Assembly: GCA_028871455.1 (NCBI GenBank)
Contig: JAGWNF010000017.1
Coordinates: 1 to 64,000, forward strand
Source: Alphaproteobacteria bacterium
GTDB taxonomy: Bacteria > Pseudomonadota > Alphaproteobacteria > ATCC43930 > CGMCC-115725
Length of the DNA: 64,000 nt
Reading direction: 5' to 3'
The position numbers were made by a program, and so were the translations under genes. This document shows positions 1-64,000 of the stretch, one piece after another. A model generated the notes under the pieces. That model did no database searches. It was not told where the DNA came from and saw only the letters and a list, made by a program, of their open reading frames with translations. The first letter of the stretch is position 1. Every line of letters starts with the position of its first letter.

Positions 1-420
1 TGCATCAGACCCGTCGTCATCCGCGGATCCGGCGCCTCGCAGCCCCCGGCCAAAGCAACCCAGACGCCGAGACAAACGTCGAAGTTAGCTGCCTGCGCCG
101 GAATCCGACAGAATCGGGCCGTGAGCGTGTGTCGCTGGCATTGGCATCAGCATATGATCCGCACGATTGGACTGTATTGAGTGAGTTGCGCCCCTGCAAC
201 CATCTTGAATTGCGCGCTCGATTAGTACGTTTCGATCTCGCGGCCCGTTTTTCTTCTTGCACGTCTGCGTCCTGAAACATCGCTCAGCGCAATCTCCCGT
301 GACATCCAACGCCGATCGGGTCAGGGTTCTGATGACCGACCGAGGGAGCTATAATTGCCCAGCGGCAACCCGACGCTGCTAGTACCTGGAATCGTAAATG
401 GGTGATACGTCCCTCTTGAA

Positions 421-519
421 CGTCATGGCCGGGCCGGCCGCAGGCCGAGACCCGGCTATCCACGTCTTGCGACGGAACCAAGAAGACGTGGATGGCCGTG
501 ACAAGCACGGCCATGACGG
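421..519. repeat. Intergenic palindromic repeat, Bradyrhizobium/Rhodopseudomonas type
   Basis: This is a nested palindrome. The outer arms are CGTCATGGCCG (421-431) and CGGCCATGACG (508-518). The inner arms are ATCCACGTCTT (458-468) and AAGACGTGGAT (483-493) around a 14-base loop. From memory, elements with these same words (CGTCATGGCCGGGC, CCACGTCTT, AAGACGTGGATG) are very common between genes of Bradyrhizobium and relatives, so it is a useful taxonomic marker. It can fold into a long RNA or DNA hairpin. I saw only one copy in this window. Confidence 0.75.
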
Positions 520-572
520 TTGGAGCGGGCGATATGAATCGCGCATTTGCAATAGTCGGTACTAGCTCAGCC

Positions 573-596
573 TTTTGTTGGTATTTTTGTTGGTAT
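573..596. repeat. Perfect tandem duplication of a 12-mer
   Basis: TTTTGTTGGTAT occurs twice head to tail (573-584 and 585-596). Similar T-rich TTGTTGGTA repeats occur next to tyrosine-recombinase attachment sites, so this could be a scar of an integrated element, but no integrase or tRNA end is visible. It is otherwise unexplained. Confidence 0.35.
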
Positions 597-872
597 CAGC
601 AATCGTCACACAGCCCAAACAGCGCGGAAAGCCTTGGCAATTCAGTTGATTTCGATTCCGCCCCTGGCACCATCCTTACTTCTCCAGACATGGCGCTGAT
701 CGAAGTGACGCCCGAAGAACGCGTCCTGCGCGAGGTGGCGCCCGGACCCGCGCCTTCGGCCGTCGAAAAAGCCGCCGGGGCTCCGCTGAGAATTGCCGAG
801 GACTGTCGAGAGAGGGACGTGCCGCGCGCTTGCAAAGGAGTCGAGCTGCGCCTGTGATTCAGGAGTAGGACC

Positions 873-1718
873 ATGCTCAAAGCAATCGACATGCACGCTC
901 ACATCTACACGGGTGATCGGGCGAAGCAGCAGCTGGCGAAGGCCGGGGTTCCGTCCGCTACCGGACACCGGCGAATTACGCCCGATGAAATGGCGGAGAT
1001 GTACCAGCGCCTCGAGATGAGGGCGGTCATCTTCGACGTGGATCAAGAAACCCGCACCGGATTGAAAATCTCCAACGCGGAAACGGCCGGATGGATGAAG
1101 AAGTATCCGAAGACTTTCATCGGATACGGCAGCGTCGATCCGTGGAAAGGCAAGGCGGCGGTGGACGAGGTCGGCCGCTGCGCCGACATGGGGTTGCGTG
1201 GAATGAAATTCCAGCAAGCGACTCAGGCATTCGAACCGTCGAACAAGCGATTTTTCCCGATCTACGAAGCGTGCGTCCGTCTGAATCTGCCGATCATTTT
1301 TCACACCGGCACGACCGCCATCGGCGCAGGTACGGCGGGCGGCGGCGGTCTCTTGCTCGAATACTGCCGGCCGATTCCCTATATCGACCGGGTTGCGGCC
1401 TGGTATCCCGAACTGCGCATCATCATGGCGCATCCCGCGTGGCCGTGGCACGACGAGCAGTTGGCCGTGATGCGTCACAAGGCGAATGTCTACATGGATC
1501 TTTCCGGCTGGGCGCCGAAATACTTTCCCGAGTCGGTGGTGCAAAACGCCAACACGCTCATCCAGGACAAGGTCTTCTTCGGCTCCGATTTTCCGGTCCT
1601 CACCCCCGAGCGGTGGCTCAGCGAATTCGCCGCGCTGCCGATCAAGGACACGGTGCGCCCGAAGATCCTGTTGCACAATGCGGCCAAATTCCTGGGCCTT
1701 GATCTATCCGCGTCCTAA
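873..1718 (+). CDS. Amidohydrolase-2 family metal-dependent hydrolase/decarboxylase
   Basis: A 281-residue TIM-barrel amidohydrolase of the ACMSD/gamma-resorcylate decarboxylase superfamily (amidohydrolase 2). The N-terminal metal motif HAH is in IDMHAHIY. Further metal or catalytic positions are FHTG near residue 148, AHPAW near 188 and GSDFP near 240. Length is normal for the small members. The ATG at 873 has AGGAGTAGG upstream. Relatives decarboxylate or hydrolyse aromatic or ring-opened carboxylic acids with one divalent metal. It precedes a relic carboxyltransferase and a biotin-dependent carboxylase set on the same strand, so it may act on the substrate or product of that enzyme. Substrate unknown. 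Confidence 0.85.
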   Translation: MLKAIDMHAHIYTGDRAKQQLAKAGVPSATGHRRITPDEMAEMYQRLEMRAVIFDVDQETRTGLKISNAETAGWMKKYPKTFIGYGSVDPWKGKAAVDEVGRCADMGLRGMKFQQATQAFEPSNKRFFPIYEACVRLNLPIIFHTGTTAIGAGTAGGGGLLLEYCRPIPYIDRVAAWYPELRIIMAHPAWPWHDEQLAVMRHKANVYMDLSGWAPKYFPESVVQNANTLIQDKVFFGSDFPVLTPERWLSEFAALPIKDTVRPKILLHNAAKFLGLDLSAS

Positions 1719-1765
1719 GCCCGCCGCAGGATCGCCGGCCAACAGTGACCGACCGAAATACAACC

Positions 1766-1906
1766 GGTCGACCGAAGCAATATTTGACGGCCGAGTTGCC
1801 GCTGCTGACTCTCATCGACGAGTTGAAGAAATGCAGGCAGGTTCGTTTTGTCAATCTCCAGGGAGGTTCCGATATGCTATTTCTGCAAAGTCGTTCTGCC
1901 GTCTGA
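1766..1906 (+). pseudogene. Relic C-terminus of a second carboxyltransferase (pyruvate-carboxylase B type)
   Basis: Reading from 1766 to the TGA at 1904-1906 gives 46 residues beginning GRPKQYLTAELPLLTLIDEL. The intact carboxyltransferase at 4100-5584 ends GRPKQYLNSALPLMTLIEEL, and the following stretches also match (VRFVNLQGG against VRYLSLQKG, ending in QSRSAV and NQSAA). Homology stops just before GRPKQYL, so only about the last tenth of a duplicate gene remains. It lies directly upstream of the biotin carrier gene. The copies differ at many positions, so the duplication is old, or the relic came from a paralogous cluster. Confidence 0.85.
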
Positions 1907-1930
1907 TCGGGAGCGCCGGGGAGCCGTTCG

Positions 1931-2545
1931 ATGCGGGATAGCGGAGACAAGGCGAACAGCAAACCTGAACCGAAGACGCCAAAGGGGGGAAACCGCGTGA
2001 CCGATGCCTTTCGTTCCTTGACCGATGACGAGGTGCACCAAATTGGCCTCATCATCGAAAGCCTCGAACGCTCGACGTTCGATTTTCTTCAGCTCGAGTT
2101 CGGAGACGTAAAGTTGACGGTCGGCAAGGGGCAGCCGCCGCCGATCGTGGCTGCTGCGCCACAGGTCGCGGTCGCGCCGTCCGTTGCCGCGCCGCAAACC
2201 GCCAGCACCGCTTCGACGTCGCCGCCCGACGCGTCGGACGTGCCGCCGACCGCCGTAGCCGACAACGGCGGCAGAAACAAAGCCACCGGCGGTGACGGCG
2301 GCTACATCGTCGCGCCATTGCTCGGCCGGTTCTACGCGCGACCGGAGCCCGGAGCGCCGCCGTTCGTATCGGTGGGATCGGCGGTGACGGAGGACACGAC
2401 CGTCGGTCTCATCGAAGTGATGAAGACCTTTAACGCCGTGCGCGCGGGCATCGGCGGCGTCGTCACCGAAATATGCGTGCAGGATGCGGAGCTCGTCGAA
2501 TACGGCGAGGTGCTCTTTCACGTTCGGCCGAGCAAGACCGCATAG
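1931..2545 (+). CDS. Biotin carboxyl carrier protein of an acyl- or keto-acid carboxylase
   Basis: A 204-residue AccB-type protein. An N-terminal alpha/beta region (LTDDEVHQIGLIIESLERST) is followed by a Pro/Ala-rich flexible linker (about residues 70-115) and a C-terminal biotinyl domain with LIEVMKTFNAV, where the lysine is the biotin attachment site. The ATG at 1931 is used here; GTG at 1997 (VTDAFRSLTDD) has the stronger ribosome-binding site (AGGGGGGA) and may be the true start. It lies 27 bases before the biotin carboxylase gene, so the two are surely cotranscribed. It carries CO2 from the carboxylase to the carboxyltransferase at 4100-5584. Confidence 0.92.
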   Translation: MRDSGDKANSKPEPKTPKGGNRVTDAFRSLTDDEVHQIGLIIESLERSTFDFLQLEFGDVKLTVGKGQPPPIVAAAPQVAVAPSVAAPQTASTASTSPPDASDVPPTAVADNGGRNKATGGDGGYIVAPLLGRFYARPEPGAPPFVSVGSAVTEDTTVGLIEVMKTFNAVRAGIGGVVTEICVQDAELVEYGEVLFHVRPSKTA

Positions 2546-2572
2546 ACGTCAAGCATCGCAGGGCGTTCGCGC

Positions 2573-3985
2573 ATGACAGTCTCGCGTGTTCTGATCGCAA
2601 ATCGCGGCGAAATCGCCGTTCGCATCATCCGAGCCTGTCAGGCGCTCGGAATTGATACCGTTCTCGCGGTATCGGATGCCGATCGCGAAAGTGTCCCGGC
2701 GCGCATTGCCGGCCGCACCGTTTGCATCGGTCCCGCCCGCGCGACCGACAGCTACCTGAACGTCAATGCGATCGTTGCGGCGGCACGCGGGACCGGATCA
2801 GATGCGGTGCATCCGGGCTATGGCTTTCTGGCCGAAAGCCCGCTGCTGGCGGAAGCCTGTGCGGCCGCAGACCTCGCCTTCGTCGGACCGACCGCGGCAC
2901 AGATTCGCGAGATGGGCAACAAGCTTCAGGCGCGTGCGCTCGCCCGTGAATGCGGCATTCCCCTGTTGAACGGGTCGCAAGAGGTGCGCACGCCCGAGGA
3001 AGCGGCGGCGATCGCCGATCGGATCGGCTTTCCGGTGATGTTGAAGGCCGCGGCGGGAGGCGGCGGTCGCGGCATGAAGATCATGGCCGATCACCGCGAT
3101 CTCGGGCAAATGTTTTCGTCTGCCGCGGCCGAGGCGCGTTCGGCGTTCGGAGACAATACGCTTTATCTGGAGCGGTTTATTCCAAATGCCCGGCATATCG
3201 AGGTCCAAGTGCTCGGCGACCGCTTCGGCAACATCATTCACCTCGGCGAGCGCGACTGCTCGTTGCAACGCCGCCATCAAAAGATGGTGGAGGAAGCGCC
3301 GGCGCCGGGAATCTCGGCTGCGCAGCGGCAGGAGATTCGCGACGCCGCGTTAACGCTCGGCCGCAAGATCGGATACGAGAACGCCGGGACGGTGGAGTTT
3401 CTCTTCGATCAAGATGCCAAGGCTTTTTTCTTTCTGGAAATGAACACGCGAATCCAGGTCGAACATCCCGTCACGGAGATGATCACCGGGATCGATCTCG
3501 TTCAGGAACAGCTTCGCATCGCGCGGGGAGAGCGGCTGCGCTTCGTTCAGTCCGACGTGACGTTTCGCGGTCACGCCGTCGAATGCCGTATCAACGCGGA
3601 ATCGCCTAAAGAGGATTTTCGGCCGTATCCGGGTCGAATTATCGCATGGCTCCCGCCGGAGGGACCGAATATCCGCCTCGATACCCATTGTTACGCAGGC
3701 TACACGGTTCCAATCTTCTATGACTCCATGCTCGGCAAGCTCATCGTCTATGGCTCCGACCGGGCGGAAGCGGTGGAAAGAATGCGACGCGCTCTCGAAC
3801 AGTTCGTGATCAAGGGAATCCCAACCACCTTGCCCTTCCTGCGTTTCGTCATGACGCACGCAGGCTTTGCCGCGGGCAACGTCAGTACCCGTCTCGTCGA
3901 CCGGCTGGTCTCCGAGATGTTGGCGCAATCGACGATCCGCGGGGACGAAAACAAACGCTCCTCTGAGGGAAAAGCCGTCCCCTAG
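2573..3985 (+). CDS. Biotin carboxylase subunit
   Basis: A 470-residue ATP-grasp biotin carboxylase of AccC/PycA type. The N-terminal domain has VLIANRGEIAVRIIRA, followed by the glycine-rich ATP loop KAAAGGGGRGMK (near residue 160), ERDCSLQRRHQK, the metal-binding EMNTRIQVEHPVTE and the C-terminal domain ending near residue 450. All expected catalytic motifs are intact. It uses ATP and bicarbonate to carboxylate biotin on the neighbouring carrier protein. Because the partner carboxyltransferase is of the pyruvate/oxaloacetate type, this set is not a housekeeping acetyl-CoA carboxylase. Confidence 0.95.
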   Translation: MTVSRVLIANRGEIAVRIIRACQALGIDTVLAVSDADRESVPARIAGRTVCIGPARATDSYLNVNAIVAAARGTGSDAVHPGYGFLAESPLLAEACAAADLAFVGPTAAQIREMGNKLQARALARECGIPLLNGSQEVRTPEEAAAIADRIGFPVMLKAAAGGGGRGMKIMADHRDLGQMFSSAAAEARSAFGDNTLYLERFIPNARHIEVQVLGDRFGNIIHLGERDCSLQRRHQKMVEEAPAPGISAAQRQEIRDAALTLGRKIGYENAGTVEFLFDQDAKAFFFLEMNTRIQVEHPVTEMITGIDLVQEQLRIARGERLRFVQSDVTFRGHAVECRINAESPKEDFRPYPGRIIAWLPPEGPNIRLDTHCYAGYTVPIFYDSMLGKLIVYGSDRAEAVERMRRALEQFVIKGIPTTLPFLRFVMTHAGFAAGNVSTRLVDRLVSEMLAQSTIRGDENKRSSEGKAVP

Positions 3986-4099
3986 CGGTTTGCGGGAGGA
4001 GCGTGTCCGCCGGCGATTCGGGACGTTCGGCGGCGGATGACGAGAATAGTGCCGTGAAGATGTACTGAGCGCGACTCAGGCTTGCGGAGGAGAACGCCC

Positions 4100-5584
4100 A
4101 TGAACGTGCATTTCGTCGACACGACGTTCCGCGACGGGTCCCAGAGTTTGTGGGCTTCGGGAATGCGCACCGGCATGATGGAGGCGGTGGCCGAGATCAT
4201 GGACGAGGTCGGGTTCGCCGCGATCGAGGTTCCGATCAACGGCATTTACTTCAAGAAAATCGTCCGCGACCTCAAGGAAGATCCGTGGAACTTGCTGCGG
4301 ATGCTCGGCCGGAAAATGCCCCGGACGGTCAAAGGCTGCATGGCCGGCGGGTTCATTCTCCCGTTCGAGCCGCCGCCGCCGCGCGAGATGGTCGAGCTTT
4401 ATTATGCGCGCGTCGCCGCGACCGGAGCATTCAATCGTGCCCAGCTGACCGCGAATACGGTCGACCAAATCAAACGGACGTTTCCCTGGATCATTCCGGC
4501 ATTCAGGGGGCTGGGCGTGCAGGTCATGCTCGCCCTTTCGTACACGGTCTCGCCTCGCCATACCGACGACTACTACGCGCAAAAGACGCGTGAACTCGTC
4601 GCCTTCAAGCCGGACGCGATTTATGTGAAGGACCAAGGCGGCTTGCTGACCGTTGATCGGGTCCGGACCCTGTTGCCCGCGATGATGCAGAACGCCGCCG
4701 GCGTACCGATCGAACTGCACTCCCACTGCACGACCGGTCTTGCTCCGCTCGTCTATTTGGAGGCCTTGCAGCTGGGCATTCGGACGCTGCACACGGCGGT
4801 TCCGCCGCTGGCGCAGGGCTCCTCGCAGCCATCGGTGCTCAACGTGGTGCGCAACGCCCGGCTGATGGGTTTTTCCGCGCGGGTGAACGAAGGACTGATC
4901 GAAGAGGCCGCCCGGCAGCTGACGGCGATCGCCAGACAGGAAGAGCTGCCGATCGGAGCCCCGCTCGAATACGATTCCGCTCAGTACATTCATCAGGTTC
5001 CGGGCGGCGTCATCTCGAACCTCAGGCACCAGCTCGCCGAAATGCGCATGCAGGACCAGCTGGACGAAGTGCTCGAAGAATCGGTGCGTGTCCGCAAGGA
5101 CCTCGGGTACCCCATCATGATCACGCCGCTGTCGCAATTCGTCGTCACGCAGGCGGCCATAAATATTGCTACCAAGGAGCGCTACAAGCACGTGATCGAC
5201 GAAGTGATCCTGTTCGCCCAGGGCGTCTACGGGGAAGATTCCGGCTATACCGTGATGGACCAGAATCTGAAGGACAGACTCTTGAGCACGCAACGAGCGG
5301 CTGAGCTTGCCTCGCGGCAGACGTCGAATGTCACGCTCCAAGATTTGCGGACGAATTTCGGCGGATCGGACGTATCTGACGAGGAATTCCTGCTGCGCTA
5401 CATCATGAAGGGCGACCAGGAGATCGAAGCCATGCGCGCGGCCGGCCGACCAAAACAGTACCTCAACAGCGCACTGCCGCTCATGACCCTGATCGAGGAA
5501 CTAAAGAGGCATGAAGGCGTGCGCTATCTCAGCCTGCAGAAGGGCCGCAATTCATTGGTGCTGCGAAATCAGTCCGCTGCCTGA
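4100..5584 (+). CDS. Biotin-dependent carboxyltransferase, HMGL/pyruvate carboxylase B type, divergent
   Basis: A 494-residue DRE-TIM-barrel carboxyltransferase resembling pyruvate carboxylase subunit B or oxaloacetate decarboxylase alpha. DTTFRDGSQSLWASGMRT gives the metal-binding Asp, YVKDQGGLL gives the lysine that is carbamylated in relatives, and LHSHCTTG gives the metal-ligand HxH. SSQPS follows. The usual DAHQSLLATR is here DGSQSLWASG and the usual VDSMSGMTSQPS is VPPLAQGSSQPS, so the acceptor pocket is changed and the substrate may not be pyruvate. The start is the ATG at 4100 behind GGAGGAGA. No membrane beta subunit is present, which favours a soluble carboxylase. Confidence 0.85.
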   Translation: MNVHFVDTTFRDGSQSLWASGMRTGMMEAVAEIMDEVGFAAIEVPINGIYFKKIVRDLKEDPWNLLRMLGRKMPRTVKGCMAGGFILPFEPPPPREMVELYYARVAATGAFNRAQLTANTVDQIKRTFPWIIPAFRGLGVQVMLALSYTVSPRHTDDYYAQKTRELVAFKPDAIYVKDQGGLLTVDRVRTLLPAMMQNAAGVPIELHSHCTTGLAPLVYLEALQLGIRTLHTAVPPLAQGSSQPSVLNVVRNARLMGFSARVNEGLIEEAARQLTAIARQEELPIGAPLEYDSAQYIHQVPGGVISNLRHQLAEMRMQDQLDEVLEESVRVRKDLGYPIMITPLSQFVVTQAAINIATKERYKHVIDEVILFAQGVYGEDSGYTVMDQNLKDRLLSTQRAAELASRQTSNVTLQDLRTNFGGSDVSDEEFLLRYIMKGDQEIEAMRAAGRPKQYLNSALPLMTLIEELKRHEGVRYLSLQKGRNSLVLRNQSAA

Positions 5585-5656
5585 GGCAGGCGTGTGCTTT
5601 CGCGATGATCATTCGCAAATGCCGACTTCAGACAAGCGCCGAGATTTGCATGGTGG

Positions 5657-7303
5657 TCACCCCGTCCTTTGCGCATGCTCCGCTGCGAGCTTCCGCTCGA
5701 TGATCGCGCGCAGCTCGCGGCGCAGGATCTTGCCGGCGGGGCTGAGAGGGAAGCCGTCGATCAGCTCGAGCCGCTCGGGAAGCTTGAATTTCGCGATCTG
5801 TTGCCGGGCAAGAAAATCGATGAGTTCGCGGAAGCCGATCGTCTGGCCGGCCTTCGGCACGACGAAGGCACAGGCGCGCTCGCCATACACCTCGTCCGAC
5901 ATCGCCACGATGCACACATTCTCGACCTTGGCGTGGGCGAGGATGAGGTTCTCGATCTCCTCCGAGCTGATCTTCTCGCCGCCGCGATTGATCACGTCCT
6001 TCTTCCGCCCCTCGGTGTAGACGTACCGGCCGATCTTGTGAGCGACGTCCCCCATCCGATAGAAGCCATCGGCGGTGAAGGCCTTGGCGTCGGCGTCAGG
6101 GTCGTCGTAATAGCCGCGAATGGTATAGGGACCTCGACAGATCAGCTCTCCCGATCGCCCGTCCGGCAGGTCCCGTCCGTCGTCGTCGACCACCCTGATC
6201 TCGTCGTCGTCGCAGACAGGAGCGCCAGAGCTCGACAGCACGAGTTCCTCGTCATCATCGAGCCGGGTCATATTGAGCAATCCCTCGCCCGTGCCGTAGA
6301 TCTCCTGGAAGCGGCAACCGAACTCCTGCCGCACGCGCCGGCGCAGCTCCGGAGCGAGACGCGCGCCGCCATTCTGGATGACCTGGAGCGACCGGGTGTC
6401 GTACCGGCCGCGCCCCGGATCATTGAGCCAATTGACGATGAGCGGCACCGCCGCGGCGATGTGGGTGACGCCCTCGCACTCGATGAGCGGCAGAACCACG
6501 TCGGCGGCCGTGCCCGGCGCGATCACGACCGTGCCGCCGCAGGCCAGCGTCGCCAGAATGCCCGGGGACGCCAGCGTGTAGTTGTGCGCGATCGGCAGCA
6601 CCGCGAGGAAGACGGTGTGCTCGCTCATTCCGGCAACACGGCCGCTGAGCTTGCAGTTGCAGACATAGTCGTTGTGCGTGCGCGGGATGAGCTTCGGTAA
6701 ACCGGTGGTGCCGCCGGAGAGCAGCATGAGCGCGACATCGCCGGGATCCGGCCGTGGCGCCGCCCCGCCACTATCTGCCGAACCCGAGCGCAGCGTGTCG
6801 TCAAGGCTTGACTGCCCGGCATTGGCCGAACCGGCGACGAAAACGTGGTGCAGGTCGTCGAACTCGGCGCAAAGCTGATCCGCCATGGGGCGGAAATCGA
6901 AATCTCGGAAGGTCGCGGGGATGACGTAGCCCACGGCCTTCGACCGTTTCACCAGATGACGCATCTCCGTCAGCCGGTGGGACGGCAATGCCATGACCGG
7001 GATCGCACCGATCGTCACCAGCGCCAGGAACGCGTAGACGATCTCGGGGATGTTGGGGAGGTGGAGCACCACGCGGTCGCGAGACGCGAGCCCCGCATCG
7101 CCGAAGCCAGCGGCCAGGCGGTCGCTGATGTCGACGAGCTCGCGATAGCTGATGCGCCGGTCGACGAAGACGAGAGCCGGCTTGTCGGGATGGGCGCGCG
7201 CCGAGCGCCTCAGCATTTCACCGAGAGTGATATCCTCCCAATACCCCCTGCGGCGGTATCGCTCGGCCAGATCGTCCGGCCACGGCGTGCAACCCGGCAG
7301 CAT
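5657..7303 (-). CDS. Aryl acid adenylating enzyme, EntE/DhbE-like (probable aryl-CoA ligase)
   Basis: A 548-residue ANL-superfamily enzyme. The ATP loop is LLSGGTTGLPKLIPRTHNDY and the next core motif is IYGTGEGLLNMTRLDD, both close to 2,3-dihydroxybenzoate-AMP ligases. The hinge GDVAHKIGRYVYTEGRKKD and the C-terminal lysine motif LSPAGKILRREL are intact. No siderophore carrier protein or NRPS gene is nearby, so it more likely makes a CoA thioester of a (hydroxy)benzoate for catabolism, as in salicylate or hydroxybenzoate CoA ligases. ATG at 7303 with GAGAGGG upstream. It is the last gene of a minus-strand group with dehydrogenases. Confidence 0.88.
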   Translation of the reverse strand: MLPGCTPWPDDLAERYRRRGYWEDITLGEMLRRSARAHPDKPALVFVDRRISYRELVDISDRLAAGFGDAGLASRDRVVLHLPNIPEIVYAFLALVTIGAIPVMALPSHRLTEMRHLVKRSKAVGYVIPATFRDFDFRPMADQLCAEFDDLHHVFVAGSANAGQSSLDDTLRSGSADSGGAAPRPDPGDVALMLLSGGTTGLPKLIPRTHNDYVCNCKLSGRVAGMSEHTVFLAVLPIAHNYTLASPGILATLACGGTVVIAPGTAADVVLPLIECEGVTHIAAAVPLIVNWLNDPGRGRYDTRSLQVIQNGGARLAPELRRRVRQEFGCRFQEIYGTGEGLLNMTRLDDDEELVLSSSGAPVCDDDEIRVVDDDGRDLPDGRSGELICRGPYTIRGYYDDPDADAKAFTADGFYRMGDVAHKIGRYVYTEGRKKDVINRGGEKISSEEIENLILAHAKVENVCIVAMSDEVYGERACAFVVPKAGQTIGFRELIDFLARQQIAKFKLPERLELIDGFPLSPAGKILRRELRAIIERKLAAEHAQRTG

Positions 7304-7440
7304 GGGAACCCTCTCTCGTGCCTGTCGGCGCCTCGATCGACACGCCGAGCAGCAGCCGGAGCGGAATCACATGGCCTGCCGAAGCTCTGCCGCGACCGCC
7401 CGCCCGACACGGCGACCGACATTGACGGTTGCGAAGGCTA

Positions 7441-7575
7441 TCAATCCTGGGCGAGCGGTCCGTTGATGTAGATCAAGGCGCCGACGACATTACCCTTGTC
7501 TACGGCGGCCCGCCGCGAGATGCCATGCCCTCGGCCGGCGCCGCATGTCGCCCATTCACGCACCGCGTCCTTCAT
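7441..7575 (-). CDS. Small unrecognised open frame, possibly a gene remnant
   Basis: A 44-codon frame (MKDAVREWATCGAGRG at the start, NVVGALIYINGPLAQD at the end), open for about 20 codons upstream in the same frame. It lies between the decarboxylase relic and the ligase gene on the same strand. Composition looks coding, but I recognise no family. It may be the C-terminus of another decayed gene. Low confidence that it is expressed. Confidence 0.3.
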   Translation of the reverse strand: MKDAVREWATCGAGRGHGISRRAAVDKGNVVGALIYINGPLAQD

Positions 7576-7577
7576 GC

Positions 7578-7682
7578 TCACGAACACCGCGCCCGGCTCG
7601 GCCGGTGCATCGCGAACGGCAGGCCTTCACCGAGATGCCCAAGAATGAGCTTGAGATTCGGGTAGGAGCGCCGATCCTGATC
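7578..7682 (-). pseudogene. Fragment of a gamma-resorcylate-decarboxylase-like amidohydrolase
   Basis: The frame ending in the TGA at 7578-7580 reads SYPNLKLILGHLGEGLPFAM. The same block in the intact gene at 54663-55688 is THPRLTIILGHMGEGLPYSM. Nothing before or after it matches the family, so this is an internal fragment of about 30 codons. Its left boundary coincides with the stop codon of the alcohol dehydrogenase gene at 7681, which suggests a deletion fused that gene's end to the relic. Confidence 0.8.
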
Positions 7683-8733
7683 AGGCATCGGCTTCATCGG
7701 GCCAGCCGATGCGCAGGGCGGCCCGCCCGGTGACTTCTCCCCGTTCCACGCGCTGGTGCAGCGCCTCGGCCTCTTCCAGCGGTCGAACGTCGGTGACGAG
7801 CGGCCAGACCTCGCCCCGGGTGACGAGATCGAGTGTTTCCAGAATCTCGAGGCGCGTGACGTAGCGGCTGCCCAGCAGCTCCTGCTCCTTGAGCAGCATC
7901 TCGCTGGCGGAAGCGCGGAAGGGCTGCCCGGCGCCGCCGAGCGTTACGAGGCGCCCGCGGCGGCCGAGTGCCTTCGCCCCGGCTTCCAGCGTCGCGGTAG
8001 CGGAGACGTAATCGACGACAACATCGACACCTCGACCATCCGTAAGATCGAGCAGCGCCTCCGCCACATCGCCGGACGAGGCATCGACCACCGCGTCGGC
8101 ACCTGCCCTAAGGCAGGCCTGGAACTTGTGGACGGCACGGTCGACGGCGATCACCCTGGCCCTCGCCCATTTTGCCATCATTACCTGATGGATTCCGACG
8201 CCGCCGCCGGCGCCGAAGACCGCGACGGTCTCGCCAGCCTTGATCCGCGCCCGGCTTAGAACCTTGTAGGGCGTAGCGAGCGCATCGGTGATCACGCCGA
8301 TCTCTGCCGGATGCGCCTTGTAATCCAAGCCTTCCGGCAACCTGATGAAGATATGGGCGGGAAGCTTGATGTACTGGGCATAACCGCCGTCGCAATCCCG
8401 TCCGACGTTGCCGCCAGTATTCGAACACAGCGGTTCCAAATTGGCCAAACACCAGCGGCAATGGCCGCAGTTGAGGTAATAATAGGCGGTGACCCCATCT
8501 CCCACGGCGAGCCCGGTGACGCCGGCGCCGACCTCGACGATCTCGCCCGTGATCTCATGGCCGATGATGCGTGGGAAGGTGGCGGACGTCCGTCCGGCCT
8601 TGATGTGCTGAATAGTCAGGCCGGATCCACAGGTGATGAGACGCGCGACGGCCTCTCCCGGCCCGGCCGCGGGGTCTGGCACCTCGGTCAATTCGAAGGG
8701 CGTATTCGGTCCCTTCAGAACCATTGCTTTCAT
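7681..8733 (-). CDS. Zinc-dependent medium-chain alcohol dehydrogenase
   Basis: A 350-residue MDR-family NAD(P)-dependent dehydrogenase. The N-terminal GroES-like domain has GHEITGEIVEVG and a structural zinc site NCGHCRWC followed by a fourth Cys. The nucleotide-binding motif is VFGAGGGVGI. The usual catalytic CHTD is replaced by CGSGL near residue 36, so substrate polarity may differ. Start is the ATG at 8733 behind AGAGG, 28 bases after the acyl-CoA dehydrogenase stop, so the two are cotranscribed. A role oxidising a hydroxyacyl-CoA or alicyclic alcohol is possible given the neighbours, but not shown. Confidence 0.88.
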   Translation of the reverse strand: MKAMVLKGPNTPFELTEVPDPAAGPGEAVARLITCGSGLTIQHIKAGRTSATFPRIIGHEITGEIVEVGAGVTGLAVGDGVTAYYYLNCGHCRWCLANLEPLCSNTGGNVGRDCDGGYAQYIKLPAHIFIRLPEGLDYKAHPAEIGVITDALATPYKVLSRARIKAGETVAVFGAGGGVGIHQVMMAKWARARVIAVDRAVHKFQACLRAGADAVVDASSGDVAEALLDLTDGRGVDVVVDYVSATATLEAGAKALGRRGRLVTLGGAGQPFRASASEMLLKEQELLGSRYVTRLEILETLDLVTRGEVWPLVTDVRPLEEAEALHQRVERGEVTGRAALRIGWPDEADA

Positions 8734-8761
8734 GGATGCGCCTCTTGGCCCGAAGCCGGAA

Positions 8762-9946
8762 TCAAGCCGGGAACATGAAGTTGGCCGCCTTGAGAAAAAG
8801 CGTCCGGTTGACGCCGTCCGAGTGCAGAAAGGCCGCCGCATCGCGCACCAATTTCTCGACCCCGAACTCCTTCATGTAGCCGTGGCCACCGTGGATCTCG
8901 AGGCACCAGGTGGCGATCTTCCACGCGGCCTGCGACGCCATCGCCTTGGGCAGCGCGCCAAGGGTCTTGTCCCAGTGGTGTTCCTGATGGTCCGCAAGCC
9001 AGCAGGCGCGATGGATATAGGACCGCGAGGCATCGATCAGCATACGCATCTCGGCCAGTTGGGCGCGGATGCCGTCATGCTCGATCAGCGGTTTGCCTCC
9101 CTGGACGCGCACCTTGGCCCAAGCAACGGCCTTCTCGTATAGGGCGACGGCGACGCCGAGAACGGAAGCGCCGGCATAGGCGTTGGACTGCGGGAAAAAT
9201 TCGACCAATACGCCAAATCCACTACCGACCTTGCCGATCACATTATTGTCCGGAATGAAGCAATCCTGGAAGATGAGCTCGGCGTTGTTGGCAAGGCGCT
9301 CGCCCATCTTATCGTGCACCCGACCGATGGTGAAGCCAGGTCGGCCGCGTTCCACTAGGAAGCAAGTGGTGCCTTCGACCATCGGCTTTTCCTTTTCGGT
9401 CTGGACGAACAGCAGATAGTAGCTTGCCCGATTGCCATTAGAGATGAAGTGCTTCATGCCGTTGACGATCCAACCGCCCGTGGTTTTCCGAGCGCTCGTG
9501 CGGAACTGCGTCGGATAGGGAAGGAAATAATTCGAAGCGTTATCGGGTTCCGTGATGCCGATGGCCAGCATACCGCGCGGATCATCGGCAAACCCGGGCA
9601 GGACGCGAGCCTGCTGCTCCTCATTAAGGGCCTTCTGCATGATCTGGGCGATTTTCAGGGTCTGAGCCATGATGACGGAGACGCCGAGATCGCCTTTGCC
9701 CAGTTCCTCGATGACCATGGCGGTGGTCAGCGAGTCGGCGCCAAGGCCGCCCCATTTTTCGGCGAGGGTCATGGTGCGGATGCCGAGCTCGTGCGCCTTC
9801 TCGACAATTTCCCAGGAATAACTCTTTTCCGGGTCTTGGTTGGCATCGAGTTCCGCCGCCCGCGGCCTGACCTCGTCCTCGACGAAGCGTGCAACAGTAT
9901 CCAGGATGGAGCGCTGGTCGTCTCTCAGAATGAAAATATCTTCCAT
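8762..9946 (-). CDS. Acyl-CoA dehydrogenase with altered catalytic-base region
   Basis: A 394-residue acyl-CoA dehydrogenase. The family signature is seen as AIGITEPDNASNY, and near the C-terminus as CLEIHGGHGYMKEFGVEKL. The place where most members have the catalytic Glu in YEGT reads FLHSDGVNRT, so Glu is absent and Asp lies beside the Gly. It should oxidise an acyl-CoA at the alpha-beta bond with FAD, passing electrons to ETF. ATG at 9946 follows GGGAGG. It lies between two zinc alcohol dehydrogenases, which suggests a short oxidation module for a cyclic or branched acyl-CoA. Confidence 0.9.
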   Translation of the reverse strand: MEDIFILRDDQRSILDTVARFVEDEVRPRAAELDANQDPEKSYSWEIVEKAHELGIRTMTLAEKWGGLGADSLTTAMVIEELGKGDLGVSVIMAQTLKIAQIMQKALNEEQQARVLPGFADDPRGMLAIGITEPDNASNYFLPYPTQFRTSARKTTGGWIVNGMKHFISNGNRASYYLLFVQTEKEKPMVEGTTCFLVERGRPGFTIGRVHDKMGERLANNAELIFQDCFIPDNNVIGKVGSGFGVLVEFFPQSNAYAGASVLGVAVALYEKAVAWAKVRVQGGKPLIEHDGIRAQLAEMRMLIDASRSYIHRACWLADHQEHHWDKTLGALPKAMASQAAWKIATWCLEIHGGHGYMKEFGVEKLVRDAAAFLHSDGVNRTLFLKAANFMFPA

Positions 9947-10058
9947 CGTGACCTCCCTCGCTATTCGAGTATACGAAGTTTTGATGCCAGCTTGATCAAT
10001 CGTGGCGATACCGCGAGGTCGCCCCGTTTCTTGGATCCGCTCGGGACAGCATCGAATT

Positions 10059-11108
10059 CTAAGCGACGGCGGAATCGATCACGATGCGCAGGATACGGCC
10101 GGGATTGCGCTCGTATTCTTCGAAGGCGGCGGCGGCGCGATCGAGCGGATAGGTGGTCGTGACGAAGCCGGAGACGTCGATCTTGCCCGACGCCACCAGC
10201 TCGATCGACGCATCGATGTCGCTAGGCGTCAGCGCGCGCGAACCGATGATACTGACTTCCTTGTAATAAAGGGGAAACGTGCTGAAGCCCGAGACGAGCT
10301 CATGGCTCACCGAAAACGAGCAAAATCGACCACCAGGCCGCAGCATGTCGATGCCGGCCTGCAATGTTCCTGCGCTGCCGGTGGTATCGATGACCACGTC
10401 GACGCCTGCGCCGTCCGTTAGACGCAGCACTTCATCGATCGCCGCTTCCGCGCTCGCAAGCACCGCGTGGTGGGCGTCCATATGGCGTGCCATGTCGAGC
10501 TTCCACTTCGTGCGCGAGACCGCGATGACCGGAGTGGCACCGGCAAGAACCGCCAGCCGCGTATGCAGGAGACCGCTCGTTCCCTGTCCCAGCACGACCA
10601 CGGACTCGCCTCCCGTGAGATCGACTCGTTGCTGCGCGTGACGCACGGTTGCGAGCGTCTCGATGAGCGTTGCGGTATCAAGCGAGAGGTGCTGCGGCAG
10701 CGCATGAACGTAATGCGCCGCCAGGCGCACATACTGGCTGAGCGACCCCTCTATCTCCCGGCCGAGAATCCCCGCGTTGCGGCAGAGATGCCCGGCGCCA
10801 CGGGCGCACGAGTCGCAATGCCCGCAAGCGATAACGGGGTTGATGAGGACGTTCTGACCCGGCTGCAGTCCGGTCACTCCCGCTCCCACTGCGTCGACGG
10901 TCCCCGTCGCCTCGTGGCCCATGACCACGGGGTACCGGACCCCGGGGTGGCGACCCGTATAGATCTCGAGATCGGTGTGACAAACCGCGGTGGCAGCGAT
11001 CCGGACCACCACCTCACCCGTGCCGGCAACCGGCCTTGACCGCTCGACGATCTCGAACTTTCTCGGTGCCTGAAGCACCGCCGCGTACATTTTAGGCCCC
11101 TGGTACAT
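10059..11108 (-). CDS. Zinc-binding alcohol dehydrogenase, MDR family
   Basis: A 349-residue dehydrogenase with a complete zinc set: catalytic VCHTDLEIYTG and GHEATG, structural CGHCDSCARGAGHLC. The nucleotide motif VVLGQGTSGLL is an altered Rossmann loop. Start is the ATG at 11108 with GGGAGGG seven bases upstream; a second ATG at 11090 is also possible. It heads the minus-strand group that continues with the acyl-CoA dehydrogenase. Oxidises an alcohol or beta-hydroxyacyl derivative, substrate unknown. Confidence 0.9.
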   Translation of the reverse strand: MYQGPKMYAAVLQAPRKFEIVERSRPVAGTGEVVVRIAATAVCHTDLEIYTGRHPGVRYPVVMGHEATGTVDAVGAGVTGLQPGQNVLINPVIACGHCDSCARGAGHLCRNAGILGREIEGSLSQYVRLAAHYVHALPQHLSLDTATLIETLATVRHAQQRVDLTGGESVVVLGQGTSGLLHTRLAVLAGATPVIAVSRTKWKLDMARHMDAHHAVLASAEAAIDEVLRLTDGAGVDVVIDTTGSAGTLQAGIDMLRPGGRFCSFSVSHELVSGFSTFPLYYKEVSIIGSRALTPSDIDASIELVASGKIDVSGFVTTTYPLDRAAAAFEEYERNPGRILRIVIDSAVA

Positions 11109-11647
11109 ATCCGGCCCTCCCGATCTGTCGGCGAATCGAATTCGCGGCAAAGACATCAACACCGCCTCGACGGTCTCTTTGCGAATCGTCTTCCGCATTA
11201 AATGCGTCGAGTACTATTGCAGGAAGGCCACAATCGCTCGGCGCTGGAAAAATTCGTCGATGCGCTCAGGGATGGTCACGGAGACAGAAACGCGGTCGCG
11301 AAAGCTGTGGTAGTTGTGCAAGCCACCGCGACACTCGCGGTGTCGCTTCGTGCCATGGTGCCTTCTGCCACGTTGACAGCATCAGCGGCTGGTACTTTAC
11401 TTTCGCCGCTCAATGCTTGGCCTGCACGGTCCTCTGTCAACGCTTCGCATACCGCCTCGCGACCATCCGCACATGACGATTCTCACAGGACCGAGGATAA
11501 GCCGCGGCCGGCGTTCCGCGAAAGCGCCATGTTGTCATCCGATCGTTGCCGAGGTGAGAGCGGGTTCATCCGCATCCGAGGTACGCGCCTCGGCGTCGTT
11601 GTAACGCCGCTCGCCGTCGGGGCGCCATCTCGAGAGCAGCTTGAGCA
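11109..11647. other. Divergent intergenic stretch without a recognised gene
   Basis: About 540 bases lie between the alcohol dehydrogenase (minus) and the radical SAM gene (plus). Open frames of up to 149 codons exist but show no domain and no good start site. One perfect inverted repeat, CACCGCGA-CAC-TCGCGGTG (11324-11342), is overlapped by GCGACAC...TGTCGC, and could be an operator or hairpin. It has no T-run, so it is not a typical terminator. Confidence 0.4.
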
Positions 11648-12925
11648 ATGAACAGGGCTTCGCGAGAATTCCAAGTTATGGTGAAGCCGGTAGGCGCGCT
11701 GTGCAACCTGGCGTGCACTTACTGCTACTACCTTAAGAAAAGGCATTTGTATCCGACCACCGAATCGTTTCGGATGAGTGATGATCTGCTCGAGAGCTAC
11801 ATCGTTCAGCACATCGAAGCCTGCCCGCAAGATCTGACTTTCTTCGCATGGCATGGCGGCGAGCCGACTCTTTTGGGCCTCGACTATTTTCAGCGCATCG
11901 TCGAGATCCAACGCAGGCACCGGCCATCGGGGCGGACGATCGTCAACGGTATTCAAACAAATGGCACGCTATTGGACGACGAATGGTGTCGCTTTCTTGC
12001 GAGGGAGAAATTTCAGGTCGGCATAAGCATCGACGGACCGAGCAAACTCCATGATTGCTACCGCGTGACCAAAGCTGGAGCGCCAAGTCATAAACAGGTC
12101 ATGCGGTGTTTCCGGCTCATGAAGAAGCATGGGATCCACTGCGATGTGCTGTGTGTGGTCCATAGCAAGAATGTTGACCATCCCGCGGCGGTCTACCGGT
12201 TCTTTAAAGAGATTGGCGTCGAATTTCTGCAGTTTCTTCCGCTGGTCGTTCGGACAGGCGTGGAGACGAGTCCGGAATCTGTCTTCCCGGAAGCGTATGG
12301 GACGTTCCTGTGCTCGGTTTTTGATGATTGGGTCCGACACGATCTTGGCCGAATCACGGTCCAAAACTTCGACGAGGCTATCAGGCCTTTTCTCGGGGTT
12401 GACCACGCGCTCTGCGTATTCAAAGAAACCTGCGGCAACGTCGTGGTTGTTGAACACAATGGCGATCTCTATTCCTGTGACCACTTCGTGGAACCGGATC
12501 ACCGGATAGGCAACATTCGCGAGGCCCCTCTCTTGCAAATGCTGGAGGGTGCGGCACTCCGGAAGTTTGGGCAAAACAAGAAGGATGGGCTAGCCAACTG
12601 CTGCCGCGAATGCGAAGTGCTCAGCTCCTGTAACGGCGGCTGCCCCAAGGATCGATTTGCACTCAGTCCGGATGGCCAAGCGTATCGCAGTTATCTTTGT
12701 GCGGGGTACAAGAAGTTTTTTGTTCATAGCCGTCCTTATCTGCGAAAACTGGCATCGCTGGTTCAATCGGGAGCGCCCACGGAGCGGCTCAAGGAGATAC
12801 TTCGAATCGAGGATGAGGCAACATCGAACCAGATCAGGCGTAACGATCCCTGTCCTTGCGGTAGCGGGCGAAAGTACAAGAAATGTTGTCTCGGAAAAAT
12901 CGCGCCCGAAGCAACAGAAGTTTAG
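11648..12925 (+). CDS. Anaerobic sulfatase-maturating-type radical SAM/SPASM enzyme with SEC-C tail
   Basis: A 425-residue radical SAM protein. CNLACTYC (Cys19, Cys23, Cys26) binds the catalytic [4Fe-4S] cluster. The SPASM region has CGNVVVVEHNGDLYSCDHF, then CCRECEVLSSCNGGC and a late Cys, as in anSME enzymes that turn a Cys or Ser of type I sulfatases into formylglycine. The last 25 residues are a SEC-C metal-binding motif (NDPCPCGSGRKYKKCC), an uncommon extra. By eye the gene is less GC-rich than its neighbours, a sign of transfer. No sulfatase is encoded in the window, so its target is elsewhere or is a different protein. Confidence 0.9.
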   Translation: MNRASREFQVMVKPVGALCNLACTYCYYLKKRHLYPTTESFRMSDDLLESYIVQHIEACPQDLTFFAWHGGEPTLLGLDYFQRIVEIQRRHRPSGRTIVNGIQTNGTLLDDEWCRFLAREKFQVGISIDGPSKLHDCYRVTKAGAPSHKQVMRCFRLMKKHGIHCDVLCVVHSKNVDHPAAVYRFFKEIGVEFLQFLPLVVRTGVETSPESVFPEAYGTFLCSVFDDWVRHDLGRITVQNFDEAIRPFLGVDHALCVFKETCGNVVVVEHNGDLYSCDHFVEPDHRIGNIREAPLLQMLEGAALRKFGQNKKDGLANCCRECEVLSSCNGGCPKDRFALSPDGQAYRSYLCAGYKKFFVHSRPYLRKLASLVQSGAPTERLKEILRIEDEATSNQIRRNDPCPCGSGRKYKKCCLGKIAPEATEV

Positions 12926-13141
12926 TCGCTCGCCTCGATGCACCTTGTCGGCAACGGGACGGACCATCACGAGACTTTACTTGCCAGCCATTTTCGAGAC
13001 ACGGTAGCGGCTCCGGCATGCAACGGGACGGAGCGCCCGAACGATCGCTCAGCGCCGTTGCGCCATCGCGCTCAATGGGCTCAAATACGGAGCGGATTCT
13101 ACTCGTCCCCCGATAAGAAATGGGCTTAGGCCAGGTGGAGC

Positions 13142-13522
13142 ATGCAAATGTCCAGCCTGTATCGGAATTTCAATCCGTTCGACGAATTCAACATTCTGCG
13201 CATCATCTGCGGAGCGTTTTTCATTCCGCATGCCTACGGAAAGTTTTTCGTTCCGGCCGCGCTCGACTTTTTTGTCGCCGCGAAATTCCGGCCGCCGGCG
13301 CTCTGGATGTACCTCGCGTGCGTCATCGAAGTGGTGCTTGCGGTCGGCCTGATCCTAGGTATCTTCACGACTTATCTTGGCGCAGCGGCAGCAATCTACC
13401 TCGCAGTCGCCGCTATCGCAGTCTATCGCGTTGCCAACGGCAAATGGCTTTGGAACATCGGTGGTTACGAATATCCTGTGTTCTGGGCAATTTGTTGCGC
13501 CGTGGTGGCGATGCACGGGTGA
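13142..13522 (+). CDS. DoxX-family membrane protein
   Basis: A 126-residue hydrophobic protein with about four membrane segments. The first has GAFFIPHAYGKFFVPAALDF; the others include VIEVVLAVGLILGIF, AAIYLAVAAIAV and VFWAICCAVVAM. This pattern is typical of DoxX proteins, which are small inner-membrane proteins linked to quinone or thiol redox. ATG at 13142 follows GGTGGAG. It is upstream of the EboE-like gene on the same strand, about 120 bases away, so possibly in the same transcript. Confidence 0.85.
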   Translation: MQMSSLYRNFNPFDEFNILRIICGAFFIPHAYGKFFVPAALDFFVAAKFRPPALWMYLACVIEVVLAVGLILGIFTTYLGAAAAIYLAVAAIAVYRVANGKWLWNIGGYEYPVFWAICCAVVAMHG

Positions 13523-13642
13523 GCGTCCGGGACGTGATTCACGGTGCCGCCCTCATCGGGGTGATCATTCAATCGGCTTCGACCGCCATGGTCGAACGCG
13601 TCGCTTGACGCGGTAGCGACGATCAAGAAATGCGAGCAGCAC

Positions 13643-14839
13643 ATGGATATCGGTAACGGCCTCGGCCATCTCACCTATTCGACTCTCGTCCACCCGGGCG
13701 ACGACTGGGAGCAGATGTGGGCGAGCCTGACAACCTACGTTCCAAAGGTTAAAGCGCGGCTCGCGCCTAACCGGCGCTTCGGCGTTTCGCTGCGCCTGTC
13801 GGCGAGTTCGGCACAGACCCTCGTGAATAGTCCAGCCGAGCGCGACAAGCTCAAGAAGTTCCTGGGCGACAACGACATGTATCTCTACACCGTCAACGCG
13901 TTTCCCTACGGGCCATTCAAGGGCAGGCGGATCAAGGAGCAAGTCTACGAGCCCGATTGGCGTTCGGAGGAGCGCACGCGCTATACCATCGACGTTGCCA
14001 ACGTCCTGGCCGAGGTGGTACCCGCGGATGTCGCTCCGTCGATCCAGAGCGCTCCGCTCGGCTTCAAGCCGCGCGTGACCGGAAACGACGTCGTCGCCAG
14101 CTACACCGACCACGTGCTGCGGGTCGCGTCTCATCTGGTCGCGCTCGCCGCTCGTACCGGGCGCACGGTCACGCTCGCGCTTGAGCCCGAGCCCTTTTGC
14201 TTCCTAGAGACAACCGATGAGACCGTGAAGTATTTTACCGAGCACCTTTATTCGGGTGAGGCGGCCGCTGCGCTCGCCAAAATGGCGCGAATTCCGATCT
14301 CGGAGGCGCATATCGCCCTGCGCAAGCATGTCGGCATCGTGTTCGACATCTGCCACCAGGCGGTCGAGTACGAGAACATCGCCGAGTCGCTGCAAAAGCT
14401 GGTTGATGCCGGCATCCCGATCTTCAAGCTGCAGGAAGCTGCCGCGCTGCACGTCCCACAGGTCACCAAAGACATCGTCGACGCGCTGCGGCGCTATGCC
14501 GATACGATCTACCTCACCCAGACAATCGAGAAGAAGAACGGCAGGCTGACCAAATTTCTCAATCTCGAAGATGCGTTCGCCGCATGGGACAAGAATCCGG
14601 GTCCGCGCGAATGGCGCACGCACTTTCATGTGCCGGTGTTCCTCGACGAGCTCGGACCGTTCCGCACGACGCGATTTGCGATCGAGGACGCCCTCCGCTT
14701 CCACAAGGCGAGGCCGCTGTCACGCCAACTCGAGATCGAGACCTATACTTGGGACGTGCTGCCTGACACCCTGAAGACTGGCGACATCGTTGACTATGTG
14801 TGCCGCGAGCTTGAGTGGGTGCGCGGCCAACTCGGCTGA
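13643..14839 (+). CDS. EboE-like TIM-barrel protein (xylose isomerase-like fold)
   Basis: A 398-residue protein matching EboE of the ebo clusters, which are involved in moving a prenylated or cyclitol-type metabolite to the periplasm. The opening NGLGHLTYSTLVHPGDDWEQ, the core VNAFPYGPFKG, the ALEPEPFCFLETT sheet and HVGIVFDICHQAVEYE are sugar-phosphate-isomerase-like features with plausible metal ligands (E, D, H). Other ebo genes (eboA-D, F) are absent, so the gene has been recruited separately. It is followed after 16 bases by a dehydrogenase, which suggests an operon through 19647. Confidence 0.8.
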   Translation: MDIGNGLGHLTYSTLVHPGDDWEQMWASLTTYVPKVKARLAPNRRFGVSLRLSASSAQTLVNSPAERDKLKKFLGDNDMYLYTVNAFPYGPFKGRRIKEQVYEPDWRSEERTRYTIDVANVLAEVVPADVAPSIQSAPLGFKPRVTGNDVVASYTDHVLRVASHLVALAARTGRTVTLALEPEPFCFLETTDETVKYFTEHLYSGEAAAALAKMARIPISEAHIALRKHVGIVFDICHQAVEYENIAESLQKLVDAGIPIFKLQEAAALHVPQVTKDIVDALRRYADTIYLTQTIEKKNGRLTKFLNLEDAFAAWDKNPGPREWRTHFHVPVFLDELGPFRTTRFAIEDALRFHKARPLSRQLEIETYTWDVLPDTLKTGDIVDYVCRELEWVRGQLG

Positions 14840-14855
14840 TTCGAACGGAGGCGTT

Positions 14856-15737
14856 ATGAAGGTCGGTTTCATCGGGCTCGGTCGTATGGGCCAGGCCATG
14901 GCCCGCCGCATGCTCGATGCCGGGCACGATCTCGCCGTCTATAACCGCACGGCCGAGAAGGCGAAGGCGCTTGCCGAAGCCGGCGCCAAGGTCATGGGTT
15001 CGGTCGCCGAAGCGGCACGCTATGGCGAAGCCGTCGTCACGATGCTGGCTGATGACGCCGCGCTCGAGAAAATCACTGCGCAGAAAGACGGTCTTCTGCA
15101 ATCGCTGCCAAAGGGCAGTATCCATGTTTGCGCGGGCACGCATAGCGTTGAGATCATTCGAAGCCTCGATGCTGCACACGCCAAAGCAGGGCAACGCATG
15201 GTCGCTTCGCCGATGTTGGGCCGGCCCGAGGCGGTGGCCGCCGGTCAGGCGGGTATCGTGGTGGGGGGCGCAGCGGAGAGTCTCGCCTGCTGTCGGCCGC
15301 TGTTCGAGGCGATTGCCCGGCGCGTGTTCGAGGCCGGCGCCGATCCAGTGACGGCTGCCGCAATCAAGATCGCCAACAACTTCGTGCTCGGTTGCGCCAT
15401 CGAAGCGATGGGCGAAGGATTGTCGTTGGTGCGCAAATACGGTGTGGCCCCGCAAGTCCTGTATGACGTGATGACCGACGGCCTTTTTGCGGCACCCGCC
15501 TACAAGATCTATGGCCAGATCATCGTCGACGAGACCTACGAAAAAGTTGGCCAGATGGCGGTCTTGGGATTGAAAGACGCCAACCTCGCGCTCGCCGCCG
15601 GTGAAGCAGTCGGTGTCCCGCTGCCGAGCGGCAATGTCTGGCGCGACCGTCTCGTCGGCGCCGTCGCCCACGGCGATGGGCAGTGCGACTGGGCGGTCAT
15701 GGCACGCGAACAGGCCCGTGCCAGTGGTCTTGTCTAG
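14856..15737 (+). CDS. NAD(P)-dependent beta-hydroxyacid dehydrogenase (3-hydroxyisobutyrate dehydrogenase family)
   Basis: A 293-residue enzyme with the N-terminal GFIGLGRMGQAMARRML nucleotide loop, the AGTHSVEIIRSL substrate region, and the catalytic lysine region AAIKIANNFVLG. It ends with a helical C-terminal domain containing LGLKDANLALAAGE. Start is the ATG at 14856 behind GGAGG, 16 bases after the EboE-like stop. It should oxidise or reduce a small beta-hydroxy acid or related carbonyl. The substrate is not predictable. Confidence 0.92.
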   Translation: MKVGFIGLGRMGQAMARRMLDAGHDLAVYNRTAEKAKALAEAGAKVMGSVAEAARYGEAVVTMLADDAALEKITAQKDGLLQSLPKGSIHVCAGTHSVEIIRSLDAAHAKAGQRMVASPMLGRPEAVAAGQAGIVVGGAAESLACCRPLFEAIARRVFEAGADPVTAAAIKIANNFVLGCAIEAMGEGLSLVRKYGVAPQVLYDVMTDGLFAAPAYKIYGQIIVDETYEKVGQMAVLGLKDANLALAAGEAVGVPLPSGNVWRDRLVGAVAHGDGQCDWAVMAREQARASGLV

Positions 15738-15781
15738 AATATGATGCCGATACCCTTGCCGCCGAATATGAGGACATCGCC

Positions 15782-17035
15782 ATGAAATACAATCGTCCGC
15801 AAGCGACCGCATCCTGGGGCACGATGGCCAAGGACTGGGAGAAGGGAATCGATTACGACCGCCTGTTCAAGGAGCGCCTCAAGCGCGCGCAGCAGGCGAT
15901 CCGTCATGCTGGGCTGGGCGCCGTGGTGGCCTTCAATTTCGACAATATCCGCTACCTCACGGGCACGCATATCGGCGAATGGGCGCGCGACAAGTTCATG
16001 CGCTATGCGTTGTGTCCGGTTGAGGGCCCGCCGTTTCTGTGGGATCCGGCGCCGCCCGCAAAGCGCATCTCATCGCCCTGGATCGCCGACAACGTTGCCG
16101 CACCGATCAGCACCATGCAAGGCGCACTGCCGCCTTGGATGAACATCCAGGGCGACTTCGCCAAGCAGATCAAGAAGGCGTTGGCGCATTTCGGGATCGA
16201 GAAGGAGCCGGTCGGCATCGACATTATGGAGCTGCCGATGTTGCGCGCGCTCGAGAAGGAGGGCATCGAGGTGGTCGACGGCCAGCAGGCGCTGCTCGAC
16301 GCGCGCGAGGTCAAGACACCGGACGAGATCGAGCTGTTGAAGCTCGCGGCGGCGATGGTCGACGCCACTTATGTGGATATCGTGCGCGCCATTCGCCCTG
16401 GCACGCGTGAGAACGAGCTCGTCGCGATCGCGCATGATCGGCTGTTCCGGATGGGCTCGGAGCGCGTCGAATGTGTCAACTCCGTCTCCGGTCCACGCGG
16501 CCGACCGCATTCCCATACCTTCTCCGACCGCATCATCCAGCCGGGCGACATGGTGTTTCTCGACATCATGCACTCCTACAACGGCTACCGCACTTGCTAC
16601 TACCGCACCTTCATCTGTGGCGAGCCGAACAAGCACCAGATCGACGCCTACGAGGGCGCCTCGAAATGGATCAGCGCCTCGATCGACATGATCAGGCCCG
16701 GCATCACGCCCGACCAGGTGGCACAGGTCTGGCCCGACGCGCAGGAGTTCGGCTATCGCGACGAGGCGGAGGCGTTCCTCCTGCAATATGGCCACGGCGT
16801 CGGCTTGTCGTTGTGGGAGCGGCCGATCTTCTCGAAACGATTCACCGGTCAGAACACGCCGCTCAAAGAGGGCATGGTGTTCGCGCTCGAGACCTGGAAG
16901 GGCGCGGACGATGGCTCGGGCGCGGCGCGCATCGAGGAGGAGGTGGTCGTGACCAAGGACGGGTGCGAGATCATCACCAATTTCCCGTCAGGGCACCTGA
17001 TTTCGTGCGGGCTTCCGGGCTGCGAGGTGTTCTGA
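15782..17035 (+). CDS. M24 (Xaa-Pro peptidase/creatinase fold) protein with altered metal site
   Basis: A 417-residue pita-bread-fold protein. An N-terminal creatinase-like domain (about 1-170) precedes the M24 domain. The first metal Asp is in MVFLDIMHSYNGYRT, the His is in LQYGHGVGLSLWERP, and the Glu residues are in FALETWKG and ARIEEEVVVTK. The second Asp, expected eleven residues after the first and three before RTF, is Cys (YRTCYYRTF). A two-metal aminopeptidase site is therefore unlikely; members such as creatinase or DddP show that this fold has non-peptidase chemistry. Start ATG at 15782. Confidence 0.88.
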   Translation: MKYNRPQATASWGTMAKDWEKGIDYDRLFKERLKRAQQAIRHAGLGAVVAFNFDNIRYLTGTHIGEWARDKFMRYALCPVEGPPFLWDPAPPAKRISSPWIADNVAAPISTMQGALPPWMNIQGDFAKQIKKALAHFGIEKEPVGIDIMELPMLRALEKEGIEVVDGQQALLDAREVKTPDEIELLKLAAAMVDATYVDIVRAIRPGTRENELVAIAHDRLFRMGSERVECVNSVSGPRGRPHSHTFSDRIIQPGDMVFLDIMHSYNGYRTCYYRTFICGEPNKHQIDAYEGASKWISASIDMIRPGITPDQVAQVWPDAQEFGYRDEAEAFLLQYGHGVGLSLWERPIFSKRFTGQNTPLKEGMVFALETWKGADDGSGAARIEEEVVVTKDGCEIITNFPSGHLISCGLPGCEVF

Positions 17036-17113
17036 GCGGCTTCGGCTGTTATCGAGCTTCGGGGCTTTAAGGCTCGCCGCTCGGGCTGCCGGCGCCTATA
17101 TAGAACGTCTTCG

Positions 17114-18229
17114 GTGTTTGGCGGTTGGAGAGCCTTGGCACACACCGGCGTCACCATACTCACGGGTTTTCTCGGCAGCGGCAAGACGACGCTGCTCAAT
17201 CGCGCGTTGCATGATCCTGCGATGGCGCGTGCCGCCGTGGTCATCAATGAATTCGGCGAAGTCGGTCTCGATCAGGCGCTTGTGGCGACCAGCGACGACA
17301 CCGTCGTGGTGCTGGAGAACGGCTGCCTGTGCTGCACCGTGTTCGGCGATCTGGTGACCACGCTCAACAAGCTTTATCACGCGCGCGAAGCCGGCGAGAT
17401 TCCCCCCTTTGATCGCCTCGTCATCGAGACCTCCGGGCTCGCCGATCCGGGTCCGGTGATCCAGGCTTTCCTGTCGGAGCCGACCCTGGCAGGGCTCTAT
17501 CGCGTGGGCGCGGTGGTTGCCGTCGTCGACGCGGTGAACGGCCCCGAGACGCTCGACCGGCACGTCGAATCCGTGCGCCAAGTGGTGCTTGCTAACCATG
17601 TCCTGCTGACCAAACTTGATCTCCTCGATTCCGCCGCGGGCAGGACGAGGCAAGCGGCGCTGACCGCTCGCTTGCACCGCCTCAACCCCGCAGCGCGCAT
17701 TACACGCGTCGACGATCAAGCGCTCGACGTCGTCGCGCTGCTGCATGCAGCCGAGCTCGACCCGACCGATGCCAGGGCCGATGTGACCGCGTGGCTCAAT
17801 GCCGCTGCGTATGAGCATCACGAGGGGCACGATCACGATCGCGCCGATCACGACCAGGACGCCCACCACCATGGCCTGCACGACCGTGACATCGCGTCGT
17901 TTTGCTTCGTGCGCGAGCAGCCGATCTCGCGAGAGGCGTTGCGGTTCTTGCTCGATGCCCTGCAGCAGAATCTCGGCCCCAATCTCCTGCGGGTGAAAGG
18001 GATCATCCATGTCGCCGAGGAGCCCGATCGGCCGGCGGTTATCCAAGGCGCGCAGCATCTGCTGCATACGATGTCCTGGCTCGATCGCTGGCCGGACGCC
18101 GATCGCCGCAGCAAGATCGTTTTCATCACTCAAGGCTACGAGCGCGCCGAGGTCGAGGACATGATCGCGGTGCTCGACCGCGTGGCCGCGCGTACCGCCG
18201 CCGCGCGCAGCCGAGCGCAAAGTGGGTAG
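17114..18229 (+). CDS. CobW/COG0523 metallochaperone GTPase
   Basis: A 371-residue G3E GTPase. Walker A is LTGFLGSGKTTLLN, the CxCC metal motif is ENGCLCCTVFGDL, Walker B follows in the DRLVIETSGLADPGPV stretch, and NHVLLTKLDLLD is the guanine-specificity region. A His-rich linker with HHEGHDHDRADHDQDAHHH near residue 235 precedes the CobW C-terminal domain. It probably delivers zinc or cobalt to a partner; the downstream MetE-like zinc protein or the M24 protein are obvious candidates. GTG at 17114 is listed; TTG at 17135 (after GGAG) is an equally possible start. Confidence 0.9.
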   Translation: MFGGWRALAHTGVTILTGFLGSGKTTLLNRALHDPAMARAAVVINEFGEVGLDQALVATSDDTVVVLENGCLCCTVFGDLVTTLNKLYHAREAGEIPPFDRLVIETSGLADPGPVIQAFLSEPTLAGLYRVGAVVAVVDAVNGPETLDRHVESVRQVVLANHVLLTKLDLLDSAAGRTRQAALTARLHRLNPAARITRVDDQALDVVALLHAAELDPTDARADVTAWLNAAAYEHHEGHDHDRADHDQDAHHHGLHDRDIASFCFVREQPISREALRFLLDALQQNLGPNLLRVKGIIHVAEEPDRPAVIQGAQHLLHTMSWLDRWPDADRRSKIVFITQGYERAEVEDMIAVLDRVAARTAAARSRAQSG

Positions 18230-18462
18230 CTGCCCATCATCGGCACAAGCCCGTTCGGTGGTCGCCGCATGAGGATGCCCATGTCGCGGGGCATGCGCTG
18301 GTGCGACGCATGAGGATCGGTGCTATGGTGAATTGCGCACAGGCGCACGCCGTTGCCTGCGCGCCGCGGTTTTTCCAATGCCGCGCAGCAACAAATCCCT
18401 GAACCATCGCTGATCGGCGAACAATCACCGACAGCCTCATCGAGGTCGAGAGCCGCTCCACC

Positions 18463-19647
18463 ATGCTTCGCGCCACCAAAGACATCAAACTTCCCACCAC
18501 CATCACTGGATCGCTGCCGCGCCCGACCTGGTACACGGAAAATTTGGGCGTGCGCTCGTTCATGGACGCGATGGTCAATTCAGAGTTTCGCGAGCAGTAC
18601 GTCGACACGGTTGCGATCTATCTGCACGAACAGGCGCTCGCCGGTCTCGACATTGTCACTGACGGTGATGCGCATTTCGACAACGATGTCGGCGGTCAGA
18701 GCTGGACCGCCTATCCGACCCGCCACATGAGCGGATTCAACCACGCCGATCCGCGCCCAACGCCGGCGGGCAAGGGCGGACTCCTGTTCCCACCCGGCCA
18801 CATCCTGCACGACTACCTCGAAGCGCGCGTGATGCCGAGCATCGTCGGGCCGGTCGGTCGCGGAAGTCTGCAATACGCAGCGATGTGGAAAACCGTGCAG
18901 CGAATGACCAAAAGGCCGGTCAAATTCGGAACCATCGGGCCAGAACTCGTCGCCTTTGCCGTCGCCGACCACCATTATCGCAACGTGAAGGATCGCATCC
19001 TCGCCATCAGCGACGCCCTGAACGAAGAGCTGCACGAACTTGCGGATGCCGGTTGCCAGGCAATCCAGTTCGAGGAGCCGCAGATTCACCTGCTCGCGGT
19101 GCGCAATATCGTCGACGACGTGATCAATCCGGCATTCAGCGTCGAAGTGTTCAACCGAACGGTCAGGGGATTGCGGGCGAAAACCGAGGTCTGGTGTCAC
19201 ACCTGCTGGGGCAATCCGTCCCAGCAACGCATGTTCCCGCGGGTGCAGAGCTACAAGTCGGCACTGGCGATGATCAACAAGGTCGACGCTGACGTCGTCA
19301 CTTTCGAATCGTGCAGCGCGGGCGGCATGGACCTCGAAGCCTTCGGCAAGGAGATTGCCGATAAGAAGATCGCGATTGGCGTCATCGACCACCACACGCT
19401 GCAGGTCGAACGTCCGGAGGAAATCGCTGACCACATCCGCCGTGCGCTCAAATACATTCCAGCCGAACGGCTGGTGCTCAGCTCCGACTGCGGCATGGGT
19501 CGCGAGGGCATGAGCCGGCGTCACGCCTTCTACAAGATGGTGGCGCTGGTGCAAGGCACCAACATCGTGCGCCGCGAGCTTGGCCTGCCGGAAGCCGAAT
19601 GCCTGGCCGCCGATCCGCGCTATTCGCTCGTGGTGCAGGCGCCGTAA
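18463..19647 (+). CDS. Cobalamin-independent methionine synthase-like (MetE C-domain) zinc methyltransferase
   Basis: A 394-residue single-barrel protein of the UROD/MetE-like family. The zinc ligands of MetE are all present: His and Cys in WCHTCWGN (near residue 245), Glu in DVVTFESCSAGG, Cys in LVLSSDCGMG. The start has TTITGSLPRPTW, the usual opening of this family. It lacks the N-terminal folate-binding half of full MetE. It probably transfers an alkyl group to or from a thiol; relatives include methyltransferases and epoxyalkane:CoM transferase. Downstream of a CobW chaperone and followed by an inverted repeat. Confidence 0.88.
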   Translation: MLRATKDIKLPTTITGSLPRPTWYTENLGVRSFMDAMVNSEFREQYVDTVAIYLHEQALAGLDIVTDGDAHFDNDVGGQSWTAYPTRHMSGFNHADPRPTPAGKGGLLFPPGHILHDYLEARVMPSIVGPVGRGSLQYAAMWKTVQRMTKRPVKFGTIGPELVAFAVADHHYRNVKDRILAISDALNEELHELADAGCQAIQFEEPQIHLLAVRNIVDDVINPAFSVEVFNRTVRGLRAKTEVWCHTCWGNPSQQRMFPRVQSYKSALAMINKVDADVVTFESCSAGGMDLEAFGKEIADKKIAIGVIDHHTLQVERPEEIADHIRRALKYIPAERLVLSSDCGMGREGMSRRHAFYKMVALVQGTNIVRRELGLPEAECLAADPRYSLVVQAP

Positions 19648-19650
19648 TCT

Positions 19651-19715
19651 GGAGTCCGGTGGCGGAGTTCGCTCTTTGCGCGGAACGTGGCACGACCCGC
19701 GGTGCGCCGGACTCC
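19651..19715. terminator. Inverted repeat between convergent genes
   Basis: GGAGTCCGG (19651-19659) and CCGGACTCC (19707-19715) form a perfect nine-pair stem with a long loop. It lies three bases after the stop of the MetE-like gene and before the convergent ene-reductase gene. It may end transcription from both sides, but no T-run is visible. Confidence 0.4.
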
Positions 19716-19735
19716 TTGAAGCGCTTGGATCCTGA

Positions 19736-20851
19736 CTAGGCCGATTTTCGCCAGCGTGGAAACACTTGCGGCCGCAGCGACGGATGGCAAGCCATCATCT
19801 TCGGCGGATAAACCACCTCGGTGCCGAGTTCCTCCGCCGCGTGCCAGGCAAAGCGCGGATCCCACATGGCGCCGCGTGCCAGTACGACCATGTCCGCCTG
19901 ACCGGAAGCGATGATCGCCTCGGCCTGATGCGGCGCCGTGATCAGGCCCACGGACATGGTCGGGATGCCGACCTCTTTGCGCACTTTCTCGCCGAACGGG
20001 ACTTGGTAGCCGGGCGCCAGGGGAATCTTCTGGCGCGGATCGAGTCCGCCGGACGAGACATCGAAATAGTCGCAGCCCAGCTTCTTGAGCTCGCGCGCGA
20101 GGATCACGGTCTCGTCCGGGGTCCAGCCGCCCTCGACCCAGTCGGTCGCCGACACCCGCATGCCCATCGGCTTGTCGGCCGGCCAGGCGGCGCGCATGGC
20201 GGCGAAGAGCTCGAGCGGAAAGCGGATGCGGTTCTCGAGGCTTCCGCCGTACTCATCCGTCCGCTGGTTGCTGAGGGGCGATAGGAACTGATGAACGAGA
20301 TAACCGTGCCCGCCATGCACCTCGACCAGGTCGTAGCCGATGCGTTCCGCGCGTTTCGTAGCAGCGACGAAATCGGCGATCAGCCGCTTGATGTCGTCCT
20401 TGCTCAGCGCCACGGGCACCGGCCAGTCCGGCGCATAAGGCAGCGCCGAAGGAGCGACAGTCTGCCATCCGCCGTTTACGCCCGGCTTGAGCGGCTTGCC
20501 GCCCTGGGCCGGCGTCTGAGTCGAGCCCTTGCGGCCGGCGTGGGCGAGCTGCAGGCCGAGCTTGGCGACGCCGAACGTCTTGCAGAAATTGATGACGCGT
20601 TTCAACGCGGCCTCGTTGGCGTCGGAATAGAGGCCCGCGCACCTGGCGCTGATCCGCCCGACGGGATTGACATTGGTCATTTCGGTCATGACCAAGGCCG
20701 CGGCGCCCAGGGAGAACGACCCGAGATGCATGAGATGCCAGTCGTTTGCCGAGCCGTCGTCGGAGTTGTACTGGCACATCGGCGAAACCACGATGCGGTA
20801 GGGTAGCGTCAGACCACGCAGGGTGATGGGAGAGAATAGCTTGCTTGGCAT
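19736..20851 (-). CDS. NADH:flavin oxidoreductase, YqjM-type Old Yellow Enzyme
   Basis: A 371-residue FMN ene-reductase. PMCQYNS holds the YqjM-type Cys that tunes FMN, HGGHGYLVHQF gives the substrate-anchoring histidines, and LSPLSNQRTDEYGGSLENR is the family signature. The C-terminal FMN-phosphate loop (VVLARGAMWDPRF) is intact. It reduces activated C=C bonds with NAD(P)H. It is followed on the same strand by no close partner; the upstream gene at 20952 is 100 bases away and may share a transcript. Confidence 0.93.
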   Translation of the reverse strand: MPSKLFSPITLRGLTLPYRIVVSPMCQYNSDDGSANDWHLMHLGSFSLGAAALVMTEMTNVNPVGRISARCAGLYSDANEAALKRVINFCKTFGVAKLGLQLAHAGRKGSTQTPAQGGKPLKPGVNGGWQTVAPSALPYAPDWPVPVALSKDDIKRLIADFVAATKRAERIGYDLVEVHGGHGYLVHQFLSPLSNQRTDEYGGSLENRIRFPLELFAAMRAAWPADKPMGMRVSATDWVEGGWTPDETVILARELKKLGCDYFDVSSGGLDPRQKIPLAPGYQVPFGEKVRKEVGIPTMSVGLITAPHQAEAIIASGQADMVVLARGAMWDPRFAWHAAEELGTEVVYPPKMMACHPSLRPQVFPRWRKSA

Positions 20852-20951
20852 TTTTGATCCGCCTCTTGTGTCTCATGTGTTTGCGTACGCGGCGAGCAAC
20901 GAAGACTCGCGCGGACGGCTGTCGCCCGAAGGCGCCTCGACTGAGGACCTC

Positions 20952-21974
20952 TCAGGCAACCTTTTCCTTCTTGCCGGACGTCGCCGACTTGACAATCGCC
21001 TCGGTTACGGCCGCGCCGTGGACCATCTCGTCCAAAGAAATCGGGTATGTTGGTCCGCCCTCGGCTGCCCTGGCGAATGCTTCAAGCGCGGCGCGGGACA
21101 CATCATAGGTTTCCGCTTGCCATGTCTCGGCCGCACCCTTGATCGGCTGGAACGTGCAGTTGCCGAAAAGGCGGTTGCGTCGTTCTTCTGACGACGCGCC
21201 GGCGACGTGCGTCATGCCGTCGATCCTGATCCAGCCGTTCGAACCGTAAACCTGCAGCCGGAAAGTGCCCGCGGTCGCCGTCATCGTCCCGAGATAGGCC
21301 GACATTCCGTCCTTCATGCGGAACAGAATCGAAGTCGTATCGTCCGCGTCGATCTGCACGGCGCGTCGGAAACTCGTGCAAAACACCTCGTCGACCGCGC
21401 CGAACAGATCGATCGCAGCATCGATGAAATGAACGCCCATGGGCGTCAGCCCGCCGCACGGCGTCTCCGCGCGGCTCGCACGCCATTGACCGGGCTTGAG
21501 GCTGAGCGCATTGGGAAACGTCATCGTTCCCTCGAAATGCAGGATCGTGCCCAACGCCCCGGTTTTGACGCGTTCACGCAGGTCCGTCATGGTTGGGTGG
21601 AACCGGCGATTGTAGCCCAACCCAAGGGTCACCCCCGCCTTTTGCGTCGCCGCGACCGCTTTTTCCGCGTCGGCCTTGGTCAAAGCGAAAGGTTTTTCGC
21701 AGAAGACATGCTTTCGAGCGCGCGCCGCCGCGACGATTTGGGGCACGTGCATGGAGTGGGGCGTCGCCAAGACCACGGTATCGACGTCAGGCGAACGCAG
21801 CAGGTCCTCGTAGCTTTCGCGCAGATCGAAACCTTGCGCCTTGGCGAAATCCCGGATCTCGGGCGAAGGCGTTCGCGTTGCACCGGCCACGAAGCGGATG
21901 TCGCGGCCATCCCGCACTGATTCGACGAGCGTCTTGCCCCACCAGCCGAGTCCGACAATTGCGGCTCTGATCAC
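20952..21974 (-). CDS. Gfo/Idh/MocA-family oxidoreductase
   Basis: A 340-residue NAD(P)-dependent enzyme. The Rossmann start is RAAIVGLGWWGKTLVES and the conserved catalytic Lys is in CEKPFALTKADAEKA. The C-terminal alpha/beta domain has GYNRRFHP and GGLTPMGVHFIDAA. Start is the GTG at 21974; the longer frame upstream has no homology. It is divergent from the UbiD gene across an intergenic region with a 15-bp palindrome and an FNR box. Members act on sugars, cyclitols or aromatic dihydrodiols such as phthalate cis-dihydrodiol, so a link to aromatic acids is possible but unproven. Confidence 0.88.
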   Translation of the reverse strand: MIRAAIVGLGWWGKTLVESVRDGRDIRFVAGATRTPSPEIRDFAKAQGFDLRESYEDLLRSPDVDTVVLATPHSMHVPQIVAAARARKHVFCEKPFALTKADAEKAVAATQKAGVTLGLGYNRRFHPTMTDLRERVKTGALGTILHFEGTMTFPNALSLKPGQWRASRAETPCGGLTPMGVHFIDAAIDLFGAVDEVFCTSFRRAVQIDADDTTSILFRMKDGMSAYLGTMTATAGTFRLQVYGSNGWIRIDGMTHVAGASSEERRNRLFGNCTFQPIKGAAETWQAETYDVSRAALEAFARAAEGGPTYPISLDEMVHGAAVTEAIVKSATSGKKEKVA

Positions 21975-22036
21975 GACGTTCCCACCCCCGAAATGCCCCG
22001 ATGCGCGATTGCCCGACGCTGCTTCGCTACGGCGAT

Positions 22037-22051
22037 CGTACGTAACGTACG
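22037..22051. promoter_or_regulatory. Perfect 15-bp palindrome in a divergent promoter
   Basis: CGTACGTAACGTACG is a perfect inverted repeat (CGTACGT-A-ACGTACG). It sits inside a wider inverted repeat, GCTTCGC (22021-22027) and GCGAAGC (22065-22071). It is 63-77 bases upstream of the GTG of the oxidoreductase gene and looks like an operator for a dimeric repressor. The cognate regulator is not identified. Confidence 0.5.
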
Positions 22052-22166
22052 CTGTTCGTAATCCGCGAAGCAACGTTGATCCCGGCCTGTACCGGCGCGG
22101 CGTGGCCACGACGGCGGCCGGCTCGTGAGAGCCGTCGGCCGTTTGCACTGCCTTCGGTGCACCGCA

Positions 22167-22208
22167 TTGATCTATATCAAGAGAGCCCGACGGTGCCTCA
22201 ATTAGAAT
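22167..22208 (+). promoter_or_regulatory. FNR/FixK-type class II promoter of the first UbiD gene
   Basis: TTGATCTATATCAA (22167-22180) fits the FNR/FixK consensus TTGAT-N4-ATCAA. TAGAAT at 22203-22208 fits a -10 box. The box centre (22173.5) is about 41 bases before a start near 22215, the classic class II spacing. Transcription would then begin about 25 bases before the ATG at 22240. This implies activation under low oxygen. Confidence 0.7.
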
Positions 22209-22239
22209 GCTTAGAACCCTAACAAAGAGAACAAACAAA

Positions 22240-23760
22240 ATGGCACTCCAGGAGGAACGCGCTGACGTGAACATTACCGGTCAGCGGGCGGATGAAAGCC
22301 GGGTTCAACCCGACGGCGCCCGCCACATTCCCTACGACGATCTGCGCGGCTGGGTCGATGAGGCCCGGAAGCTCGGGGAAATTCGCGAGGTCAAGGGTCT
22401 ATCGTGGCAGGAGGACATCGGCACAGTCGCCGAACTCCTCATGCATGACGAGCATGCGCCCTGCGCCATCTTCGAAGATATCCCCGGATCGCTGCGCGGG
22501 AGCCGGGTGCTGGTCAATTTCTTCGGCGGCCGGCGCCGGAACATGACTCTCGGCTTTCCGGTCGAATTCACCAAAGTCGAACTGAGCGAGGCCTACCGCT
22601 CTCATTATATGGCCGATCTCCGGCTCATCCCGCCGAAATTCGTTTCCACCGGTCCGGTGCTCGAGAACGTCATGACGGGCGCGGCGATCGATGTGCTGAA
22701 GTTTCCGACCCCGAAGTGGCACGCGCCGGACGGTGGGCGCTACATCGGCACCGGCTCCTTCAACGTCACGCGCGATCCGGAGGAGAACTGGGTGAATTGC
22801 GGCACCTATCGGGTCATGATTCACGACAAGACATCGCTCGGCTTTTACATTTCGCCCGGCAAGCATGGCCGCATTCATCGCGACAAATGGGCGGCGCGGA
22901 ATGAGCCGATGCCGGTCGTCGTGGTATGCGGTGCGGATCCGCTGACCTTCCTCGTGTCGAGCAGCGAGGTTCCCTACGGCATCTGCGAGTACGACATTGT
23001 CGGCGGCATCCGCGGCACACCCGTCGAGGTCATCAAGGGCCCGGTCACCGGCCTGCCGTTCCCCGCCAAGTCCGAGATCGTGATCGAAGGATTCTATAGG
23101 CCCGGCAATCATCGGGCGGAGGGGCCTTTCGGCGAGTGGACCGGCTACTACGGCAGCGATATCCGCGACGAACCGGTTCTCGACATCAAGGCCATCTACT
23201 ATCGCAACAACCCGATCCTGCTCGGCTGTCCGCCGCAGCGTCCGCCGGAGGAGCAGGCGCGCTACCGCGCCGTGATCCGATCCGCCCTGCTGCGCGAGGA
23301 ACTGGCGAAGGCCGGCATCCCCGACGTGACCGCCGTCTGGGCGCATGAGGTCGGCGGTTCACGGCTTCTTCTGGGCGTCGCGATCAAGCAGCGTTATGCC
23401 GGCCATGCGAAGCAGGCCGGCCATGTTGCCTGCCAATGTCATGCCGGGGCTTATGCTGGCCGCTATGTCGTTGTCGTCGATGACGATATCGACGTTTCCG
23501 ATCTCGAGGAATTGATGTGGGCGGTGTGCACGCGTTCCGACCCGGCAACGTCGATCGACATTGTCACCAACGCCTGGAGCACGCCCCTCGATCCACGAAT
23601 CGAGCCCGAGCGTCGAGAGCGCGGCGACTTCACGAACAGCCGCGCGGTTGTCGACGCGTGCCGCCCATGGTACTGGCGCGACAAATTTCCGATGGTGAAC
23701 ATGCCGACGCTGGAGGCTCGCCGTGCGGCGCGCCAGCGGTTCGGCTATCTGCTGAAGTGA
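22240..23760 (+). CDS. UbiD-family prenyl-FMN-dependent (de)carboxylase, first copy
   Basis: A 506-residue UbiD protein. The conserved Arg is in NCGTYRVMIHD, and the two catalytic Glu are in AEGPFGEWTGYYG (EGPFGE, near residue 300). These match the E-R-E set of active UbiD enzymes. It should use prenylated FMN made by UbiX (25690-26286) to decarboxylate or carboxylate an aromatic or alpha,beta-unsaturated acid. ATG at 22240 is chosen because the likely transcription start is near 22215; GTG at 22267 with GGAGG upstream is an alternative. A 14-pair inverted repeat follows the gene. Confidence 0.92.
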   Translation: MALQEERADVNITGQRADESRVQPDGARHIPYDDLRGWVDEARKLGEIREVKGLSWQEDIGTVAELLMHDEHAPCAIFEDIPGSLRGSRVLVNFFGGRRRNMTLGFPVEFTKVELSEAYRSHYMADLRLIPPKFVSTGPVLENVMTGAAIDVLKFPTPKWHAPDGGRYIGTGSFNVTRDPEENWVNCGTYRVMIHDKTSLGFYISPGKHGRIHRDKWAARNEPMPVVVVCGADPLTFLVSSSEVPYGICEYDIVGGIRGTPVEVIKGPVTGLPFPAKSEIVIEGFYRPGNHRAEGPFGEWTGYYGSDIRDEPVLDIKAIYYRNNPILLGCPPQRPPEEQARYRAVIRSALLREELAKAGIPDVTAVWAHEVGGSRLLLGVAIKQRYAGHAKQAGHVACQCHAGAYAGRYVVVVDDDIDVSDLEELMWAVCTRSDPATSIDIVTNAWSTPLDPRIEPERRERGDFTNSRAVVDACRPWYWRDKFPMVNMPTLEARRAARQRFGYLLK

Positions 23761-23767
23761 ACCGGGC

Positions 23768-23821
23768 GCGCTCGCTGCCGGGCGATCACCGAGCCCGATC
23801 GTAACTTCCGGCAGCGAGCGC
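23768..23821 (+). terminator. 14-pair inverted repeat after the first UbiD gene
   Basis: GCGCTCGCTGCCGG (23768-23781) pairs perfectly with CCGGCAGCGAGCGC (23808-23821) across a 26-base loop. It starts eight bases after the UbiD stop and ends before the regulator gene. It could terminate or stabilise the UbiD transcript. It lacks a T-run. Confidence 0.5.
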
Positions 23822-23902
23822 GAAGCGCCGTGCTCTCGCTTGTTCGCAGGGCGCGGCTTGCGGGATCGGCGGTTCGCCCGGTCTGGAGATGGAAACGGCG
23901 GG

Positions 23903-25483
23903 ATGGCAACCCTGCTCGACAATTTGGTGGCGGCGCTGCCGTTGATCGCGTGCCAGGGCGGCGGCAGGGCGGGATTGACCGACCTCGGCGGTCATTGCCT
24001 CTGCGCGGTCGATCGCCAGGGCGCAGCCGTCGAAGAGGCCGAGCCCGCGATCCTCAGCCTGTGCCGTATCGCCGCCGAAACCGGCGAGACGCAGAGCCTG
24101 GTCGATCCGGCATCCGGCGTGGCACAGGTCGCAGTGCCGCTCGAGGGCTACGTCCTGTTCGTCTCCAATGTGAGTCAGATCGAGCGACAGAACGAGCTCT
24201 TCAACACGCTCAAGGAGACCTTGCCGCTGATTGCCCGCGTCGCCGGCGGTGAGGCGGTCCTGTTCGACAAGGACGGGCGCCGGATCCTCACAGCCGATCC
24301 CATCCTGGGCAAGGCGCGGGTCGGCCCGGGCACCATCTCAGAGCCATGCGGCGAGGTGATGCGCAGCGGCCGACCCAGTATCGGCCCCTCGCGTTCGGCG
24401 CCCGGCGCCATGGCAGTCCGCATCCCCATGGGATCGGCCTTTGGCTTCGGTTTCAACAACTCGGCGTCGGTGCGCCAGAAGGAGCGGCTGCTCGAGCAGG
24501 TGAAGGACGCCCGTACCGGCAAGTACAGCTGGGAGGACATCGTCGGCAGCAGCGCTGAACTCGGCCGGGTTATCGACCTCGCCAAGAAGGTGGCGCCATC
24601 GAATTCGTCGGTGATGCTTACCGGCGAGAGCGGCACCGGCAAAGAACTCTTCGCCCAGGCGATTCACAACGCCTCGGCGCGCAGCCACGGCCCGTTCGTG
24701 GCGATCAACTGTTCCGCACTGCCGGGCAGCCTGGTCGAAAGCAGTTTGTTCGGCTACGAGGAGGGTGCCTTTACCGGCGCTCAACGCGGCGGACGCGCCG
24801 GCCTCTTCGAGCAGGCGCGCGGCGGCACTCTACTGCTCGACGAGATCAGCGAGATGCCGCTCGAGACCCAGGCCAAGCTGCTGCGCGTGCTGCAAGAGCG
24901 CGAAGTCTGCCGGATCGGCTCCGCCAAGCCGATTCCGGTCGATGTTCGCATCATCGCCACCTCAAATCGCGATGTGAAGCGGCGCGTCGAGGACGGATCT
25001 TTCCGCCAGGACCTTTACTATCGCCTGAACGTCATCGAGCTGCACCTGCCGCCCCTGCGGGAGCGGCGTGAAGACATCCCGGAGATCGTCGCGCGGATCC
25101 TCGATCGGTTGTGCCGCCAGAACGGCCATGTCGCCATTGCGATCGAGCCTCGCGCGATGGAACGGCTCAAGGCCTACGACTGGCCGGGTAACTGCCGCGA
25201 GCTGCACAATGTGCTCGAACGAGCGATCAATCTCACCGGCGGCGGCGTACTCGAGCCGCATCATTTCGCCGGTCTTGCCGACGACCAAGTCTCCGACGAA
25301 CCGGCCGAAGGCACCATGCAGCTCGCCGGCCATCTCGCCGAGGCTGAGCAGACCGTCATCCTCGAGGCGCTGAAACGCAACGGCGGCCGCCGCGTCGAGA
25401 CCGCGCGCGAGCTCGGCATCAGCGTGACGACGCTATGGCGCCGGCTCAAGCGCATGCGTCTTGAGCATCATGTCTCGATCTGA
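23903..25483 (+). CDS. Sigma54-dependent activator (NtrC family)
   Basis: A 526-residue enhancer-binding protein. A divergent sensor region (about 1-200) with no clear PAS or GAF motif is followed by the AAA+ domain: Walker A GESGTGKE, the sigma54-contact loop GAFTGA, and the Walker B stretch [18 protein letters not shown] Fis-type helix-turn-helix lies at the C-terminus ([19 protein letters not shown]). ATG at 23903 is preferred; the longer frame has no similarity. It lies directly upstream of a sigma54 promoter with two palindromic sites (25512-25614), so it almost certainly controls ubiX and the genes after it. The sensor may bind the aromatic acid. Confidence 0.93.
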
Positions 25484-25511
25484 CGGGGCAGCTGCGGGCC
25501 AAACGGTGATG

Positions 25512-25556
25512 TTTCATATATGAACAGTGGCGCCACCAAATCTTTCATAAATGAAA
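25512..25556 (+). promoter_or_regulatory. Two palindromic upstream activating sites
   Basis: TTTCATATATGAAC (25512-25525) and TTTCATAAATGAAA (25543-25556) share the pattern TTTCAT-N2-ATGAA. Their centres are 31 bases apart, three helical turns, so both face the same side. They begin about 90 bases upstream of the -24 element. They are the likely binding sites of the activator encoded at 23903-25483. Confidence 0.75.
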
Positions 25557-25598
25557 AGTCGGATCGGTCTAAACCCGCAAAATGCCGTCGCGTCGACG

Positions 25599-25614
25599 TG
25601 GCACGCCGCATGCA
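25599..25614 (+). promoter_or_regulatory. Sigma54 (-24/-12) promoter of the ubiX operon
   Basis: TGGCACGCCGCATGCA matches the sigma54 consensus TGGCACG-N4-TTGCA with one change. The GG (25600-25601) and GC (25612-25613) are exactly 12 bases apart. Transcription should begin near 25625, giving a leader of about 65 bases before ubiX. Confidence 0.8.
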
Positions 25615-25689
25615 CAAAGTCTGGCGCCTCCGCACTCATGCGGCGGCCAATAGACGGGTGCCGTCGAGCGCCCGGCGCAAGGGGAAACG

Positions 25690-26286
25690 ATGAAGCGGCT
25701 GATCGTCGGCATGACCGGCGCCACGGGTGCAATTTTCGGCGTTCGCCTGCTCAAGGCGTTGCGCGGCGCCGGCGTCGAAAGTCATCTGGTCGTCAGCAAA
25801 TGGGCGCAGCGAACGCTCGAGCATGAGACCGGGATGACGCTACAGCAGGTGCGTGACCTCGCCACCGCAAGCTACAGCCCGGACGACATGGGCGCGAAGA
25901 TCTCGTCGGGGTCATTCATCACCGAAGGCATGGTCGTCATTCCGTGCTCGATGCGTGCGGTCGCCGCCATCGCCCATGGCGTCGGCGATCACCTCGTCCA
26001 CCGCGCCGCGGACGTCATCCTCAAGGAGCGGCGGCGCCTCGTTCTTGTGGCACGCGAGACCCCGCTGAGCGAGGTGCATCTCGAGAATCTGTTGCGGCTG
26101 GCGCAGATGGGCGTTGCGATCGTGCCGCCGGTCCCCGCTTTCTACAATCACCCGCAGACGATCGACGACATCGTCGACCACATCGTCGCGCGCGTGCTCG
26201 ACCAGTTCGGCATCGGCGTCGATTTCGCACACCGCTGGGATGGGCACATGGAGGTCGGCGCCTCCGCGATCCACCGATTGAAATAA
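25690..26286 (+). CDS. ubiX: UbiX-type flavin prenyltransferase
   Basis: A 198-residue flavoprotein with KRLIVGMTGATGAIFGVRLL (FMN-binding start), the SSGSF and IPCSMRAVAAIAHG motifs, RRRLVLVARETPLS (dimethylallyl-phosphate pocket) and MGVAIVPPVPAFY. These are the marks of UbiX/Pad1, which attach a dimethylallyl group to FMN to make the UbiD cofactor. It is the only ubiX in the window and could supply all three UbiD proteins. It is the first gene after the sigma54 promoter, 35 bases before the second UbiD gene. Confidence 0.95.
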   Translation: MKRLIVGMTGATGAIFGVRLLKALRGAGVESHLVVSKWAQRTLEHETGMTLQQVRDLATASYSPDDMGAKISSGSFITEGMVVIPCSMRAVAAIAHGVGDHLVHRAADVILKERRRLVLVARETPLSEVHLENLLRLAQMGVAIVPPVPAFYNHPQTIDDIVDHIVARVLDQFGIGVDFAHRWDGHMEVGASAIHRLK

Positions 26287-26321
26287 CCGCTTACCTCGAA
26301 ACCACAAGCCCTGGGGCGACG

Positions 26322-27899
26322 ATGGATACGATCGATACATCACGAAAAACAACCGCGAAGCGCGACGTCACCAACCTCCGCGCCACGCTCGAATGGCTGC
26401 GCGCCGAGGGCGATCTCATCGAGACCGATCGCGAAGTCAATCCCGATCTCGAAATCACCGGGCTGCAAAAGCACATGGACGGCGGCCCGCCGGTGCTCTT
26501 CCATAACGTCAAGGGCATGCCGCACGCCCGCGCCGTGACCAACCTGTTCTCGGACATCAACGTCATCGACAAAATGTTCGGCTTCGCCGGCGCACGCGAC
26601 CGCACGCGCAAGCTCGCGCATGCGCTGACCCATCCCTTGCCGCCGAAGGAGGTGCCGCAATCCGAGGCGCCTTGCCAGGAGGAGGTCATCACCGGCGACC
26701 TCAACGTCAACAAGTACATCACCGCCATCCGCCACACCGCGCTCGAACCCGAGCTCACCGTTGGCTCGGGCATCTCGTGCGTCGTCGGGCCCTATTTCGA
26801 TGGTGGCAGCCACATCGGCTACAACCGCATGAATTTCCGCTGGGGCAATGTCGGCACGCTGCAGATCTCGCCGGGCTCGCACATGTGGCAGGTCATGACG
26901 AAGCATTATCGGGACGACAAGCCGATCCCGCTCACCATGTGCTTTGGCGTACCGCCGGCCTGCACGCTTGTTGCCGGCAGCGGCTTCGACTATGTCGTCC
27001 TCCCCAAGGGCTGCGACGAGATCGGCGTGGCCGGAGCCATCCAAGGCGCGCCGGTGCATCTCGTCAAAGCGCGCACGGTCGACGCCTGGGCGATCGCCGA
27101 ATCGGAATACGTGCTCGAGGGCGAACTTCATCCGCGCGACAAACGTTACGAGACGCGCGAGTCGGAAGAAGCCGACAAACAAGGGAAATTCTTCTTCCAC
27201 CCCGAGTGGTCCGGCTACATGGGCAAGGCGTATAAGGCGCCGACCTTTCACGTCACCGCGATCACCATGCGCAAGCGCGCCGGCAAGCCGATCGTCTTTC
27301 CGCTTGGCGTGCACACCTCGGACGATTCCAATATCGACACGACCATCCGCGAGGCGGCGATCTTCGAGCTTTGCGAGCGCCTCCAGCCCGGCATCATTCA
27401 GGACGTGCACGTCCCGTACTGCATGACCGACTGGGGCGGTTGCATCATTCAGGTGAAAAAGCGCAACCAGATCGAGGAAGGCTGGCAGCGTAACTTTCTC
27501 GCCGCGATCTTGTCCTGCTCGCAGGGCATGCGCCTCGCCATCGCGGTCAGCGAGGATGTCGATCTCTATTCGATGGACGACATCGTATGGTGTCTGACGA
27601 CGCGCGTGAACCCGCGCACCGACATCCTCAATCCGCTACCGGGCGGCATCGGCCAGACGTTCCAGCCGGCCGAACGCATGACCGCCGGCGACAAGCAGTG
27701 GACGGCATCGAACACGCGCTTCGAGGGCGGCATGGGCATCGACGCCACCGTGCCCTTCGGATACGAGCAGGATTTTCACCGCCCGGTCTATCCGGTGGAT
27801 CGTGTGAAGCTGGAGGACTTCTTCAAACCGGCCGACATCGCCAAGGCCAGGGCGCGGATGCAAGGCTGGGTGCTGTCGCTGGCCAGGACCGGACGCTAG
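26322..27899 (+). CDS. UbiD-family decarboxylase, second copy; candidate phthaloyl-CoA decarboxylase
   Basis: A 525-residue UbiD protein that is clearly diverged from the other two. The EGPFGE motif of typical members is reduced to HPEWSGYMG, keeping only the second Glu. The usual GxYR stretch is replaced by YNRMNFRWGN. Family members with CoA-thioester substrates, such as phthaloyl-CoA decarboxylase, form a separate branch. Its setting, ubiX immediately before and two class III CoA-transferases immediately after, is that of the anaerobic phthalate operon of Thauera and Aromatoleum. The predicted reaction is phthaloyl-CoA to benzoyl-CoA plus CO2. ATG at 26322. Confidence 0.8.
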   Translation: MDTIDTSRKTTAKRDVTNLRATLEWLRAEGDLIETDREVNPDLEITGLQKHMDGGPPVLFHNVKGMPHARAVTNLFSDINVIDKMFGFAGARDRTRKLAHALTHPLPPKEVPQSEAPCQEEVITGDLNVNKYITAIRHTALEPELTVGSGISCVVGPYFDGGSHIGYNRMNFRWGNVGTLQISPGSHMWQVMTKHYRDDKPIPLTMCFGVPPACTLVAGSGFDYVVLPKGCDEIGVAGAIQGAPVHLVKARTVDAWAIAESEYVLEGELHPRDKRYETRESEEADKQGKFFFHPEWSGYMGKAYKAPTFHVTAITMRKRAGKPIVFPLGVHTSDDSNIDTTIREAAIFELCERLQPGIIQDVHVPYCMTDWGGCIIQVKKRNQIEEGWQRNFLAAILSCSQGMRLAIAVSEDVDLYSMDDIVWCLTTRVNPRTDILNPLPGGIGQTFQPAERMTAGDKQWTASNTRFEGGMGIDATVPFGYEQDFHRPVYPVDRVKLEDFFKPADIAKARARMQGWVLSLARTGR

Positions 27900-27947
27900 G
27901 CGACTGCGCGCGGGGAGGGCGTATCCGCCTTTCCCCCGCAGTGGGGT

Positions 27948-29102
27948 ATGGAAGCGATCATGCTCAAGGGTCGTCTCGTTCTCGATTGCAGCGATCGCTC
28001 CGGCTGGCTCGCCGGCCGGCTGCTCGCCGATCTCGGTGCCGAGGTGGTGAAGCTCGACGCGCGGGATACCGACCGCACCGATCCCGGCTGGCAGGCCTAC
28101 AACGTCAACAAGCGGCCGCTCGATCTCGACGTGACGAGCGAAGGCGGACGCCGGCGCTTTGACGACCTGGTCGGAATCGCCGACATCGTCATCGCCTGCT
28201 ACCGGCCGGGAACGCCGGCAGCCGCCGTCTTCGACTACGATCGCCTCGCGACGCTCAATCCGCAGCTCATCGTCGTCGCGATTTCGCCCTTCGGTCTGTC
28301 GGGGCCACGGGCGCAGTGGAAGGCGACCGACATCGAGCTGATGGCGGCGGGCGGCGCCATGTCGCTCGCCGGCGAGCCGGACGGCGTGCCGCAGCGGGTG
28401 AGCGTTCCGCAATCGTATTCCTGGACCGGCGCGCAGGCGGCTATCGGCGCCCTTATCGCCATCAACCACCGCAACGTCTCGGGCGCGGGACAGCTCGTCG
28501 ACGTCTCCGGCCAAGCCTCGGTCGTCTTGGCGCTCGCCCACGCGCCCACCTTCTGGGACATCGAGCGCAAGGAGCCGACGCGCGCCGGCGCCTATGTGAC
28601 CGGACGCTCCGTCACGGGCGCGCGCTACCGCGTCTTCTGGCCGTGCCGCGACGGCTATTTGAACTTCGTTCTCTACGGCGGGAGCGCCGGCCGGCGTACC
28701 AACCAGCAGCTCGTCGCCTGGATGCGCGAGACGCGCGCCGAGCTCGGCCCCCTCGCCGAAATCGACTGGTCGCGCTTCGACCCGACGCGTGCCACCCAAG
28801 CGGAGGTCGACGCCATCGAGGCGCGCATGCAGGCGTTCTTCGCCACCCTCACCAAGCGCGAATTTCTCGACGGCGCGCATCGCCGAGAGATGCTCGGCTA
28901 TCCCATCGCCACCGTCGCCGACATCGCCGAGGACCCGCAGCTCGAAGCGCGGCGATTCTGGCAGATGGTGCGTGGGCCCGACGGCGTTACGCGCCGCCAT
29001 TGCGGCAGCTTCGCGGTGATTGACGGCAGGCGTCCGCCGCTGCGCGTATGGCCGCTCGACGCCACCCGCGCGGCGACCGCATCGGGGGAAACGGTCGGAT
29101 GA
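27948..29102 (+). CDS. Class III CoA-transferase (CaiB/BaiF), subunit without catalytic Asp; SptA/SptB-like
   Basis: A 384-residue CaiB-family protein. WLAGRLLADLGAEVVKLDAR and the C-terminal half are typical. In active members a catalytic Asp lies three residues before a conserved Gly; here this position is Ser in PQSYSWTGAQAAIG. It is therefore probably the non-catalytic partner of the subunit encoded next. Heteromeric class III enzymes such as BbsEF and SptAB are known precedents. A possible alternative start is the ATG at 27960. Its gene overlaps the next by four bases (ATGA), which favours a fixed-ratio complex. Confidence 0.85.
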   Translation: MEAIMLKGRLVLDCSDRSGWLAGRLLADLGAEVVKLDARDTDRTDPGWQAYNVNKRPLDLDVTSEGGRRRFDDLVGIADIVIACYRPGTPAAAVFDYDRLATLNPQLIVVAISPFGLSGPRAQWKATDIELMAAGGAMSLAGEPDGVPQRVSVPQSYSWTGAQAAIGALIAINHRNVSGAGQLVDVSGQASVVLALAHAPTFWDIERKEPTRAGAYVTGRSVTGARYRVFWPCRDGYLNFVLYGGSAGRRTNQQLVAWMRETRAELGPLAEIDWSRFDPTRATQAEVDAIEARMQAFFATLTKREFLDGAHRREMLGYPIATVADIAEDPQLEARRFWQMVRGPDGVTRRHCGSFAVIDGRRPPLRVWPLDATRAATASGETVG

Positions 29103-30319
29103 GTGCGGTCGCCCAGGCCCTCGACGGCGTCAAGATCGTCGAATTCGGCGGCTACGCGGCCGGTCCACATATCGGCAAGATCCTCGCGAATTACGGCGCC
29201 ACCGTCGTGCACGTCGAGAGCCGAGAGCGACCGGACGGCTTCCGCCTGCAATATCCTCCCTTCAAGGACGGCATGCCAGGCATCGACCGCGGCGGATGCT
29301 TCGCCTTCTTCAACGATTCGAAATACGGCATCACCCTCAATTTGAAGCGCAGCGCGGGCGTGACGCTGGCGCGACGTCTCGTCGCCTGGGGCGACGTCGT
29401 GATCGAGAACATGCGGCCGGGCGTGATGGCACGGCTTGGACTCGGCTACGAGAGCCTGCGCACCGGCCATTCCGACCTGATCATGCTGTCGACCTGCAAC
29501 ATGGGACAGACCGGACCGCGCGCCGATACGCCGGGCTTCGGCTCGCAACTTACGGCGCTGGCCGGCTTCTGCGGGCTCACCGGCGAGCCCGACGGGTCGC
29601 CCATGCTGCTCTACGGACCCTATATCGATTTCATCGGCTCGGCGCTCGGCACGGTCGCCGTGTTGGCCGCACTCGACCGGCGGCATCGCACCGGCTGCGG
29701 CAGCTACATCGATCTCTCGCAATATGAATGCGGCCTCACCTTTCTCGCCGGGGCTTTGCTCGACTACGAGATCAGCGGTCACGTGGCCGAGCGCGCCGGA
29801 AATCGCGACCCCGACGCGGCGCCGCACGGTGCCTATCTCTGCCGTGCCGGACGCTGGCTCGCACTCTCGTGTTGGAGCGACGCGGAATTCGCCGCCTTGA
29901 TGCGAGCCATTGGGCGACCGGCACTCGCCGCAGATCCGCGCTTCGCCGGACTCGCGGCCCGGCAGGATCATCGCGCCGCGCTCGATGCCGCGCTCGCCGC
30001 GTGGTGTTGGACGCAAGACGCCGACGAGGCCGCCATCCTGCTGCAGCACGCCGGCGTTGCGGTGCATCCGGTGAATACCATTTCCGACCTGTTCGACGAT
30101 CTCCAACTGCGCCATCGCCGCACCTGGCGCACGCGACGTCATCCGGTCATCGGCGATCAGGCTTACCATTTCCCGGGCTTCGAGTTGTCGCGCACGCCCG
30201 GCGACGTCACCGCGCCGGCGCCGCTGCTGGGCGCCGACAACGCGACCGTCTTCCAACAGTTCCTCAAGCTCGACGCGGCGGAACTCGAAGCGCTGCGCCG
30301 GGAAGATGCCATCGACTGA
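29099..30319 (+). CDS. Class III CoA-transferase (CaiB/BaiF), catalytic subunit; SptA/SptB-like
   Basis: A 406-residue CaiB-family CoA-transferase. GGYAAGPHIGKILANYGATV and VVIENMRPGVMARLGLGYE are family signatures. The catalytic Asp is present in YGPYIDFIGSALG, unlike in its partner. With the upstream gene it should move CoA, probably from succinyl-CoA, to an aromatic dicarboxylate, forming an aryl-CoA that the UbiD protein decarboxylates. ATG at 29099 overlaps the stop of the partner. Confidence 0.88.
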   Translation: MSAVAQALDGVKIVEFGGYAAGPHIGKILANYGATVVHVESRERPDGFRLQYPPFKDGMPGIDRGGCFAFFNDSKYGITLNLKRSAGVTLARRLVAWGDVVIENMRPGVMARLGLGYESLRTGHSDLIMLSTCNMGQTGPRADTPGFGSQLTALAGFCGLTGEPDGSPMLLYGPYIDFIGSALGTVAVLAALDRRHRTGCGSYIDLSQYECGLTFLAGALLDYEISGHVAERAGNRDPDAAPHGAYLCRAGRWLALSCWSDAEFAALMRAIGRPALAADPRFAGLAARQDHRAALDAALAAWCWTQDADEAAILLQHAGVAVHPVNTISDLFDDLQLRHRRTWRTRRHPVIGDQAYHFPGFELSRTPGDVTAPAPLLGADNATVFQQFLKLDAAELEALRREDAID

Positions 30320-30334
30320 TTGAGGGGTCGTGTC

Positions 30335-30814
30335 ATGCAGGCTGAGGCGGATGCGAAGGAAGCGGCGCTGGCGCTGATCGCGTCCCTTCATGTCTGCAGC
30401 CTGGCGACGGGTGCTGATGGCCGGCCGCATGCAGCATCGCTCATGTACGCGCACGAGGGTTTCCGGCTGTTCTGGTTTTCCGATCCGGCGACGGAGCATT
30501 CGCGACACATCGACGCCGCGCCATCCGCGCGGGCGGCAGTGACGATCGCCGCCGATCACCAGGACTTCGCGACGATCCGCGGCGTGCAAATGGTGGGCGT
30601 GGCGCGGCGCGTGACCAACCCGCGCGAGATGACGGCAGCGCTCGCCCTGCTCACCGGACGTTACGGCTTCCTCGCCCGCGCCCGCGGCGGACCGGAGCGG
30701 CTCGCCGAGGCCTTGCGCAAGGCGGCCATCTACCGCTTTACCCCCGACCGCATCACGCTGATCGACAATACCAAGGGATTCGGCCACAAGATCACCTTCG
30801 ACCCAGGCGGCTGA
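30335..30814 (+). CDS. Pyridoxamine-phosphate-oxidase-like split-barrel flavin protein
   Basis: A 159-residue protein of the PNPOx/flavin-reductase-like split barrel. The first part has SLHVCSLATGADGRPHAASL, the FMN-contacting strands follow (FRLFWFSDPATEHSRHI, RAAVTIAADHQDF), and VQMVGVARRVT closes the barrel. ATG at 30335 follows GAGGGG, 15 bases after the CoA-transferase stop, so it is in the same operon. A role is not predictable; it could bind FMN or prenyl-FMN and support UbiX/UbiD. Confidence 0.8.
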   Translation: MQAEADAKEAALALIASLHVCSLATGADGRPHAASLMYAHEGFRLFWFSDPATEHSRHIDAAPSARAAVTIAADHQDFATIRGVQMVGVARRVTNPREMTAALALLTGRYGFLARARGGPERLAEALRKAAIYRFTPDRITLIDNTKGFGHKITFDPGG

Positions 30815-30900
30815 AGCGACACGGCGCCCATTGCCGTGTTCGAGCGGCGCCGGCCGAAAGCAATCCGCGGCGAAGTCGGTCCAGACGTCGCGAAAAATAC

Positions 30901-30941
30901 TTGATCTGGATCATGTGGTGGACGGGGCGGCGAGATATGAT
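30901..30941 (+). promoter_or_regulatory. FNR/FixK-type class II promoter of the SnoaL-like gene
   Basis: TTGATCTGGATCAT (30901-30914) differs from the FNR/FixK box by one end base. TATGAT at 30936-30941 fits a -10 box. The box centre lies about 41 bases before a start near 30949, the class II distance. The leader before the ATG at 31025 would be about 75 bases. Confidence 0.6.
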
Positions 30942-31024
30942 CGGTCCGTGCCGGACGATCGATTTGGCATGATGATCGGGCGCCGCGGTTCGAAGCGCTA
31001 AGGTCGGCACGGTTCGAGGGGACG

Positions 31025-31642
31025 ATGTCGGAAGAGCTGAATCAAAAGCTGCGGATCCGGGAACTTCTCGAGAATTGGGCGGTGTGGAGCGACGCCGGCG
31101 ATTGGGAGCGCTTCCGCACCGTCTGGCACGACGACGGCCGGATGATGGCGACCTGGTGCCAAGGCTCGGCGGATTATTTCATCGAAGCTCGACGCGAAGG
31201 ATTTAATCGCGGAGTCACCAGCATCTTGCACTTTCTCGGCGGCAGCGCGGTCGATCTCGCGGGCCAACGGGCAGTTGCGCAGACGAAAATGACGATCTCC
31301 CAGCGCGCGGTTGTCGATGGCGTGCTCTGCGACGTCGTCTGCACGGGTCGATTCTATGACTTTCTGGAGGAGCGGCGAGGGCGCTGGGGTATGGTGCTGC
31401 GCCAGCCGATCTACGAAAAGGATCGGCTGGATTCGGTTGATCCCGCTGCAAAGCTGTCCTTGGATGCTCGGCTCTTGGCCGAGTTTCCGGAGGGCTATCG
31501 TCACCTCGCTTATCTCCAGACCAAGATCGGCTACAAGGTAAAACGCGATATGCCCGGCTTGAAGGGACCGGCGGTGGAACGGCTTTACGCTCAAGGCAAA
31601 GCTTGGCTGGCGAACCGGCCGCTCGATGAAGGCGGACGATGA
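31025..31642 (+). CDS. Nuclear transport factor 2/SnoaL-like domain protein
   Basis: A 205-residue protein with the NTF2-like opening LRIRELLENWAVWSDAGDWERFRTVWHDDG, then strands ending in GRFYDFLEERRGRWGMVLRQPIYEKDRLD. This matches SnoaL-like proteins related to small dioxygenase subunits and ketosteroid isomerases. It has a cone-shaped pocket but no certain active-site residues. The C-terminal 50 residues form a helical extension. It has its own FNR-type promoter and lies convergent to the E1 beta gene. Function unknown. Confidence 0.8.
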   Translation: MSEELNQKLRIRELLENWAVWSDAGDWERFRTVWHDDGRMMATWCQGSADYFIEARREGFNRGVTSILHFLGGSAVDLAGQRAVAQTKMTISQRAVVDGVLCDVVCTGRFYDFLEERRGRWGMVLRQPIYEKDRLDSVDPAAKLSLDARLLAEFPEGYRHLAYLQTKIGYKVKRDMPGLKGPAVERLYAQGKAWLANRPLDEGGR

Positions 31643-31746
31643 TCGGCGCGGAACCGGTTACGGTCTCATCGTAGGCTTTTCTCCGGCACAACCTGGTGGA
31701 ATGCCGTGCAGGCGGGTCATCGCCGAGCTTCGACACGCGATCTCGT

Positions 31747-32718
31747 TCAGCGCATGATCTCGCGGATCGTCGCTAAAATCTTCTCGGCCGTGGGCTCGAT
31801 ATAGCGTTCGAGTGGTTGGCTGAAGGGGACCGGAACATCGAGCGTTGCTACGCGCTTTACCGGTGCCTTGAGCTGCGAAAACCCTTCTTCGGCGGCGAGC
31901 GCAGCGATTTCCGCCGCGACGCCGCAGCTTCGATGGCACTCGTCGACGACGACGAGCCGGCCGGTTTTTGCGATGGATGTCAGCACCGTCTGCTTGTCGA
32001 GCGGGACGAGCGTCCGCAAGTCGACGACCTCGGCGTCGATGCCTTCGGCTACCGCCGTACCTGCCGCTTCGAGCGCGCGCTGCACCATAAGCGAGCTGGC
32101 GACGATCGTGACATCGCGGCCGTTGCGCTTGACCTCCGCACGGCCGAACGGAATCGAGAACAACTCCTCCGGCACCTCGCCCTTCACTTCGAAGAGCCTC
32201 GCATGGTCGACGACGATCGTCGGATTGTCGCTGTGGACCGCCTCGGCCAGCAGGCCCTTGACGTCGCGGGGCGAGGCCGGTAGGGCGATCTCGAGTCCGG
32301 GCGTGTTCCATAACATCGCCTGCGGGCTGTGCGAGTGCTGCGCCGCGCCGCCGCCGCGCAAGCCATGAAGAATATGGAAGACGACGGGCGCGCTGAGTTG
32401 CCCGCCGGACATGTAGCGCACGTTGGCGGCTTCGTTGATCACTTGTGGGAAGCCGTGAAACAGGAAGCTCGCCGTGGTGACGTCGACGATCGGCCGAAGC
32501 CCCGCCATCGCGGCGCCGACGGCGAGGCCGCAGACACCTCCTTCCGAGATCGGCGGATCGAAGACCCGACCGGGAAATTCCTTCCGGATATCCTCGAGCA
32601 GCACGCGCCTCGGGCTGAGGCCGAGGAAATAGCTTCCGATCAGGCACACGCGCCGGTCGGCGCGCATCACGTCGCGCAATGCTTCGACTTTGGCTTCCGC
32701 GTAGGTGATTTCGCGCAT
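31747..32718 (-). CDS. 2-oxoacid dehydrogenase E1 beta subunit, second pair
   Basis: A 323-residue transketolase-central/C-terminal protein (AcoB/PdhB type) with MREITYAEAKVEALRD, VFDPPISEGGVCGLAVGAAM, and the C-terminal loop VVDLRTLVPLDKQT. ATG at 32718 is chosen, since the TTG at 32736 overlaps the previous stop. It is the last gene of the six-gene operon beginning at 39529. With the E1 alpha subunit encoded upstream it forms a TPP enzyme that decarboxylates a 2-oxoacid or cleaves a diketone. No E2 or E3 gene is in the operon. Confidence 0.9.
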   Translation of the reverse strand: MREITYAEAKVEALRDVMRADRRVCLIGSYFLGLSPRRVLLEDIRKEFPGRVFDPPISEGGVCGLAVGAAMAGLRPIVDVTTASFLFHGFPQVINEAANVRYMSGGQLSAPVVFHILHGLRGGGAAQHSHSPQAMLWNTPGLEIALPASPRDVKGLLAEAVHSDNPTIVVDHARLFEVKGEVPEELFSIPFGRAEVKRNGRDVTIVASSLMVQRALEAAGTAVAEGIDAEVVDLRTLVPLDKQTVLTSIAKTGRLVVVDECHRSCGVAAEIAALAAEEGFSQLKAPVKRVATLDVPVPFSQPLERYIEPTAEKILATIREIMR

Positions 32719-32732
32719 TGTTGTCCGTCCGT

Positions 32733-33752
32733 TCAAGCGAACACGTCATCGAGGGCGGACGCCGGATCGGGATAAGGCGCCTCGATCGCGAACCGCATCG
32801 CCTTCGCGAGATCGGCGCGAACCGTCGCATCCAGCGCGAGGATCTCCTTTGTGTTCGCAAGCTTTGCATCGAAGAGCTGCCGCACGTACCGGATCAGCCC
32901 GTCGTTCGCGAACCAGTCGCGATGTGCCATCGGAATCCGGTCGGGCTCCCAGGCAAATGCGACATCGGTCTCGCCGGTGGACAGCTCCGGCCACAGCGGA
33001 CGGCTGCCTGGCCAGCGGACGGTTCGCGCCTCGATGAATGTCGGCCCGCCGCCGTTTCGCGCGCGGGCCAGCGCCTGCTGCGTGACATCGCGTACCGCGC
33101 GCGGATCGCCGCCGTCCACCGCGCTCGCCGGCACTCCGAACGGTGCGACCACGTCGATCAATTGCTTCGTCGCGATGGTAGATCCCGGATACTCGCCGGC
33201 GCTCTGACCGAGCGCGCCAGCGCTGTTATTCTCGCACATGAAGACGACTGGCAGCTTCCACAGCGAAGCCATGTTGAGCGATTCGAAAAACACGCCTTCC
33301 TCGAGCACGCCATCGCCGAAAAAACCCACCGAGACGCAGCGTTCGCCCAACTGCTTCGCAGCGAATCCCGCGCCGACGGCGAGCGGCACCGCGCCGCCGA
33401 CGAGCGCCGACGTGCTGAGAAATCCCAGGCCGGCGACTGTCGCATGCAGCGTGCCGCCCTTGCCCTTGTTGTAGCCGGCGGCTTTTCCCAGAATCTCGGC
33501 GTAGAGGCGCCGAGGGTCCGCGCCGCGCGCCAGGAGATGGCCGTGGTTGCGATGCGTGGTCGCGATCTTGTCCTGCGGTTCGAGCAGCGCAATCGCGGCC
33601 GCGCCGGTACATTCCTGGCCGATGTAGACGTGAAAATGACCGATGGAGATACCCGACTTCTGCGTCTGGATCAGCCCTTCCTCGAAGCGGCGTATCAACA
33701 GCATCGTCCGCAGAAGCTCCATCGCCTCTTGCTGGTTCAATTCGGAGGTCAT
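32733..33752 (-). CDS. 2-oxoacid dehydrogenase E1 alpha subunit, second pair (TPP-binding)
   Basis: A 339-residue E1 alpha protein. The TPP motif runs from GFFGDGVLEEG to CENN about 26 residues later. YIGQECTGAAAIALLEP and HRNHGHLLARG give the pyrophosphate-contact histidines. It overlaps the first E1 beta gene by four bases (ATGA) and is followed after 14 bases by the second E1 beta gene. It is well diverged from the alpha subunit at 34731, so this is not a recent duplicate. Acetoin-dehydrogenase-like sequence. Confidence 0.9.
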   Translation of the reverse strand: MTSELNQQEAMELLRTMLLIRRFEEGLIQTQKSGISIGHFHVYIGQECTGAAAIALLEPQDKIATTHRNHGHLLARGADPRRLYAEILGKAAGYNKGKGGTLHATVAGLGFLSTSALVGGAVPLAVGAGFAAKQLGERCVSVGFFGDGVLEEGVFFESLNMASLWKLPVVFMCENNSAGALGQSAGEYPGSTIATKQLIDVVAPFGVPASAVDGGDPRAVRDVTQQALARARNGGGPTFIEARTVRWPGSRPLWPELSTGETDVAFAWEPDRIPMAHRDWFANDGLIRYVRQLFDAKLANTKEILALDATVRADLAKAMRFAIEAPYPDPASALDDVFA

Positions 33753-34726
33753 GCGCCGAGCACCACCTTTCGTACGGCTCCGGCGAGCCGTTCGGCTCCC
33801 GGAACAAAGGCCTGTTCGAGCACCGGGCTCGCCGGAACCGGCGCGAAGGGCGCTCCAACCCTCGCAATCGGAGCGTCGAGGTAATCGAACGCCGCCTCCT
33901 GGACCTGCGCCAGGAGCTCGGCACCGAAGCCGGCACCCTCAACGGCTTCATGGGCGATCACCAACCGCCCGGTCTTGCGGAGGGAAGCGGTGATGGTGTC
34001 CAGATCGAGCGGCAACAGGCTGCGCGGATCGATCACTTCCACCTCGATTCCCTCGTTCGCCAGCGTTCCGGCAACCTCGAGCGCAACCTCCACCATCCGC
34101 GACGTGGCGACCAGGGTCACGTCCTTCCCCGGACGGCGCAGAGCCGCGCGCCCGATCGGAATCGTGTGCTCGCCATCCGGCACCTCGCCCCGCGTCCAAT
34201 AAAGCGCGCGGTGCTCGATGCATATGACGGGGCTGTCATCGCGGATGGCCGCCGTGAGCAGCCCCTTCGCATCGGCCGGATTCGAGGGCATGACGACCTT
34301 GAGCCCCGGGACATGAATGAACCAGGCTTCGAGACTCTGCGAATGCTGCGCGCCGCCGTTGCCGGCGGCGCCTTGCTGCACGCGAACCGTGAGCGGAATC
34401 CCGAGCTGTCCGCCCGACATGTAATGGAGCTTCGCGGCGTGATTGACGAGCTGATCCATCGCGAGCGTGATGAAATCGACGAACATGACTTCGATGACGG
34501 GGCGCAGCCCCATGGCCGCTGCGCCGGTCGCGAGACCCATGATCGCGCCCTCGCTGATCGGCGTGTTGACGACCCGCCGCTCTCCGAACTCCGCGGCGAG
34601 TCCTTTCGTCGCGCCGAACGGCCCGCCAAGCGCGACGTCTTCGCCGATCACGTAGACGCCGCGGTCCCGTGCAAGCTCTTCGCGTAGCGCGCTGTTGATG
34701 GCTTCGATATAGGTCAGCTCCGCCAT
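33749..34726 (-). CDS. 2-oxoacid dehydrogenase E1 beta subunit, first pair
   Basis: A 325-residue E1 beta protein. MAELTYIEAINSALREEL, VIGEDVALGGPFGATKGL, VVNTPISEGAIMGLATGAA and YMSGGQLGIPLTVR are standard. The C-terminal domain has VEVIDPRSLLPLDLDT. It follows its alpha partner by four bases and overlaps the next gene by four bases, so translation is coupled. Confidence 0.92.
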   Translation of the reverse strand: MAELTYIEAINSALREELARDRGVYVIGEDVALGGPFGATKGLAAEFGERRVVNTPISEGAIMGLATGAAAMGLRPVIEVMFVDFITLAMDQLVNHAAKLHYMSGGQLGIPLTVRVQQGAAGNGGAQHSQSLEAWFIHVPGLKVVMPSNPADAKGLLTAAIRDDSPVICIEHRALYWTRGEVPDGEHTIPIGRAALRRPGKDVTLVATSRMVEVALEVAGTLANEGIEVEVIDPRSLLPLDLDTITASLRKTGRLVIAHEAVEGAGFGAELLAQVQEAAFDYLDAPIARVGAPFAPVPASPVLEQAFVPGAERLAGAVRKVVLGA

Positions 34727-34730
34727 GGGA

Positions 34731-35672
34731 CTAACCGGCGTAGACGAGGGTCGTTACCTCGTCGACCGAAGGCCAAGCGCCGGTCGAGGCCTTTTGGGCT
34801 GCGGCCTCCACCGACGCCCGGGCTTCGGCTTCGACCGCACGCATCTGCTCGTGGGTGCAGGTCCCCTTTTTGACGAGGGTAGCCGCAAACCGACGGATCG
34901 GATCCTTCGTCTTCCAGTCCGAGAGCTCGGATAGCTCCCGGTATTTCGCCGGATCGCCTTCGTAGTGCCCGCGCAGCCGATAGGTCATGCATTCGATGAA
35001 GCTCGGCCCACCGCCGGCACGCGCCCGCGCCGCCGCGTCGGATATGGCCGTGCGAACCGCCAGCACGTCGTTGCCGTCCACGGTTGCGCTCGGAATGCCA
35101 TAGGTCTCGGCATGGCGCGCGAGCTGCGAGATGGGCGTATGCGCCGACAACGGCGTGAACTCGGCATAACCGTTGTTTTCGCAGATGAAAAGCAGCGGCA
35201 GCTTCCACAGCGCGGCGATGTTGAGCGATTCATGAAACGCGCCGCTTTGTCCTGCGCCGTCGCCAAAGAATACCGCCGCGACTTCCTGTTTTTCGCGCTC
35301 CTTGCAGGCAAAAGCGACGCCGAGCGCGAGCGCAACGTTGCCGCCGACGATACCCGTTGCGGTGACGAAACCCGTCGTGGGAGCCGCGAGGTGCATCGAT
35401 CCGCCCTTGCCCCGGCAACACCCGGTTTCCCGCCCCGCGAGTTCGGCGAACAGGCTCGCGATATCCACGCCTTTTGCGATTGCGTGGCCGTGCGGCCGAT
35501 GGCCGCTCACCACGCGATCTGTGGTCCGCAAGGCGGCGCAGGCGCCGGCCGCGACGGCCTCCTGGCCGATCGAAAGATGCAGGAGGCCGTGAACCTCACG
35601 TCTACCGAACAGCTCGGACACCTTTTCTTCGAAGGCGCGGATCGTCCACATCGTCCGCAGCAGACGCAGCAC
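34731..35672 (-). CDS. 2-oxoacid dehydrogenase E1 alpha subunit, first pair (TPP-binding)
   Basis: A 313-residue E1 alpha protein. TPP motif FFGDGAGQSG to CENNGYAE; GHRPHGHAIAKGVD is the His loop. Translation most likely starts at the GTG at 35672, giving VLRLLRTMWTIRAFEEKVSE, the usual beginning of this family. This start lies just after the stop of the hydantoinase-B-type gene (35677), so the two are tightly coupled. Substrate unknown; the ketone-carboxylase-like genes upstream suggest a 2-oxo acid or diketone formed from a ketone. Confidence 0.88.
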   Translation of the reverse strand: MLRLLRTMWTIRAFEEKVSELFGRREVHGLLHLSIGQEAVAAGACAALRTTDRVVSGHRPHGHAIAKGVDIASLFAELAGRETGCCRGKGGSMHLAAPTTGFVTATGIVGGNVALALGVAFACKEREKQEVAAVFFGDGAGQSGAFHESLNIAALWKLPLLFICENNGYAEFTPLSAHTPISQLARHAETYGIPSATVDGNDVLAVRTAISDAAARARAGGGPSFIECMTYRLRGHYEGDPAKYRELSELSDWKTKDPIRRFAATLVKKGTCTHEQMRAVEAEARASVEAAAQKASTGAWPSVDEVTTLVYAG

Positions 35673-35676
35673 GGTC

Positions 35677-37434
35677 CTACCGTTGAACCGTGCTGCGCAG
35701 CCTTCGTGTGGCGGCCTCGTCGAGTTGAAGCGTTGCCGGATCGACCACCACCTTATAGACGTCGCGCGCTGCTTGGATGGAGACGAGTTCGTTTTCCACG
35801 TCTTGGCGCACCATCTCCGGATCGCGCTCGGCCGGATTGCCGACTCCGCCGCCGCCACTCGAATGCTTCTCGATGACGTCGCCGGTCTTGATGTCGACCA
35901 ATCGGTGCGGCTTCAACCTGATCTTTTCGCCGTTGCGAACGATGTAGGTCCTGCACTGGGGCGAAGGCTGTCCGCCGACCGCGCCGAACCCCTGGACTTC
36001 GTCCCCGTCCGAACTTCCGGTCGCAATGCCGCCGTCGCTGCCCTCGTTGCGCGCCGCCCAATAGATTCCCGGCCCGCCGCGCCACCGACCGGCCCCGGTG
36101 AAATCGGGAACCATCTCGTATCGGACCATGCGCCACGGCAGCCGGATTTCCATTTCTTCGACTTCGCCGCGGTTCACCGCACCAAGCGCGGTCAAACAGC
36201 TGACGCCCTGGTAGCCGTCGAAGCCCCACACCGCGCCGCAGCTTCCGTCGTAATCGAACGAAGTGCGGACATACCGCTCCTTGGTGCGTGGATCCGTGCC
36301 GAATACATAATCACCGCGGTGTTTACCCCAGGCAGCGATCGCGCGCTCGGGGCGCGCCTTGGCAAGCGCCTCGAGCACCGCTTCCATGATCTGGATGCCG
36401 ACGTTCACCGGCGAGGCGCCGACCGTGGCCGGATATTGCGCGTTGACGACCGAACCCACGGGCGCGATCACCTCGATCGGACGCAACGTTCCCTCGTTGT
36501 GGTAGTCGGCGAGCGCGGGATCGAGGCACAACAAAATCGCCGCGATCGCGTTGCCGTATGTGGATGCCAAGGTACTGTTGACAAACCCTTTGCGCTGCTT
36601 GTCGCTCCCGGAAAAGTCGAGCGTCATTTTGTCGCCTTTGATCGTGACGACGACCTTCACCCATACCTGCACGTCGAGCTCCGTGCCGTCGTCATCGGTC
36701 GCCGCCGCGCCGTGATAAACGCCATCGGGAATCTTGCGGATCTCTTCTCGCACCGCGTGCTCGGTGCGATTGGTCATCTGTTCCACGCACTGCAGCACCA
36801 CATCCCTGCCGTAGTGCCGAAGCAACGCGCCAATCCTCTGCTCGCATTTCGTGGTCGCGGCGAGCATCGCATAATTATCGATACGCACGCCCCGCGGGAA
36901 TCGCACGTTGTTCCAGATCAGCTCGAACAGATCGCGGCGTTCCTTGCCGGCCTCGATGATCTTGAGCGGCGGTATGCAGATCCCCTCGGCGTGGATATCG
37001 AAGCCGTTGGGGAAGTAACCGCCGGGATACGAGCCGCCGGTATCCTGCTGGTGGGCGCGTGCCATGGTGAAGAACAGCAGCTCACCCTTGTGGAAGATCG
37101 GCCGGAAGAACGCCCAGTCCGGCAGGTGGCAGCAATGTCCGCCGTGGTAGGGGTCATTCGTGATGAACACGTCGCCCGGCGCGATGTTCTTGCCAAATTT
37201 TTCGACCAACGACCTCACGGCAAAGCCGGTGCCGAGAAATTGGACGGGCAAGCCCACGGGCACGGCAACCGTTCCACCACGCGCATCCCAGATCCCGACT
37301 GAAACATCGTGCAACTGGCTGATCAGGAAATTCTGGGCCGTGCGGTCGATGACGTGCCGCATCTCCTTGCAGATGGTCTGCATGGAGTGCCAGACGGTCG
37401 AAACGGTGATCGGATCAACGGCGCGTTTAAGCAT
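35677..37434 (-). CDS. Hydantoinase B/acetone-carboxylase-type beta subunit (HyuB family)
   Basis: A 585-residue HyuB-family protein. The signature FITNDPYHGGHCCHLPDW, the DTGGSYPGGYFPNGFDIHAEG stretch, DFSGSDKQRKGFVNST and the late glycine-rich GTNPAERD-like ending (SSGGGGVGNP) are typical. Members pair with HyuA-type subunits in N-methylhydantoinase, 5-oxoprolinase and ATP-dependent ketone carboxylases. The gene overlaps the HyuA-type gene by eight bases, which supports a stoichiometric complex. Downstream are two TPP E1 pairs. Confidence 0.92.
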   Translation of the reverse strand: MLKRAVDPITVSTVWHSMQTICKEMRHVIDRTAQNFLISQLHDVSVGIWDARGGTVAVPVGLPVQFLGTGFAVRSLVEKFGKNIAPGDVFITNDPYHGGHCCHLPDWAFFRPIFHKGELLFFTMARAHQQDTGGSYPGGYFPNGFDIHAEGICIPPLKIIEAGKERRDLFELIWNNVRFPRGVRIDNYAMLAATTKCEQRIGALLRHYGRDVVLQCVEQMTNRTEHAVREEIRKIPDGVYHGAAATDDDGTELDVQVWVKVVVTIKGDKMTLDFSGSDKQRKGFVNSTLASTYGNAIAAILLCLDPALADYHNEGTLRPIEVIAPVGSVVNAQYPATVGASPVNVGIQIMEAVLEALAKARPERAIAAWGKHRGDYVFGTDPRTKERYVRTSFDYDGSCGAVWGFDGYQGVSCLTALGAVNRGEVEEMEIRLPWRMVRYEMVPDFTGAGRWRGGPGIYWAARNEGSDGGIATGSSDGDEVQGFGAVGGQPSPQCRTYIVRNGEKIRLKPHRLVDIKTGDVIEKHSSGGGGVGNPAERDPEMVRQDVENELVSIQAARDVYKVVVDPATLQLDEAATRRLRSTVQR

Positions 37435-39529
37435 GACGTTTCTCCCGGGAACCCTGTTGCTCGAGCACGTAGTTCCTGTAGCGATCGACTTTGCACACGA
37501 ATGGCTTGGGAACGACCACGGTCATGGTGGTCTCCTCGATGATAGCCGGGCCCCGTATAACATTGCCCGCACGCAGCCGCTCCGCGTCGTAGACCGGCGC
37601 CTCGACCTCGGCTCCGTTGAATCGGCATCGGCGGCGCCGTTTGAGTCCCGCGCTCGCGTCGGCTGTCCCCTTTTTGATCTCGCGCACATGGAAGGGCGCC
37701 TTAGGAGCCGTCGCCTTGACGCGCAGGTTGAGGATCTCGACCCCCATCCAAGGCATCGAGAACGTAAACAGCGCCTCGTGCTTTTTCATGAACGCCTGGA
37801 TCGCTCCGTCGACGTGCTTGCGCGTGAGCGAACCGCCGGCGACCTCGGTTTCCACTTCGTGGAACTGCCCCACATAGCGCATCTCGGCACTGCGTTGCAG
37901 GCGCACCTTATCCGCCGCAATCCCGATCGCCCGGAACGACTCCTTCGCCTGCCGCTCCATCTCGCCGTAGAGGCGGTTCATCGCCTCGAGGTCGGCCTTG
38001 TCGGCGCGCACCACATAGGAGCGCACGTAGTCCTCGCCCAAATCCATCGCGAACATGCCGAAGGCGCTGTAAAGCGCCGCCACCGAAGGGATCAAAACGG
38101 TCGGAATGCCGAGCTGTGCGGCGATGAAACCGCCGTGGGTCGGGCCACCGCCGCCGCCCGCGATCAGGATGGATTCGCGCACGTCGTGGCCGTTCTTGGT
38201 CATGACCTCGGTGATCTTGTCGGCCATGGTCGAGTTGATCGAGCGGAATATGGCTTCTGCCGTCGTTGCCTCGTCCATTCCGAGGGGCTTGCCGACCGCT
38301 CGCATCGCGCGCTTGGCCGCATTTACGTCCAGCTTGATCTCACCGCCGAGAAAATAATCGTGCGGGATGAAGCCGAGCAGGACATCCGCGTCGGTAACCG
38401 TCGCCTGGTCGCCTTTTCCGTAGCACGCCGGCCCGGGATCTGCGCCCGCGCTTTCCGGTCCGACCTTGAGGAGACCAAGGGAATCCATCCGTGCGAGGCT
38501 GCCGCCGCCGGCGCCCACGGTCTGAATATCCACCATCTTGATGGCGATGCGTTGATCGGCCTCCCAGCTCTCGGTCGTCGTCGGAATTTCTCCGTCGCGG
38601 ATCATGGCGACGTCGAAGCTCGTTCCGCCCATGTCGACGGAAATGAGATCGTGCTTCTTCAAGAGGTCGCCAAAATAAACGGCGGCCGACGGTGCTGCAG
38701 CCGGACCCGAGTGCAGCAAGTACACCGCTTTTCCGATGCACTGCTCGACGCTCTGCACCAAGCCGTTTGCCATCATGATGAGCAGCGACCCCTTGAAGCC
38801 GGAGGCCTTCAGGCGCCCTTGGAGTCCTGTCAGGTAGTTCGTCACGACCGGGCCGACATAGGCGCCGACCACCGTGGTGTTGAATCGATCGAACTCGCGC
38901 CACGCCGGCAATGTTTCATGCGAAGTGGTCACGTAGATTTCGGGCGCAATTTTGCGGACGATCTGTGCGGCCTTTAGTTCGTGCTTCGGATTTGCGTAGG
39001 AGTGCAGGAAGCACACGGCGATGGCGTTGACTCCGTCGGCTTTGAGGTTGCTCACCGCCTCAGCGACCTCGGTTTCATTCAACGGCACGGCAATTTCGCC
39101 GGTGTAGAGCGTGCGCTCGTCGATCCCGATCCGGCGCGAGCGTGGAACCAGCGGGCGATTGGGCGGAATGAAAATATTGTAGAGCGACACGTCGAGCGGC
39201 TTGATCCCGCGTCTGATCTCAAGGATGTCGCGGAAGTTCTTGGTGGTGAGCATCGCGGTTTTCGCCGCGCCGCGGCCCGTGATGAGGGTATTCGTCGCGA
39301 GCGTCGTCCCATGGATCAGCACCTCCACGGTCCCGAGGAATTCAGCAAGCGTCGCCTCGTAATGCGTCGCCGCCTTTTCGAGCGAATTCATGAAGCCATT
39401 GGATGGGTCCTTCGGCGTGGTTGGCGCTTTGAACTTCTTCAACTCGCCCGTCTCGTCGAGGACCAGGCAGTCGGTGAATGTTCCGCCGACGTCGATCGTC
39501 ACCCGCTTCTTCGCTTGCTTGCGTGCCAT
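37427..39529 (-). CDS. Hydantoinase A/acetone-carboxylase-type ATPase subunit (HyuA family)
   Basis: A 700-residue HyuA protein with an ASKHA-type ATPase core. TIDVGGTFTDCLVLDETG binds phosphate; VEVLIHGTTLATNTLI and LISVDMGGTSFDVAMI are family motifs. GAGGGSLARMDSLGLLKVGPESAGADPGPACYG is present in parts. Relatives use ATP to activate a carbonyl or amide: ketone carboxylation (acetone, acetophenone) or ring opening of hydantoins. Start is the ATG at 39529 with GGAG upstream. First gene of a six-gene operon, divergent from LysR. Confidence 0.93.
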   Translation of the reverse strand: MARKQAKKRVTIDVGGTFTDCLVLDETGELKKFKAPTTPKDPSNGFMNSLEKAATHYEATLAEFLGTVEVLIHGTTLATNTLITGRGAAKTAMLTTKNFRDILEIRRGIKPLDVSLYNIFIPPNRPLVPRSRRIGIDERTLYTGEIAVPLNETEVAEAVSNLKADGVNAIAVCFLHSYANPKHELKAAQIVRKIAPEIYVTTSHETLPAWREFDRFNTTVVGAYVGPVVTNYLTGLQGRLKASGFKGSLLIMMANGLVQSVEQCIGKAVYLLHSGPAAAPSAAVYFGDLLKKHDLISVDMGGTSFDVAMIRDGEIPTTTESWEADQRIAIKMVDIQTVGAGGGSLARMDSLGLLKVGPESAGADPGPACYGKGDQATVTDADVLLGFIPHDYFLGGEIKLDVNAAKRAMRAVGKPLGMDEATTAEAIFRSINSTMADKITEVMTKNGHDVRESILIAGGGGGPTHGGFIAAQLGIPTVLIPSVAALYSAFGMFAMDLGEDYVRSYVVRADKADLEAMNRLYGEMERQAKESFRAIGIAADKVRLQRSAEMRYVGQFHEVETEVAGGSLTRKHVDGAIQAFMKKHEALFTFSMPWMGVEILNLRVKATAPKAPFHVREIKKGTADASAGLKRRRRCRFNGAEVEAPVYDAERLRAGNVIRGPAIIEETTMTVVVPKPFVCKVDRYRNYVLEQQGSREKRHA

Positions 39530-39832
39530 TCGCTCGCTCCTGGTTGGCGTCAAACGATTCACGATCGCCGCTGGCCTGAAAGACGGGGCGCGCACTGCAC
39601 ACAGGGCCCGCGCGCACGACAGCGACCGTCGCGAACACGGATTCCAGCTTGCTCTCCTGCTATTCCAAGCGCCCGCCAGCGGCCTCCCAACCGACGGCAG
39701 ATATTCCGCGGTGGCTTTTCTTTTTTTTCCACCCGCGGCAACGGCGATCGGCATCATGGCGCGAAGTGCATCGCAAAAAAATAGAAAATACCTTATATTC
39801 ACTATTACGTTGGTGAATAATAGAGGATCGCG
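39530..39832. promoter_or_regulatory. Divergent promoter region of the hyuA operon and the LysR gene
   Basis: The 303-base region is non-coding. Close to the LysR start it holds an inverted repeat TATTCAC (39796-39802) and GTGAATA (39813-39819) with a ten-base spacer, inside an AT-rich stretch. This is a fitting LysR-type operator (T-N11-A within it). It would autoregulate the LysR gene and could control the operon on the other strand. Confidence 0.6.
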
Positions 39833-40732
39833 ATGCGACTCAAGAACATCGATCTGAACCTGCTCGTGGTGTTCGAGCAGTTATTCAAGGATCGGCGCGT
39901 TTCGGCGGCCGCGGTCTCGCTGGATCTGTCGCAACCGGCGGTGAGCAGCGCCTTGAATCGCCTGCGCCGGATCCTGGGCGACGAGCTTTTCGTCCGCACG
40001 GCGCGCGGTATGCTTCCGACTCCGTTTGCTGAGGAGCTGGAAAACAAGATTGTCGACGCGCTCCACACGATCAACGGCGCGTTGAACCACGAGGGAGGGT
40101 TCGATCCGGCCACCAGCACACACAATTTCACGATTTCGATGGCGGATGTCGGCGAGGTCGCTTTCCTGCCGCGGTTCATGGCGGCGCTGGCGCGTGTGGC
40201 GCCGCACGTGACGATTACCTCGGTACGCCATGCGAACAACCTAGTCGAGGATATGGCCACCGGCAGGATACAACTCGCGGTCGGTGCACTGCCGAGCCTG
40301 AAAACCAATTTCTTTCGGCGCCGACTGTTCCCGCAGCGCTATGTCTGCCTGTTTCGCCAGGGCCATCCCCTGGACCAGGGCAAAATCACCGCCGCGGAGT
40401 TTGCGAGCGCCCGACACGTCGTCGTCATTGCGCCCGGAACCGGTCACGCGCGGATGAACCGGATCCTGGGGCGTGCGGGTGTGCACCGCATCGTTCCCTT
40501 GCAGGTGCCGCACTGGGTCTCGGTCGCTGACATCCTGCACGCCACGGATCTCGTTGCCACGGTGCCGGAGATGTTCGCGGCGCGCGGCGCCGCTTTCTTC
40601 GGGCTCAAGTATGTATTTCATCCGATCAAGCTGCCGCAGATCGATATCAATCTCTATTGGCACGCCCGGTTCCACAAAGAGCCCGCCAACCGGTGGCTAC
40701 GCCATTTCTTGTTCCAAACGATCGCCGAATAG
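39833..40732 (+). CDS. LysR-family transcriptional regulator
   Basis: A 299-residue LysR protein. The winged helix-turn-helix (residues 1-65) has DLNLLVVFEQLFKDRRVSAA and LDLSQPAVSSALNRLRRILG. The rest is the periplasmic-binding-like effector domain. It is most like the NodD/NahR-type subgroup. It is transcribed away from the hyuA operon, so it probably senses the operon's substrate. Ends convergent to the thioesterase gene. Confidence 0.93.
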   Translation: MRLKNIDLNLLVVFEQLFKDRRVSAAAVSLDLSQPAVSSALNRLRRILGDELFVRTARGMLPTPFAEELENKIVDALHTINGALNHEGGFDPATSTHNFTISMADVGEVAFLPRFMAALARVAPHVTITSVRHANNLVEDMATGRIQLAVGALPSLKTNFFRRRLFPQRYVCLFRQGHPLDQGKITAAEFASARHVVVIAPGTGHARMNRILGRAGVHRIVPLQVPHWVSVADILHATDLVATVPEMFAARGAAFFGLKYVFHPIKLPQIDINLYWHARFHKEPANRWLRHFLFQTIAE

Positions 40733-40847
40733 CGAAACGCGCAATTGCCGCCCTCGATCTGTCGAAAGGACTGCCGCCGAAAGCGGCGGCGCGCTATCTT
40801 CGATCGGAGAATGGGCGATCTCGACGCATGGCGCTCCGCGGATCGCA

Positions 40848-41276
40848 TCACGACGGCGGTTCCGCGGCGGAAAATCGGGCGATGACCGCAGCGGGCAGTG
40901 GCCGCGCCCGGATTCGGCCCTCTTGCGGGTCGATCACGGTCCACACCCGGGTCTCGAACGCTTCGACTGCGAGGGTGTCGGCATTGAACAGGCGGTGATG
41001 CAGATCGAAGGCGCAGCGGTGCAGCTTCGCCACCGAGGTCTCGATCACGATTTCGTCCCCGTAGCGCGAAGGCGCGAGGAACTTCGCGCGGCTTTCGACC
41101 ATCGGAATTCCGTCGATCCCGAACTCTTCGATCATCTGCCGCAGACGCAGGTCGCCCCTGGCAAGTAGGGCGTGGAGGGAGATGTCGAACCATTCGAAAT
41201 AGCGCGGGTTGTAGACGATCCCCGAGGGGTCGCAGTCGCCGAATTGGATCATGAAGCTGCGGCGGTTGATCAGCAT
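40848..41276 (-). CDS. Hot-dog acyl-CoA thioesterase (4-hydroxybenzoyl-CoA thioesterase type)
   Basis: A 142-residue hot-dog-fold protein. The active-site Asp region is FGDCDPSGIVYNPRYFEWFD, the classic signature of 4-hydroxybenzoyl-CoA thioesterase and YbgC. Start is the ATG at 41276 with GGAGAG upstream. Last gene of the ten-gene operon running from 50435. It probably releases CoA from blocked or surplus aromatic acyl-CoA, or hydrolyses the final thioester. Confidence 0.9.
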   Translation of the reverse strand: MLINRRSFMIQFGDCDPSGIVYNPRYFEWFDISLHALLARGDLRLRQMIEEFGIDGIPMVESRAKFLAPSRYGDEIVIETSVAKLHRCAFDLHHRLFNADTLAVEAFETRVWTVIDPQEGRIRARPLPAAVIARFSAAEPPS

Positions 41277-41317
41277 GAGAACTCTCCATGTCCGGGATCG
41301 GAGCGCGCCTCGCAGGC

Positions 41318-42121
41318 TCAGCGCATCACTTCGCCGCCCGCAAGCACGATACTTTGTCCGGTAACGGAAGCGGCGCCGTCGCCGCACAGCCAGACCACCG
41401 TATCCGCCACTTCCTCGGGCTTGACCAGGCGGCCTTGCGGGTTGTGTGCAACCAGGCTGGCCAAGGCTTCCTCGCGGCTGCGACCGGTCTTGTTGACGAT
41501 GTTGGCGATGCTGTTCGCGACGATGTCGGTGTCGGTATAGCCGGGGCAGACTGCATTGACCGTGATTCCTTTGCGCACGATCTCGATCGCCAAGGCGCGC
41601 GTCAGTCCGATCATCGCGTGTTTGGCCGCGCAATAGGCGGTAATGTAGGCTTGGCCGGTTACGCCGGCGGTGGAGACGATGTTGACGATCCGGCCCCAGC
41701 CGGCTTCCAGCATGGGCGGTAGTACGGCTTGGGTGCAGAAGACCGCGCCCATGAGATCAACGTCGAGAAGCTTTCGCCAGAACGCCGCATCCGATTTGAG
41801 GAACGGCGCCGAAACCGCGATGCCGGCATTGTTGACGAGGATCGTCGGCGCGCCGAGCTGGCCTCTGAGCGCGGCCATGGCCTCGTGCACGGCTGCCTCG
41901 TCGCCGACATCGGCCGCGGCAATCGCGACCTTGGCGCCGTGGACCTTGGCCAGGCGGGAGGCGGTGGCTCCGAGTACGTCGGCCTTGCGTCCGATCAGCG
42001 AAATTGAGGCGCCCCGGCGCGCGAGCGCCTCGGCGATCGCGGCGCCGATGCCGCGTCCGCCGCCAGTGACGACGGCATGATGACCGGCAAAAGGCGCGGT
42101 TGTTGTCAGGTCCGTGGGCAT
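41318..42121 (-). CDS. Short-chain dehydrogenase/reductase
   Basis: A 267-residue classical SDR. VVTGGGRGIGAAIAEAL binds the nucleotide, LVNNAGIAVSA follows, and the catalytic Tyr-Lys is in YCAAKHAM. NPQGRLVKPEEVADTVVWLC is the usual end. It is one of two adjacent SDR genes, 31 bases apart, in an operon with a benzoate-type CoA ligase. A hydroxyacyl-CoA or cyclic alcohol substrate is likely. Confidence 0.9.
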   Translation of the reverse strand: MPTDLTTTAPFAGHHAVVTGGGRGIGAAIAEALARRGASISLIGRKADVLGATASRLAKVHGAKVAIAAADVGDEAAVHEAMAALRGQLGAPTILVNNAGIAVSAPFLKSDAAFWRKLLDVDLMGAVFCTQAVLPPMLEAGWGRIVNIVSTAGVTGQAYITAYCAAKHAMIGLTRALAIEIVRKGITVNAVCPGYTDTDIVANSIANIVNKTGRSREEALASLVAHNPQGRLVKPEEVADTVVWLCGDGAASVTGQSIVLAGGEVMR

Positions 42122-42152
42122 GGGTTCTTGGTCCGGTGGGGTGGGGGAGCGA

Positions 42153-42899
42153 TCAGCCGGCCATGGTGAGCCCGCCGCTCACGCTCAGGACCTGGCCGGT
42201 CACGTAGTCGGCGTTGGGGCTGGCAAAGAATGTGATCGCGGCGGCCACCTCGGACGGCTTGCCGAACCGTCGCAGGGGTATGGCCTTCACGAAGGCGTCG
42301 AGATACTTGGCATCGACCTCGGCGAGGAGCGGCGTGTCGGTCGGACCCGGGCACACACAGTTGGCTGTGACATTGTGGCGCGCGCCTTCGCGGGCGAGGC
42401 TCTTGGTGAAACCGATGAGGCCCGCCTTGGCGGCGGAATAGACGGTTTCGCCCAGGCTGCCGACCCGGCCGGCGTCGCTCGAGACGTTGACGATCTTGCC
42501 GTATCTCCGCTCGATCATCTTCGGCAGGAGGAGCTTGGTCAGACGCATCGGCCCGATCAAATTCAGATTGAGCACCTTGTCCCAGAAGGCATCATCGGTC
42601 TGGACAAAGGGTGTGTTCTTGCTCCAGCCCGCGCCATTGACCAGGACGTCGACATGGTCGAAGCGTCCGAGCACGGCTGCAGCGAACTGCTTGATCGAGG
42701 CGTAATCGGTGAGGTCGAGCGGGAGGAACTCTGCCTTCTCGCCCTTGGCGCGGATGCCCGCAGCGACCGCCTCGCCCTTTTCGCGCTGGACATCGCCGAT
42801 GCATACGCTTGCACCGCCCGCCGCCAGCAGCTGGGCGGTCACGAGATTGATGCCCGAGGCGCCGCCGGTGACCACGGCAATTTTGTCTTTGAATTGCAT
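42153..42899 (-). CDS. Short-chain dehydrogenase, BadH-like (2-hydroxycyclohexanecarboxyl-CoA dehydrogenase type)
   Basis: A 248-residue classical SDR starting MQFKDKIAVVTGGASGIN, with VDVLVNGAGWSKNTPF, the catalytic Tyr-Lys in YSAAKAGLIGFTKSLARE, and NVTANCVCPGPTDTPLL. These segments recall BadH, which oxidises the hydroxyl formed by hydration of cyclohex-1-ene-carboxyl-CoA. The combination with a hydratase and an acyl-CoA dehydrogenase in one operon fits such an alicyclic beta-oxidation, but the exact substrate is inferred. Confidence 0.85.
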   Translation of the reverse strand: MQFKDKIAVVTGGASGINLVTAQLLAAGGASVCIGDVQREKGEAVAAGIRAKGEKAEFLPLDLTDYASIKQFAAAVLGRFDHVDVLVNGAGWSKNTPFVQTDDAFWDKVLNLNLIGPMRLTKLLLPKMIERRYGKIVNVSSDAGRVGSLGETVYSAAKAGLIGFTKSLAREGARHNVTANCVCPGPTDTPLLAEVDAKYLDAFVKAIPLRRFGKPSEVAAAITFFASPNADYVTGQVLSVSGGLTMAG

Positions 42900-42917
42900 G
42901 GATTGTCCCTTGGTTGA

Positions 42918-43127
42918 TTAGGAGGCCGAGCCGTTGTCGAAAAATTCCGATAGGCGACGGCGGGTCCCGGATTGGCCGTAAAGGTATCGGGCGCGGAACA
43001 GCTCCGCGCCGAGGCTTTCATTGTCGGAGTTCAAAGCCAGCCCGGTGCTGCGCTGGTTGGCCGGCGGTCGCGACTGCGTGGCTGCGCCAATGCCGGCCGT
43101 CTGGATTCCTGAAAGCATTTTCTCCAT
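42918..43127 (-). CDS. Small hypothetical protein inside the operon
   Basis: A 69-residue frame starting MEKMLSGIQTAGIGAATQS, hydrophilic, with no recognised domain and no signal peptide. It fits between the ligase stop (43137) and the SDR start (42899) with gaps of 9 and 18 bases. A GAGG sequence lies upstream of the ATG. The tight packing suggests a real gene, but the sequence alone does not show it. Confidence 0.4.
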   Translation of the reverse strand: MEKMLSGIQTAGIGAATQSRPPANQRSTGLALNSDNESLGAELFRARYLYGQSGTRRRLSEFFDNGSAS

Positions 43128-43136
43128 TCTGCCGCC

Positions 43137-44738
43137 TCAACCGCGGTGCGCCGCGTCGAAAGATCCGGCGCGCAGTCGGTAGCGTTGAATCTTTCCAGTT
43201 GCGGTCTTGGGCAGAGTGTCGACGAAGTTCACCCAGCGGGGAAACTTATAGGGTGCGAGCCGGTTCTTGCAAAAGAGGCGAACGTCCTGGGCGGTCGCCT
43301 CCGAGGAATCGCCGCGGTCTTTCAGCACCACCCAGGCCTCGGCCTTGATCAGGCCATCCGCATCGACGCGACCTACCACGGCGGCCTCCAGCACCTTAGG
43401 GTGCTCCACCATCGCGGACTCGATCTCGAAGGGCGAGACCCAGCGGCCGCTCACCTTGAGCATATCGTCGCTTCTGCCGCAGTAGATGTAATAGCCGTCC
43501 CGGTCGCGACGGAACATATCGCCGGTGTCGAACCAGCCGTCGACCAGCAGCCGGGCGGTCTTTTCGGGATTGTTCCAGTAACGTCGGGTCACCGACTGGC
43601 CTTTGACCAGGAGACGGCCGGGCGTCTCGCCGGCCACCTCCCGACCGGCCTCGTCCACGATCCGGACCTGGTAGCCGGGCACCGGCTTGCCCGTGGTCCC
43701 CGGCCGGCTGTCGCCGAATCGCGTGCAGATATAGATGTGGCCGACTTCGGTCGAGCCGATCCCTTCCATGATCGGCACGCCGGTGGCTTCGAGCCAGCGG
43801 CGATGCAGCTCGGGCGGCAGGGCCTCGCCACCGGAGATGCAGCGCCGCAGCCGCGACGCGTCCTTGGCGATCGACACGTCGGCCGCGAGGAGCGCGGCAT
43901 AGAACGTCGGCACTCCGGCAAAGACCGTGGGCGCACACACGCGGTAGATTTCGGCCACGGTCTGCGGCGTGGTGCGCCGCTCGTCGAGAATCGCGGTGCC
44001 GCCGACCGCCAGGGGAAAATTCATGGCGCATCCCAGGCCGTAGGAGAAGAACAACCGCGGCACCGAGAAGAAGACGTCGCTTTCCTCGGCACCCAGCACC
44101 GGGATCGCGAACAATCGGCAGGTGACCGCGCTCGAGCCGTGGTCGTGAACCACGCCTTTGGGCTGGCCGGTCGTGCCCGAGGAATAGAGCCAGAAGCAAT
44201 CGTCCTCGGCCTGCCGTGGCACGGCCTCGAGCTCGGACGACGCGATGCGGGCGCGGTCCGCCAGCGTCTCGGCGCCACCCTCCAGACGCATCGCAACCTT
44301 GGGCCGGGGCGAGGATCCGGCCAGGGCGGCTTCGACCTCGACTGCGAATTCAGCGGAGTAAACGATCGCCGAAGCCTGGGAATCCGCGATGATGAATTGA
44401 TAGTCCCTGGCGCGCAGCATGGTATTGAGCGGAACCGGGATCACGCCTGACTTGATCGCGCCCCAGTAGAGGAAAAAGAACTCGGGGCAATCCTTGACCA
44501 CCATCAGCACGCGCTCACCCTCGCCGATGCCGAGCGCACCGAGGGCGTTGCCGAAGCGGTTGACGCTGTCGCGTAACTCGGCGTACGTCACCTGCCGCTC
44601 GATCGTGCGCACCGCGACCTTGCTGCCGCGCTCTTCCCGGAGGTGGCGGTCGATGAAGTAATCGGCCGCATTGAACGGCCGGGAAAATCGCACTCGCGGC
44701 ATGCCCCGGTCGTCGATTTCTAGGGTCGTTTCTGCCAT
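43137..44738 (-). CDS. Benzoate-CoA ligase-family acyl-CoA synthetase
   Basis: A 533-residue ANL enzyme of the benzoate-CoA ligase type. FNAADYFIDRHLREERGSKVA is the usual start, YSSGTTGQPKGVVHDH the ATP loop, GIGSTEVGHIYI a core motif, and PKTATGKIQRYRLR the C-terminal catalytic Lys. ATG at 44738 is chosen from the family start; the reading frame continues 158 codons upstream without homology. In the operon it should activate the acid made or spared by the UbiD and amidohydrolase steps, forming the CoA thioester for beta-oxidation. Confidence 0.92.
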   Translation of the reverse strand: MAETTLEIDDRGMPRVRFSRPFNAADYFIDRHLREERGSKVAVRTIERQVTYAELRDSVNRFGNALGALGIGEGERVLMVVKDCPEFFFLYWGAIKSGVIPVPLNTMLRARDYQFIIADSQASAIVYSAEFAVEVEAALAGSSPRPKVAMRLEGGAETLADRARIASSELEAVPRQAEDDCFWLYSSGTTGQPKGVVHDHGSSAVTCRLFAIPVLGAEESDVFFSVPRLFFSYGLGCAMNFPLAVGGTAILDERRTTPQTVAEIYRVCAPTVFAGVPTFYAALLAADVSIAKDASRLRRCISGGEALPPELHRRWLEATGVPIMEGIGSTEVGHIYICTRFGDSRPGTTGKPVPGYQVRIVDEAGREVAGETPGRLLVKGQSVTRRYWNNPEKTARLLVDGWFDTGDMFRRDRDGYYIYCGRSDDMLKVSGRWVSPFEIESAMVEHPKVLEAAVVGRVDADGLIKAEAWVVLKDRGDSSEATAQDVRLFCKNRLAPYKFPRWVNFVDTLPKTATGKIQRYRLRAGSFDAAHRG

Positions 44739-44767
44739 GCGTCGCCCGATCGGCGGGTTTTCCTCCC

Positions 44768-45583
44768 TCAAGAATTGGGCTCGCGTCTTGCCATCGCCTT
44801 GGCTTGAATTTTTGCCGACATCTTTTCTACGGCCGTTGCGTGGTCCGCGGTGTGATGGGCGAGCGCCTGAAACGCTGCGGACATCTCGAGGACGGTGTCG
44901 AGGCGCGCGCCCTGAGCCTCGCGGATGAGCCGCTTGCACAAGCGCAGCGCCGTCGAGGGATTGGCCGCGATGCGGCTGGCCAAGGCCCGCGCCTCGTCGA
45001 GGAGCCGCGCGGCGGGCACCACCCGAGACACCAGTCCGCAGGCGAGCGCTTCGTTTGCATTGATCGCATCGCCGGTGAAGCTCATTTCGCTGGCCTTGGA
45101 TAAGCCGACGGCCCTTTGCAGGAGCCACGCCCCGCCGTCGCCGGGGACGATACCGAGCTTGACGAAGGATTCGGCGAAGCTCGCCGTCTCGGAGGCAATG
45201 CGAATGTCGCACAGGCAGGCGAGATCGCAGCCCGCGCCGATCGCTGGACCGTTGACCGCGGCGATGGTCGGAGCCTCCAGCTCATAGAAGGCGAGGGGAA
45301 TGCGCTGGATGCCTCGGCGGTAATTGTCGCGCACCTCGACCGGCGAACCGGCGAACATGCCGGTGCGCTCCTTCATGTCCTTGACGTTGCCGCCGGCGCA
45401 GAAAGCGCTGCCGCTTCCGGTCAAGATCACGCAGCGCACCGAGAGATCGTCGTTGATCAGCCGGCAAACATCGACGAACTCGCGGAACTGCGAGGGGTCG
45501 CTCAGCACGTTGCGCTCCTGCGGCCGGTTCATGGTCAGGAGCGCCACCCCATCCTGCTGCTGATAATCGAGGAATTGCTTCAT
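44768..45583 (-). CDS. Enoyl-CoA hydratase/isomerase family
   Basis: A 271-residue crotonase. SAFCAGGNVKDM is the oxyanion-hole loop and GPAIGAGCDLACLCDIR the second one. VPGDGGAWLLQRAVG carries the Asp/Gly loop where typical hydratases have a Glu. Third gene from the ligase side of the operon; a hydratase or ring-cleavage role analogous to BadK or BadI is possible. ATG at 45583. Confidence 0.9.
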   Translation of the reverse strand: MKQFLDYQQQDGVALLTMNRPQERNVLSDPSQFREFVDVCRLINDDLSVRCVILTGSGSAFCAGGNVKDMKERTGMFAGSPVEVRDNYRRGIQRIPLAFYELEAPTIAAVNGPAIGAGCDLACLCDIRIASETASFAESFVKLGIVPGDGGAWLLQRAVGLSKASEMSFTGDAINANEALACGLVSRVVPAARLLDEARALASRIAANPSTALRLCKRLIREAQGARLDTVLEMSAAFQALAHHTADHATAVEKMSAKIQAKAMARREPNS

Positions 45584-45616
45584 GGGCGGCTCTCAGTCCA
45601 TCTCGGATGCAGGGAC

Positions 45617-46672
45617 CTACTGTGCGGCAAGGTACGGCCAGAATCTATCGGCGCCGAGATCGAGGATGCGTCGGCCAAGGATCACGGACCATTGGCGGTC
45701 GCCGCCGAACTCATTGCGCCACGACATCAGGCGACGGGTCGCCCATTGCAGCGGATGCTCGAGCGTGAAGCCGATGGCGCCGTGCACCTGGTGTGCGATG
45801 CCGGTGGCCTGGGGCACCGCGAGGCCGGCGTGAATTTTTGCCGCAGCCACAAGGAGGTCTGGGTCGCCTCGCTCGGCGGCAAGGAACGCTGTTTCGGCAG
45901 CGACCTCAACGGCCGCGGCTTCTGCCGCCAACCGGGCGAGGTCGTGCTGCACGGCCTGTTGCTTGGCGATCGGTCGGCCGAACTGGTAGCGGTCGTTGGC
46001 ATAGGTGATCGAGCGATCAAGCGCGTTGGCGAGCGCTCCAGCGATCTGGGCGCTGCGCAACATGGCGCCGATGGTGCGGACCGGATTGTCGGCAAAGGCC
46101 GCCGGCCACGGCGCAACCGCAACCGGATGGTCGGTGAAACTCAGCCTATCGCGCGGCTCGCCCGCGAGGTTTGTTCCCGGTTCGATTTTGGCGCCGGCGC
46201 AGGCCGCGTGCGCGATCCGCAGGTTTCCCGTCTCGCCCAGCACAAGGACCACCGAACCTGCCGCTCGACCCCAAGGCACGCGATGCGCCGTGCCGGAGAG
46301 CCGCCAGCCTTGATTGCCGGGCGCGAGGCGCAGGCGGTCTTCCGGATGCGCGCCGCCAAGAGTGAGAGGTCCATCGGGACTGGTGAGCCCGGCTTGCGAT
46401 AAGAGCCAGGACGCGGCGATCGTCTCCGGCAAGGGGATGGGCAGTCCATGATAGCCGGCGGCCCGCACGATGATGAACGCATCGTCCCAGCCGCAGCCCA
46501 GACCCCCTTGCTCCTCGGGAACCCGCGGTCGAGTCAAGCCCTGTTGCTCAACCAGCCTCCACAAGGCCCCGGGCCAGATGCCCTGCTCGGCTTGGGCGAG
46601 CAGGGGCGGATTCACATGGTCGGCGAAGAGGCGCTCGACCATTTCGCGCAGTATCTGCTGCGTGTCGTTCAT
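45617..46672 (-). CDS. Acyl-CoA dehydrogenase, small subunit type
   Basis: A 351-residue acyl-CoA dehydrogenase-like protein with an incomplete N-terminal domain but intact middle and C-terminal parts: ANDRYQFGRPIAKQQAVQHD (FAD-contact Arg and Gln) and QVHGAIGFTLEHPLQWATRR. It overlaps the larger acyl-CoA dehydrogenase gene by four bases (ATGA), as in two-subunit enzymes such as PimC/PimD or the FadE pairs of steroid catabolism. The C-terminus has NEFGGD where most have YEGT. Confidence 0.88.
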   Translation of the reverse strand: MNDTQQILREMVERLFADHVNPPLLAQAEQGIWPGALWRLVEQQGLTRPRVPEEQGGLGCGWDDAFIIVRAAGYHGLPIPLPETIAASWLLSQAGLTSPDGPLTLGGAHPEDRLRLAPGNQGWRLSGTAHRVPWGRAAGSVVLVLGETGNLRIAHAACAGAKIEPGTNLAGEPRDRLSFTDHPVAVAPWPAAFADNPVRTIGAMLRSAQIAGALANALDRSITYANDRYQFGRPIAKQQAVQHDLARLAAEAAAVEVAAETAFLAAERGDPDLLVAAAKIHAGLAVPQATGIAHQVHGAIGFTLEHPLQWATRRLMSWRNEFGGDRQWSVILGRRILDLGADRFWPYLAAQ

Positions 46673-47817
46673 CTCAGTCCGAGACCGCGCGCGATAATGC
46701 CGCGCAGAATCTCGCGAGTTCCGCCGCGCAGCGAATAGGCGGGCGCCATGCGCACGAGATGGGCCATGGCCCGCTCGAGTTCCGTGCCATGGTCGCGATC
46801 GAGCTCAAGGCCCAGGAGCGACTGCACCGTCTCGGGCAGCGCTTGCTCGAAGCCGGTTCCCAGATCCTTGACCACCGCGGCTTCGAGCGCGGGTGTCTGT
46901 TTGGCCTCGAGCATGCCGGCAACCGAAAGCGACATCCGCCGCAGCGTCATCAGCTGCGCGACCAGCCGCCCAATGGTTGCGCGGTCCTCGTCCGACGCGG
47001 CAGCGGCCTTGATCCGGATCAGCTCGATGAGGGCTTGGATGCTGCTGAGGAACCGCTCCGGCCCGCTGCGCTCGAGCGCAAGCTCGGCCAAAGTTTGGCT
47101 CCATCCTTCGCTTTCCTGGCCAAGCAGGCTGTCGCTCGGCAGCAGCGCACCATCGAAGGTCACCTCGTTGAAGTGTTCCCGTCCGGCCAGATCCGGAAGC
47201 GGCCGGACCGTGATGCCGGGGACCGTCATGTCCACGAGGAATTGCGAAAGTCCGCGCTGGCGGTCGGCGGGCGCGCCGCTGGTGCGGAACAGACCGATCA
47301 TGTAATGCGCGCGATGTGCGTTGGTGGTCCATAGCTTGGTTCCGGTCACCCGCCAGCCGGTCTCGGTCCTGACGGCCCGGGTGCGGATGTTGGCGACATC
47401 GGATCCGGCATCGGGCTCGCTCATGCCGATGCAAAAGCACAAGGTCCCGCGGGCGATGGCCGGCAGGATCTCCCGGCGCTGGCGCTCGGTCCCGAAACGA
47501 AGCAGCAGCGGACCGCTCTGGCGGTCGGCGATCCAATGGAGCGACACCGGCGCGCCCGCCACCAGCATCTCTTCCAGCACCACATGGCGCTCGAGCGCGC
47601 TCCGCTCGCCGCCGCCGTAGCGCTTCGGCCAAGTCATGCCGATCCAACCGTGCGCGCCCACCTTGCGGCTGAATTCGGGATCGAAGCCGTCCCACGACTG
47701 GGCGCGGCTTGCGGCCGTCCAGTCTCTGCCGTTCGCTTGCAGGAAGGCCCGCACCTCCGCCCGCAAGGCTTCGCACTGCGGCGGCATGGGGGAGAACGCA
47801 AAGTTGAAGATCGACAT
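46669..47817 (-). CDS. Acyl-CoA dehydrogenase, large subunit type, lacking the usual catalytic Glu
   Basis: A 382-residue acyl-CoA dehydrogenase: IGMSEPDAGSDVANIRTRAV and TNAHRAHYMIGLFRT are FAD and substrate motifs. The catalytic-base position reads SLRGGTREI where single-subunit enzymes have YEGTSEI, so Glu is Gly here. The partner encoded next probably completes the active site. ATG at 47817 is chosen over the GTG at 47820. Confidence 0.88.
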   Translation of the reverse strand: MSIFNFAFSPMPPQCEALRAEVRAFLQANGRDWTAASRAQSWDGFDPEFSRKVGAHGWIGMTWPKRYGGGERSALERHVVLEEMLVAGAPVSLHWIADRQSGPLLLRFGTERQRREILPAIARGTLCFCIGMSEPDAGSDVANIRTRAVRTETGWRVTGTKLWTTNAHRAHYMIGLFRTSGAPADRQRGLSQFLVDMTVPGITVRPLPDLAGREHFNEVTFDGALLPSDSLLGQESEGWSQTLAELALERSGPERFLSSIQALIELIRIKAAAASDEDRATIGRLVAQLMTLRRMSLSVAGMLEAKQTPALEAAVVKDLGTGFEQALPETVQSLLGLELDRDHGTELERAMAHLVRMAPAYSLRGGTREILRGIIARGLGLR

Positions 47818-47930
47818 CACGCTCGTTTCTTACGCCGCTGCGCCAAGCTTCGATGATGGGCGCAACCCGCGCGACTCTCGTTTCAGGCCCGGCGCAACGC
47901 ACGACCCTCCCCGCCGCGTTCGACCGCCGG

Positions 47931-48926
47931 TCATGGCGCGCCTGCGGCCTCTACGGACGCTCGATGCCGCAATAGCTTGCCGACGTTGCCCGAAAGGATC
48001 TGCTCGCCGGCCGCTCCTAGAGCACGAATTTCCTCGACAAAATCGCGCACGGCTTTGCGTGTTCGGATCTCTTGAGGATAATCGGTGGCAAAGACGATCC
48101 GCGACGGTGGCAGCTCGACCAGCGCGGTTTTCAGCGAGCCGATCGCGCCGCAGAAACCGGCCGTGTCAAAGACGAGCCGTTCGCGGAGATAGTGATCAAA
48201 GTCTTTTTGCGGCAAAGCGCCGTGCGCCGGATTGCCGACGGTGCCCCAAAACGCCTTATCCTGATAGCTCCGCACACGGCCTAGCATCGAGGCGATGCCG
48301 CCGCTCAAATGTGCCATATGGATGGTCAGGTTCGGATGGCGGTCGAAGACCCCGGAATTGATCAACCGTATCGTCGCCATAATGAGCGAGAACTCGCGGC
48401 CGACCGAGCGCGCCGTGTCGTAGCGGTCGAATTGTTGGGGATAATTGAGCTTGAGGGCGGGATGGACGAAGACGAACATGCCGAGCCGAGAGGCTTCGGC
48501 CCAGAACGGATCGAATTCGGGTGCATCGATGAACAGGCCGTCGGTTTCCGAAGTGATGACGACACCGGGAAACCCAAACTCGACCGAACAACGCGCGAGC
48601 TCGCGGAAGGCCTCCTGGCCGCCCAAGGGATGGACATGTGCGGCGCCGATGAAACGGCCGGAATAATTCCGCTCGGCTTCTTTGGCTTTGTTGTTGATGA
48701 AGCGCGACCGCTCGATGTCCGCGCACATTCCGGCGCCGCTCGTTAAGAAAGCGGCGTCGATACCGGCCAAATCCATCATCCGCACATGCTCGTCCAGATC
48801 GTAGAGCAACGAATGGGATGTGTAGCTTGGCGCTCCGCTTTCGTCGTACTGGAGGATTCGGCGGTTGCCCAGATCGTCCTTGAAAAGCTCGCGTGGCGTG
48901 AAATGGTGCTGAAAGTCGACGATCAT
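47931..48926 (-). CDS. Amidohydrolase-2 family protein, probable decarboxylase
   Basis: A 331-residue ACMSD-like TIM barrel. The N-terminal metal motif is in VDFQHHFTPREL, later ligands are in FVFVHPALKL and HMAHLSGG, and the Asp is in VFATDYPQE. ATG at 48926 follows GAGAGG, 39 bases after the UbiD stop. It sits between a UbiD decarboxylase and acyl-CoA dehydrogenases, so it likely removes or acts on a carboxyl group of a ring acid. Substrate unknown. Confidence 0.87.
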   Translation of the reverse strand: MIVDFQHHFTPRELFKDDLGNRRILQYDESGAPSYTSHSLLYDLDEHVRMMDLAGIDAAFLTSGAGMCADIERSRFINNKAKEAERNYSGRFIGAAHVHPLGGQEAFRELARCSVEFGFPGVVITSETDGLFIDAPEFDPFWAEASRLGMFVFVHPALKLNYPQQFDRYDTARSVGREFSLIMATIRLINSGVFDRHPNLTIHMAHLSGGIASMLGRVRSYQDKAFWGTVGNPAHGALPQKDFDHYLRERLVFDTAGFCGAIGSLKTALVELPPSRIVFATDYPQEIRTRKAVRDFVEEIRALGAAGEQILSGNVGKLLRHRASVEAAGAP

Positions 48927-48965
48927 GAATGCCTCTCTCGATTGCGAGATGATTCTCGGCAGTGG

Positions 48966-50435
48966 TCAGCCTTGCGGCGGCTCGCCGAGGAGTTTGGAGC
49001 CGAAAAAGAGCGGAGACAGAGCGCGGACGATCGAAAGCGAGCCTTCCGCGGCGAAGTCCTCCAGCCTGAGATGAGGATTATGTGGCCGAATGCGCTCGAA
49101 CATCGCGCGGGCGGTCGCGTCGGCGGGCGGCGGAATCGTCGCATCGATGAGCATTTTGGAGCCGAGTCGCTGCCATAACGCGGTCCCCGGGGCGCCGAGT
49201 TCCGGCAGGCTGGCGTCCATGGCGTGATTGTGGGTGCCGGGGATGATGACTACATCCTCCTGCGGATTGACCCGCGTAGACAGGGCCCACAACAGCTCCA
49301 ACGGATTGAAAATATCCACGTCGGCGTCCACGGCGATGGCGATCTTAGGATGGTGATACTCGGATGAAAGCGCGGCCAAAAGGACGTTCTTGGCCTCGCC
49401 ATAGCTTCGCGGCGTCATCTGCACCACTACGCCAAAGACGCCGGGCTGCACCATGACATTGTGCAGGTTGGGCCCCCCGCCCACGTCCTTGAGCCGGCGA
49501 TAAATCGCCGCGCTCATCGGAACCTTGTGGAAGACGCAGCCCTCCATCTCCGAGCCGTTCTGGAGATTCTTGAAGATCGCATCGTGCCGACGCGTCATGC
49601 AGTGATACTCGACGATCGGGTTCTTGCCCGTGCCGGTCACGTAGTAGTCCTGAAACTCCGAAAACGGACCCTCGTCCTCGCGGTAATGGGGCGGAATATG
49701 GCCCTCGAGCACGATCTCGGCATCGGCCGGTACTTCAAGGTCCACGGTCTCGCACTTCACGAGGCGCACCGGATCACCGAGAAAGCCGCCGGCAATCTCG
49801 AACTCGTCGAGGCCATAGGCCGCCGTGGTGGCAGCCGCTGCGTAATAGAGCGGATAGTGGCCGATGAAGATCGCCACCGGCATGGCCTCGTTCCGCGCTT
49901 GGTACTTGACATAATTTTTCCAGCTGTGGCGCGGATAGAGCAGGATTCCCGACTTGTTCGGCCCTTTGATCTGGAGGCGGTGGAAGCTCACGTTTCGCCG
50001 TCCGGTGTCGGGATCCTTGGTCACCACCAATCCCGAACCGATCACCGGGCCTCCGTCGCGTTGCCCCGCTACGTGAACCGGAAGTTGCGTCAGGTCGAAC
50101 TCGCCCTGTTTGAATTTCATTTCCTTGACCGGCCCGTCGTTGACCATGACGGGCGGGATGCATTGGCCCATTCGCTCGGCGACGGTCGGCACGAGTTTTT
50201 CCTGGGTCGTATCGAAGGCCAGCGCGGCCTGGCGGACATTCGCCGGCGCCTGTCCCAGGGAACGCCAGCCGTGTGGTAAATTCTCAAAGAAAAGGGCTTT
50301 TTCGCGCGACTGATACAGCAGTGCGCCCATTTGAGTCAGGGGATCGACTGGCTTGTCGATTCGAATGAGCTCGCCAGCCGCCTCCAACTCGGCGATCCAC
50401 GTTCGCATATCCTTAGGGCGTGATGACGAAGCCAT
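48966..50435 (-). CDS. UbiD-family prenyl-FMN-dependent (de)carboxylase, third copy
   Basis: A 489-residue UbiD protein. The Arg motif is in NVSFHRLQIKGPNKSG and the Glu motif is in REDEGPFSEFQDYY (EGPFSE). Both catalytic Glu and the Arg are kept, so it should be active with prenyl-FMN. First gene of the ten-gene operon; the ATG at 50435 is 292 bases from a perfect FNR/FixK box. No second ubiX is in this operon, so it depends on the ubiX at 25690 or one elsewhere. Confidence 0.92.
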   Translation of the reverse strand: MASSSRPKDMRTWIAELEAAGELIRIDKPVDPLTQMGALLYQSREKALFFENLPHGWRSLGQAPANVRQAALAFDTTQEKLVPTVAERMGQCIPPVMVNDGPVKEMKFKQGEFDLTQLPVHVAGQRDGGPVIGSGLVVTKDPDTGRRNVSFHRLQIKGPNKSGILLYPRHSWKNYVKYQARNEAMPVAIFIGHYPLYYAAAATTAAYGLDEFEIAGGFLGDPVRLVKCETVDLEVPADAEIVLEGHIPPHYREDEGPFSEFQDYYVTGTGKNPIVEYHCMTRRHDAIFKNLQNGSEMEGCVFHKVPMSAAIYRRLKDVGGGPNLHNVMVQPGVFGVVVQMTPRSYGEAKNVLLAALSSEYHHPKIAIAVDADVDIFNPLELLWALSTRVNPQEDVVIIPGTHNHAMDASLPELGAPGTALWQRLGSKMLIDATIPPPADATARAMFERIRPHNPHLRLEDFAAEGSLSIVRALSPLFFGSKLLGEPPQG

Positions 50436-51126
50436 CGTTGTGTTCTCCGAGTTGACGAACCGAACTCCTGAACGGGCGAATGGAATGGACGTGTTCTAGT
50501 GCATCAAATCAGACGGTTCGATTCTTTTCTTTTGCGCGTGTGCGGACATGTCCCTAACAGCAGGTCGCGTTTGAGCATGCCGGATCTATGCAAATTACTG
50601 CTTCTTACTCTCAGCTTATCGAGCCGTTTGAGAATTCACGCTCCGCAACGGCAGGGGTGAAAGTTTTTCGCCCGATCGATCCTTGACCATTGGCAACCAC
50701 TGTCACCACAAGAATCATGGATCATTTTGATCTGGATCAATGTTGTATGGCGGCCCCGGTGGTTGCTTGCTATCACTATCAAAAGCAGTGAAGGGTCGCA
50801 GTCAGCGAACAAATATAAAACCCATCTCGCTCGCATTGCGGCGGGACGGGGAGGGGAGGAGTGGATGGCCTTCGACAACGATAAAGGCGCCGCGTTCGGG
50901 CCGGCGTCGATATCCTCCGAATCCACGTTATGCTGGCGTTCCTAGCCGTCGCGCGCGGCAACCATCGAATCCCATAGCCGAAGGAACCGATCGTATGATC
51001 GTCGAACGGCGTAGCAATGGCGGAAGCGGATGGTCTCCGATGGACCGCAACGACATACCGTGCGCTGGCCGGTCTTGGGTTCCGGCATCCTTCAGCGATA
51101 TCGCGGTCGGTTCAGGGGTTTGAGAC
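50436..51126. promoter_or_regulatory. Divergent intergenic region with a perfect FNR/FixK box
   Basis: About 690 bases without a gene separate the UbiD operon (minus) from a CoA ligase gene (plus). TTGATCTGGATCAA at 50727-50740 is a perfect inverted repeat matching the FNR/FixK consensus, near the middle. It could activate either or both sides, with leaders of about 260 to 350 bases. I see no clear -10 at the class II distance on either side. The few open frames here have no domain. Confidence 0.7.
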
Positions 51127-52665
51127 ATGCTGGGCACGTTGCGGGATAACTTTGCCAGCACCGTCTCGAAATGGCCGGACCGCAAAGCAATCATATACGG
51201 CGATCGTATCTACACGTACGGCGATTTGAACGTGCGCGTAAATCAGTTGGCCAATTTTTTATGGCGTCTGGGAGTAAAAAAAGGCGATGGCGTTGGACTG
51301 CTGCTTTACAACTGTGTTGAATTCGCCATTGGCTTTCTCGCCAGTCAGAAACTCGGCGCAATTTCATCGTGCCTGAATTACCGCCTCTCCGCGGGTCCGG
51401 TCGGTTACGCATTGCGGCAGGAACGGCTGAAAGCTCTGATATTCAACGCGGAGTTTTCACCGACCGTAACCGAAATCATGAAGGATGCCGGATTTTGCCA
51501 GTTTATTTGTGTGGGCGGGCCCGTTCCGGCCGGTGCGCATCGTTTCGATGAATGTGCGGGCTTCGCGGCGGCCGAGCCGCCCCCGATCGCTATCGCGGGA
51601 AGCGACCTGTGCAACGTGATTCATACGTCAGGTACGACCGGCCGGCCCAAGGGCGCCGCATTCACCAACGAGACACAAATCCTTTCGGCCATCCAATACT
51701 GTTTGGAAATGGGCTTGGATCGAGGCCACGTGGGAATGAGTCTCGCGCCGGTGGTGATCGGCGCGGCCACGAATTTTTTTGTCGCTTATGTGTTCGTCGG
51801 CGCCGCCCAAGTCATGATCGGCGAGTACGAAGCACGGAAGGCCCTGCAGCTGATTGCCCGCCACAAAGTTACTGAGTCGTTTGCGGTGCCGACGCAGATG
51901 TATCAGATGGCCGAAGCCGTGCACCAACTCGGCGACATCGATCTTTCCTCGCTGCGTCTTTTCCGGACCGGCGGTTCTCCGTTGTCCAAGCCTCTGCTGC
52001 ACCGCGTTCGCCACGCCCTCGATTGCGATGTGCTCAATACCTACGGGACGACGGAGAGTTGCACGGCTATCACCGCGTGCCATACCGGCCTCGATCCGGA
52101 GGAAAAATGGGAAAGCATCGGCAAGCCCAGCTATTTCCAGGATGTACGCGTCATCGCGGTCAAGAAAGACGCGGAAACGGAACCCGATGACTTGGTCCCC
52201 ATTCCCGGCGAGGGACAATTGATCAACCGCGGCGCGCAGTGCATCACGGAATATTACTGCACACCCAACGAAAAGCTGCACGCTTCCCAGTCATGGCAAT
52301 ATGCCCGCGATATCGTGAAGGTCGACGGCGAGGGGTTCATTTATCCGATCGATCGAATCGATAATACGATCATCAGCGGAGGCGAAAATATTTATCCGCA
52401 GGAGGTCGAGTTATTCCTCTCCAAGCATCCATTGATCGCCGACGTCGCGGTTTGCGGCGTGCCGGACGAGAAATGGGGTCAGTTGGTTAAGGCATTTATT
52501 GTTCGCCGCACGCCCGAGCTCACGGCCGACGACGTCGATCGGTATTGTCTGGAGAGCAACGAGCTGCCCCGCTACAAACGGCCCAAGGGAATCCAATTTG
52601 TTGATTCTCTGCCAAGAAATATTCTCGGAAAGCTCGATCGAACGGCTCTGAAGCAGATGAAATAG
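51127..52665 (+). CDS. ATP-dependent acyl-CoA ligase (crotonobetaine/long-chain ligase type)
   Basis: A 512-residue ANL enzyme. The ATP loop is HTSGTTGRPKGAAFTN, NTYGTTESCTAI is the core motif, IDRIDNTIISGGENIYPQE is the hinge, and PRNILGKLDRTALK carries the C-terminal catalytic Lys. By eye it is less GC-rich than its neighbours. It is divergent from the UbiD operon and may be co-regulated with it through the FNR box. Substrate unknown; an aromatic or alicyclic acid is plausible. Confidence 0.9.
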   Translation: MLGTLRDNFASTVSKWPDRKAIIYGDRIYTYGDLNVRVNQLANFLWRLGVKKGDGVGLLLYNCVEFAIGFLASQKLGAISSCLNYRLSAGPVGYALRQERLKALIFNAEFSPTVTEIMKDAGFCQFICVGGPVPAGAHRFDECAGFAAAEPPPIAIAGSDLCNVIHTSGTTGRPKGAAFTNETQILSAIQYCLEMGLDRGHVGMSLAPVVIGAATNFFVAYVFVGAAQVMIGEYEARKALQLIARHKVTESFAVPTQMYQMAEAVHQLGDIDLSSLRLFRTGGSPLSKPLLHRVRHALDCDVLNTYGTTESCTAITACHTGLDPEEKWESIGKPSYFQDVRVIAVKKDAETEPDDLVPIPGEGQLINRGAQCITEYYCTPNEKLHASQSWQYARDIVKVDGEGFIYPIDRIDNTIISGGENIYPQEVELFLSKHPLIADVAVCGVPDEKWGQLVKAFIVRRTPELTADDVDRYCLESNELPRYKRPKGIQFVDSLPRNILGKLDRTALKQMK

Positions 52666-52880
52666 AACGGCCGTTACGTGCACCGATCTTTATCCAGCCG
52701 TCACGGAGGCACCCGGAAAGCGTTGCAATTCTCCGATTGCTCGCTCATCGAGCCCATCGTTGACGACAATGGCGCAAGCGAGTGATGACAAGCCGAACGT
52801 GCCTCACGGATGTTGCCGCGTGACGGGATCGCGTGTGCCGCTGCCCTCAGGACAAACGACTTAGACGGGAAGGCCGAGCC

Positions 52881-54569
52881 ATGACCAAAGCGCCGCCAGA
52901 CATCATCGTCCGACCGGGGCTGCCGCCGGCAGAACAGAAGTATCCCGGCCATGGATACCGGATCGCCCGCGAAAACGGCATGATTATCGAGCGCGATGTG
53001 GCTGTGCCGATGCGTGATGGGGCCAACATCTACGTCGATATTTTTCGTCCCGAGAAGCAAGACGAAAAGGTTCCCGCGCTTGTGGCGTGGAGCGCGTACG
53101 GCAAACACCACCCATTCATGTACGAAGTGTTTTTCAAGAACGGCGACGTCAGGAAGGAATGGTATTCGCGTTATACCAGTTTCGAAGGTCCCGACCCGGC
53201 CTACTGGGTACCCCGCGGCTACGCCGTCATTCACGTGGATCCGCGAGGGACTTGGCACTCCGAGGGAGAGGCGAGGTATTGGAGCCAAGAGGAGGGCACG
53301 GACGGCTACGACCTCGTCGAGTGGGCAGGGGTGCGGGAGTGGTGCAACGGCAAAGTGGGAATGTCCGGCGTCTCCTACCTGGCGATCATCCAGTGGCAGA
53401 TCGCGGCTACGCAGCCGCCACATCTCGCGGCGATCAATCCGTGGGAGGGATTAAGCGATATGTATCGGGAGTTCGCCTTCCATGGCGGCATTCCGGAGAC
53501 GCGTTTCATGCCGGTATGGCATCGAACGGTGTCCTACGGCCTGGGCCACGTGGAAGACGTACCGATGATGGCGAAGGAACATCCATTCTTCGACCGCTAT
53601 TGGGCCACCAAGGTCGCCGATTTCTCGAAAATCAACGTGCCGACCTACGTGGTTGCGAGCTGGGCGGATCAGGGCCTCCACACCCGCGGGACGCTGGAAG
53701 GTTTCAAGAGAATCGCATCAAAGTACAAGTGGCTGGAAATTCATGGGCGGAAGAAATGGGAGAATTTTTATCAGTCGGATAGCGTCGAGAAACAAAGGGC
53801 GTTTTTCGATCACTTCCTCAAAGGCGTCGACAACGACGTGCTGCGTTGGCCCGCGGTCCGCCTTGAGGTTCGCGAGCGCTATTACGTCGGACGCACCCGA
53901 ACCGAGCGTGAATGGCCGCTGGCGCGTACGGCCTACAAGCAGCTTTTTCTCGATGCATCGAGCGGATCGCTGAGCTCGACGCCGATCAAGGCCGAAGCGA
54001 GCGTCAGCTACGACACGCCGGCACATGAAACCCGGTGCCCGGCCGCATACCGCGGCGAACGCGCGCAGTTCGACTATGTTTTTGCCGAGGCCGCGGAGCT
54101 TGTCGGGCACATGAAGCTTCGGCTCTGGGTCGAGGCGATCGGCGCCGACGACATGGATCTTTTTGTCGCCATCCAGAAATTCGACCGCGACGGACAGTAC
54201 GTTCCGTTCGCGGCTTTCAGCGCGCTCGAGGATGGTCCGGTTGCGTTGGGCTGGTTGCGCGCCTCCCATCGCGAGCTCGACCAGGAACGCTCGACACCTT
54301 ATCAACCATGGCTGCTGCACCAGCGGGCGCTCAAGCTCCAACCGGGCATTCCCGTACCGGTCGACATCGAAATTTGGCCTTCGGGGACGCGGTTTGCTGC
54401 CGGCGAGGTGCTGCGCATAGTCGTGCAAGGCAGCGACATCTACAAATATGCCTCCTGGGTCATGGTGGCGGGACATCCGCGGACGACAAACGCGGGACTG
54501 CATGTCATTCACACGGGCGGCCAATACGACTCGTACCTTCTTATTCCGGTCATTCCGAGCGACGGCTGA
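52881..54569 (+). CDS. CocE/NonD-family serine hydrolase (X-Pro dipeptidyl-peptidase S15 fold)
   Basis: A 562-residue hydrolase. The nucleophile is in KVGMSGVSYLAIIQW, the acid in VVASWADQGLHTRG, and a His in LEIHGRKKWENFY, a place where CocE has GPWxH. The C-terminal jelly-roll domain begins near residue 365 and ends with a beta-sandwich (TNAGLHVIHTGGQYDSYLL). It probably hydrolyses an ester or amide of a small aromatic acid, which would feed the ligases and decarboxylases nearby. ATG at 52881 after GGAAGG. The His position should be treated with caution. Confidence 0.88.
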   Translation: MTKAPPDIIVRPGLPPAEQKYPGHGYRIARENGMIIERDVAVPMRDGANIYVDIFRPEKQDEKVPALVAWSAYGKHHPFMYEVFFKNGDVRKEWYSRYTSFEGPDPAYWVPRGYAVIHVDPRGTWHSEGEARYWSQEEGTDGYDLVEWAGVREWCNGKVGMSGVSYLAIIQWQIAATQPPHLAAINPWEGLSDMYREFAFHGGIPETRFMPVWHRTVSYGLGHVEDVPMMAKEHPFFDRYWATKVADFSKINVPTYVVASWADQGLHTRGTLEGFKRIASKYKWLEIHGRKKWENFYQSDSVEKQRAFFDHFLKGVDNDVLRWPAVRLEVRERYYVGRTRTEREWPLARTAYKQLFLDASSGSLSSTPIKAEASVSYDTPAHETRCPAAYRGERAQFDYVFAEAAELVGHMKLRLWVEAIGADDMDLFVAIQKFDRDGQYVPFAAFSALEDGPVALGWLRASHRELDQERSTPYQPWLLHQRALKLQPGIPVPVDIEIWPSGTRFAAGEVLRIVVQGSDIYKYASWVMVAGHPRTTNAGLHVIHTGGQYDSYLLIPVIPSDG

Positions 54570-54662
54570 GGCGCATGCAGTGCCGGAGAGGCTGAGCCTA
54601 AAGGCCCGCGGCGCAAGAGTCCGGCAACCGCGGGCGATGGCGGCTTTTGTCGGTGTTCCCCG

Positions 54663-55688
54663 TTACTGGGCCGCGATCGTCCGTTCCGTCTCAGAGCTCG
54701 CTTCGAGCTTGAATAGGCGGACCGCATTGAGGCGACCGATCTTGAGCCGGTCGTTCTCGCTGATGCTCGCCGCATCGAACCAGTCGGCCGCGTGATCGAC
54801 GTTTTCGAACGGCCAATCGGTCGAAAACAGGATACGGTCGGCGCCGATTTCGAGGATCGCATCGATCAGCGTCTGCGTGTGGAAATTGCCCGATGTGGTG
54901 AGGAAGAAATTGGCGTGGAAATAGTCCGCGATCCGCTTTTTCGCCTTGTGGCGCGGCGGATGCTTCACCCAAGCGTTGTGATTGTCGATCCGCCACATGC
55001 TGTACGGAAGCCCCTCGCCCATGTGCCCCAGAATGATCGTCAGTCGCGGATGGGTGTCGAATAGGCCGGAGCCCATCAACCGGAGCGCATGAACGGCGGT
55101 TTCCTGACCAAAAGCCCAGGTGGGACCCATTAGCCAGGAATGGCCTTCGTAAATCCGGGCGTGTGCCGGAAGCGGATTGCGCGGATGAAGATAGAACGGC
55201 ACATCGAGCCGTTCCACGGCTTGCCAGAACGGCCAATATTGCCGCAGGTCGTAATAGGCCATGGTATCGCCGTCGCCGACCTGACTGAAGCCGTTGACGA
55301 GCGCGCCCTTGAATCCAAGCTGGGTTATGCAGCGCTCGAGCTCACGAGTTGCCAGGTCCGGATCCTGCATGGGGAGAGCGGCGAACGCGCTAAAACGGTT
55401 CGGCCGCTTCGAAACCTCCGCCGCCAGGACATCGTTGGCGCGCCGGGCGATGTCGTTGGCACGCCGCGCATCGGGAATGGCCTGCACCGCCGGAGCGTTG
55501 AGAGAAAGGATCATTCGTTCGATGCCGTGCTGGTCCATGAGGCGAAGGCGTCGGTCTTGGATATCGAGCAGGCGGCTCTTGAGTTCCGGCCAGTGGTCTT
55601 CCGGCACGAAGCCGGCGGAATCCATCAGCGTCTCTTCGGTGGCGAAGTGCTCTTCGAGGGCGATCTTGCCTGGCAAGATCGATGTCAT
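54663..55688 (-). CDS. graF: Gamma-resorcylate (2,6-dihydroxybenzoate) decarboxylase
   Basis: A 341-residue enzyme that closely follows Rhizobium gamma-resorcylate decarboxylase as I remember it: GKIALEEHF (metal ligands Glu and His), DSAGFVPEDHWPEL, LSLNAPAVQAIPD, PFYLHPRNPLP (His), GPTWAFGQETAVHALRLM and LFSTDWPFENVDHAADW (Asp). It reversibly decarboxylates 2,6-dihydroxybenzoate to resorcinol with a divalent metal and no other cofactor. ATG at 55688 is preferred over the GTG at 55700. A relic of the same family lies at 7578-7682. No resorcinol hydroxylase genes are in the window. Confidence 0.92.
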   Translation of the reverse strand: MTSILPGKIALEEHFATEETLMDSAGFVPEDHWPELKSRLLDIQDRRLRLMDQHGIERMILSLNAPAVQAIPDARRANDIARRANDVLAAEVSKRPNRFSAFAALPMQDPDLATRELERCITQLGFKGALVNGFSQVGDGDTMAYYDLRQYWPFWQAVERLDVPFYLHPRNPLPAHARIYEGHSWLMGPTWAFGQETAVHALRLMGSGLFDTHPRLTIILGHMGEGLPYSMWRIDNHNAWVKHPPRHKAKKRIADYFHANFFLTTSGNFHTQTLIDAILEIGADRILFSTDWPFENVDHAADWFDAASISENDRLKIGRLNAVRLFKLEASSETERTIAAQ

Positions 55689-56029
55689 CGGTGAACCCAC
55701 GCCGCGTTTATTCCTCTTCCCGTCGGCCGTTTGCGGCTCATTCGCGATGGTAGTCTAACGCCAAAGCAACCTTTTTCTATGCGAATGTTGCAACGGCAAC
55801 CCTCTATTGCCCAGCCGCCGCCGCGGCCCTACCATCGGATGCTGTACGAGGACGGGAAACAACGCGTTGTATCGCCGAACGGATTTGTTTCCGCACAGTT
55901 TGAATCGCTGCGCGCGCCCAAGAGCCGGTCTCGGGCGCGCAACACACGCGTTCCATTTTTGGAAACGCGGATTGTTGCCGCAGGTGCCGGCAATGGAACC
56001 GGTCCTCGCGGCCTTACGAAGGGAATGCG
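55689..56029. other. Divergent intergenic stretch
   Basis: About 340 bases between the decarboxylase (minus) and the flavoprotein (plus). I see no domain-bearing frame, no FNR box and no clear sigma54 element. It must hold the promoters of both genes. Confidence 0.4.
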
Positions 56030-58000
56030 ATGAGCAATCATGACACCGGGAAGTGTTCCCGTCTGTTCGAGCCGGCGCAGTGGGGGCGTTTCCGGGTTAA
56101 GAACCGCATAAAGTACGGCGCCTGCTGCGTTTCCAACTACAACACGCGCGACGGATTCATCACCGAGCGGGAGATCGAACGAACGCGGGTCATCGCGGCG
56201 ACCGGATGCGGCATCATCACCAACCAGGGCGCCTATCCGGATCCGCTCGGCGAAGGCAAGGCCTATTTCCGGCAGATTGCGCTGTTCGACGACAAGTTCC
56301 TTCCGCAATTCGAGCGTGTCGCTCGATTCATTCATGATGGCGGGGCGATCGCCATCCAGCAGATCCTTCATGCCGGCCGCTATGGCGGCATCGATCTCGG
56401 CTATTGCGTGCAGCCCTCGGTTGTGCCGCAGACGCTGCCGCATTTCCGTCCGCCGCGCGAGATTACCAAAGAGCAAATTCGCGAAACCGTGCGCCAGCAC
56501 GCAGAGGCGGCGAGACGAGCGATCAAAGCGGGGTTTGACGGCACCGAAATCACGAGTTTCATGGGCTACCTGCTGGCGAGCTTCAACTCCAAGTTCACCA
56601 ACCGGCGCACCGACGAGTACGGCGGCAGCATCGAGAACCGCGGCCGTTTCATGCGCGAAATGATCGACGCCGTCAAACAGGTATCGCCGGATCATCCGCT
56701 GGTCGTGCGTCTCAATGGCGCGGAGCTGATGGACCGCTGGGGCGGCAACGACGAGGACGAGTGCTTCGAACTGATGGAGCAAGCCGGTCGGTGCGGGGTC
56801 GACATGATCAGCGTGACAGTCGGTTGGCAGGAAGCGCCGGAATCTTCGATCGGGCGGGATGTCCCGCCGGGATACTGGAACCGGCTGGCGGCACGCGCGA
56901 AAAAGCTGCTTCCCAAGGTGCCGATCGCCTTCGGCGTGCGGCTGCCCGATCCCATCATGGCCGACCGGTGCATCACCGACGGCCAGTTCGACTTCTGGGA
57001 AGTGTGCCGGCCGCTGCTGGCCGATCCCGAACTCGTGCACAAGGCAGCGGAAGGGCGCCTCGACGAGGTCCGGCGGTGCGTCGGCTCGCTCAACTGTCTG
57101 TCGCGTCTGTTCCGCGATCTCCCGTACACCTGCACGATGAACCCGGTCCTCGGCCATGAGGTCGAGCCCGAATATCAGCTCAAGCCCGCCGCGGTGCACA
57201 AGAAGGTGATGATCGTCGGCGCCGGGCCCGCGGGAATGGAATGCGCCATCACGGCCAAGCGGCGCGGCCATGACGTCGTCGTGTTCGAGCGGAGCGACCG
57301 GATCGGCGGCAGTCTCGTCGGCTACGCGGCGCACGATCTCGCGCACAAAGACGATCTCGCCAGCGTCGTGTCGCATTACGAGGTGATGGCCCGTAAACTT
57401 GGCATCGAGGTCCGGTTGAAGACCGTGGTCGATCCGAAGCTGATGCGCAGCATTCTCCATCAATTCGACGCCGCGATCGTGGCGACGGGAGCGCGCGTCG
57501 ATCTGCAAGCGCTGCCGCTGCCGGAAGCGGACGGCGTTCTCGTTGCGGCGCAGGACGTTGCGCTCGGCCGGATCGCGCCGGCGCGCCGAGTGGCGGTTCT
57601 CGGCGGCGGCAAGGTTGGCCTGACCTTGGCCGAATCGCTCAAATCCTCCGGCTGCGAGGTCGTCGTGATCGAGCGCGGAAAGCGGATCGCCGGTGACGTC
57701 ATGCCGTCGTGGAAATGGCGCCATACCGCCTGGATCGAGGAGTTGGCAATCCCGGTTTATACCGACAGTCGTGTCGTCCGCATCGGCAAGGATGGAGTCA
57801 CCGTGGTCAACGGCAAGGGCGAGCAAAAGCAGATCGCCGCCGAAATGGTGATCGCCGCGTCGCCCAGCCGCGGCAATCAGGAGCTTGTCGGCGAGCTCGA
57901 ATGGTCCATTGATGAGCTCTATGTCGGCGGCGATTGCGCGGTTCCGCGCGGCCTCACCCACGCAATCCACGACGGCTACCGCCTCGGCTGTCGCTTGTAG
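56030..58000 (+). CDS. OYE-FAD fusion flavoprotein, 2,4-dienoyl-CoA reductase-like, with altered Fe-S site
   Basis: A 656-residue protein built like 2,4-dienoyl-CoA reductase/trimethylamine dehydrogenase. An FMN TIM barrel (about 1-370) has LASFNSKFTNRRTDEYGGSIENR. A Cys-rich linker and an FAD/NAD(P)-binding half (VMIVGAGPAGMECAITAKRR near 390, VAVLGGGKVGLTLAESLKS near 520) follow. The linker reads RCVGSLNCLSRLFRDLPYTC: the second Cys of the usual CxxCxxxC set is Ser and spacing is changed, so the [4Fe-4S] cluster may be altered or missing. It probably reduces an unsaturated cyclic acid or enoyl-CoA. ATG at 56030. Confidence 0.9.
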   Translation: MSNHDTGKCSRLFEPAQWGRFRVKNRIKYGACCVSNYNTRDGFITEREIERTRVIAATGCGIITNQGAYPDPLGEGKAYFRQIALFDDKFLPQFERVARFIHDGGAIAIQQILHAGRYGGIDLGYCVQPSVVPQTLPHFRPPREITKEQIRETVRQHAEAARRAIKAGFDGTEITSFMGYLLASFNSKFTNRRTDEYGGSIENRGRFMREMIDAVKQVSPDHPLVVRLNGAELMDRWGGNDEDECFELMEQAGRCGVDMISVTVGWQEAPESSIGRDVPPGYWNRLAARAKKLLPKVPIAFGVRLPDPIMADRCITDGQFDFWEVCRPLLADPELVHKAAEGRLDEVRRCVGSLNCLSRLFRDLPYTCTMNPVLGHEVEPEYQLKPAAVHKKVMIVGAGPAGMECAITAKRRGHDVVVFERSDRIGGSLVGYAAHDLAHKDDLASVVSHYEVMARKLGIEVRLKTVVDPKLMRSILHQFDAAIVATGARVDLQALPLPEADGVLVAAQDVALGRIAPARRVAVLGGGKVGLTLAESLKSSGCEVVVIERGKRIAGDVMPSWKWRHTAWIEELAIPVYTDSRVVRIGKDGVTVVNGKGEQKQIAAEMVIAASPSRGNQELVGELEWSIDELYVGGDCAVPRGLTHAIHDGYRLGCRL

Positions 58001-58024
58001 CGCGGTGAGCGGCACGGCAGGGCC

Positions 58025-58444
58025 ATGACGCAGGTCGCACAGCTGGAACTCGAGGGTTGGCAAGCGCTCCTTGACCGCAATGCCGACATGTTTCGCGGCA
58101 TGGCGGCGGGCGCGCGGATCGGATTGCTTTCGAAGGACGATTTCGAGCCGCCGACTGCGACGATGGTCGTCTGGCAAGCCGATGGCGAGCGGATGCGGGC
58201 GGCTTACGAGTCGTTCCCCGGCTTCGACAGAGTGAACATCGATCTCCTGTTCGTCGCTGACGACGACACGATCCGCCACCTGCACGATCCGGATGCTCCC
58301 GCGCCATTCGCCGAGATCAAACGCAAAGTGCGTCGCCGCGAGGTCCTGCTCTACGTGGTCAAGCCGCGCGACGAGTTGCTTGAGTGGGGTTACGAGGACT
58401 TTCTCGATTCACTGGGTCTGGCTTTCATGGGCGCGTGCCGTTGA
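58025..58444 (+). CDS. Unrecognised 139-residue protein
   Basis: A soluble, charged alpha/beta protein (MTQVAQLELEGWQALLDRNA at the start, VLLYVVKPRDELLEWGYEDF near the end). No signal peptide or membrane segment. I do not recognise the family. It lies 24 bases after the flavoprotein stop and 45 bases before the zinc-ribbon gene, so it belongs to the same operon and may be a subunit or accessory factor of the flavoprotein. Confidence 0.7.
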   Translation: MTQVAQLELEGWQALLDRNADMFRGMAAGARIGLLSKDDFEPPTATMVVWQADGERMRAAYESFPGFDRVNIDLLFVADDDTIRHLHDPDAPAPFAEIKRKVRRREVLLYVVKPRDELLEWGYEDFLDSLGLAFMGACR

Positions 58445-58489
58445 TGCGGAACAGCCCGAGGTGTTGATGCCCGGGTAGGAGGCGAACAC

Positions 58490-58684
58490 ATGATCTTTCG
58501 CAATCCAGCCGGCGCTCCCGAACTCGCCTGCAACGAGTGCGGCTGCCGCTGGTTCGACCGCATGACGAACCGATGTTACGAGTGCGGTGCCGCGGTATCC
58601 GAACAGGACGTCGCGGAATTCGAGGCGGCCCTGCGCCGCTTCACCGAAGCCCGGGACGCAAGTCGGTCGGCCACCAGGACGTAG
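58490..58684 (+). CDS. Small zinc-ribbon protein
   Basis: A 64-residue protein with two Cys pairs: ACNECGCRWF and RCYECGAAVS, a rubredoxin-like zinc ribbon, followed by an acidic helix (QDVAEFEAALRRFTEARD). ATG at 58490 follows AGGAGG. It could bind zinc or iron and serve as an electron carrier or an assembly factor for the flavoproteins on either side. Function not known. Confidence 0.75.
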   Translation: MIFRNPAGAPELACNECGCRWFDRMTNRCYECGAAVSEQDVAEFEAALRRFTEARDASRSATRT

Positions 58685-58890
58685 GCTGCGGCGGGCGAAC
58701 GGCAATAGTTTGAGTGCCGCATCGCTGCGATCATCGAGGTCGCATGACCCTTTTCCTGTAAACGGGCGCCGTGCAGCTGCCAGGAGATGCCCGTCGTCAG
58801 CCCCTTCAACGAAAGGCCGGTTTCACCGCTCGCTTTGATTTGGAGCGAGTGGTAGGGGACACTGGCCGTGGATACGATTGCCGGACCGCA

Positions 58891-60156
58891 ATGCCGCGCG
58901 AGGCCGTCTTGAGCGCAGCGAAACCGATCATCGCCGTCTTGGCGACGATGGACTCCAAGGGCAAGGAAGCCCAGTTCGTCGCCGACGTGCTGGTGCGCGC
59001 GGGGGCCGTGCCGTGGATCGTCGACCTGTCCCTGAAGCCGCACGACATAACCGGTGCTCACTTGGCGGGCGTAGATGTCGCCGCGGCGGCTGGCGCTTCC
59101 TGGCAAGCGTTAGGTGAACGCACGCGCCAAGACGCCGCCGCGGCCATGGCCGAAGGCGGCACGAAGGTGCTGCTCGCGAGATTCGCCAGGGGCGAGGTTG
59201 CCGGCGCCATCGGACTCGGCGGGGCGAACGGCACCAGCCTCGCGTGCTCGATCATGCGCGCGTTACCTTATCTCGTGCCCAAGGTCATGGTGAGCGCGGT
59301 CGCTGCGACGGCGGCCGTGCAGTGGTACGTGGCCGAAAGCGACATCGCCATGTACCCTTCGATCGGCGACGTCTCGCGCAACCGCATCACCGAATCGGTG
59401 ATGGAGAGTGCGGCGTGGGCGGTGGCCGTGGCCGCCAAGAACCGGGCGGCAAAACAAGGAGCCAAGGCCGACAATGCGCCGCTCGTCGCGATTTCATCGT
59501 TTGGTGGCACAGCCGGCTGCGTCGACCGCGTGAGCGAACGCCTCGAGGCTTTGGGCTACGAGGTCATCCTGTTCCACGCTTCGGGCGTCGGCGGCAAATC
59601 TCTCGAACGCCTAGCCGCCTCGGGCGAGCTCGCGGGCGTTGTCGATGTCACGACGCATGAGCTCGCCGATCTGATCGTCGACGGCGTATATTCCGCCGGC
59701 GAGGCGCGACTCACGGGGGCGGGCGCGGCCGGCCTGCCGCAGGTGATCGTGCCCGGAGCGATCGACCACGCCAACTTCTGGGTGAGTCAAGCGCCCGAGC
59801 GGTACCGGGCGCGCGATTTCGTCCAATACAACGCACAGAATCTGCTGATGCGCACCAACGCCGAGGAGTTTGAGAAACTAGGCCGTGAATTTGCACAACG
59901 GCTCAACGAGGCCAAAGGACCGGTGCGCGTTCTTATCCCGCTTGAAGGGTTCAGCGAGCATACCAAGCGCCGCGCACACGATCTCGCGGGCAATGACAGG
60001 GGCCCGTGGAAACATTCCGAGGACTACCGGGTTTTCGCAACCTCGCTCAAAACTCGCCTGAAGGCCGCGCGTGTCGAGGAATTGGCGCTGCACATCAATG
60101 ACCGCGCCTTTGCCGATGCCTGCGTGGACGCATTCATCGAAATCGCCAAGACCTGA
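58891..60156 (+). CDS. Tm-1-like/UPF0261 ATP-binding protein
   Basis: A 421-residue protein of the UPF0261/Tm-1 family. IIAVLATMDSKGKEAQFVADVL opens it, GAIGLGGANGTSLACSIMRALP is the nucleotide loop, ISSFGGTAGCVDRVSERLE the second domain, and VLIPLEGFSEHTKRRAHDLA the C-terminal region. The family is often found beside phosphoenolpyruvate-mutase/hydrolase or gallate-type catabolic genes; its reaction is unknown. ATG at 58891 is chosen because the longer frame before it has no similarity. The next gene starts 30 bases later. Confidence 0.88.
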   Translation: MPREAVLSAAKPIIAVLATMDSKGKEAQFVADVLVRAGAVPWIVDLSLKPHDITGAHLAGVDVAAAAGASWQALGERTRQDAAAAMAEGGTKVLLARFARGEVAGAIGLGGANGTSLACSIMRALPYLVPKVMVSAVAATAAVQWYVAESDIAMYPSIGDVSRNRITESVMESAAWAVAVAAKNRAAKQGAKADNAPLVAISSFGGTAGCVDRVSERLEALGYEVILFHASGVGGKSLERLAASGELAGVVDVTTHELADLIVDGVYSAGEARLTGAGAAGLPQVIVPGAIDHANFWVSQAPERYRARDFVQYNAQNLLMRTNAEEFEKLGREFAQRLNEAKGPVRVLIPLEGFSEHTKRRAHDLAGNDRGPWKHSEDYRVFATSLKTRLKAARVEELALHINDRAFADACVDAFIEIAKT

Positions 60157-60186
60157 TCCACCACGATCATCGAGCGGAGCAACCGG

Positions 60187-61908
60187 ATGCGCCCCGAAGT
60201 TCCCGTCTTACTCCACGAGGCCGACGTGCTGATCATCGGCGGCGGCGCGGCCGGCACAATGGCCGCCTTGGAATGTGCGGGGGCGGGCGTTGCGACCATC
60301 CAAGTGACCAAGGGTCGCGCGACCAGCGGCACGACCACGGTCGCACGCGGCGGTTTCGCCGCCGCCATGGGCAGGGACGACAGCCCCGAGCTTCATCTCC
60401 AGGACGTTCTCAAGTACGGCGGCGAATTGATCGACCCGGAGCTCGCCCGCGTCTGGGTCTACGACATTGTCGACGTGGTGCGCGATCTCGAGTCTTGGGG
60501 GGCCGAGTTCATCTACGGCGCGGATGGCCAACTCGATCTCAAAATGTTTCCTAATCATTCCAGGGCAAGAGCGTGTCATCACCACGATACCACCGGCAAC
60601 ATGATCACCAAGGTGCTGTCGAAGAAACTCCGCGCCGATGGGCGCATCGAAAAACATTCGCTCACGGCCGTCGTCGATCTCGTCAAGCGAGATGGCCGCG
60701 TCGTCGGCGCCTGGGGCGTCGACTACCAGAAAGGCGCGCTCGCCATCTACCGTGCGCAGCAGGTCATCCTGTGCACTGGCGGAGGCAGCGGGCTGTTCTA
60801 CGTCAACGACAATCCGCCGCAAGTGACGGGCGACGGTTATGTGCTCGGCTTTCGCGCCGGCGTACCGCTCGTGGGCATCGAGATGATCGACTTTCAAGCA
60901 ATGTGCTGCTCACCCAAGGAGCTGTTCGGCTTCGCCCCCCATCCGACGGGCTTCATCAATGCGGGCGCGGTGTTTAGAAATCGGGAAGGCGAGGAATTCC
61001 TGAAGCGCTATTTCCCCGATACGGCAGAAAAGTCGACCCGTTCCGAAGTAATTCTCGCCATGGCCAAGGAAATCCACGCTGGGCGCGCCGGCTCCACGGG
61101 CGGCATCTTCATGGACGCGACGAAGGTTCCTCTGAAAATCATCCAGAAACAGATTCCACACGTCTACAAGACCTGCTTGCACCGCGGCATCGACATCACC
61201 AAGACACCGTTGGAAGTGGCGCCGGGAAGCCATACCTGGCTCGGCGGTCTCAAGATCGACGTCGACGGCAAGACCCCGGTCGACGGTCTGCTCGCCGCCG
61301 GCGAGACGGCGGGCGGCATTCATGGCGGCAATCGCATCGGCGGCTCGGCGTTGGCTGCCTCGCTAGTGTTCGGCCGCCGCGCCGGCAGAACCGCCGCCGC
61401 GCTCGCCAAGGAAGCGCGGGTCAAATCGGCAGGGCCGAACGACGCCGCCATCCCGGAGTCCGAGCGCGCGTGGCTTGCGGCCTTGATGAGGCGCGACAGC
61501 GGTCCCTTCCAATCGGATGTGCGCATGAACTGCCGCATGCTGGCGCATAACAAGCTGGGGCCCATCCGCCAGGAACGTATGCTCAAGGAGGCGCTCGCGG
61601 AGTACGAGCGCATGGAGCGCGAAGACGTGCCTGCCATGCGGCTGGACGACCGGGCGCGGAGCTCGGACAAGCTGTTGGGCGAGGAGTTGGAGAGCGCGTG
61701 TTCCGTGCGCAACCTCGCGCTGTTAGGGCGTATCCTCGCCACCGCCGCCCTCAAGCGCACGGAAAGCCGGGGCGCGCACTTCCGGCTCGATTATCCCGAC
61801 ACTGACGATCTGCACTGGAGCGTGGTCACGCGCTTGCAATCGGGCGCGAACGGTTCGATTGAATTTCACCCCGATCCGATCAAGAACCCCAGCGCTGCGG
61901 TGGCCTGA
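60187..61908 (+). CDS. Soluble fumarate reductase/succinate dehydrogenase-like flavoprotein
   Basis: A 573-residue FAD protein. VLIIGGGAAGTMAALECAGAG binds FAD, TTTVARGGFAAAMG and ARACHHHDTTGNMI follow, GRAGSTGGIFMDATKVP is the substrate loop, and LLAAGETAGGIHGGNRIGGSAL the second FAD contact. The C-terminal helical domain has LGPIRQERMLKEAL and ESRGAHFRLDYP, as in FrdA, SdhA, AprA and NadB. No iron-sulfur or membrane subunit follows, so electrons come from elsewhere. In this operon it probably reduces or oxidises a ring intermediate. Confidence 0.9.
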   Translation: MRPEVPVLLHEADVLIIGGGAAGTMAALECAGAGVATIQVTKGRATSGTTTVARGGFAAAMGRDDSPELHLQDVLKYGGELIDPELARVWVYDIVDVVRDLESWGAEFIYGADGQLDLKMFPNHSRARACHHHDTTGNMITKVLSKKLRADGRIEKHSLTAVVDLVKRDGRVVGAWGVDYQKGALAIYRAQQVILCTGGGSGLFYVNDNPPQVTGDGYVLGFRAGVPLVGIEMIDFQAMCCSPKELFGFAPHPTGFINAGAVFRNREGEEFLKRYFPDTAEKSTRSEVILAMAKEIHAGRAGSTGGIFMDATKVPLKIIQKQIPHVYKTCLHRGIDITKTPLEVAPGSHTWLGGLKIDVDGKTPVDGLLAAGETAGGIHGGNRIGGSALAASLVFGRRAGRTAAALAKEARVKSAGPNDAAIPESERAWLAALMRRDSGPFQSDVRMNCRMLAHNKLGPIRQERMLKEALAEYERMEREDVPAMRLDDRARSSDKLLGEELESACSVRNLALLGRILATAALKRTESRGAHFRLDYPDTDDLHWSVVTRLQSGANGSIEFHPDPIKNPSAAVA

Positions 61909-61921
61909 TTCCCCACAACAG

Positions 61922-62956
61922 TCATTCGGCGGCCGCTACGACGCTACCCGGCAGCCTCAAGAGCTGCTGTGCGTTCTTGTAATAGATGCGAGCGCGGTTT
62001 GCCGGCGAGAGATCGAGGCCATCCAGAACTTTGATTGTCTCGCGGATGTACATCGGTCCTCGTTCGGGATCGAAGGGCGCATCCGAGGCGAACAGTACCT
62101 TGTCGATCCCGAAGAAATCGAGGCCGCAACGCGTTGCCGAGACCGAACCGAACACCGCCGTGTCGGCGTAGAACATACGGAAGTAGTCGAGCGGCCGCTT
62201 TTTTAGCGCCTTCAGCAGGAGCGTGTAATCTTCGTCGGAGGTGCGGCTACCGAGCAGGTCCCAGCCCGGCCCGACCCGTCCTTCGAAATAGGGGATCATG
62301 CCGCCCAGATGATGCGTGATGATCTTGATGCCCGGCAGGCGGTCGAACAGCTTGGCGAACACCAACCGCGCCATGGCGACGCTCGTCTCGTAAGGCCAGC
62401 CGAGCGTCCACCAGATCTCGTACTTCGATCGCTTCTCGCTCAAATAGTCGGTGACCTCGGCACCCCGCGCGGGATGGAGCCAGATCGGCAGATCGTAAGC
62501 CGCCATGGCGTCGAAGATCGGCTGGAACTCCGGCAAGTCGAGCGGCTTGCCTGCGACGTTGGTGAAGAGTTGCACGCCACGCGCGCCGAGCCCCTTGATC
62601 GCTCGGTGCAATTCGGCAACCGCCGCGTCCGGGTTGTTCATCGGCAGCGACGCCGTGAAGGCGGGAAAGCGCTGCGGGTATTTCGTAACGAGTTCGGCCA
62701 TGCCGTCGTTGGCGAGCTTGGCGAGTTCGGGGGTGACGTCGGGTCCCGCCATCACCTCGAGCGGCGGCGACGCGATGGAGAGCACCTGACAATATTCGTC
62801 GAACCGGTCCATCACGCGGAAGCGCTCGTCGAGATCCACCATCATCGGAATCTGGCGCACGCGCTTTCCCATGTCCTTGAGATGGCCGGCGACGGTCAGC
62901 ATCCTGTCGTAGAACTTCACCGGAAAGATGTGGTTGAAGATGTCGATCTTCAGCAT
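61922..62956 (-). CDS. Amidohydrolase-2 family protein
   Basis: A 344-residue ACMSD-like enzyme. The N-terminal metal motif is changed from HxH to NH in IDIFNHIFPVKF. LPIWLHPARGAEV and IITHHLGGMIP give His residues and LFASDAPFDPERGP the Asp. It keeps most of the fold of decarboxylases acting on ring acids. ATG at 62956 is chosen over the GTG at 62971. It ends convergent to the flavoprotein gene and starts into a 550-base divergent region with an FNR-type box. Confidence 0.85.
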   Translation of the reverse strand: MLKIDIFNHIFPVKFYDRMLTVAGHLKDMGKRVRQIPMMVDLDERFRVMDRFDEYCQVLSIASPPLEVMAGPDVTPELAKLANDGMAELVTKYPQRFPAFTASLPMNNPDAAVAELHRAIKGLGARGVQLFTNVAGKPLDLPEFQPIFDAMAAYDLPIWLHPARGAEVTDYLSEKRSKYEIWWTLGWPYETSVAMARLVFAKLFDRLPGIKIITHHLGGMIPYFEGRVGPGWDLLGSRTSDEDYTLLLKALKKRPLDYFRMFYADTAVFGSVSATRCGLDFFGIDKVLFASDAPFDPERGPMYIRETIKVLDGLDLSPANRARIYYKNAQQLLRLPGSVVAAAE

Positions 62957-63506
62957 GGCTGAGTTCCCCACTTAAATTTTCTGCCTGGTGGATACACACG
63001 GTCGGACGGGTCGTCGCATCATTTTTCGAACCGACCGGATGCTGGAGTATTTGTTGCGACGAGTTCGCATTGGCCCGTTGATCGTTGGCGGAACACCTTC
63101 TTCAAGGCCGTCACCTTATCAGCATTCGCATTTCGTTGGCCCGGCTCCATAGCTTACGGAATCGTCGCATTGTTATCATTCGGATATAGCGAGAGGGACA
63201 TTGATGTAGATCAATGCCGATGCGTTACGCGTCGACACAACCCAATCATTCCCGTTTTTTTAGTGATCCGTCCGTCCATTATCGCCGGCGAGGTGAATGC
63301 GCATCTCGTGGAAAGGCTGATTCTCGCGATGCCGGCCGAGCCTGAAGTCGAGAGGTTCGGTGTTTCATCCCGCAGTTTGACGGCACCGGTTATGGCGCCA
63401 TTGATCGGCGGGAACACGCGACCGCTTCGGCATGGCAGGGCCTGCACGCGGCAAGCGCTCGGGGGAGCGCTTGACAGGGGATAGCGCAAAGCGCACATTT
63501 GGCTCT
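62957..63506. promoter_or_regulatory. Divergent intergenic region with an FNR/FixK-like box
   Basis: About 550 bases between the amidohydrolase (minus) and the FadR-type regulator (plus). TTGATGTAGATCAA at 63201-63214 fits TTGAT-N4-ATCAA. I could not place a good -10 at class II distance on either side. No recognisable gene lies here; open frames of about 100 codons on both strands show no domain. Confidence 0.5.
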
Positions 63507-64000
63507 ATGGTATTACCAAAGAAGAATTCAGGCAAGATGCCGATAGGCACCGTGGTCGGTTTCGAGTCGATCAAGGCCAAACGGACGTTCGAACTCATCG
63601 CCGATGTCCTGAAAGATCGCATCTTCGCCGGACAATACCGCCCGGGCGATCGGCTGCCGGCGGAACGGGAGATGGCTGAGATGCTGGCGGTCGGACGACC
63701 AGCGGTCCGGGAAGCTTATCGGGCGTTGGAGTTGATCGGGATCGTTGAAGTGCGCAAGGGCAAGGAGGGCGGGGCATTCATCCGTGAGCCGGATTACCGC
63801 TCGGTTACGCGGAGCCTGACCGACCTCGTCCGCTTGCGCCACGTCTCGCTGGCCGATCTTACCGAGGCCCGCCTGATGCTGGAGAAAACCGTTGCCGAGC
63901 TGGCGATGAAGCGCGTGGTGGCGGGCGATCTGGTCGCGCTCAATGGCTGGATCGATCGCGCGATCGCCAAGTTGGATGTCGGGTTATCGGCTGCCGATGA
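63507..64000 (+). CDS. FadR-type GntR-family regulator, truncated by the window end
   Basis: The first 164 codons of a GntR regulator read through to the end of the window. The winged-helix domain has LKDRIFAGQYRPGDRLPAER, EMAEMLAVGRPAVREAYRAL and IVEVRKGKEGGAFI. The FCD-type effector domain begins near LADLTEARLMLEKTVAELA. Such proteins sense acyl-CoA or organic acids. It may control the cluster to its left or genes beyond the window. Confidence 0.9.
   Translation, partial: MVLPKKNSGKMPIGTVVGFESIKAKRTFELIADVLKDRIFAGQYRPGDRLPAEREMAEMLAVGRPAVREAYRALELIGIVEVRKGKEGGAFIREPDYRSVTRSLTDLVRLRHVSLADLTEARLMLEKTVAELAMKRVVAGDLVALNGWIDRAIAKLDVGLSAAD

Follow-up and report, generated by a model that had tools for sequence, protein, structure and literature searches.

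A candidate sigma54-controlled phthaloyl-CoA decarboxylase operon in a probable alphaproteobacterium

The window (the whole stretch of DNA analysed here, 64 kb) contains five consecutive genes on the plus strand, i.e. ubiX, a UbiD-family gene, a pair of CoA-transferase genes and a PPOX gene, as identified from open reading frames and profile matches. Upstream of these lie a gene for a sigma54-dependent activator and a second UbiD-family gene. The features are as follows.

22207..23760, plus strand: second UbiD-family decarboxylase gene (PF01977, E 3.8e-63)
23903..25483, plus strand: sigma54-dependent activator (bEBP) gene, likely start ATG 23903 (PF00158, E 7.9e-70; PF02954)
25512..25525, plus strand: proposed upstream activator site 1, TTTCATATATGAAC (TTTCA-N4-TGAAA, 9/10)
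25543..25556, plus strand: proposed upstream activator site 2, TTTCATAAATGAAA (TTTCA-N4-TGAAA, 10/10; 31 bases from site 1)
25599..25614, plus strand: putative sigma54 -24/-12 promoter element, TGGCACGCCGCATGCA (11/12 against the consensus)
25690..26286, plus strand: ubiX, flavin prenyltransferase (TIGR00421, 262.7 bits, cut-off 108.9)
26322..27899, plus strand: pcd, predicted phthaloyl-CoA decarboxylase of the UbiD family (PDB 8pmk/8oz5, E about 1e-293)
27960..29102, plus strand: class III CoA-transferase, first subunit (65% identity to the first CoA-transferase of EbN1)
29099..30319, plus strand: class III CoA-transferase, second subunit (65% identity to the second CoA-transferase of EbN1)
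30335..30814, plus strand: PPOX/split-barrel flavoprotein (PF12900/PF01243, over cut-off)

A row of ubiX, UbiD and two overlapping class III CoA-transferase genes had been described in a sequence-only reading of this DNA, and open reading frames and profiles find all of them; the two CoA-transferase genes share a 4-base overlap (ATGA). The PPOX gene, the fifth of the operon, is absent from that reading though it lies inside its span. For the second UbiD gene the start codon is uncertain: the first ATG overlaps a divergent ORF, and similarity to the EbN1 protein runs from residue 24. Profile matches in the window also place other aromatic-acid genes, along with this second UbiD gene, near the operon.

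The nearest known system is the phthalate cluster on plasmid 2 of Aromatoleum aromaticum EbN1 (NC_006824). It carries ubiX, pcd and two CoA-transferase genes in the order of the window (72, 79-80, 65 and 65% identity, respectively), and the claim that this gene set is one known for anaerobic phthalate use holds in both order and sequence. The EbN1 cluster also includes a relative (63%) of the second UbiD of the window. Its regulator is of the IclR type, its ubiX-pcd is duplicated, and it includes transporter genes (TRAP/TAXI and others); in EbN1-type loci IclR takes the place of the sigma54 activator. In contrast, the sigma54 activator, the palindromes and the PPOX gene belong to the window. 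Relatives of the EbN1 TRAP/TAXI, DMT, porin and IclR genes were not found within the 64-kb window.

The protein encoded at 26322-27899 matches the solved Pcd (PDB 8pmk/8oz5) over residues 17-525, with the UbiD N, Rift and C domains all matched, and is 79.6% identical to the EbN1 plasmid protein. By sequence we identify it as a phthaloyl-CoA decarboxylase (Pcd); the earlier description as a “divergent” UbiD has to be corrected, as it is an ordinary Pcd with 80% identity to EbN1. In a tree of 84 rows it falls within the 81-row Pcd set, and only two other UbiDs of the window and one UbiD of EbN1 stand outside; this outgroup is very distant and does not give the position of the root within Pcd. 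The window Pcd clusters with locus L006, its nearest relative, and a mainly Acidobacteria/Chloroflexi set, not with the Aromatoleum Pcd (12 rows, 99/95).

Both CoA-transferases are one-to-one relatives of the EbN1 pair, and in the tree the two subunits form separate clades, each together with the matching EbN1 subunit. We take the EbN1 genes to be SptAB (the annotation in NC_006824 reads only “CoA transferase”), and the first and second subunits of the window are presumably SptA-type and SptB-type, as labelled by gene order. In the phylogenetic comparison that had been proposed earlier, neither the UbiD nor the CoA-transferases fall outside Pcd/SptAB, by similarity or in trees. The best solved relative of both subunits is succinyl-CoA:benzylsuccinate CoA-transferase (PDB 9fn0; BbsEF), likewise a two-subunit class III enzyme; it has another substrate, and its similarity to the window subunits is far below that of the EbN1 pair. 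Across 79 Pcd loci, obtained from the best 80 of 231 relatives, a CoA-transferase pair lies directly 3' of pcd in 33, a relative of the second UbiD at 55% identity or more is present in 20, and a PPOX relative (46-55% identical) follows the second CoA-transferase in five.

UbiX produces prFMN, which is used by UbiD. In the proposed pathway, UbiX would deliver the prenylated FMN, the two CoA-transferase subunits would transfer CoA from succinyl-CoA to phthalate, and Pcd would convert the unstable phthaloyl-CoA at once to benzoyl-CoA. Neither class I (BcrB) nor class II (AOR/BamB) benzoyl-CoA reductase, nor a BoxB-type protein, was found in the 96.2%-complete assembly, in which a gap is possible, and because of these absences a complete anaerobic route is not established here. 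Oah (TIGR03200) gave seven weak matches only, below cut-off, and this family also matches in 11 of 14 control genomes. An assembly of this kind could also be read as pointing to a different substrate, i.e. a phthalate-like vicinal aromatic diacid, for instance a substituted phthalate, with a substituted benzoyl-CoA as product; the grouping of the window Pcd with L006 and the mainly Acidobacteria/Chloroflexi set, not Aromatoleum, and the second UbiD and other aromatic-acid genes nearby would agree with it. We nevertheless regard such a substrate as improbable, given the 80% identity to the EbN1 Pcd, the 65% identity of each transferase subunit and the conserved gene order. BcrB, moreover, is present in the related L006 genome of the same family, and a BcrB match is also absent from 17 of 50 other Pcd genomes. 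The known transferase pair is strict for its substrate as well: according to the review PMC13040137, the EbN1 and PA01 transferases accept ortho-phthalate and not iso- or terephthalate. Ortho-phthalate is the substrate that we favour.

The activator upstream of the operon consists of a two-module N-terminal sensor, an AAA+ domain with the GAFTGA loop and a Fis-type HTH, in agreement with the GAFTGA activator gene read from the sequence (GAFTGA, PF00158, PF02954). PrdR, NifA, AtoC and other NCBIfam bEBP models match its AAA+ and HTH parts strongly, the best 25 of 28 matches all remaining under the curated cut-offs. RpoN is encoded in the genome (one PF04963 match, E 1.7e-54); in a plasmid-only collection, the best 25 of its 230 plasmid-record matches are all alphaproteobacterial, with Azospirillum first. 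No 16S was found in the bin.

The -24/-12 element noted earlier is present at 25599-25614 with its exact, canonical GG/GC spacing, and agrees in 11 of 12 letters with the consensus. Sites with at most one mismatch are expected 0.67 times per 64 kb, and at least one occurred in 48 of 100 shuffles. The site is at chance level when taken alone and owes its meaning to its position and to comparison. The two palindromes 31 bases apart are likewise where they had been seen. The 3.0-Mb assembly has no TTCAT-N2-ATGAA copies besides those at 25513 and 25544 (about 0.4 expected from base composition), and none of the backward control pattern. As an operator, this exact form was rejected, being absent from all six related loci checked (L006, L086, L016, L037, L020 and L021). 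TTTCA-N4-TGAAA was adopted after reading the upstream regions of related loci, and the proposed operator generalises to this form. In the window the copy at 25543 is exact (shuffled windows average 0.03) and that at 25512 has one mismatch; with one mismatch allowed the window holds four copies against 0.83 expected, the other two at 35177 and 56647.

The upstream regions of the 79 loci carry the case for sigma54 control. In 74 of them the region was testable (five were too short), and the scan covered 500-600 bases before ubiX or pcd, such that promoters further upstream would be missed. At least one palindrome of 9-10/10 precedes pcd in the window and in five of the 74 loci, and in none of the remaining 69; the sigma54 site scores 10-12 (of 12) in the same five and at most 9 in the 69. 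Genome-wide searches took in 50 of the 79 Pcd genomes, and activator relatives occur in exactly those five (Fisher 7e-7 for co-occurrence with the motif in 46 testable genomes, with motif and thresholds picked after sight of the window and related loci). In L022 the promoter was flagged first; the regulator gene, which sits on a different contig, came to light afterwards. Three of the five are Rhodospirillaceae MAG loci (L016, L037 and L022) and two are Geobacter/Desulfuromonadaceae MAG loci (L020 and L021), all with a related activator, a sigma54 site and one or more palindromes before ubiX-pcd or pcd, as in the window. L016 and L037 differ from the window in that an acyl-CoA-ligase-type gene replaces the transferase pair and TRAP/TAXI genes are present; in L020 and L021 the regulator gene is divergent. 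L020 has a single site of at least 8/10, and L021 one of 9/10 plus weaker neighbours. The regulators share 72-85% identity among L016, L022 and L037 and 78% between L020 and L021; the five loci are therefore not independent and represent, with the window, about three lineages. The motif also stands directly before the regulator gene in L092-L094. A control pattern, AAAGT-N4-ACTTT, gave seven matches of at least 8/10 across 75 regions, and TTTCA-N4-TGAAA gave ten at this level in the 70 regions whose contig carries no activator (three of them in L022), so that a cut-off of 8/10 fails to discriminate and 9/10 does. One exact copy was seen at an unrelated place, in L014. In L006 no activator was found in the genome, the best sigma54 score before ubiX is 6 and no motif of 9/10 occurs anywhere on the locus; its transferases are unseen because the contig ends 147 bases past pcd. 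Promoter and palindromes might all be chance matches, another promoter type driving the operon, and a sigma54-like match in about half of the shuffled 64-kb windows would be in line with that. This could hardly account for palindromes that are unique in the assembly and spaced by 31 bases, or for a like arrangement in five loci with related activators in the genome and in 0 of 69 others, and we consider it extremely improbable.

The activator relatives at Pcd loci are 51-56% identical, and a 12-residue HTH segment is identical or differs at one position across all six (the window and the five loci). The N-terminal part matches no Pfam family, and in sequence searches no solved chain covers the sensor; fold searches gave no family assignment, their many PAS/GAF/roadblock-like partners scoring low (Foldseek TM about 0.2-0.3; VIA Z up to 8.1). 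One Geobacter genome holds two paralogues of the activator next to other genes, namely a catalase-peroxidase and a binding-protein/chemoreceptor pair, and the family is therefore not phthalate-only. With these neighbours and the weak resemblance of the sensor modules to PAS/GAF/roadblock folds in mind, the sites could be real and the activator could respond to a cue other than phthalate, such as another acid or the redox state; its control of the operon would then belong to a more general response or be shared with a further regulator. This is unlikely in our view: none of the 50 Pcd genomes has the activator without palindromes before pcd, and both TTCAT-N2-ATGAA copies of the assembly lie at this operon.

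We consider it very likely that the window holds an operon for ortho-phthalate activation and decarboxylation that is switched on by the upstream sigma54 activator via the two palindromes. The N-terminal domain would sense phthalate or a product, and the activator would bind the two TTTCA-N4-TGAAA palindromes and contact the RNA polymerase-sigma54 complex at the -24/-12 site via DNA looping; the activated transcription would cover ubiX, pcd, the CoA-transferase genes and the PPOX gene. The catabolic module is known, and the recurrent sigma54 regulatory variant appears to be new: in the open-licence literature searched, no paper turned up that combines sigma54 with phthaloyl-CoA, or sigma54 dependence with phthalate and UbiD. 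The sequence-only reading had suggested a sigma54-controlled version new in this lineage; control by sigma54 gains comparative support, but the variant also occurs in Rhodospirillaceae, Geobacter and Desulfuromonadaceae records.

Anaerobic use of phthalate, from which plasticizers are built, has been described from beta-, gamma- and deltaproteobacteria (PMC8269228), and an EbN1-like Pcd/CoA-transferase operon is now placed in a probable alphaproteobacterium. This raises the question of how benzoyl-CoA is used in an organism with Pcd and no visible benzoyl-CoA reductase. More speculatively, and with considerable doubt, the activator family, undescribed so far, with its two-module sensor could be a portable phthalate switch that became linked to Pcd operons in several distinct lineages (Rhodospirillaceae, Geobacter/Desulfuromonadaceae and this alphaproteobacterium), independent of the Pcd tree and of activation by transferase pair or CoA ligase, with benzoyl-CoA here entering a route outside the three known ones. 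If sigma54 control is true, it would give anaerobic phthalate use a second mode of regulation in addition to IclR, and the defined operator could serve for finding such operons and for building phthalate sensors for anoxic systems.

The window is part of contig 37 (69,413 bases) of a 3.0-Mb, 96%-complete assembly of 51 contigs; across that assembly UbiD is matched four times and class III CoA-transferase six times. The genes of interest are arranged as follows:

22207-23760, plus strand, UbiD-family gene, first of the set
23903-25483, plus strand, sigma54-dependent activator gene, after the 22207 UbiD gene
25690-26286, plus strand, ubiX, after the activator gene
26322-27899, plus strand, UbiD gene (Pcd, phthaloyl-CoA decarboxylase), next in gene order after ubiX
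27960-29102, plus strand, first class III CoA-transferase gene
29099-30319, plus strand, second class III CoA-transferase gene, overlapping the first by four bases
30335-30814, plus strand, PPOX-type flavoprotein gene, fifth of the operon

The UbiD at 26322 matches the solved phthaloyl-CoA decarboxylase at an E-value of about 1e-293, the next UbiD reaching only 6e-47, and is 79.6% identical to a plasmid 2 protein of Aromatoleum aromaticum EbN1. That plasmid carries ubiX, UbiD and both transferase genes in the same order (72, 79-80, 65 and 65% identity). In an 84-row tree the window protein falls inside the 81-row Pcd set, outside of which lie the two other UbiDs of the window and one of EbN1. 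The two transferase subunits split in their own tree (85 rows, 42 + 43), where each groups with the matching EbN1 subunit. Of the 43 rows for the second subunit, three are distant, the window's not among them. The sequence-only reading, which proposed a phthalate gene set, is supported by both trees, except that the UbiD it called divergent is an ordinary Pcd. The catabolic module is well supported as one of an already known kind. The 22207-23760 UbiD is 63% identical to a UbiD within the EbN1 phthalate cluster, has 7pda as its closest solved chain, and has relatives (at least 55%) at 20 of 79 Pcd loci; among these are Xanthobacteraceae loci that lack the transferase pair. A flavoprotein relative directly follows the second transferase at five of the 79 other Pcd loci.

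The review PMC13040137 describes phthaloyl-CoA as very unstable, the EbN1 and PA01 transferases as using ortho-phthalate and no other isomer, and a sulfate reducer as employing a CoA ligase instead. Among the 79 Pcd loci (from the best 80 of 231 relatives), 39 carry the transferase pair (both at least 44%), directly 3' of pcd in 33; at two Rhodospirillaceae loci, L016 and L037, its position is taken by an acyl-CoA-ligase-type gene. A long-branched, Pcd-like clade of 24 rows (Xanthobacteraceae, Defluviicoccus, Binatia and others; L052, L053, L056, L058, L060-L069, L073, L074, L076-L080, L082-L084) is without the pair at this threshold on the loci covered, some of them short, which would suggest a different activation route or a different substrate.

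The best -24/-12 site in the window (25599-25614) would be equalled in about half of shuffled windows. Since the site alone is at chance level, we compared the 79 Pcd loci, 74 of them testable, over 500 bases upstream of ubiX or pcd. Full-length activator relatives (52-54% identity) occur at four loci, where the sigma54 site scores 12, 11, 11 and 10 of 12; among the 70 others it scores at most 9 in 69 and 12 in L022, whose 4-kb contig shows no activator. When 50 Pcd genomes were then searched with the N-terminal part of the activator, relatives turned up in exactly five: the genomes of L016, L020 (three copies), L021, L022 and L037. The activator of the L022 genome lies on another contig and, like that of L016, adjoins a TRAP transporter gene; the L037 regulator follows such a gene at a distance of about 2 kb.

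Reading the activator-associated upstream regions revealed a shared palindrome, TTTCA-N4-TGAAA, with at least one copy matching at 9 or 10 of 10 letters in the window, L016, L020, L021, L022 and L037, and in none of 69 other testable loci. Strong pairs are spaced by 31 (window), 20 (L016), 41 (L037) and 19 bases (L022), that is 2.95, 1.90, 3.90 and 1.81 helical turns, roughly in phase; L020 has a single palindrome, L021 one strong and several weaker. The two TTTCAT-N2-ATGAA-type sites noticed earlier behind the GAFTGA activator gene are the only TTCAT-N2-ATGAA copies in the entire assembly. Activator and promoter sites coincide in five of five genomes versus none of 41 testable (Fisher 7e-7), a figure that overstates independence because, the window aside, the five come from about two lineages. 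This co-occurrence in other genomes lends comparative support to the proposed sigma54 control. The palindrome also directly precedes the regulator gene in L092, L093 and L094, which suggests that the activator may autoregulate.

All six activators share a 12-residue HTH segment, identical or with one residue changed. In two Geobacter paralogues S replaces one T, and one has a second change; the L016 and L022-genome regulators read GSFTGA instead of GAFTGA. The two extra paralogues in the Geobacter genome of L020 (L099, L100) differ in their surroundings: one adjoins a catalase-peroxidase gene, and genes of the chemoreceptor and binding-protein types lie close to the other. The EbN1 IclR gene has relatives at 12 of the 79 loci, not one of which bears the activator; the 64-kb window contains no such relative.

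The window Pcd is sister (88%) to that of L006; judging from identical contig coordinates, L006 and genome G013, a member of the same family, appear to be one. A pcd gene at E of at most 1e-150 was found in two of 61 genomes searched, the window's own included. No activator relative was found in the L006 genome. Because the window's Pcd clade (12 rows, 99/95) is without other activator-bearing loci, and its transferases are nearest to beta- and gammaproteobacterial ones, activator and enzymes probably did not simply descend together. Pcd clades in beta-, gamma- and deltaproteobacteria are described in PMC8269228. L055, a contig titled as a Klebsiella pneumoniae MAG, has a Pcd grouping with betaproteobacterial ones and is possibly mislabelled or contaminated. 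No 16S was found in the assembly; its RpoN best matches Azospirillum (62-63%) in the plasmid collection, the 25 listed of 230 records being all alphaproteobacterial.

BcrB-type, AOR/BamB-type and BoxB proteins were not found in the 96%-complete assembly, nor Oah above cut-off, and a functional anaerobic pathway is therefore not established for it: either the ring-attacking genes belong to sequence missing from the assembly, or benzoyl-CoA has another fate. BcrB-family matches occur in 33 of 50 other Pcd genomes, 17 passing the family cut-off (L006, L016, L020 and L037 included); L021 matches only below it, and no match at all was seen in the other 17 of the 50, L022 included. Of the EbN1 TRAP permease, TAXI, DMT and porin, the four transport queries, no relative lies in the window. 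Further aromatic-acid genes occupy 41318-50435 (minus strand): two SDRs (one BadH-like, below cut-off), a benzoate-CoA ligase family member (over cut-off), an acyl-CoA dehydrogenase, an Amidohydro_2 gene and the third UbiD. Two sets of pyruvate-dehydrogenase-like E1 genes stand beside a caprolactamase/acetophenone-carboxylase-like pair (31747-39802), a radical SAM anaerobic sulfatase maturase exceeds its curated cut-off (11648-12925), and a 656-aa old-yellow-enzyme/FadH-type oxidoreductase (56030-58000) best matches the NCBIfam mycofactocin OYE 2, below cut-off.

The sensor part of the activator matches no Pfam model. AlphaFold2, given an alignment of five sequences, models it (mean pLDDT 85) as two similar alpha/beta modules, roughly 1-96 and 97-195, that resemble PAS/GAF/roadblock folds with intermediate scores. 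Given the ligase in place of the transferases in L016 and L037, the elements common to these operons and the window's are pcd, the regulator and, where visible, ubiX; phthalate or a product of it would be the simplest inducer. In the open-licence literature we found no paper joining phthaloyl-CoA with sigma54, none on phthalate with sigma54-dependent and UbiD, and none on phthaloyl-CoA with regulation and alphaproteobacteria, although subscription papers may say more; PMC8269228 alone combined phthaloyl-CoA with alphaproteobacter-. What would be new here is the regulatory arrangement, a putative switch supported by the comparison of Pcd loci.
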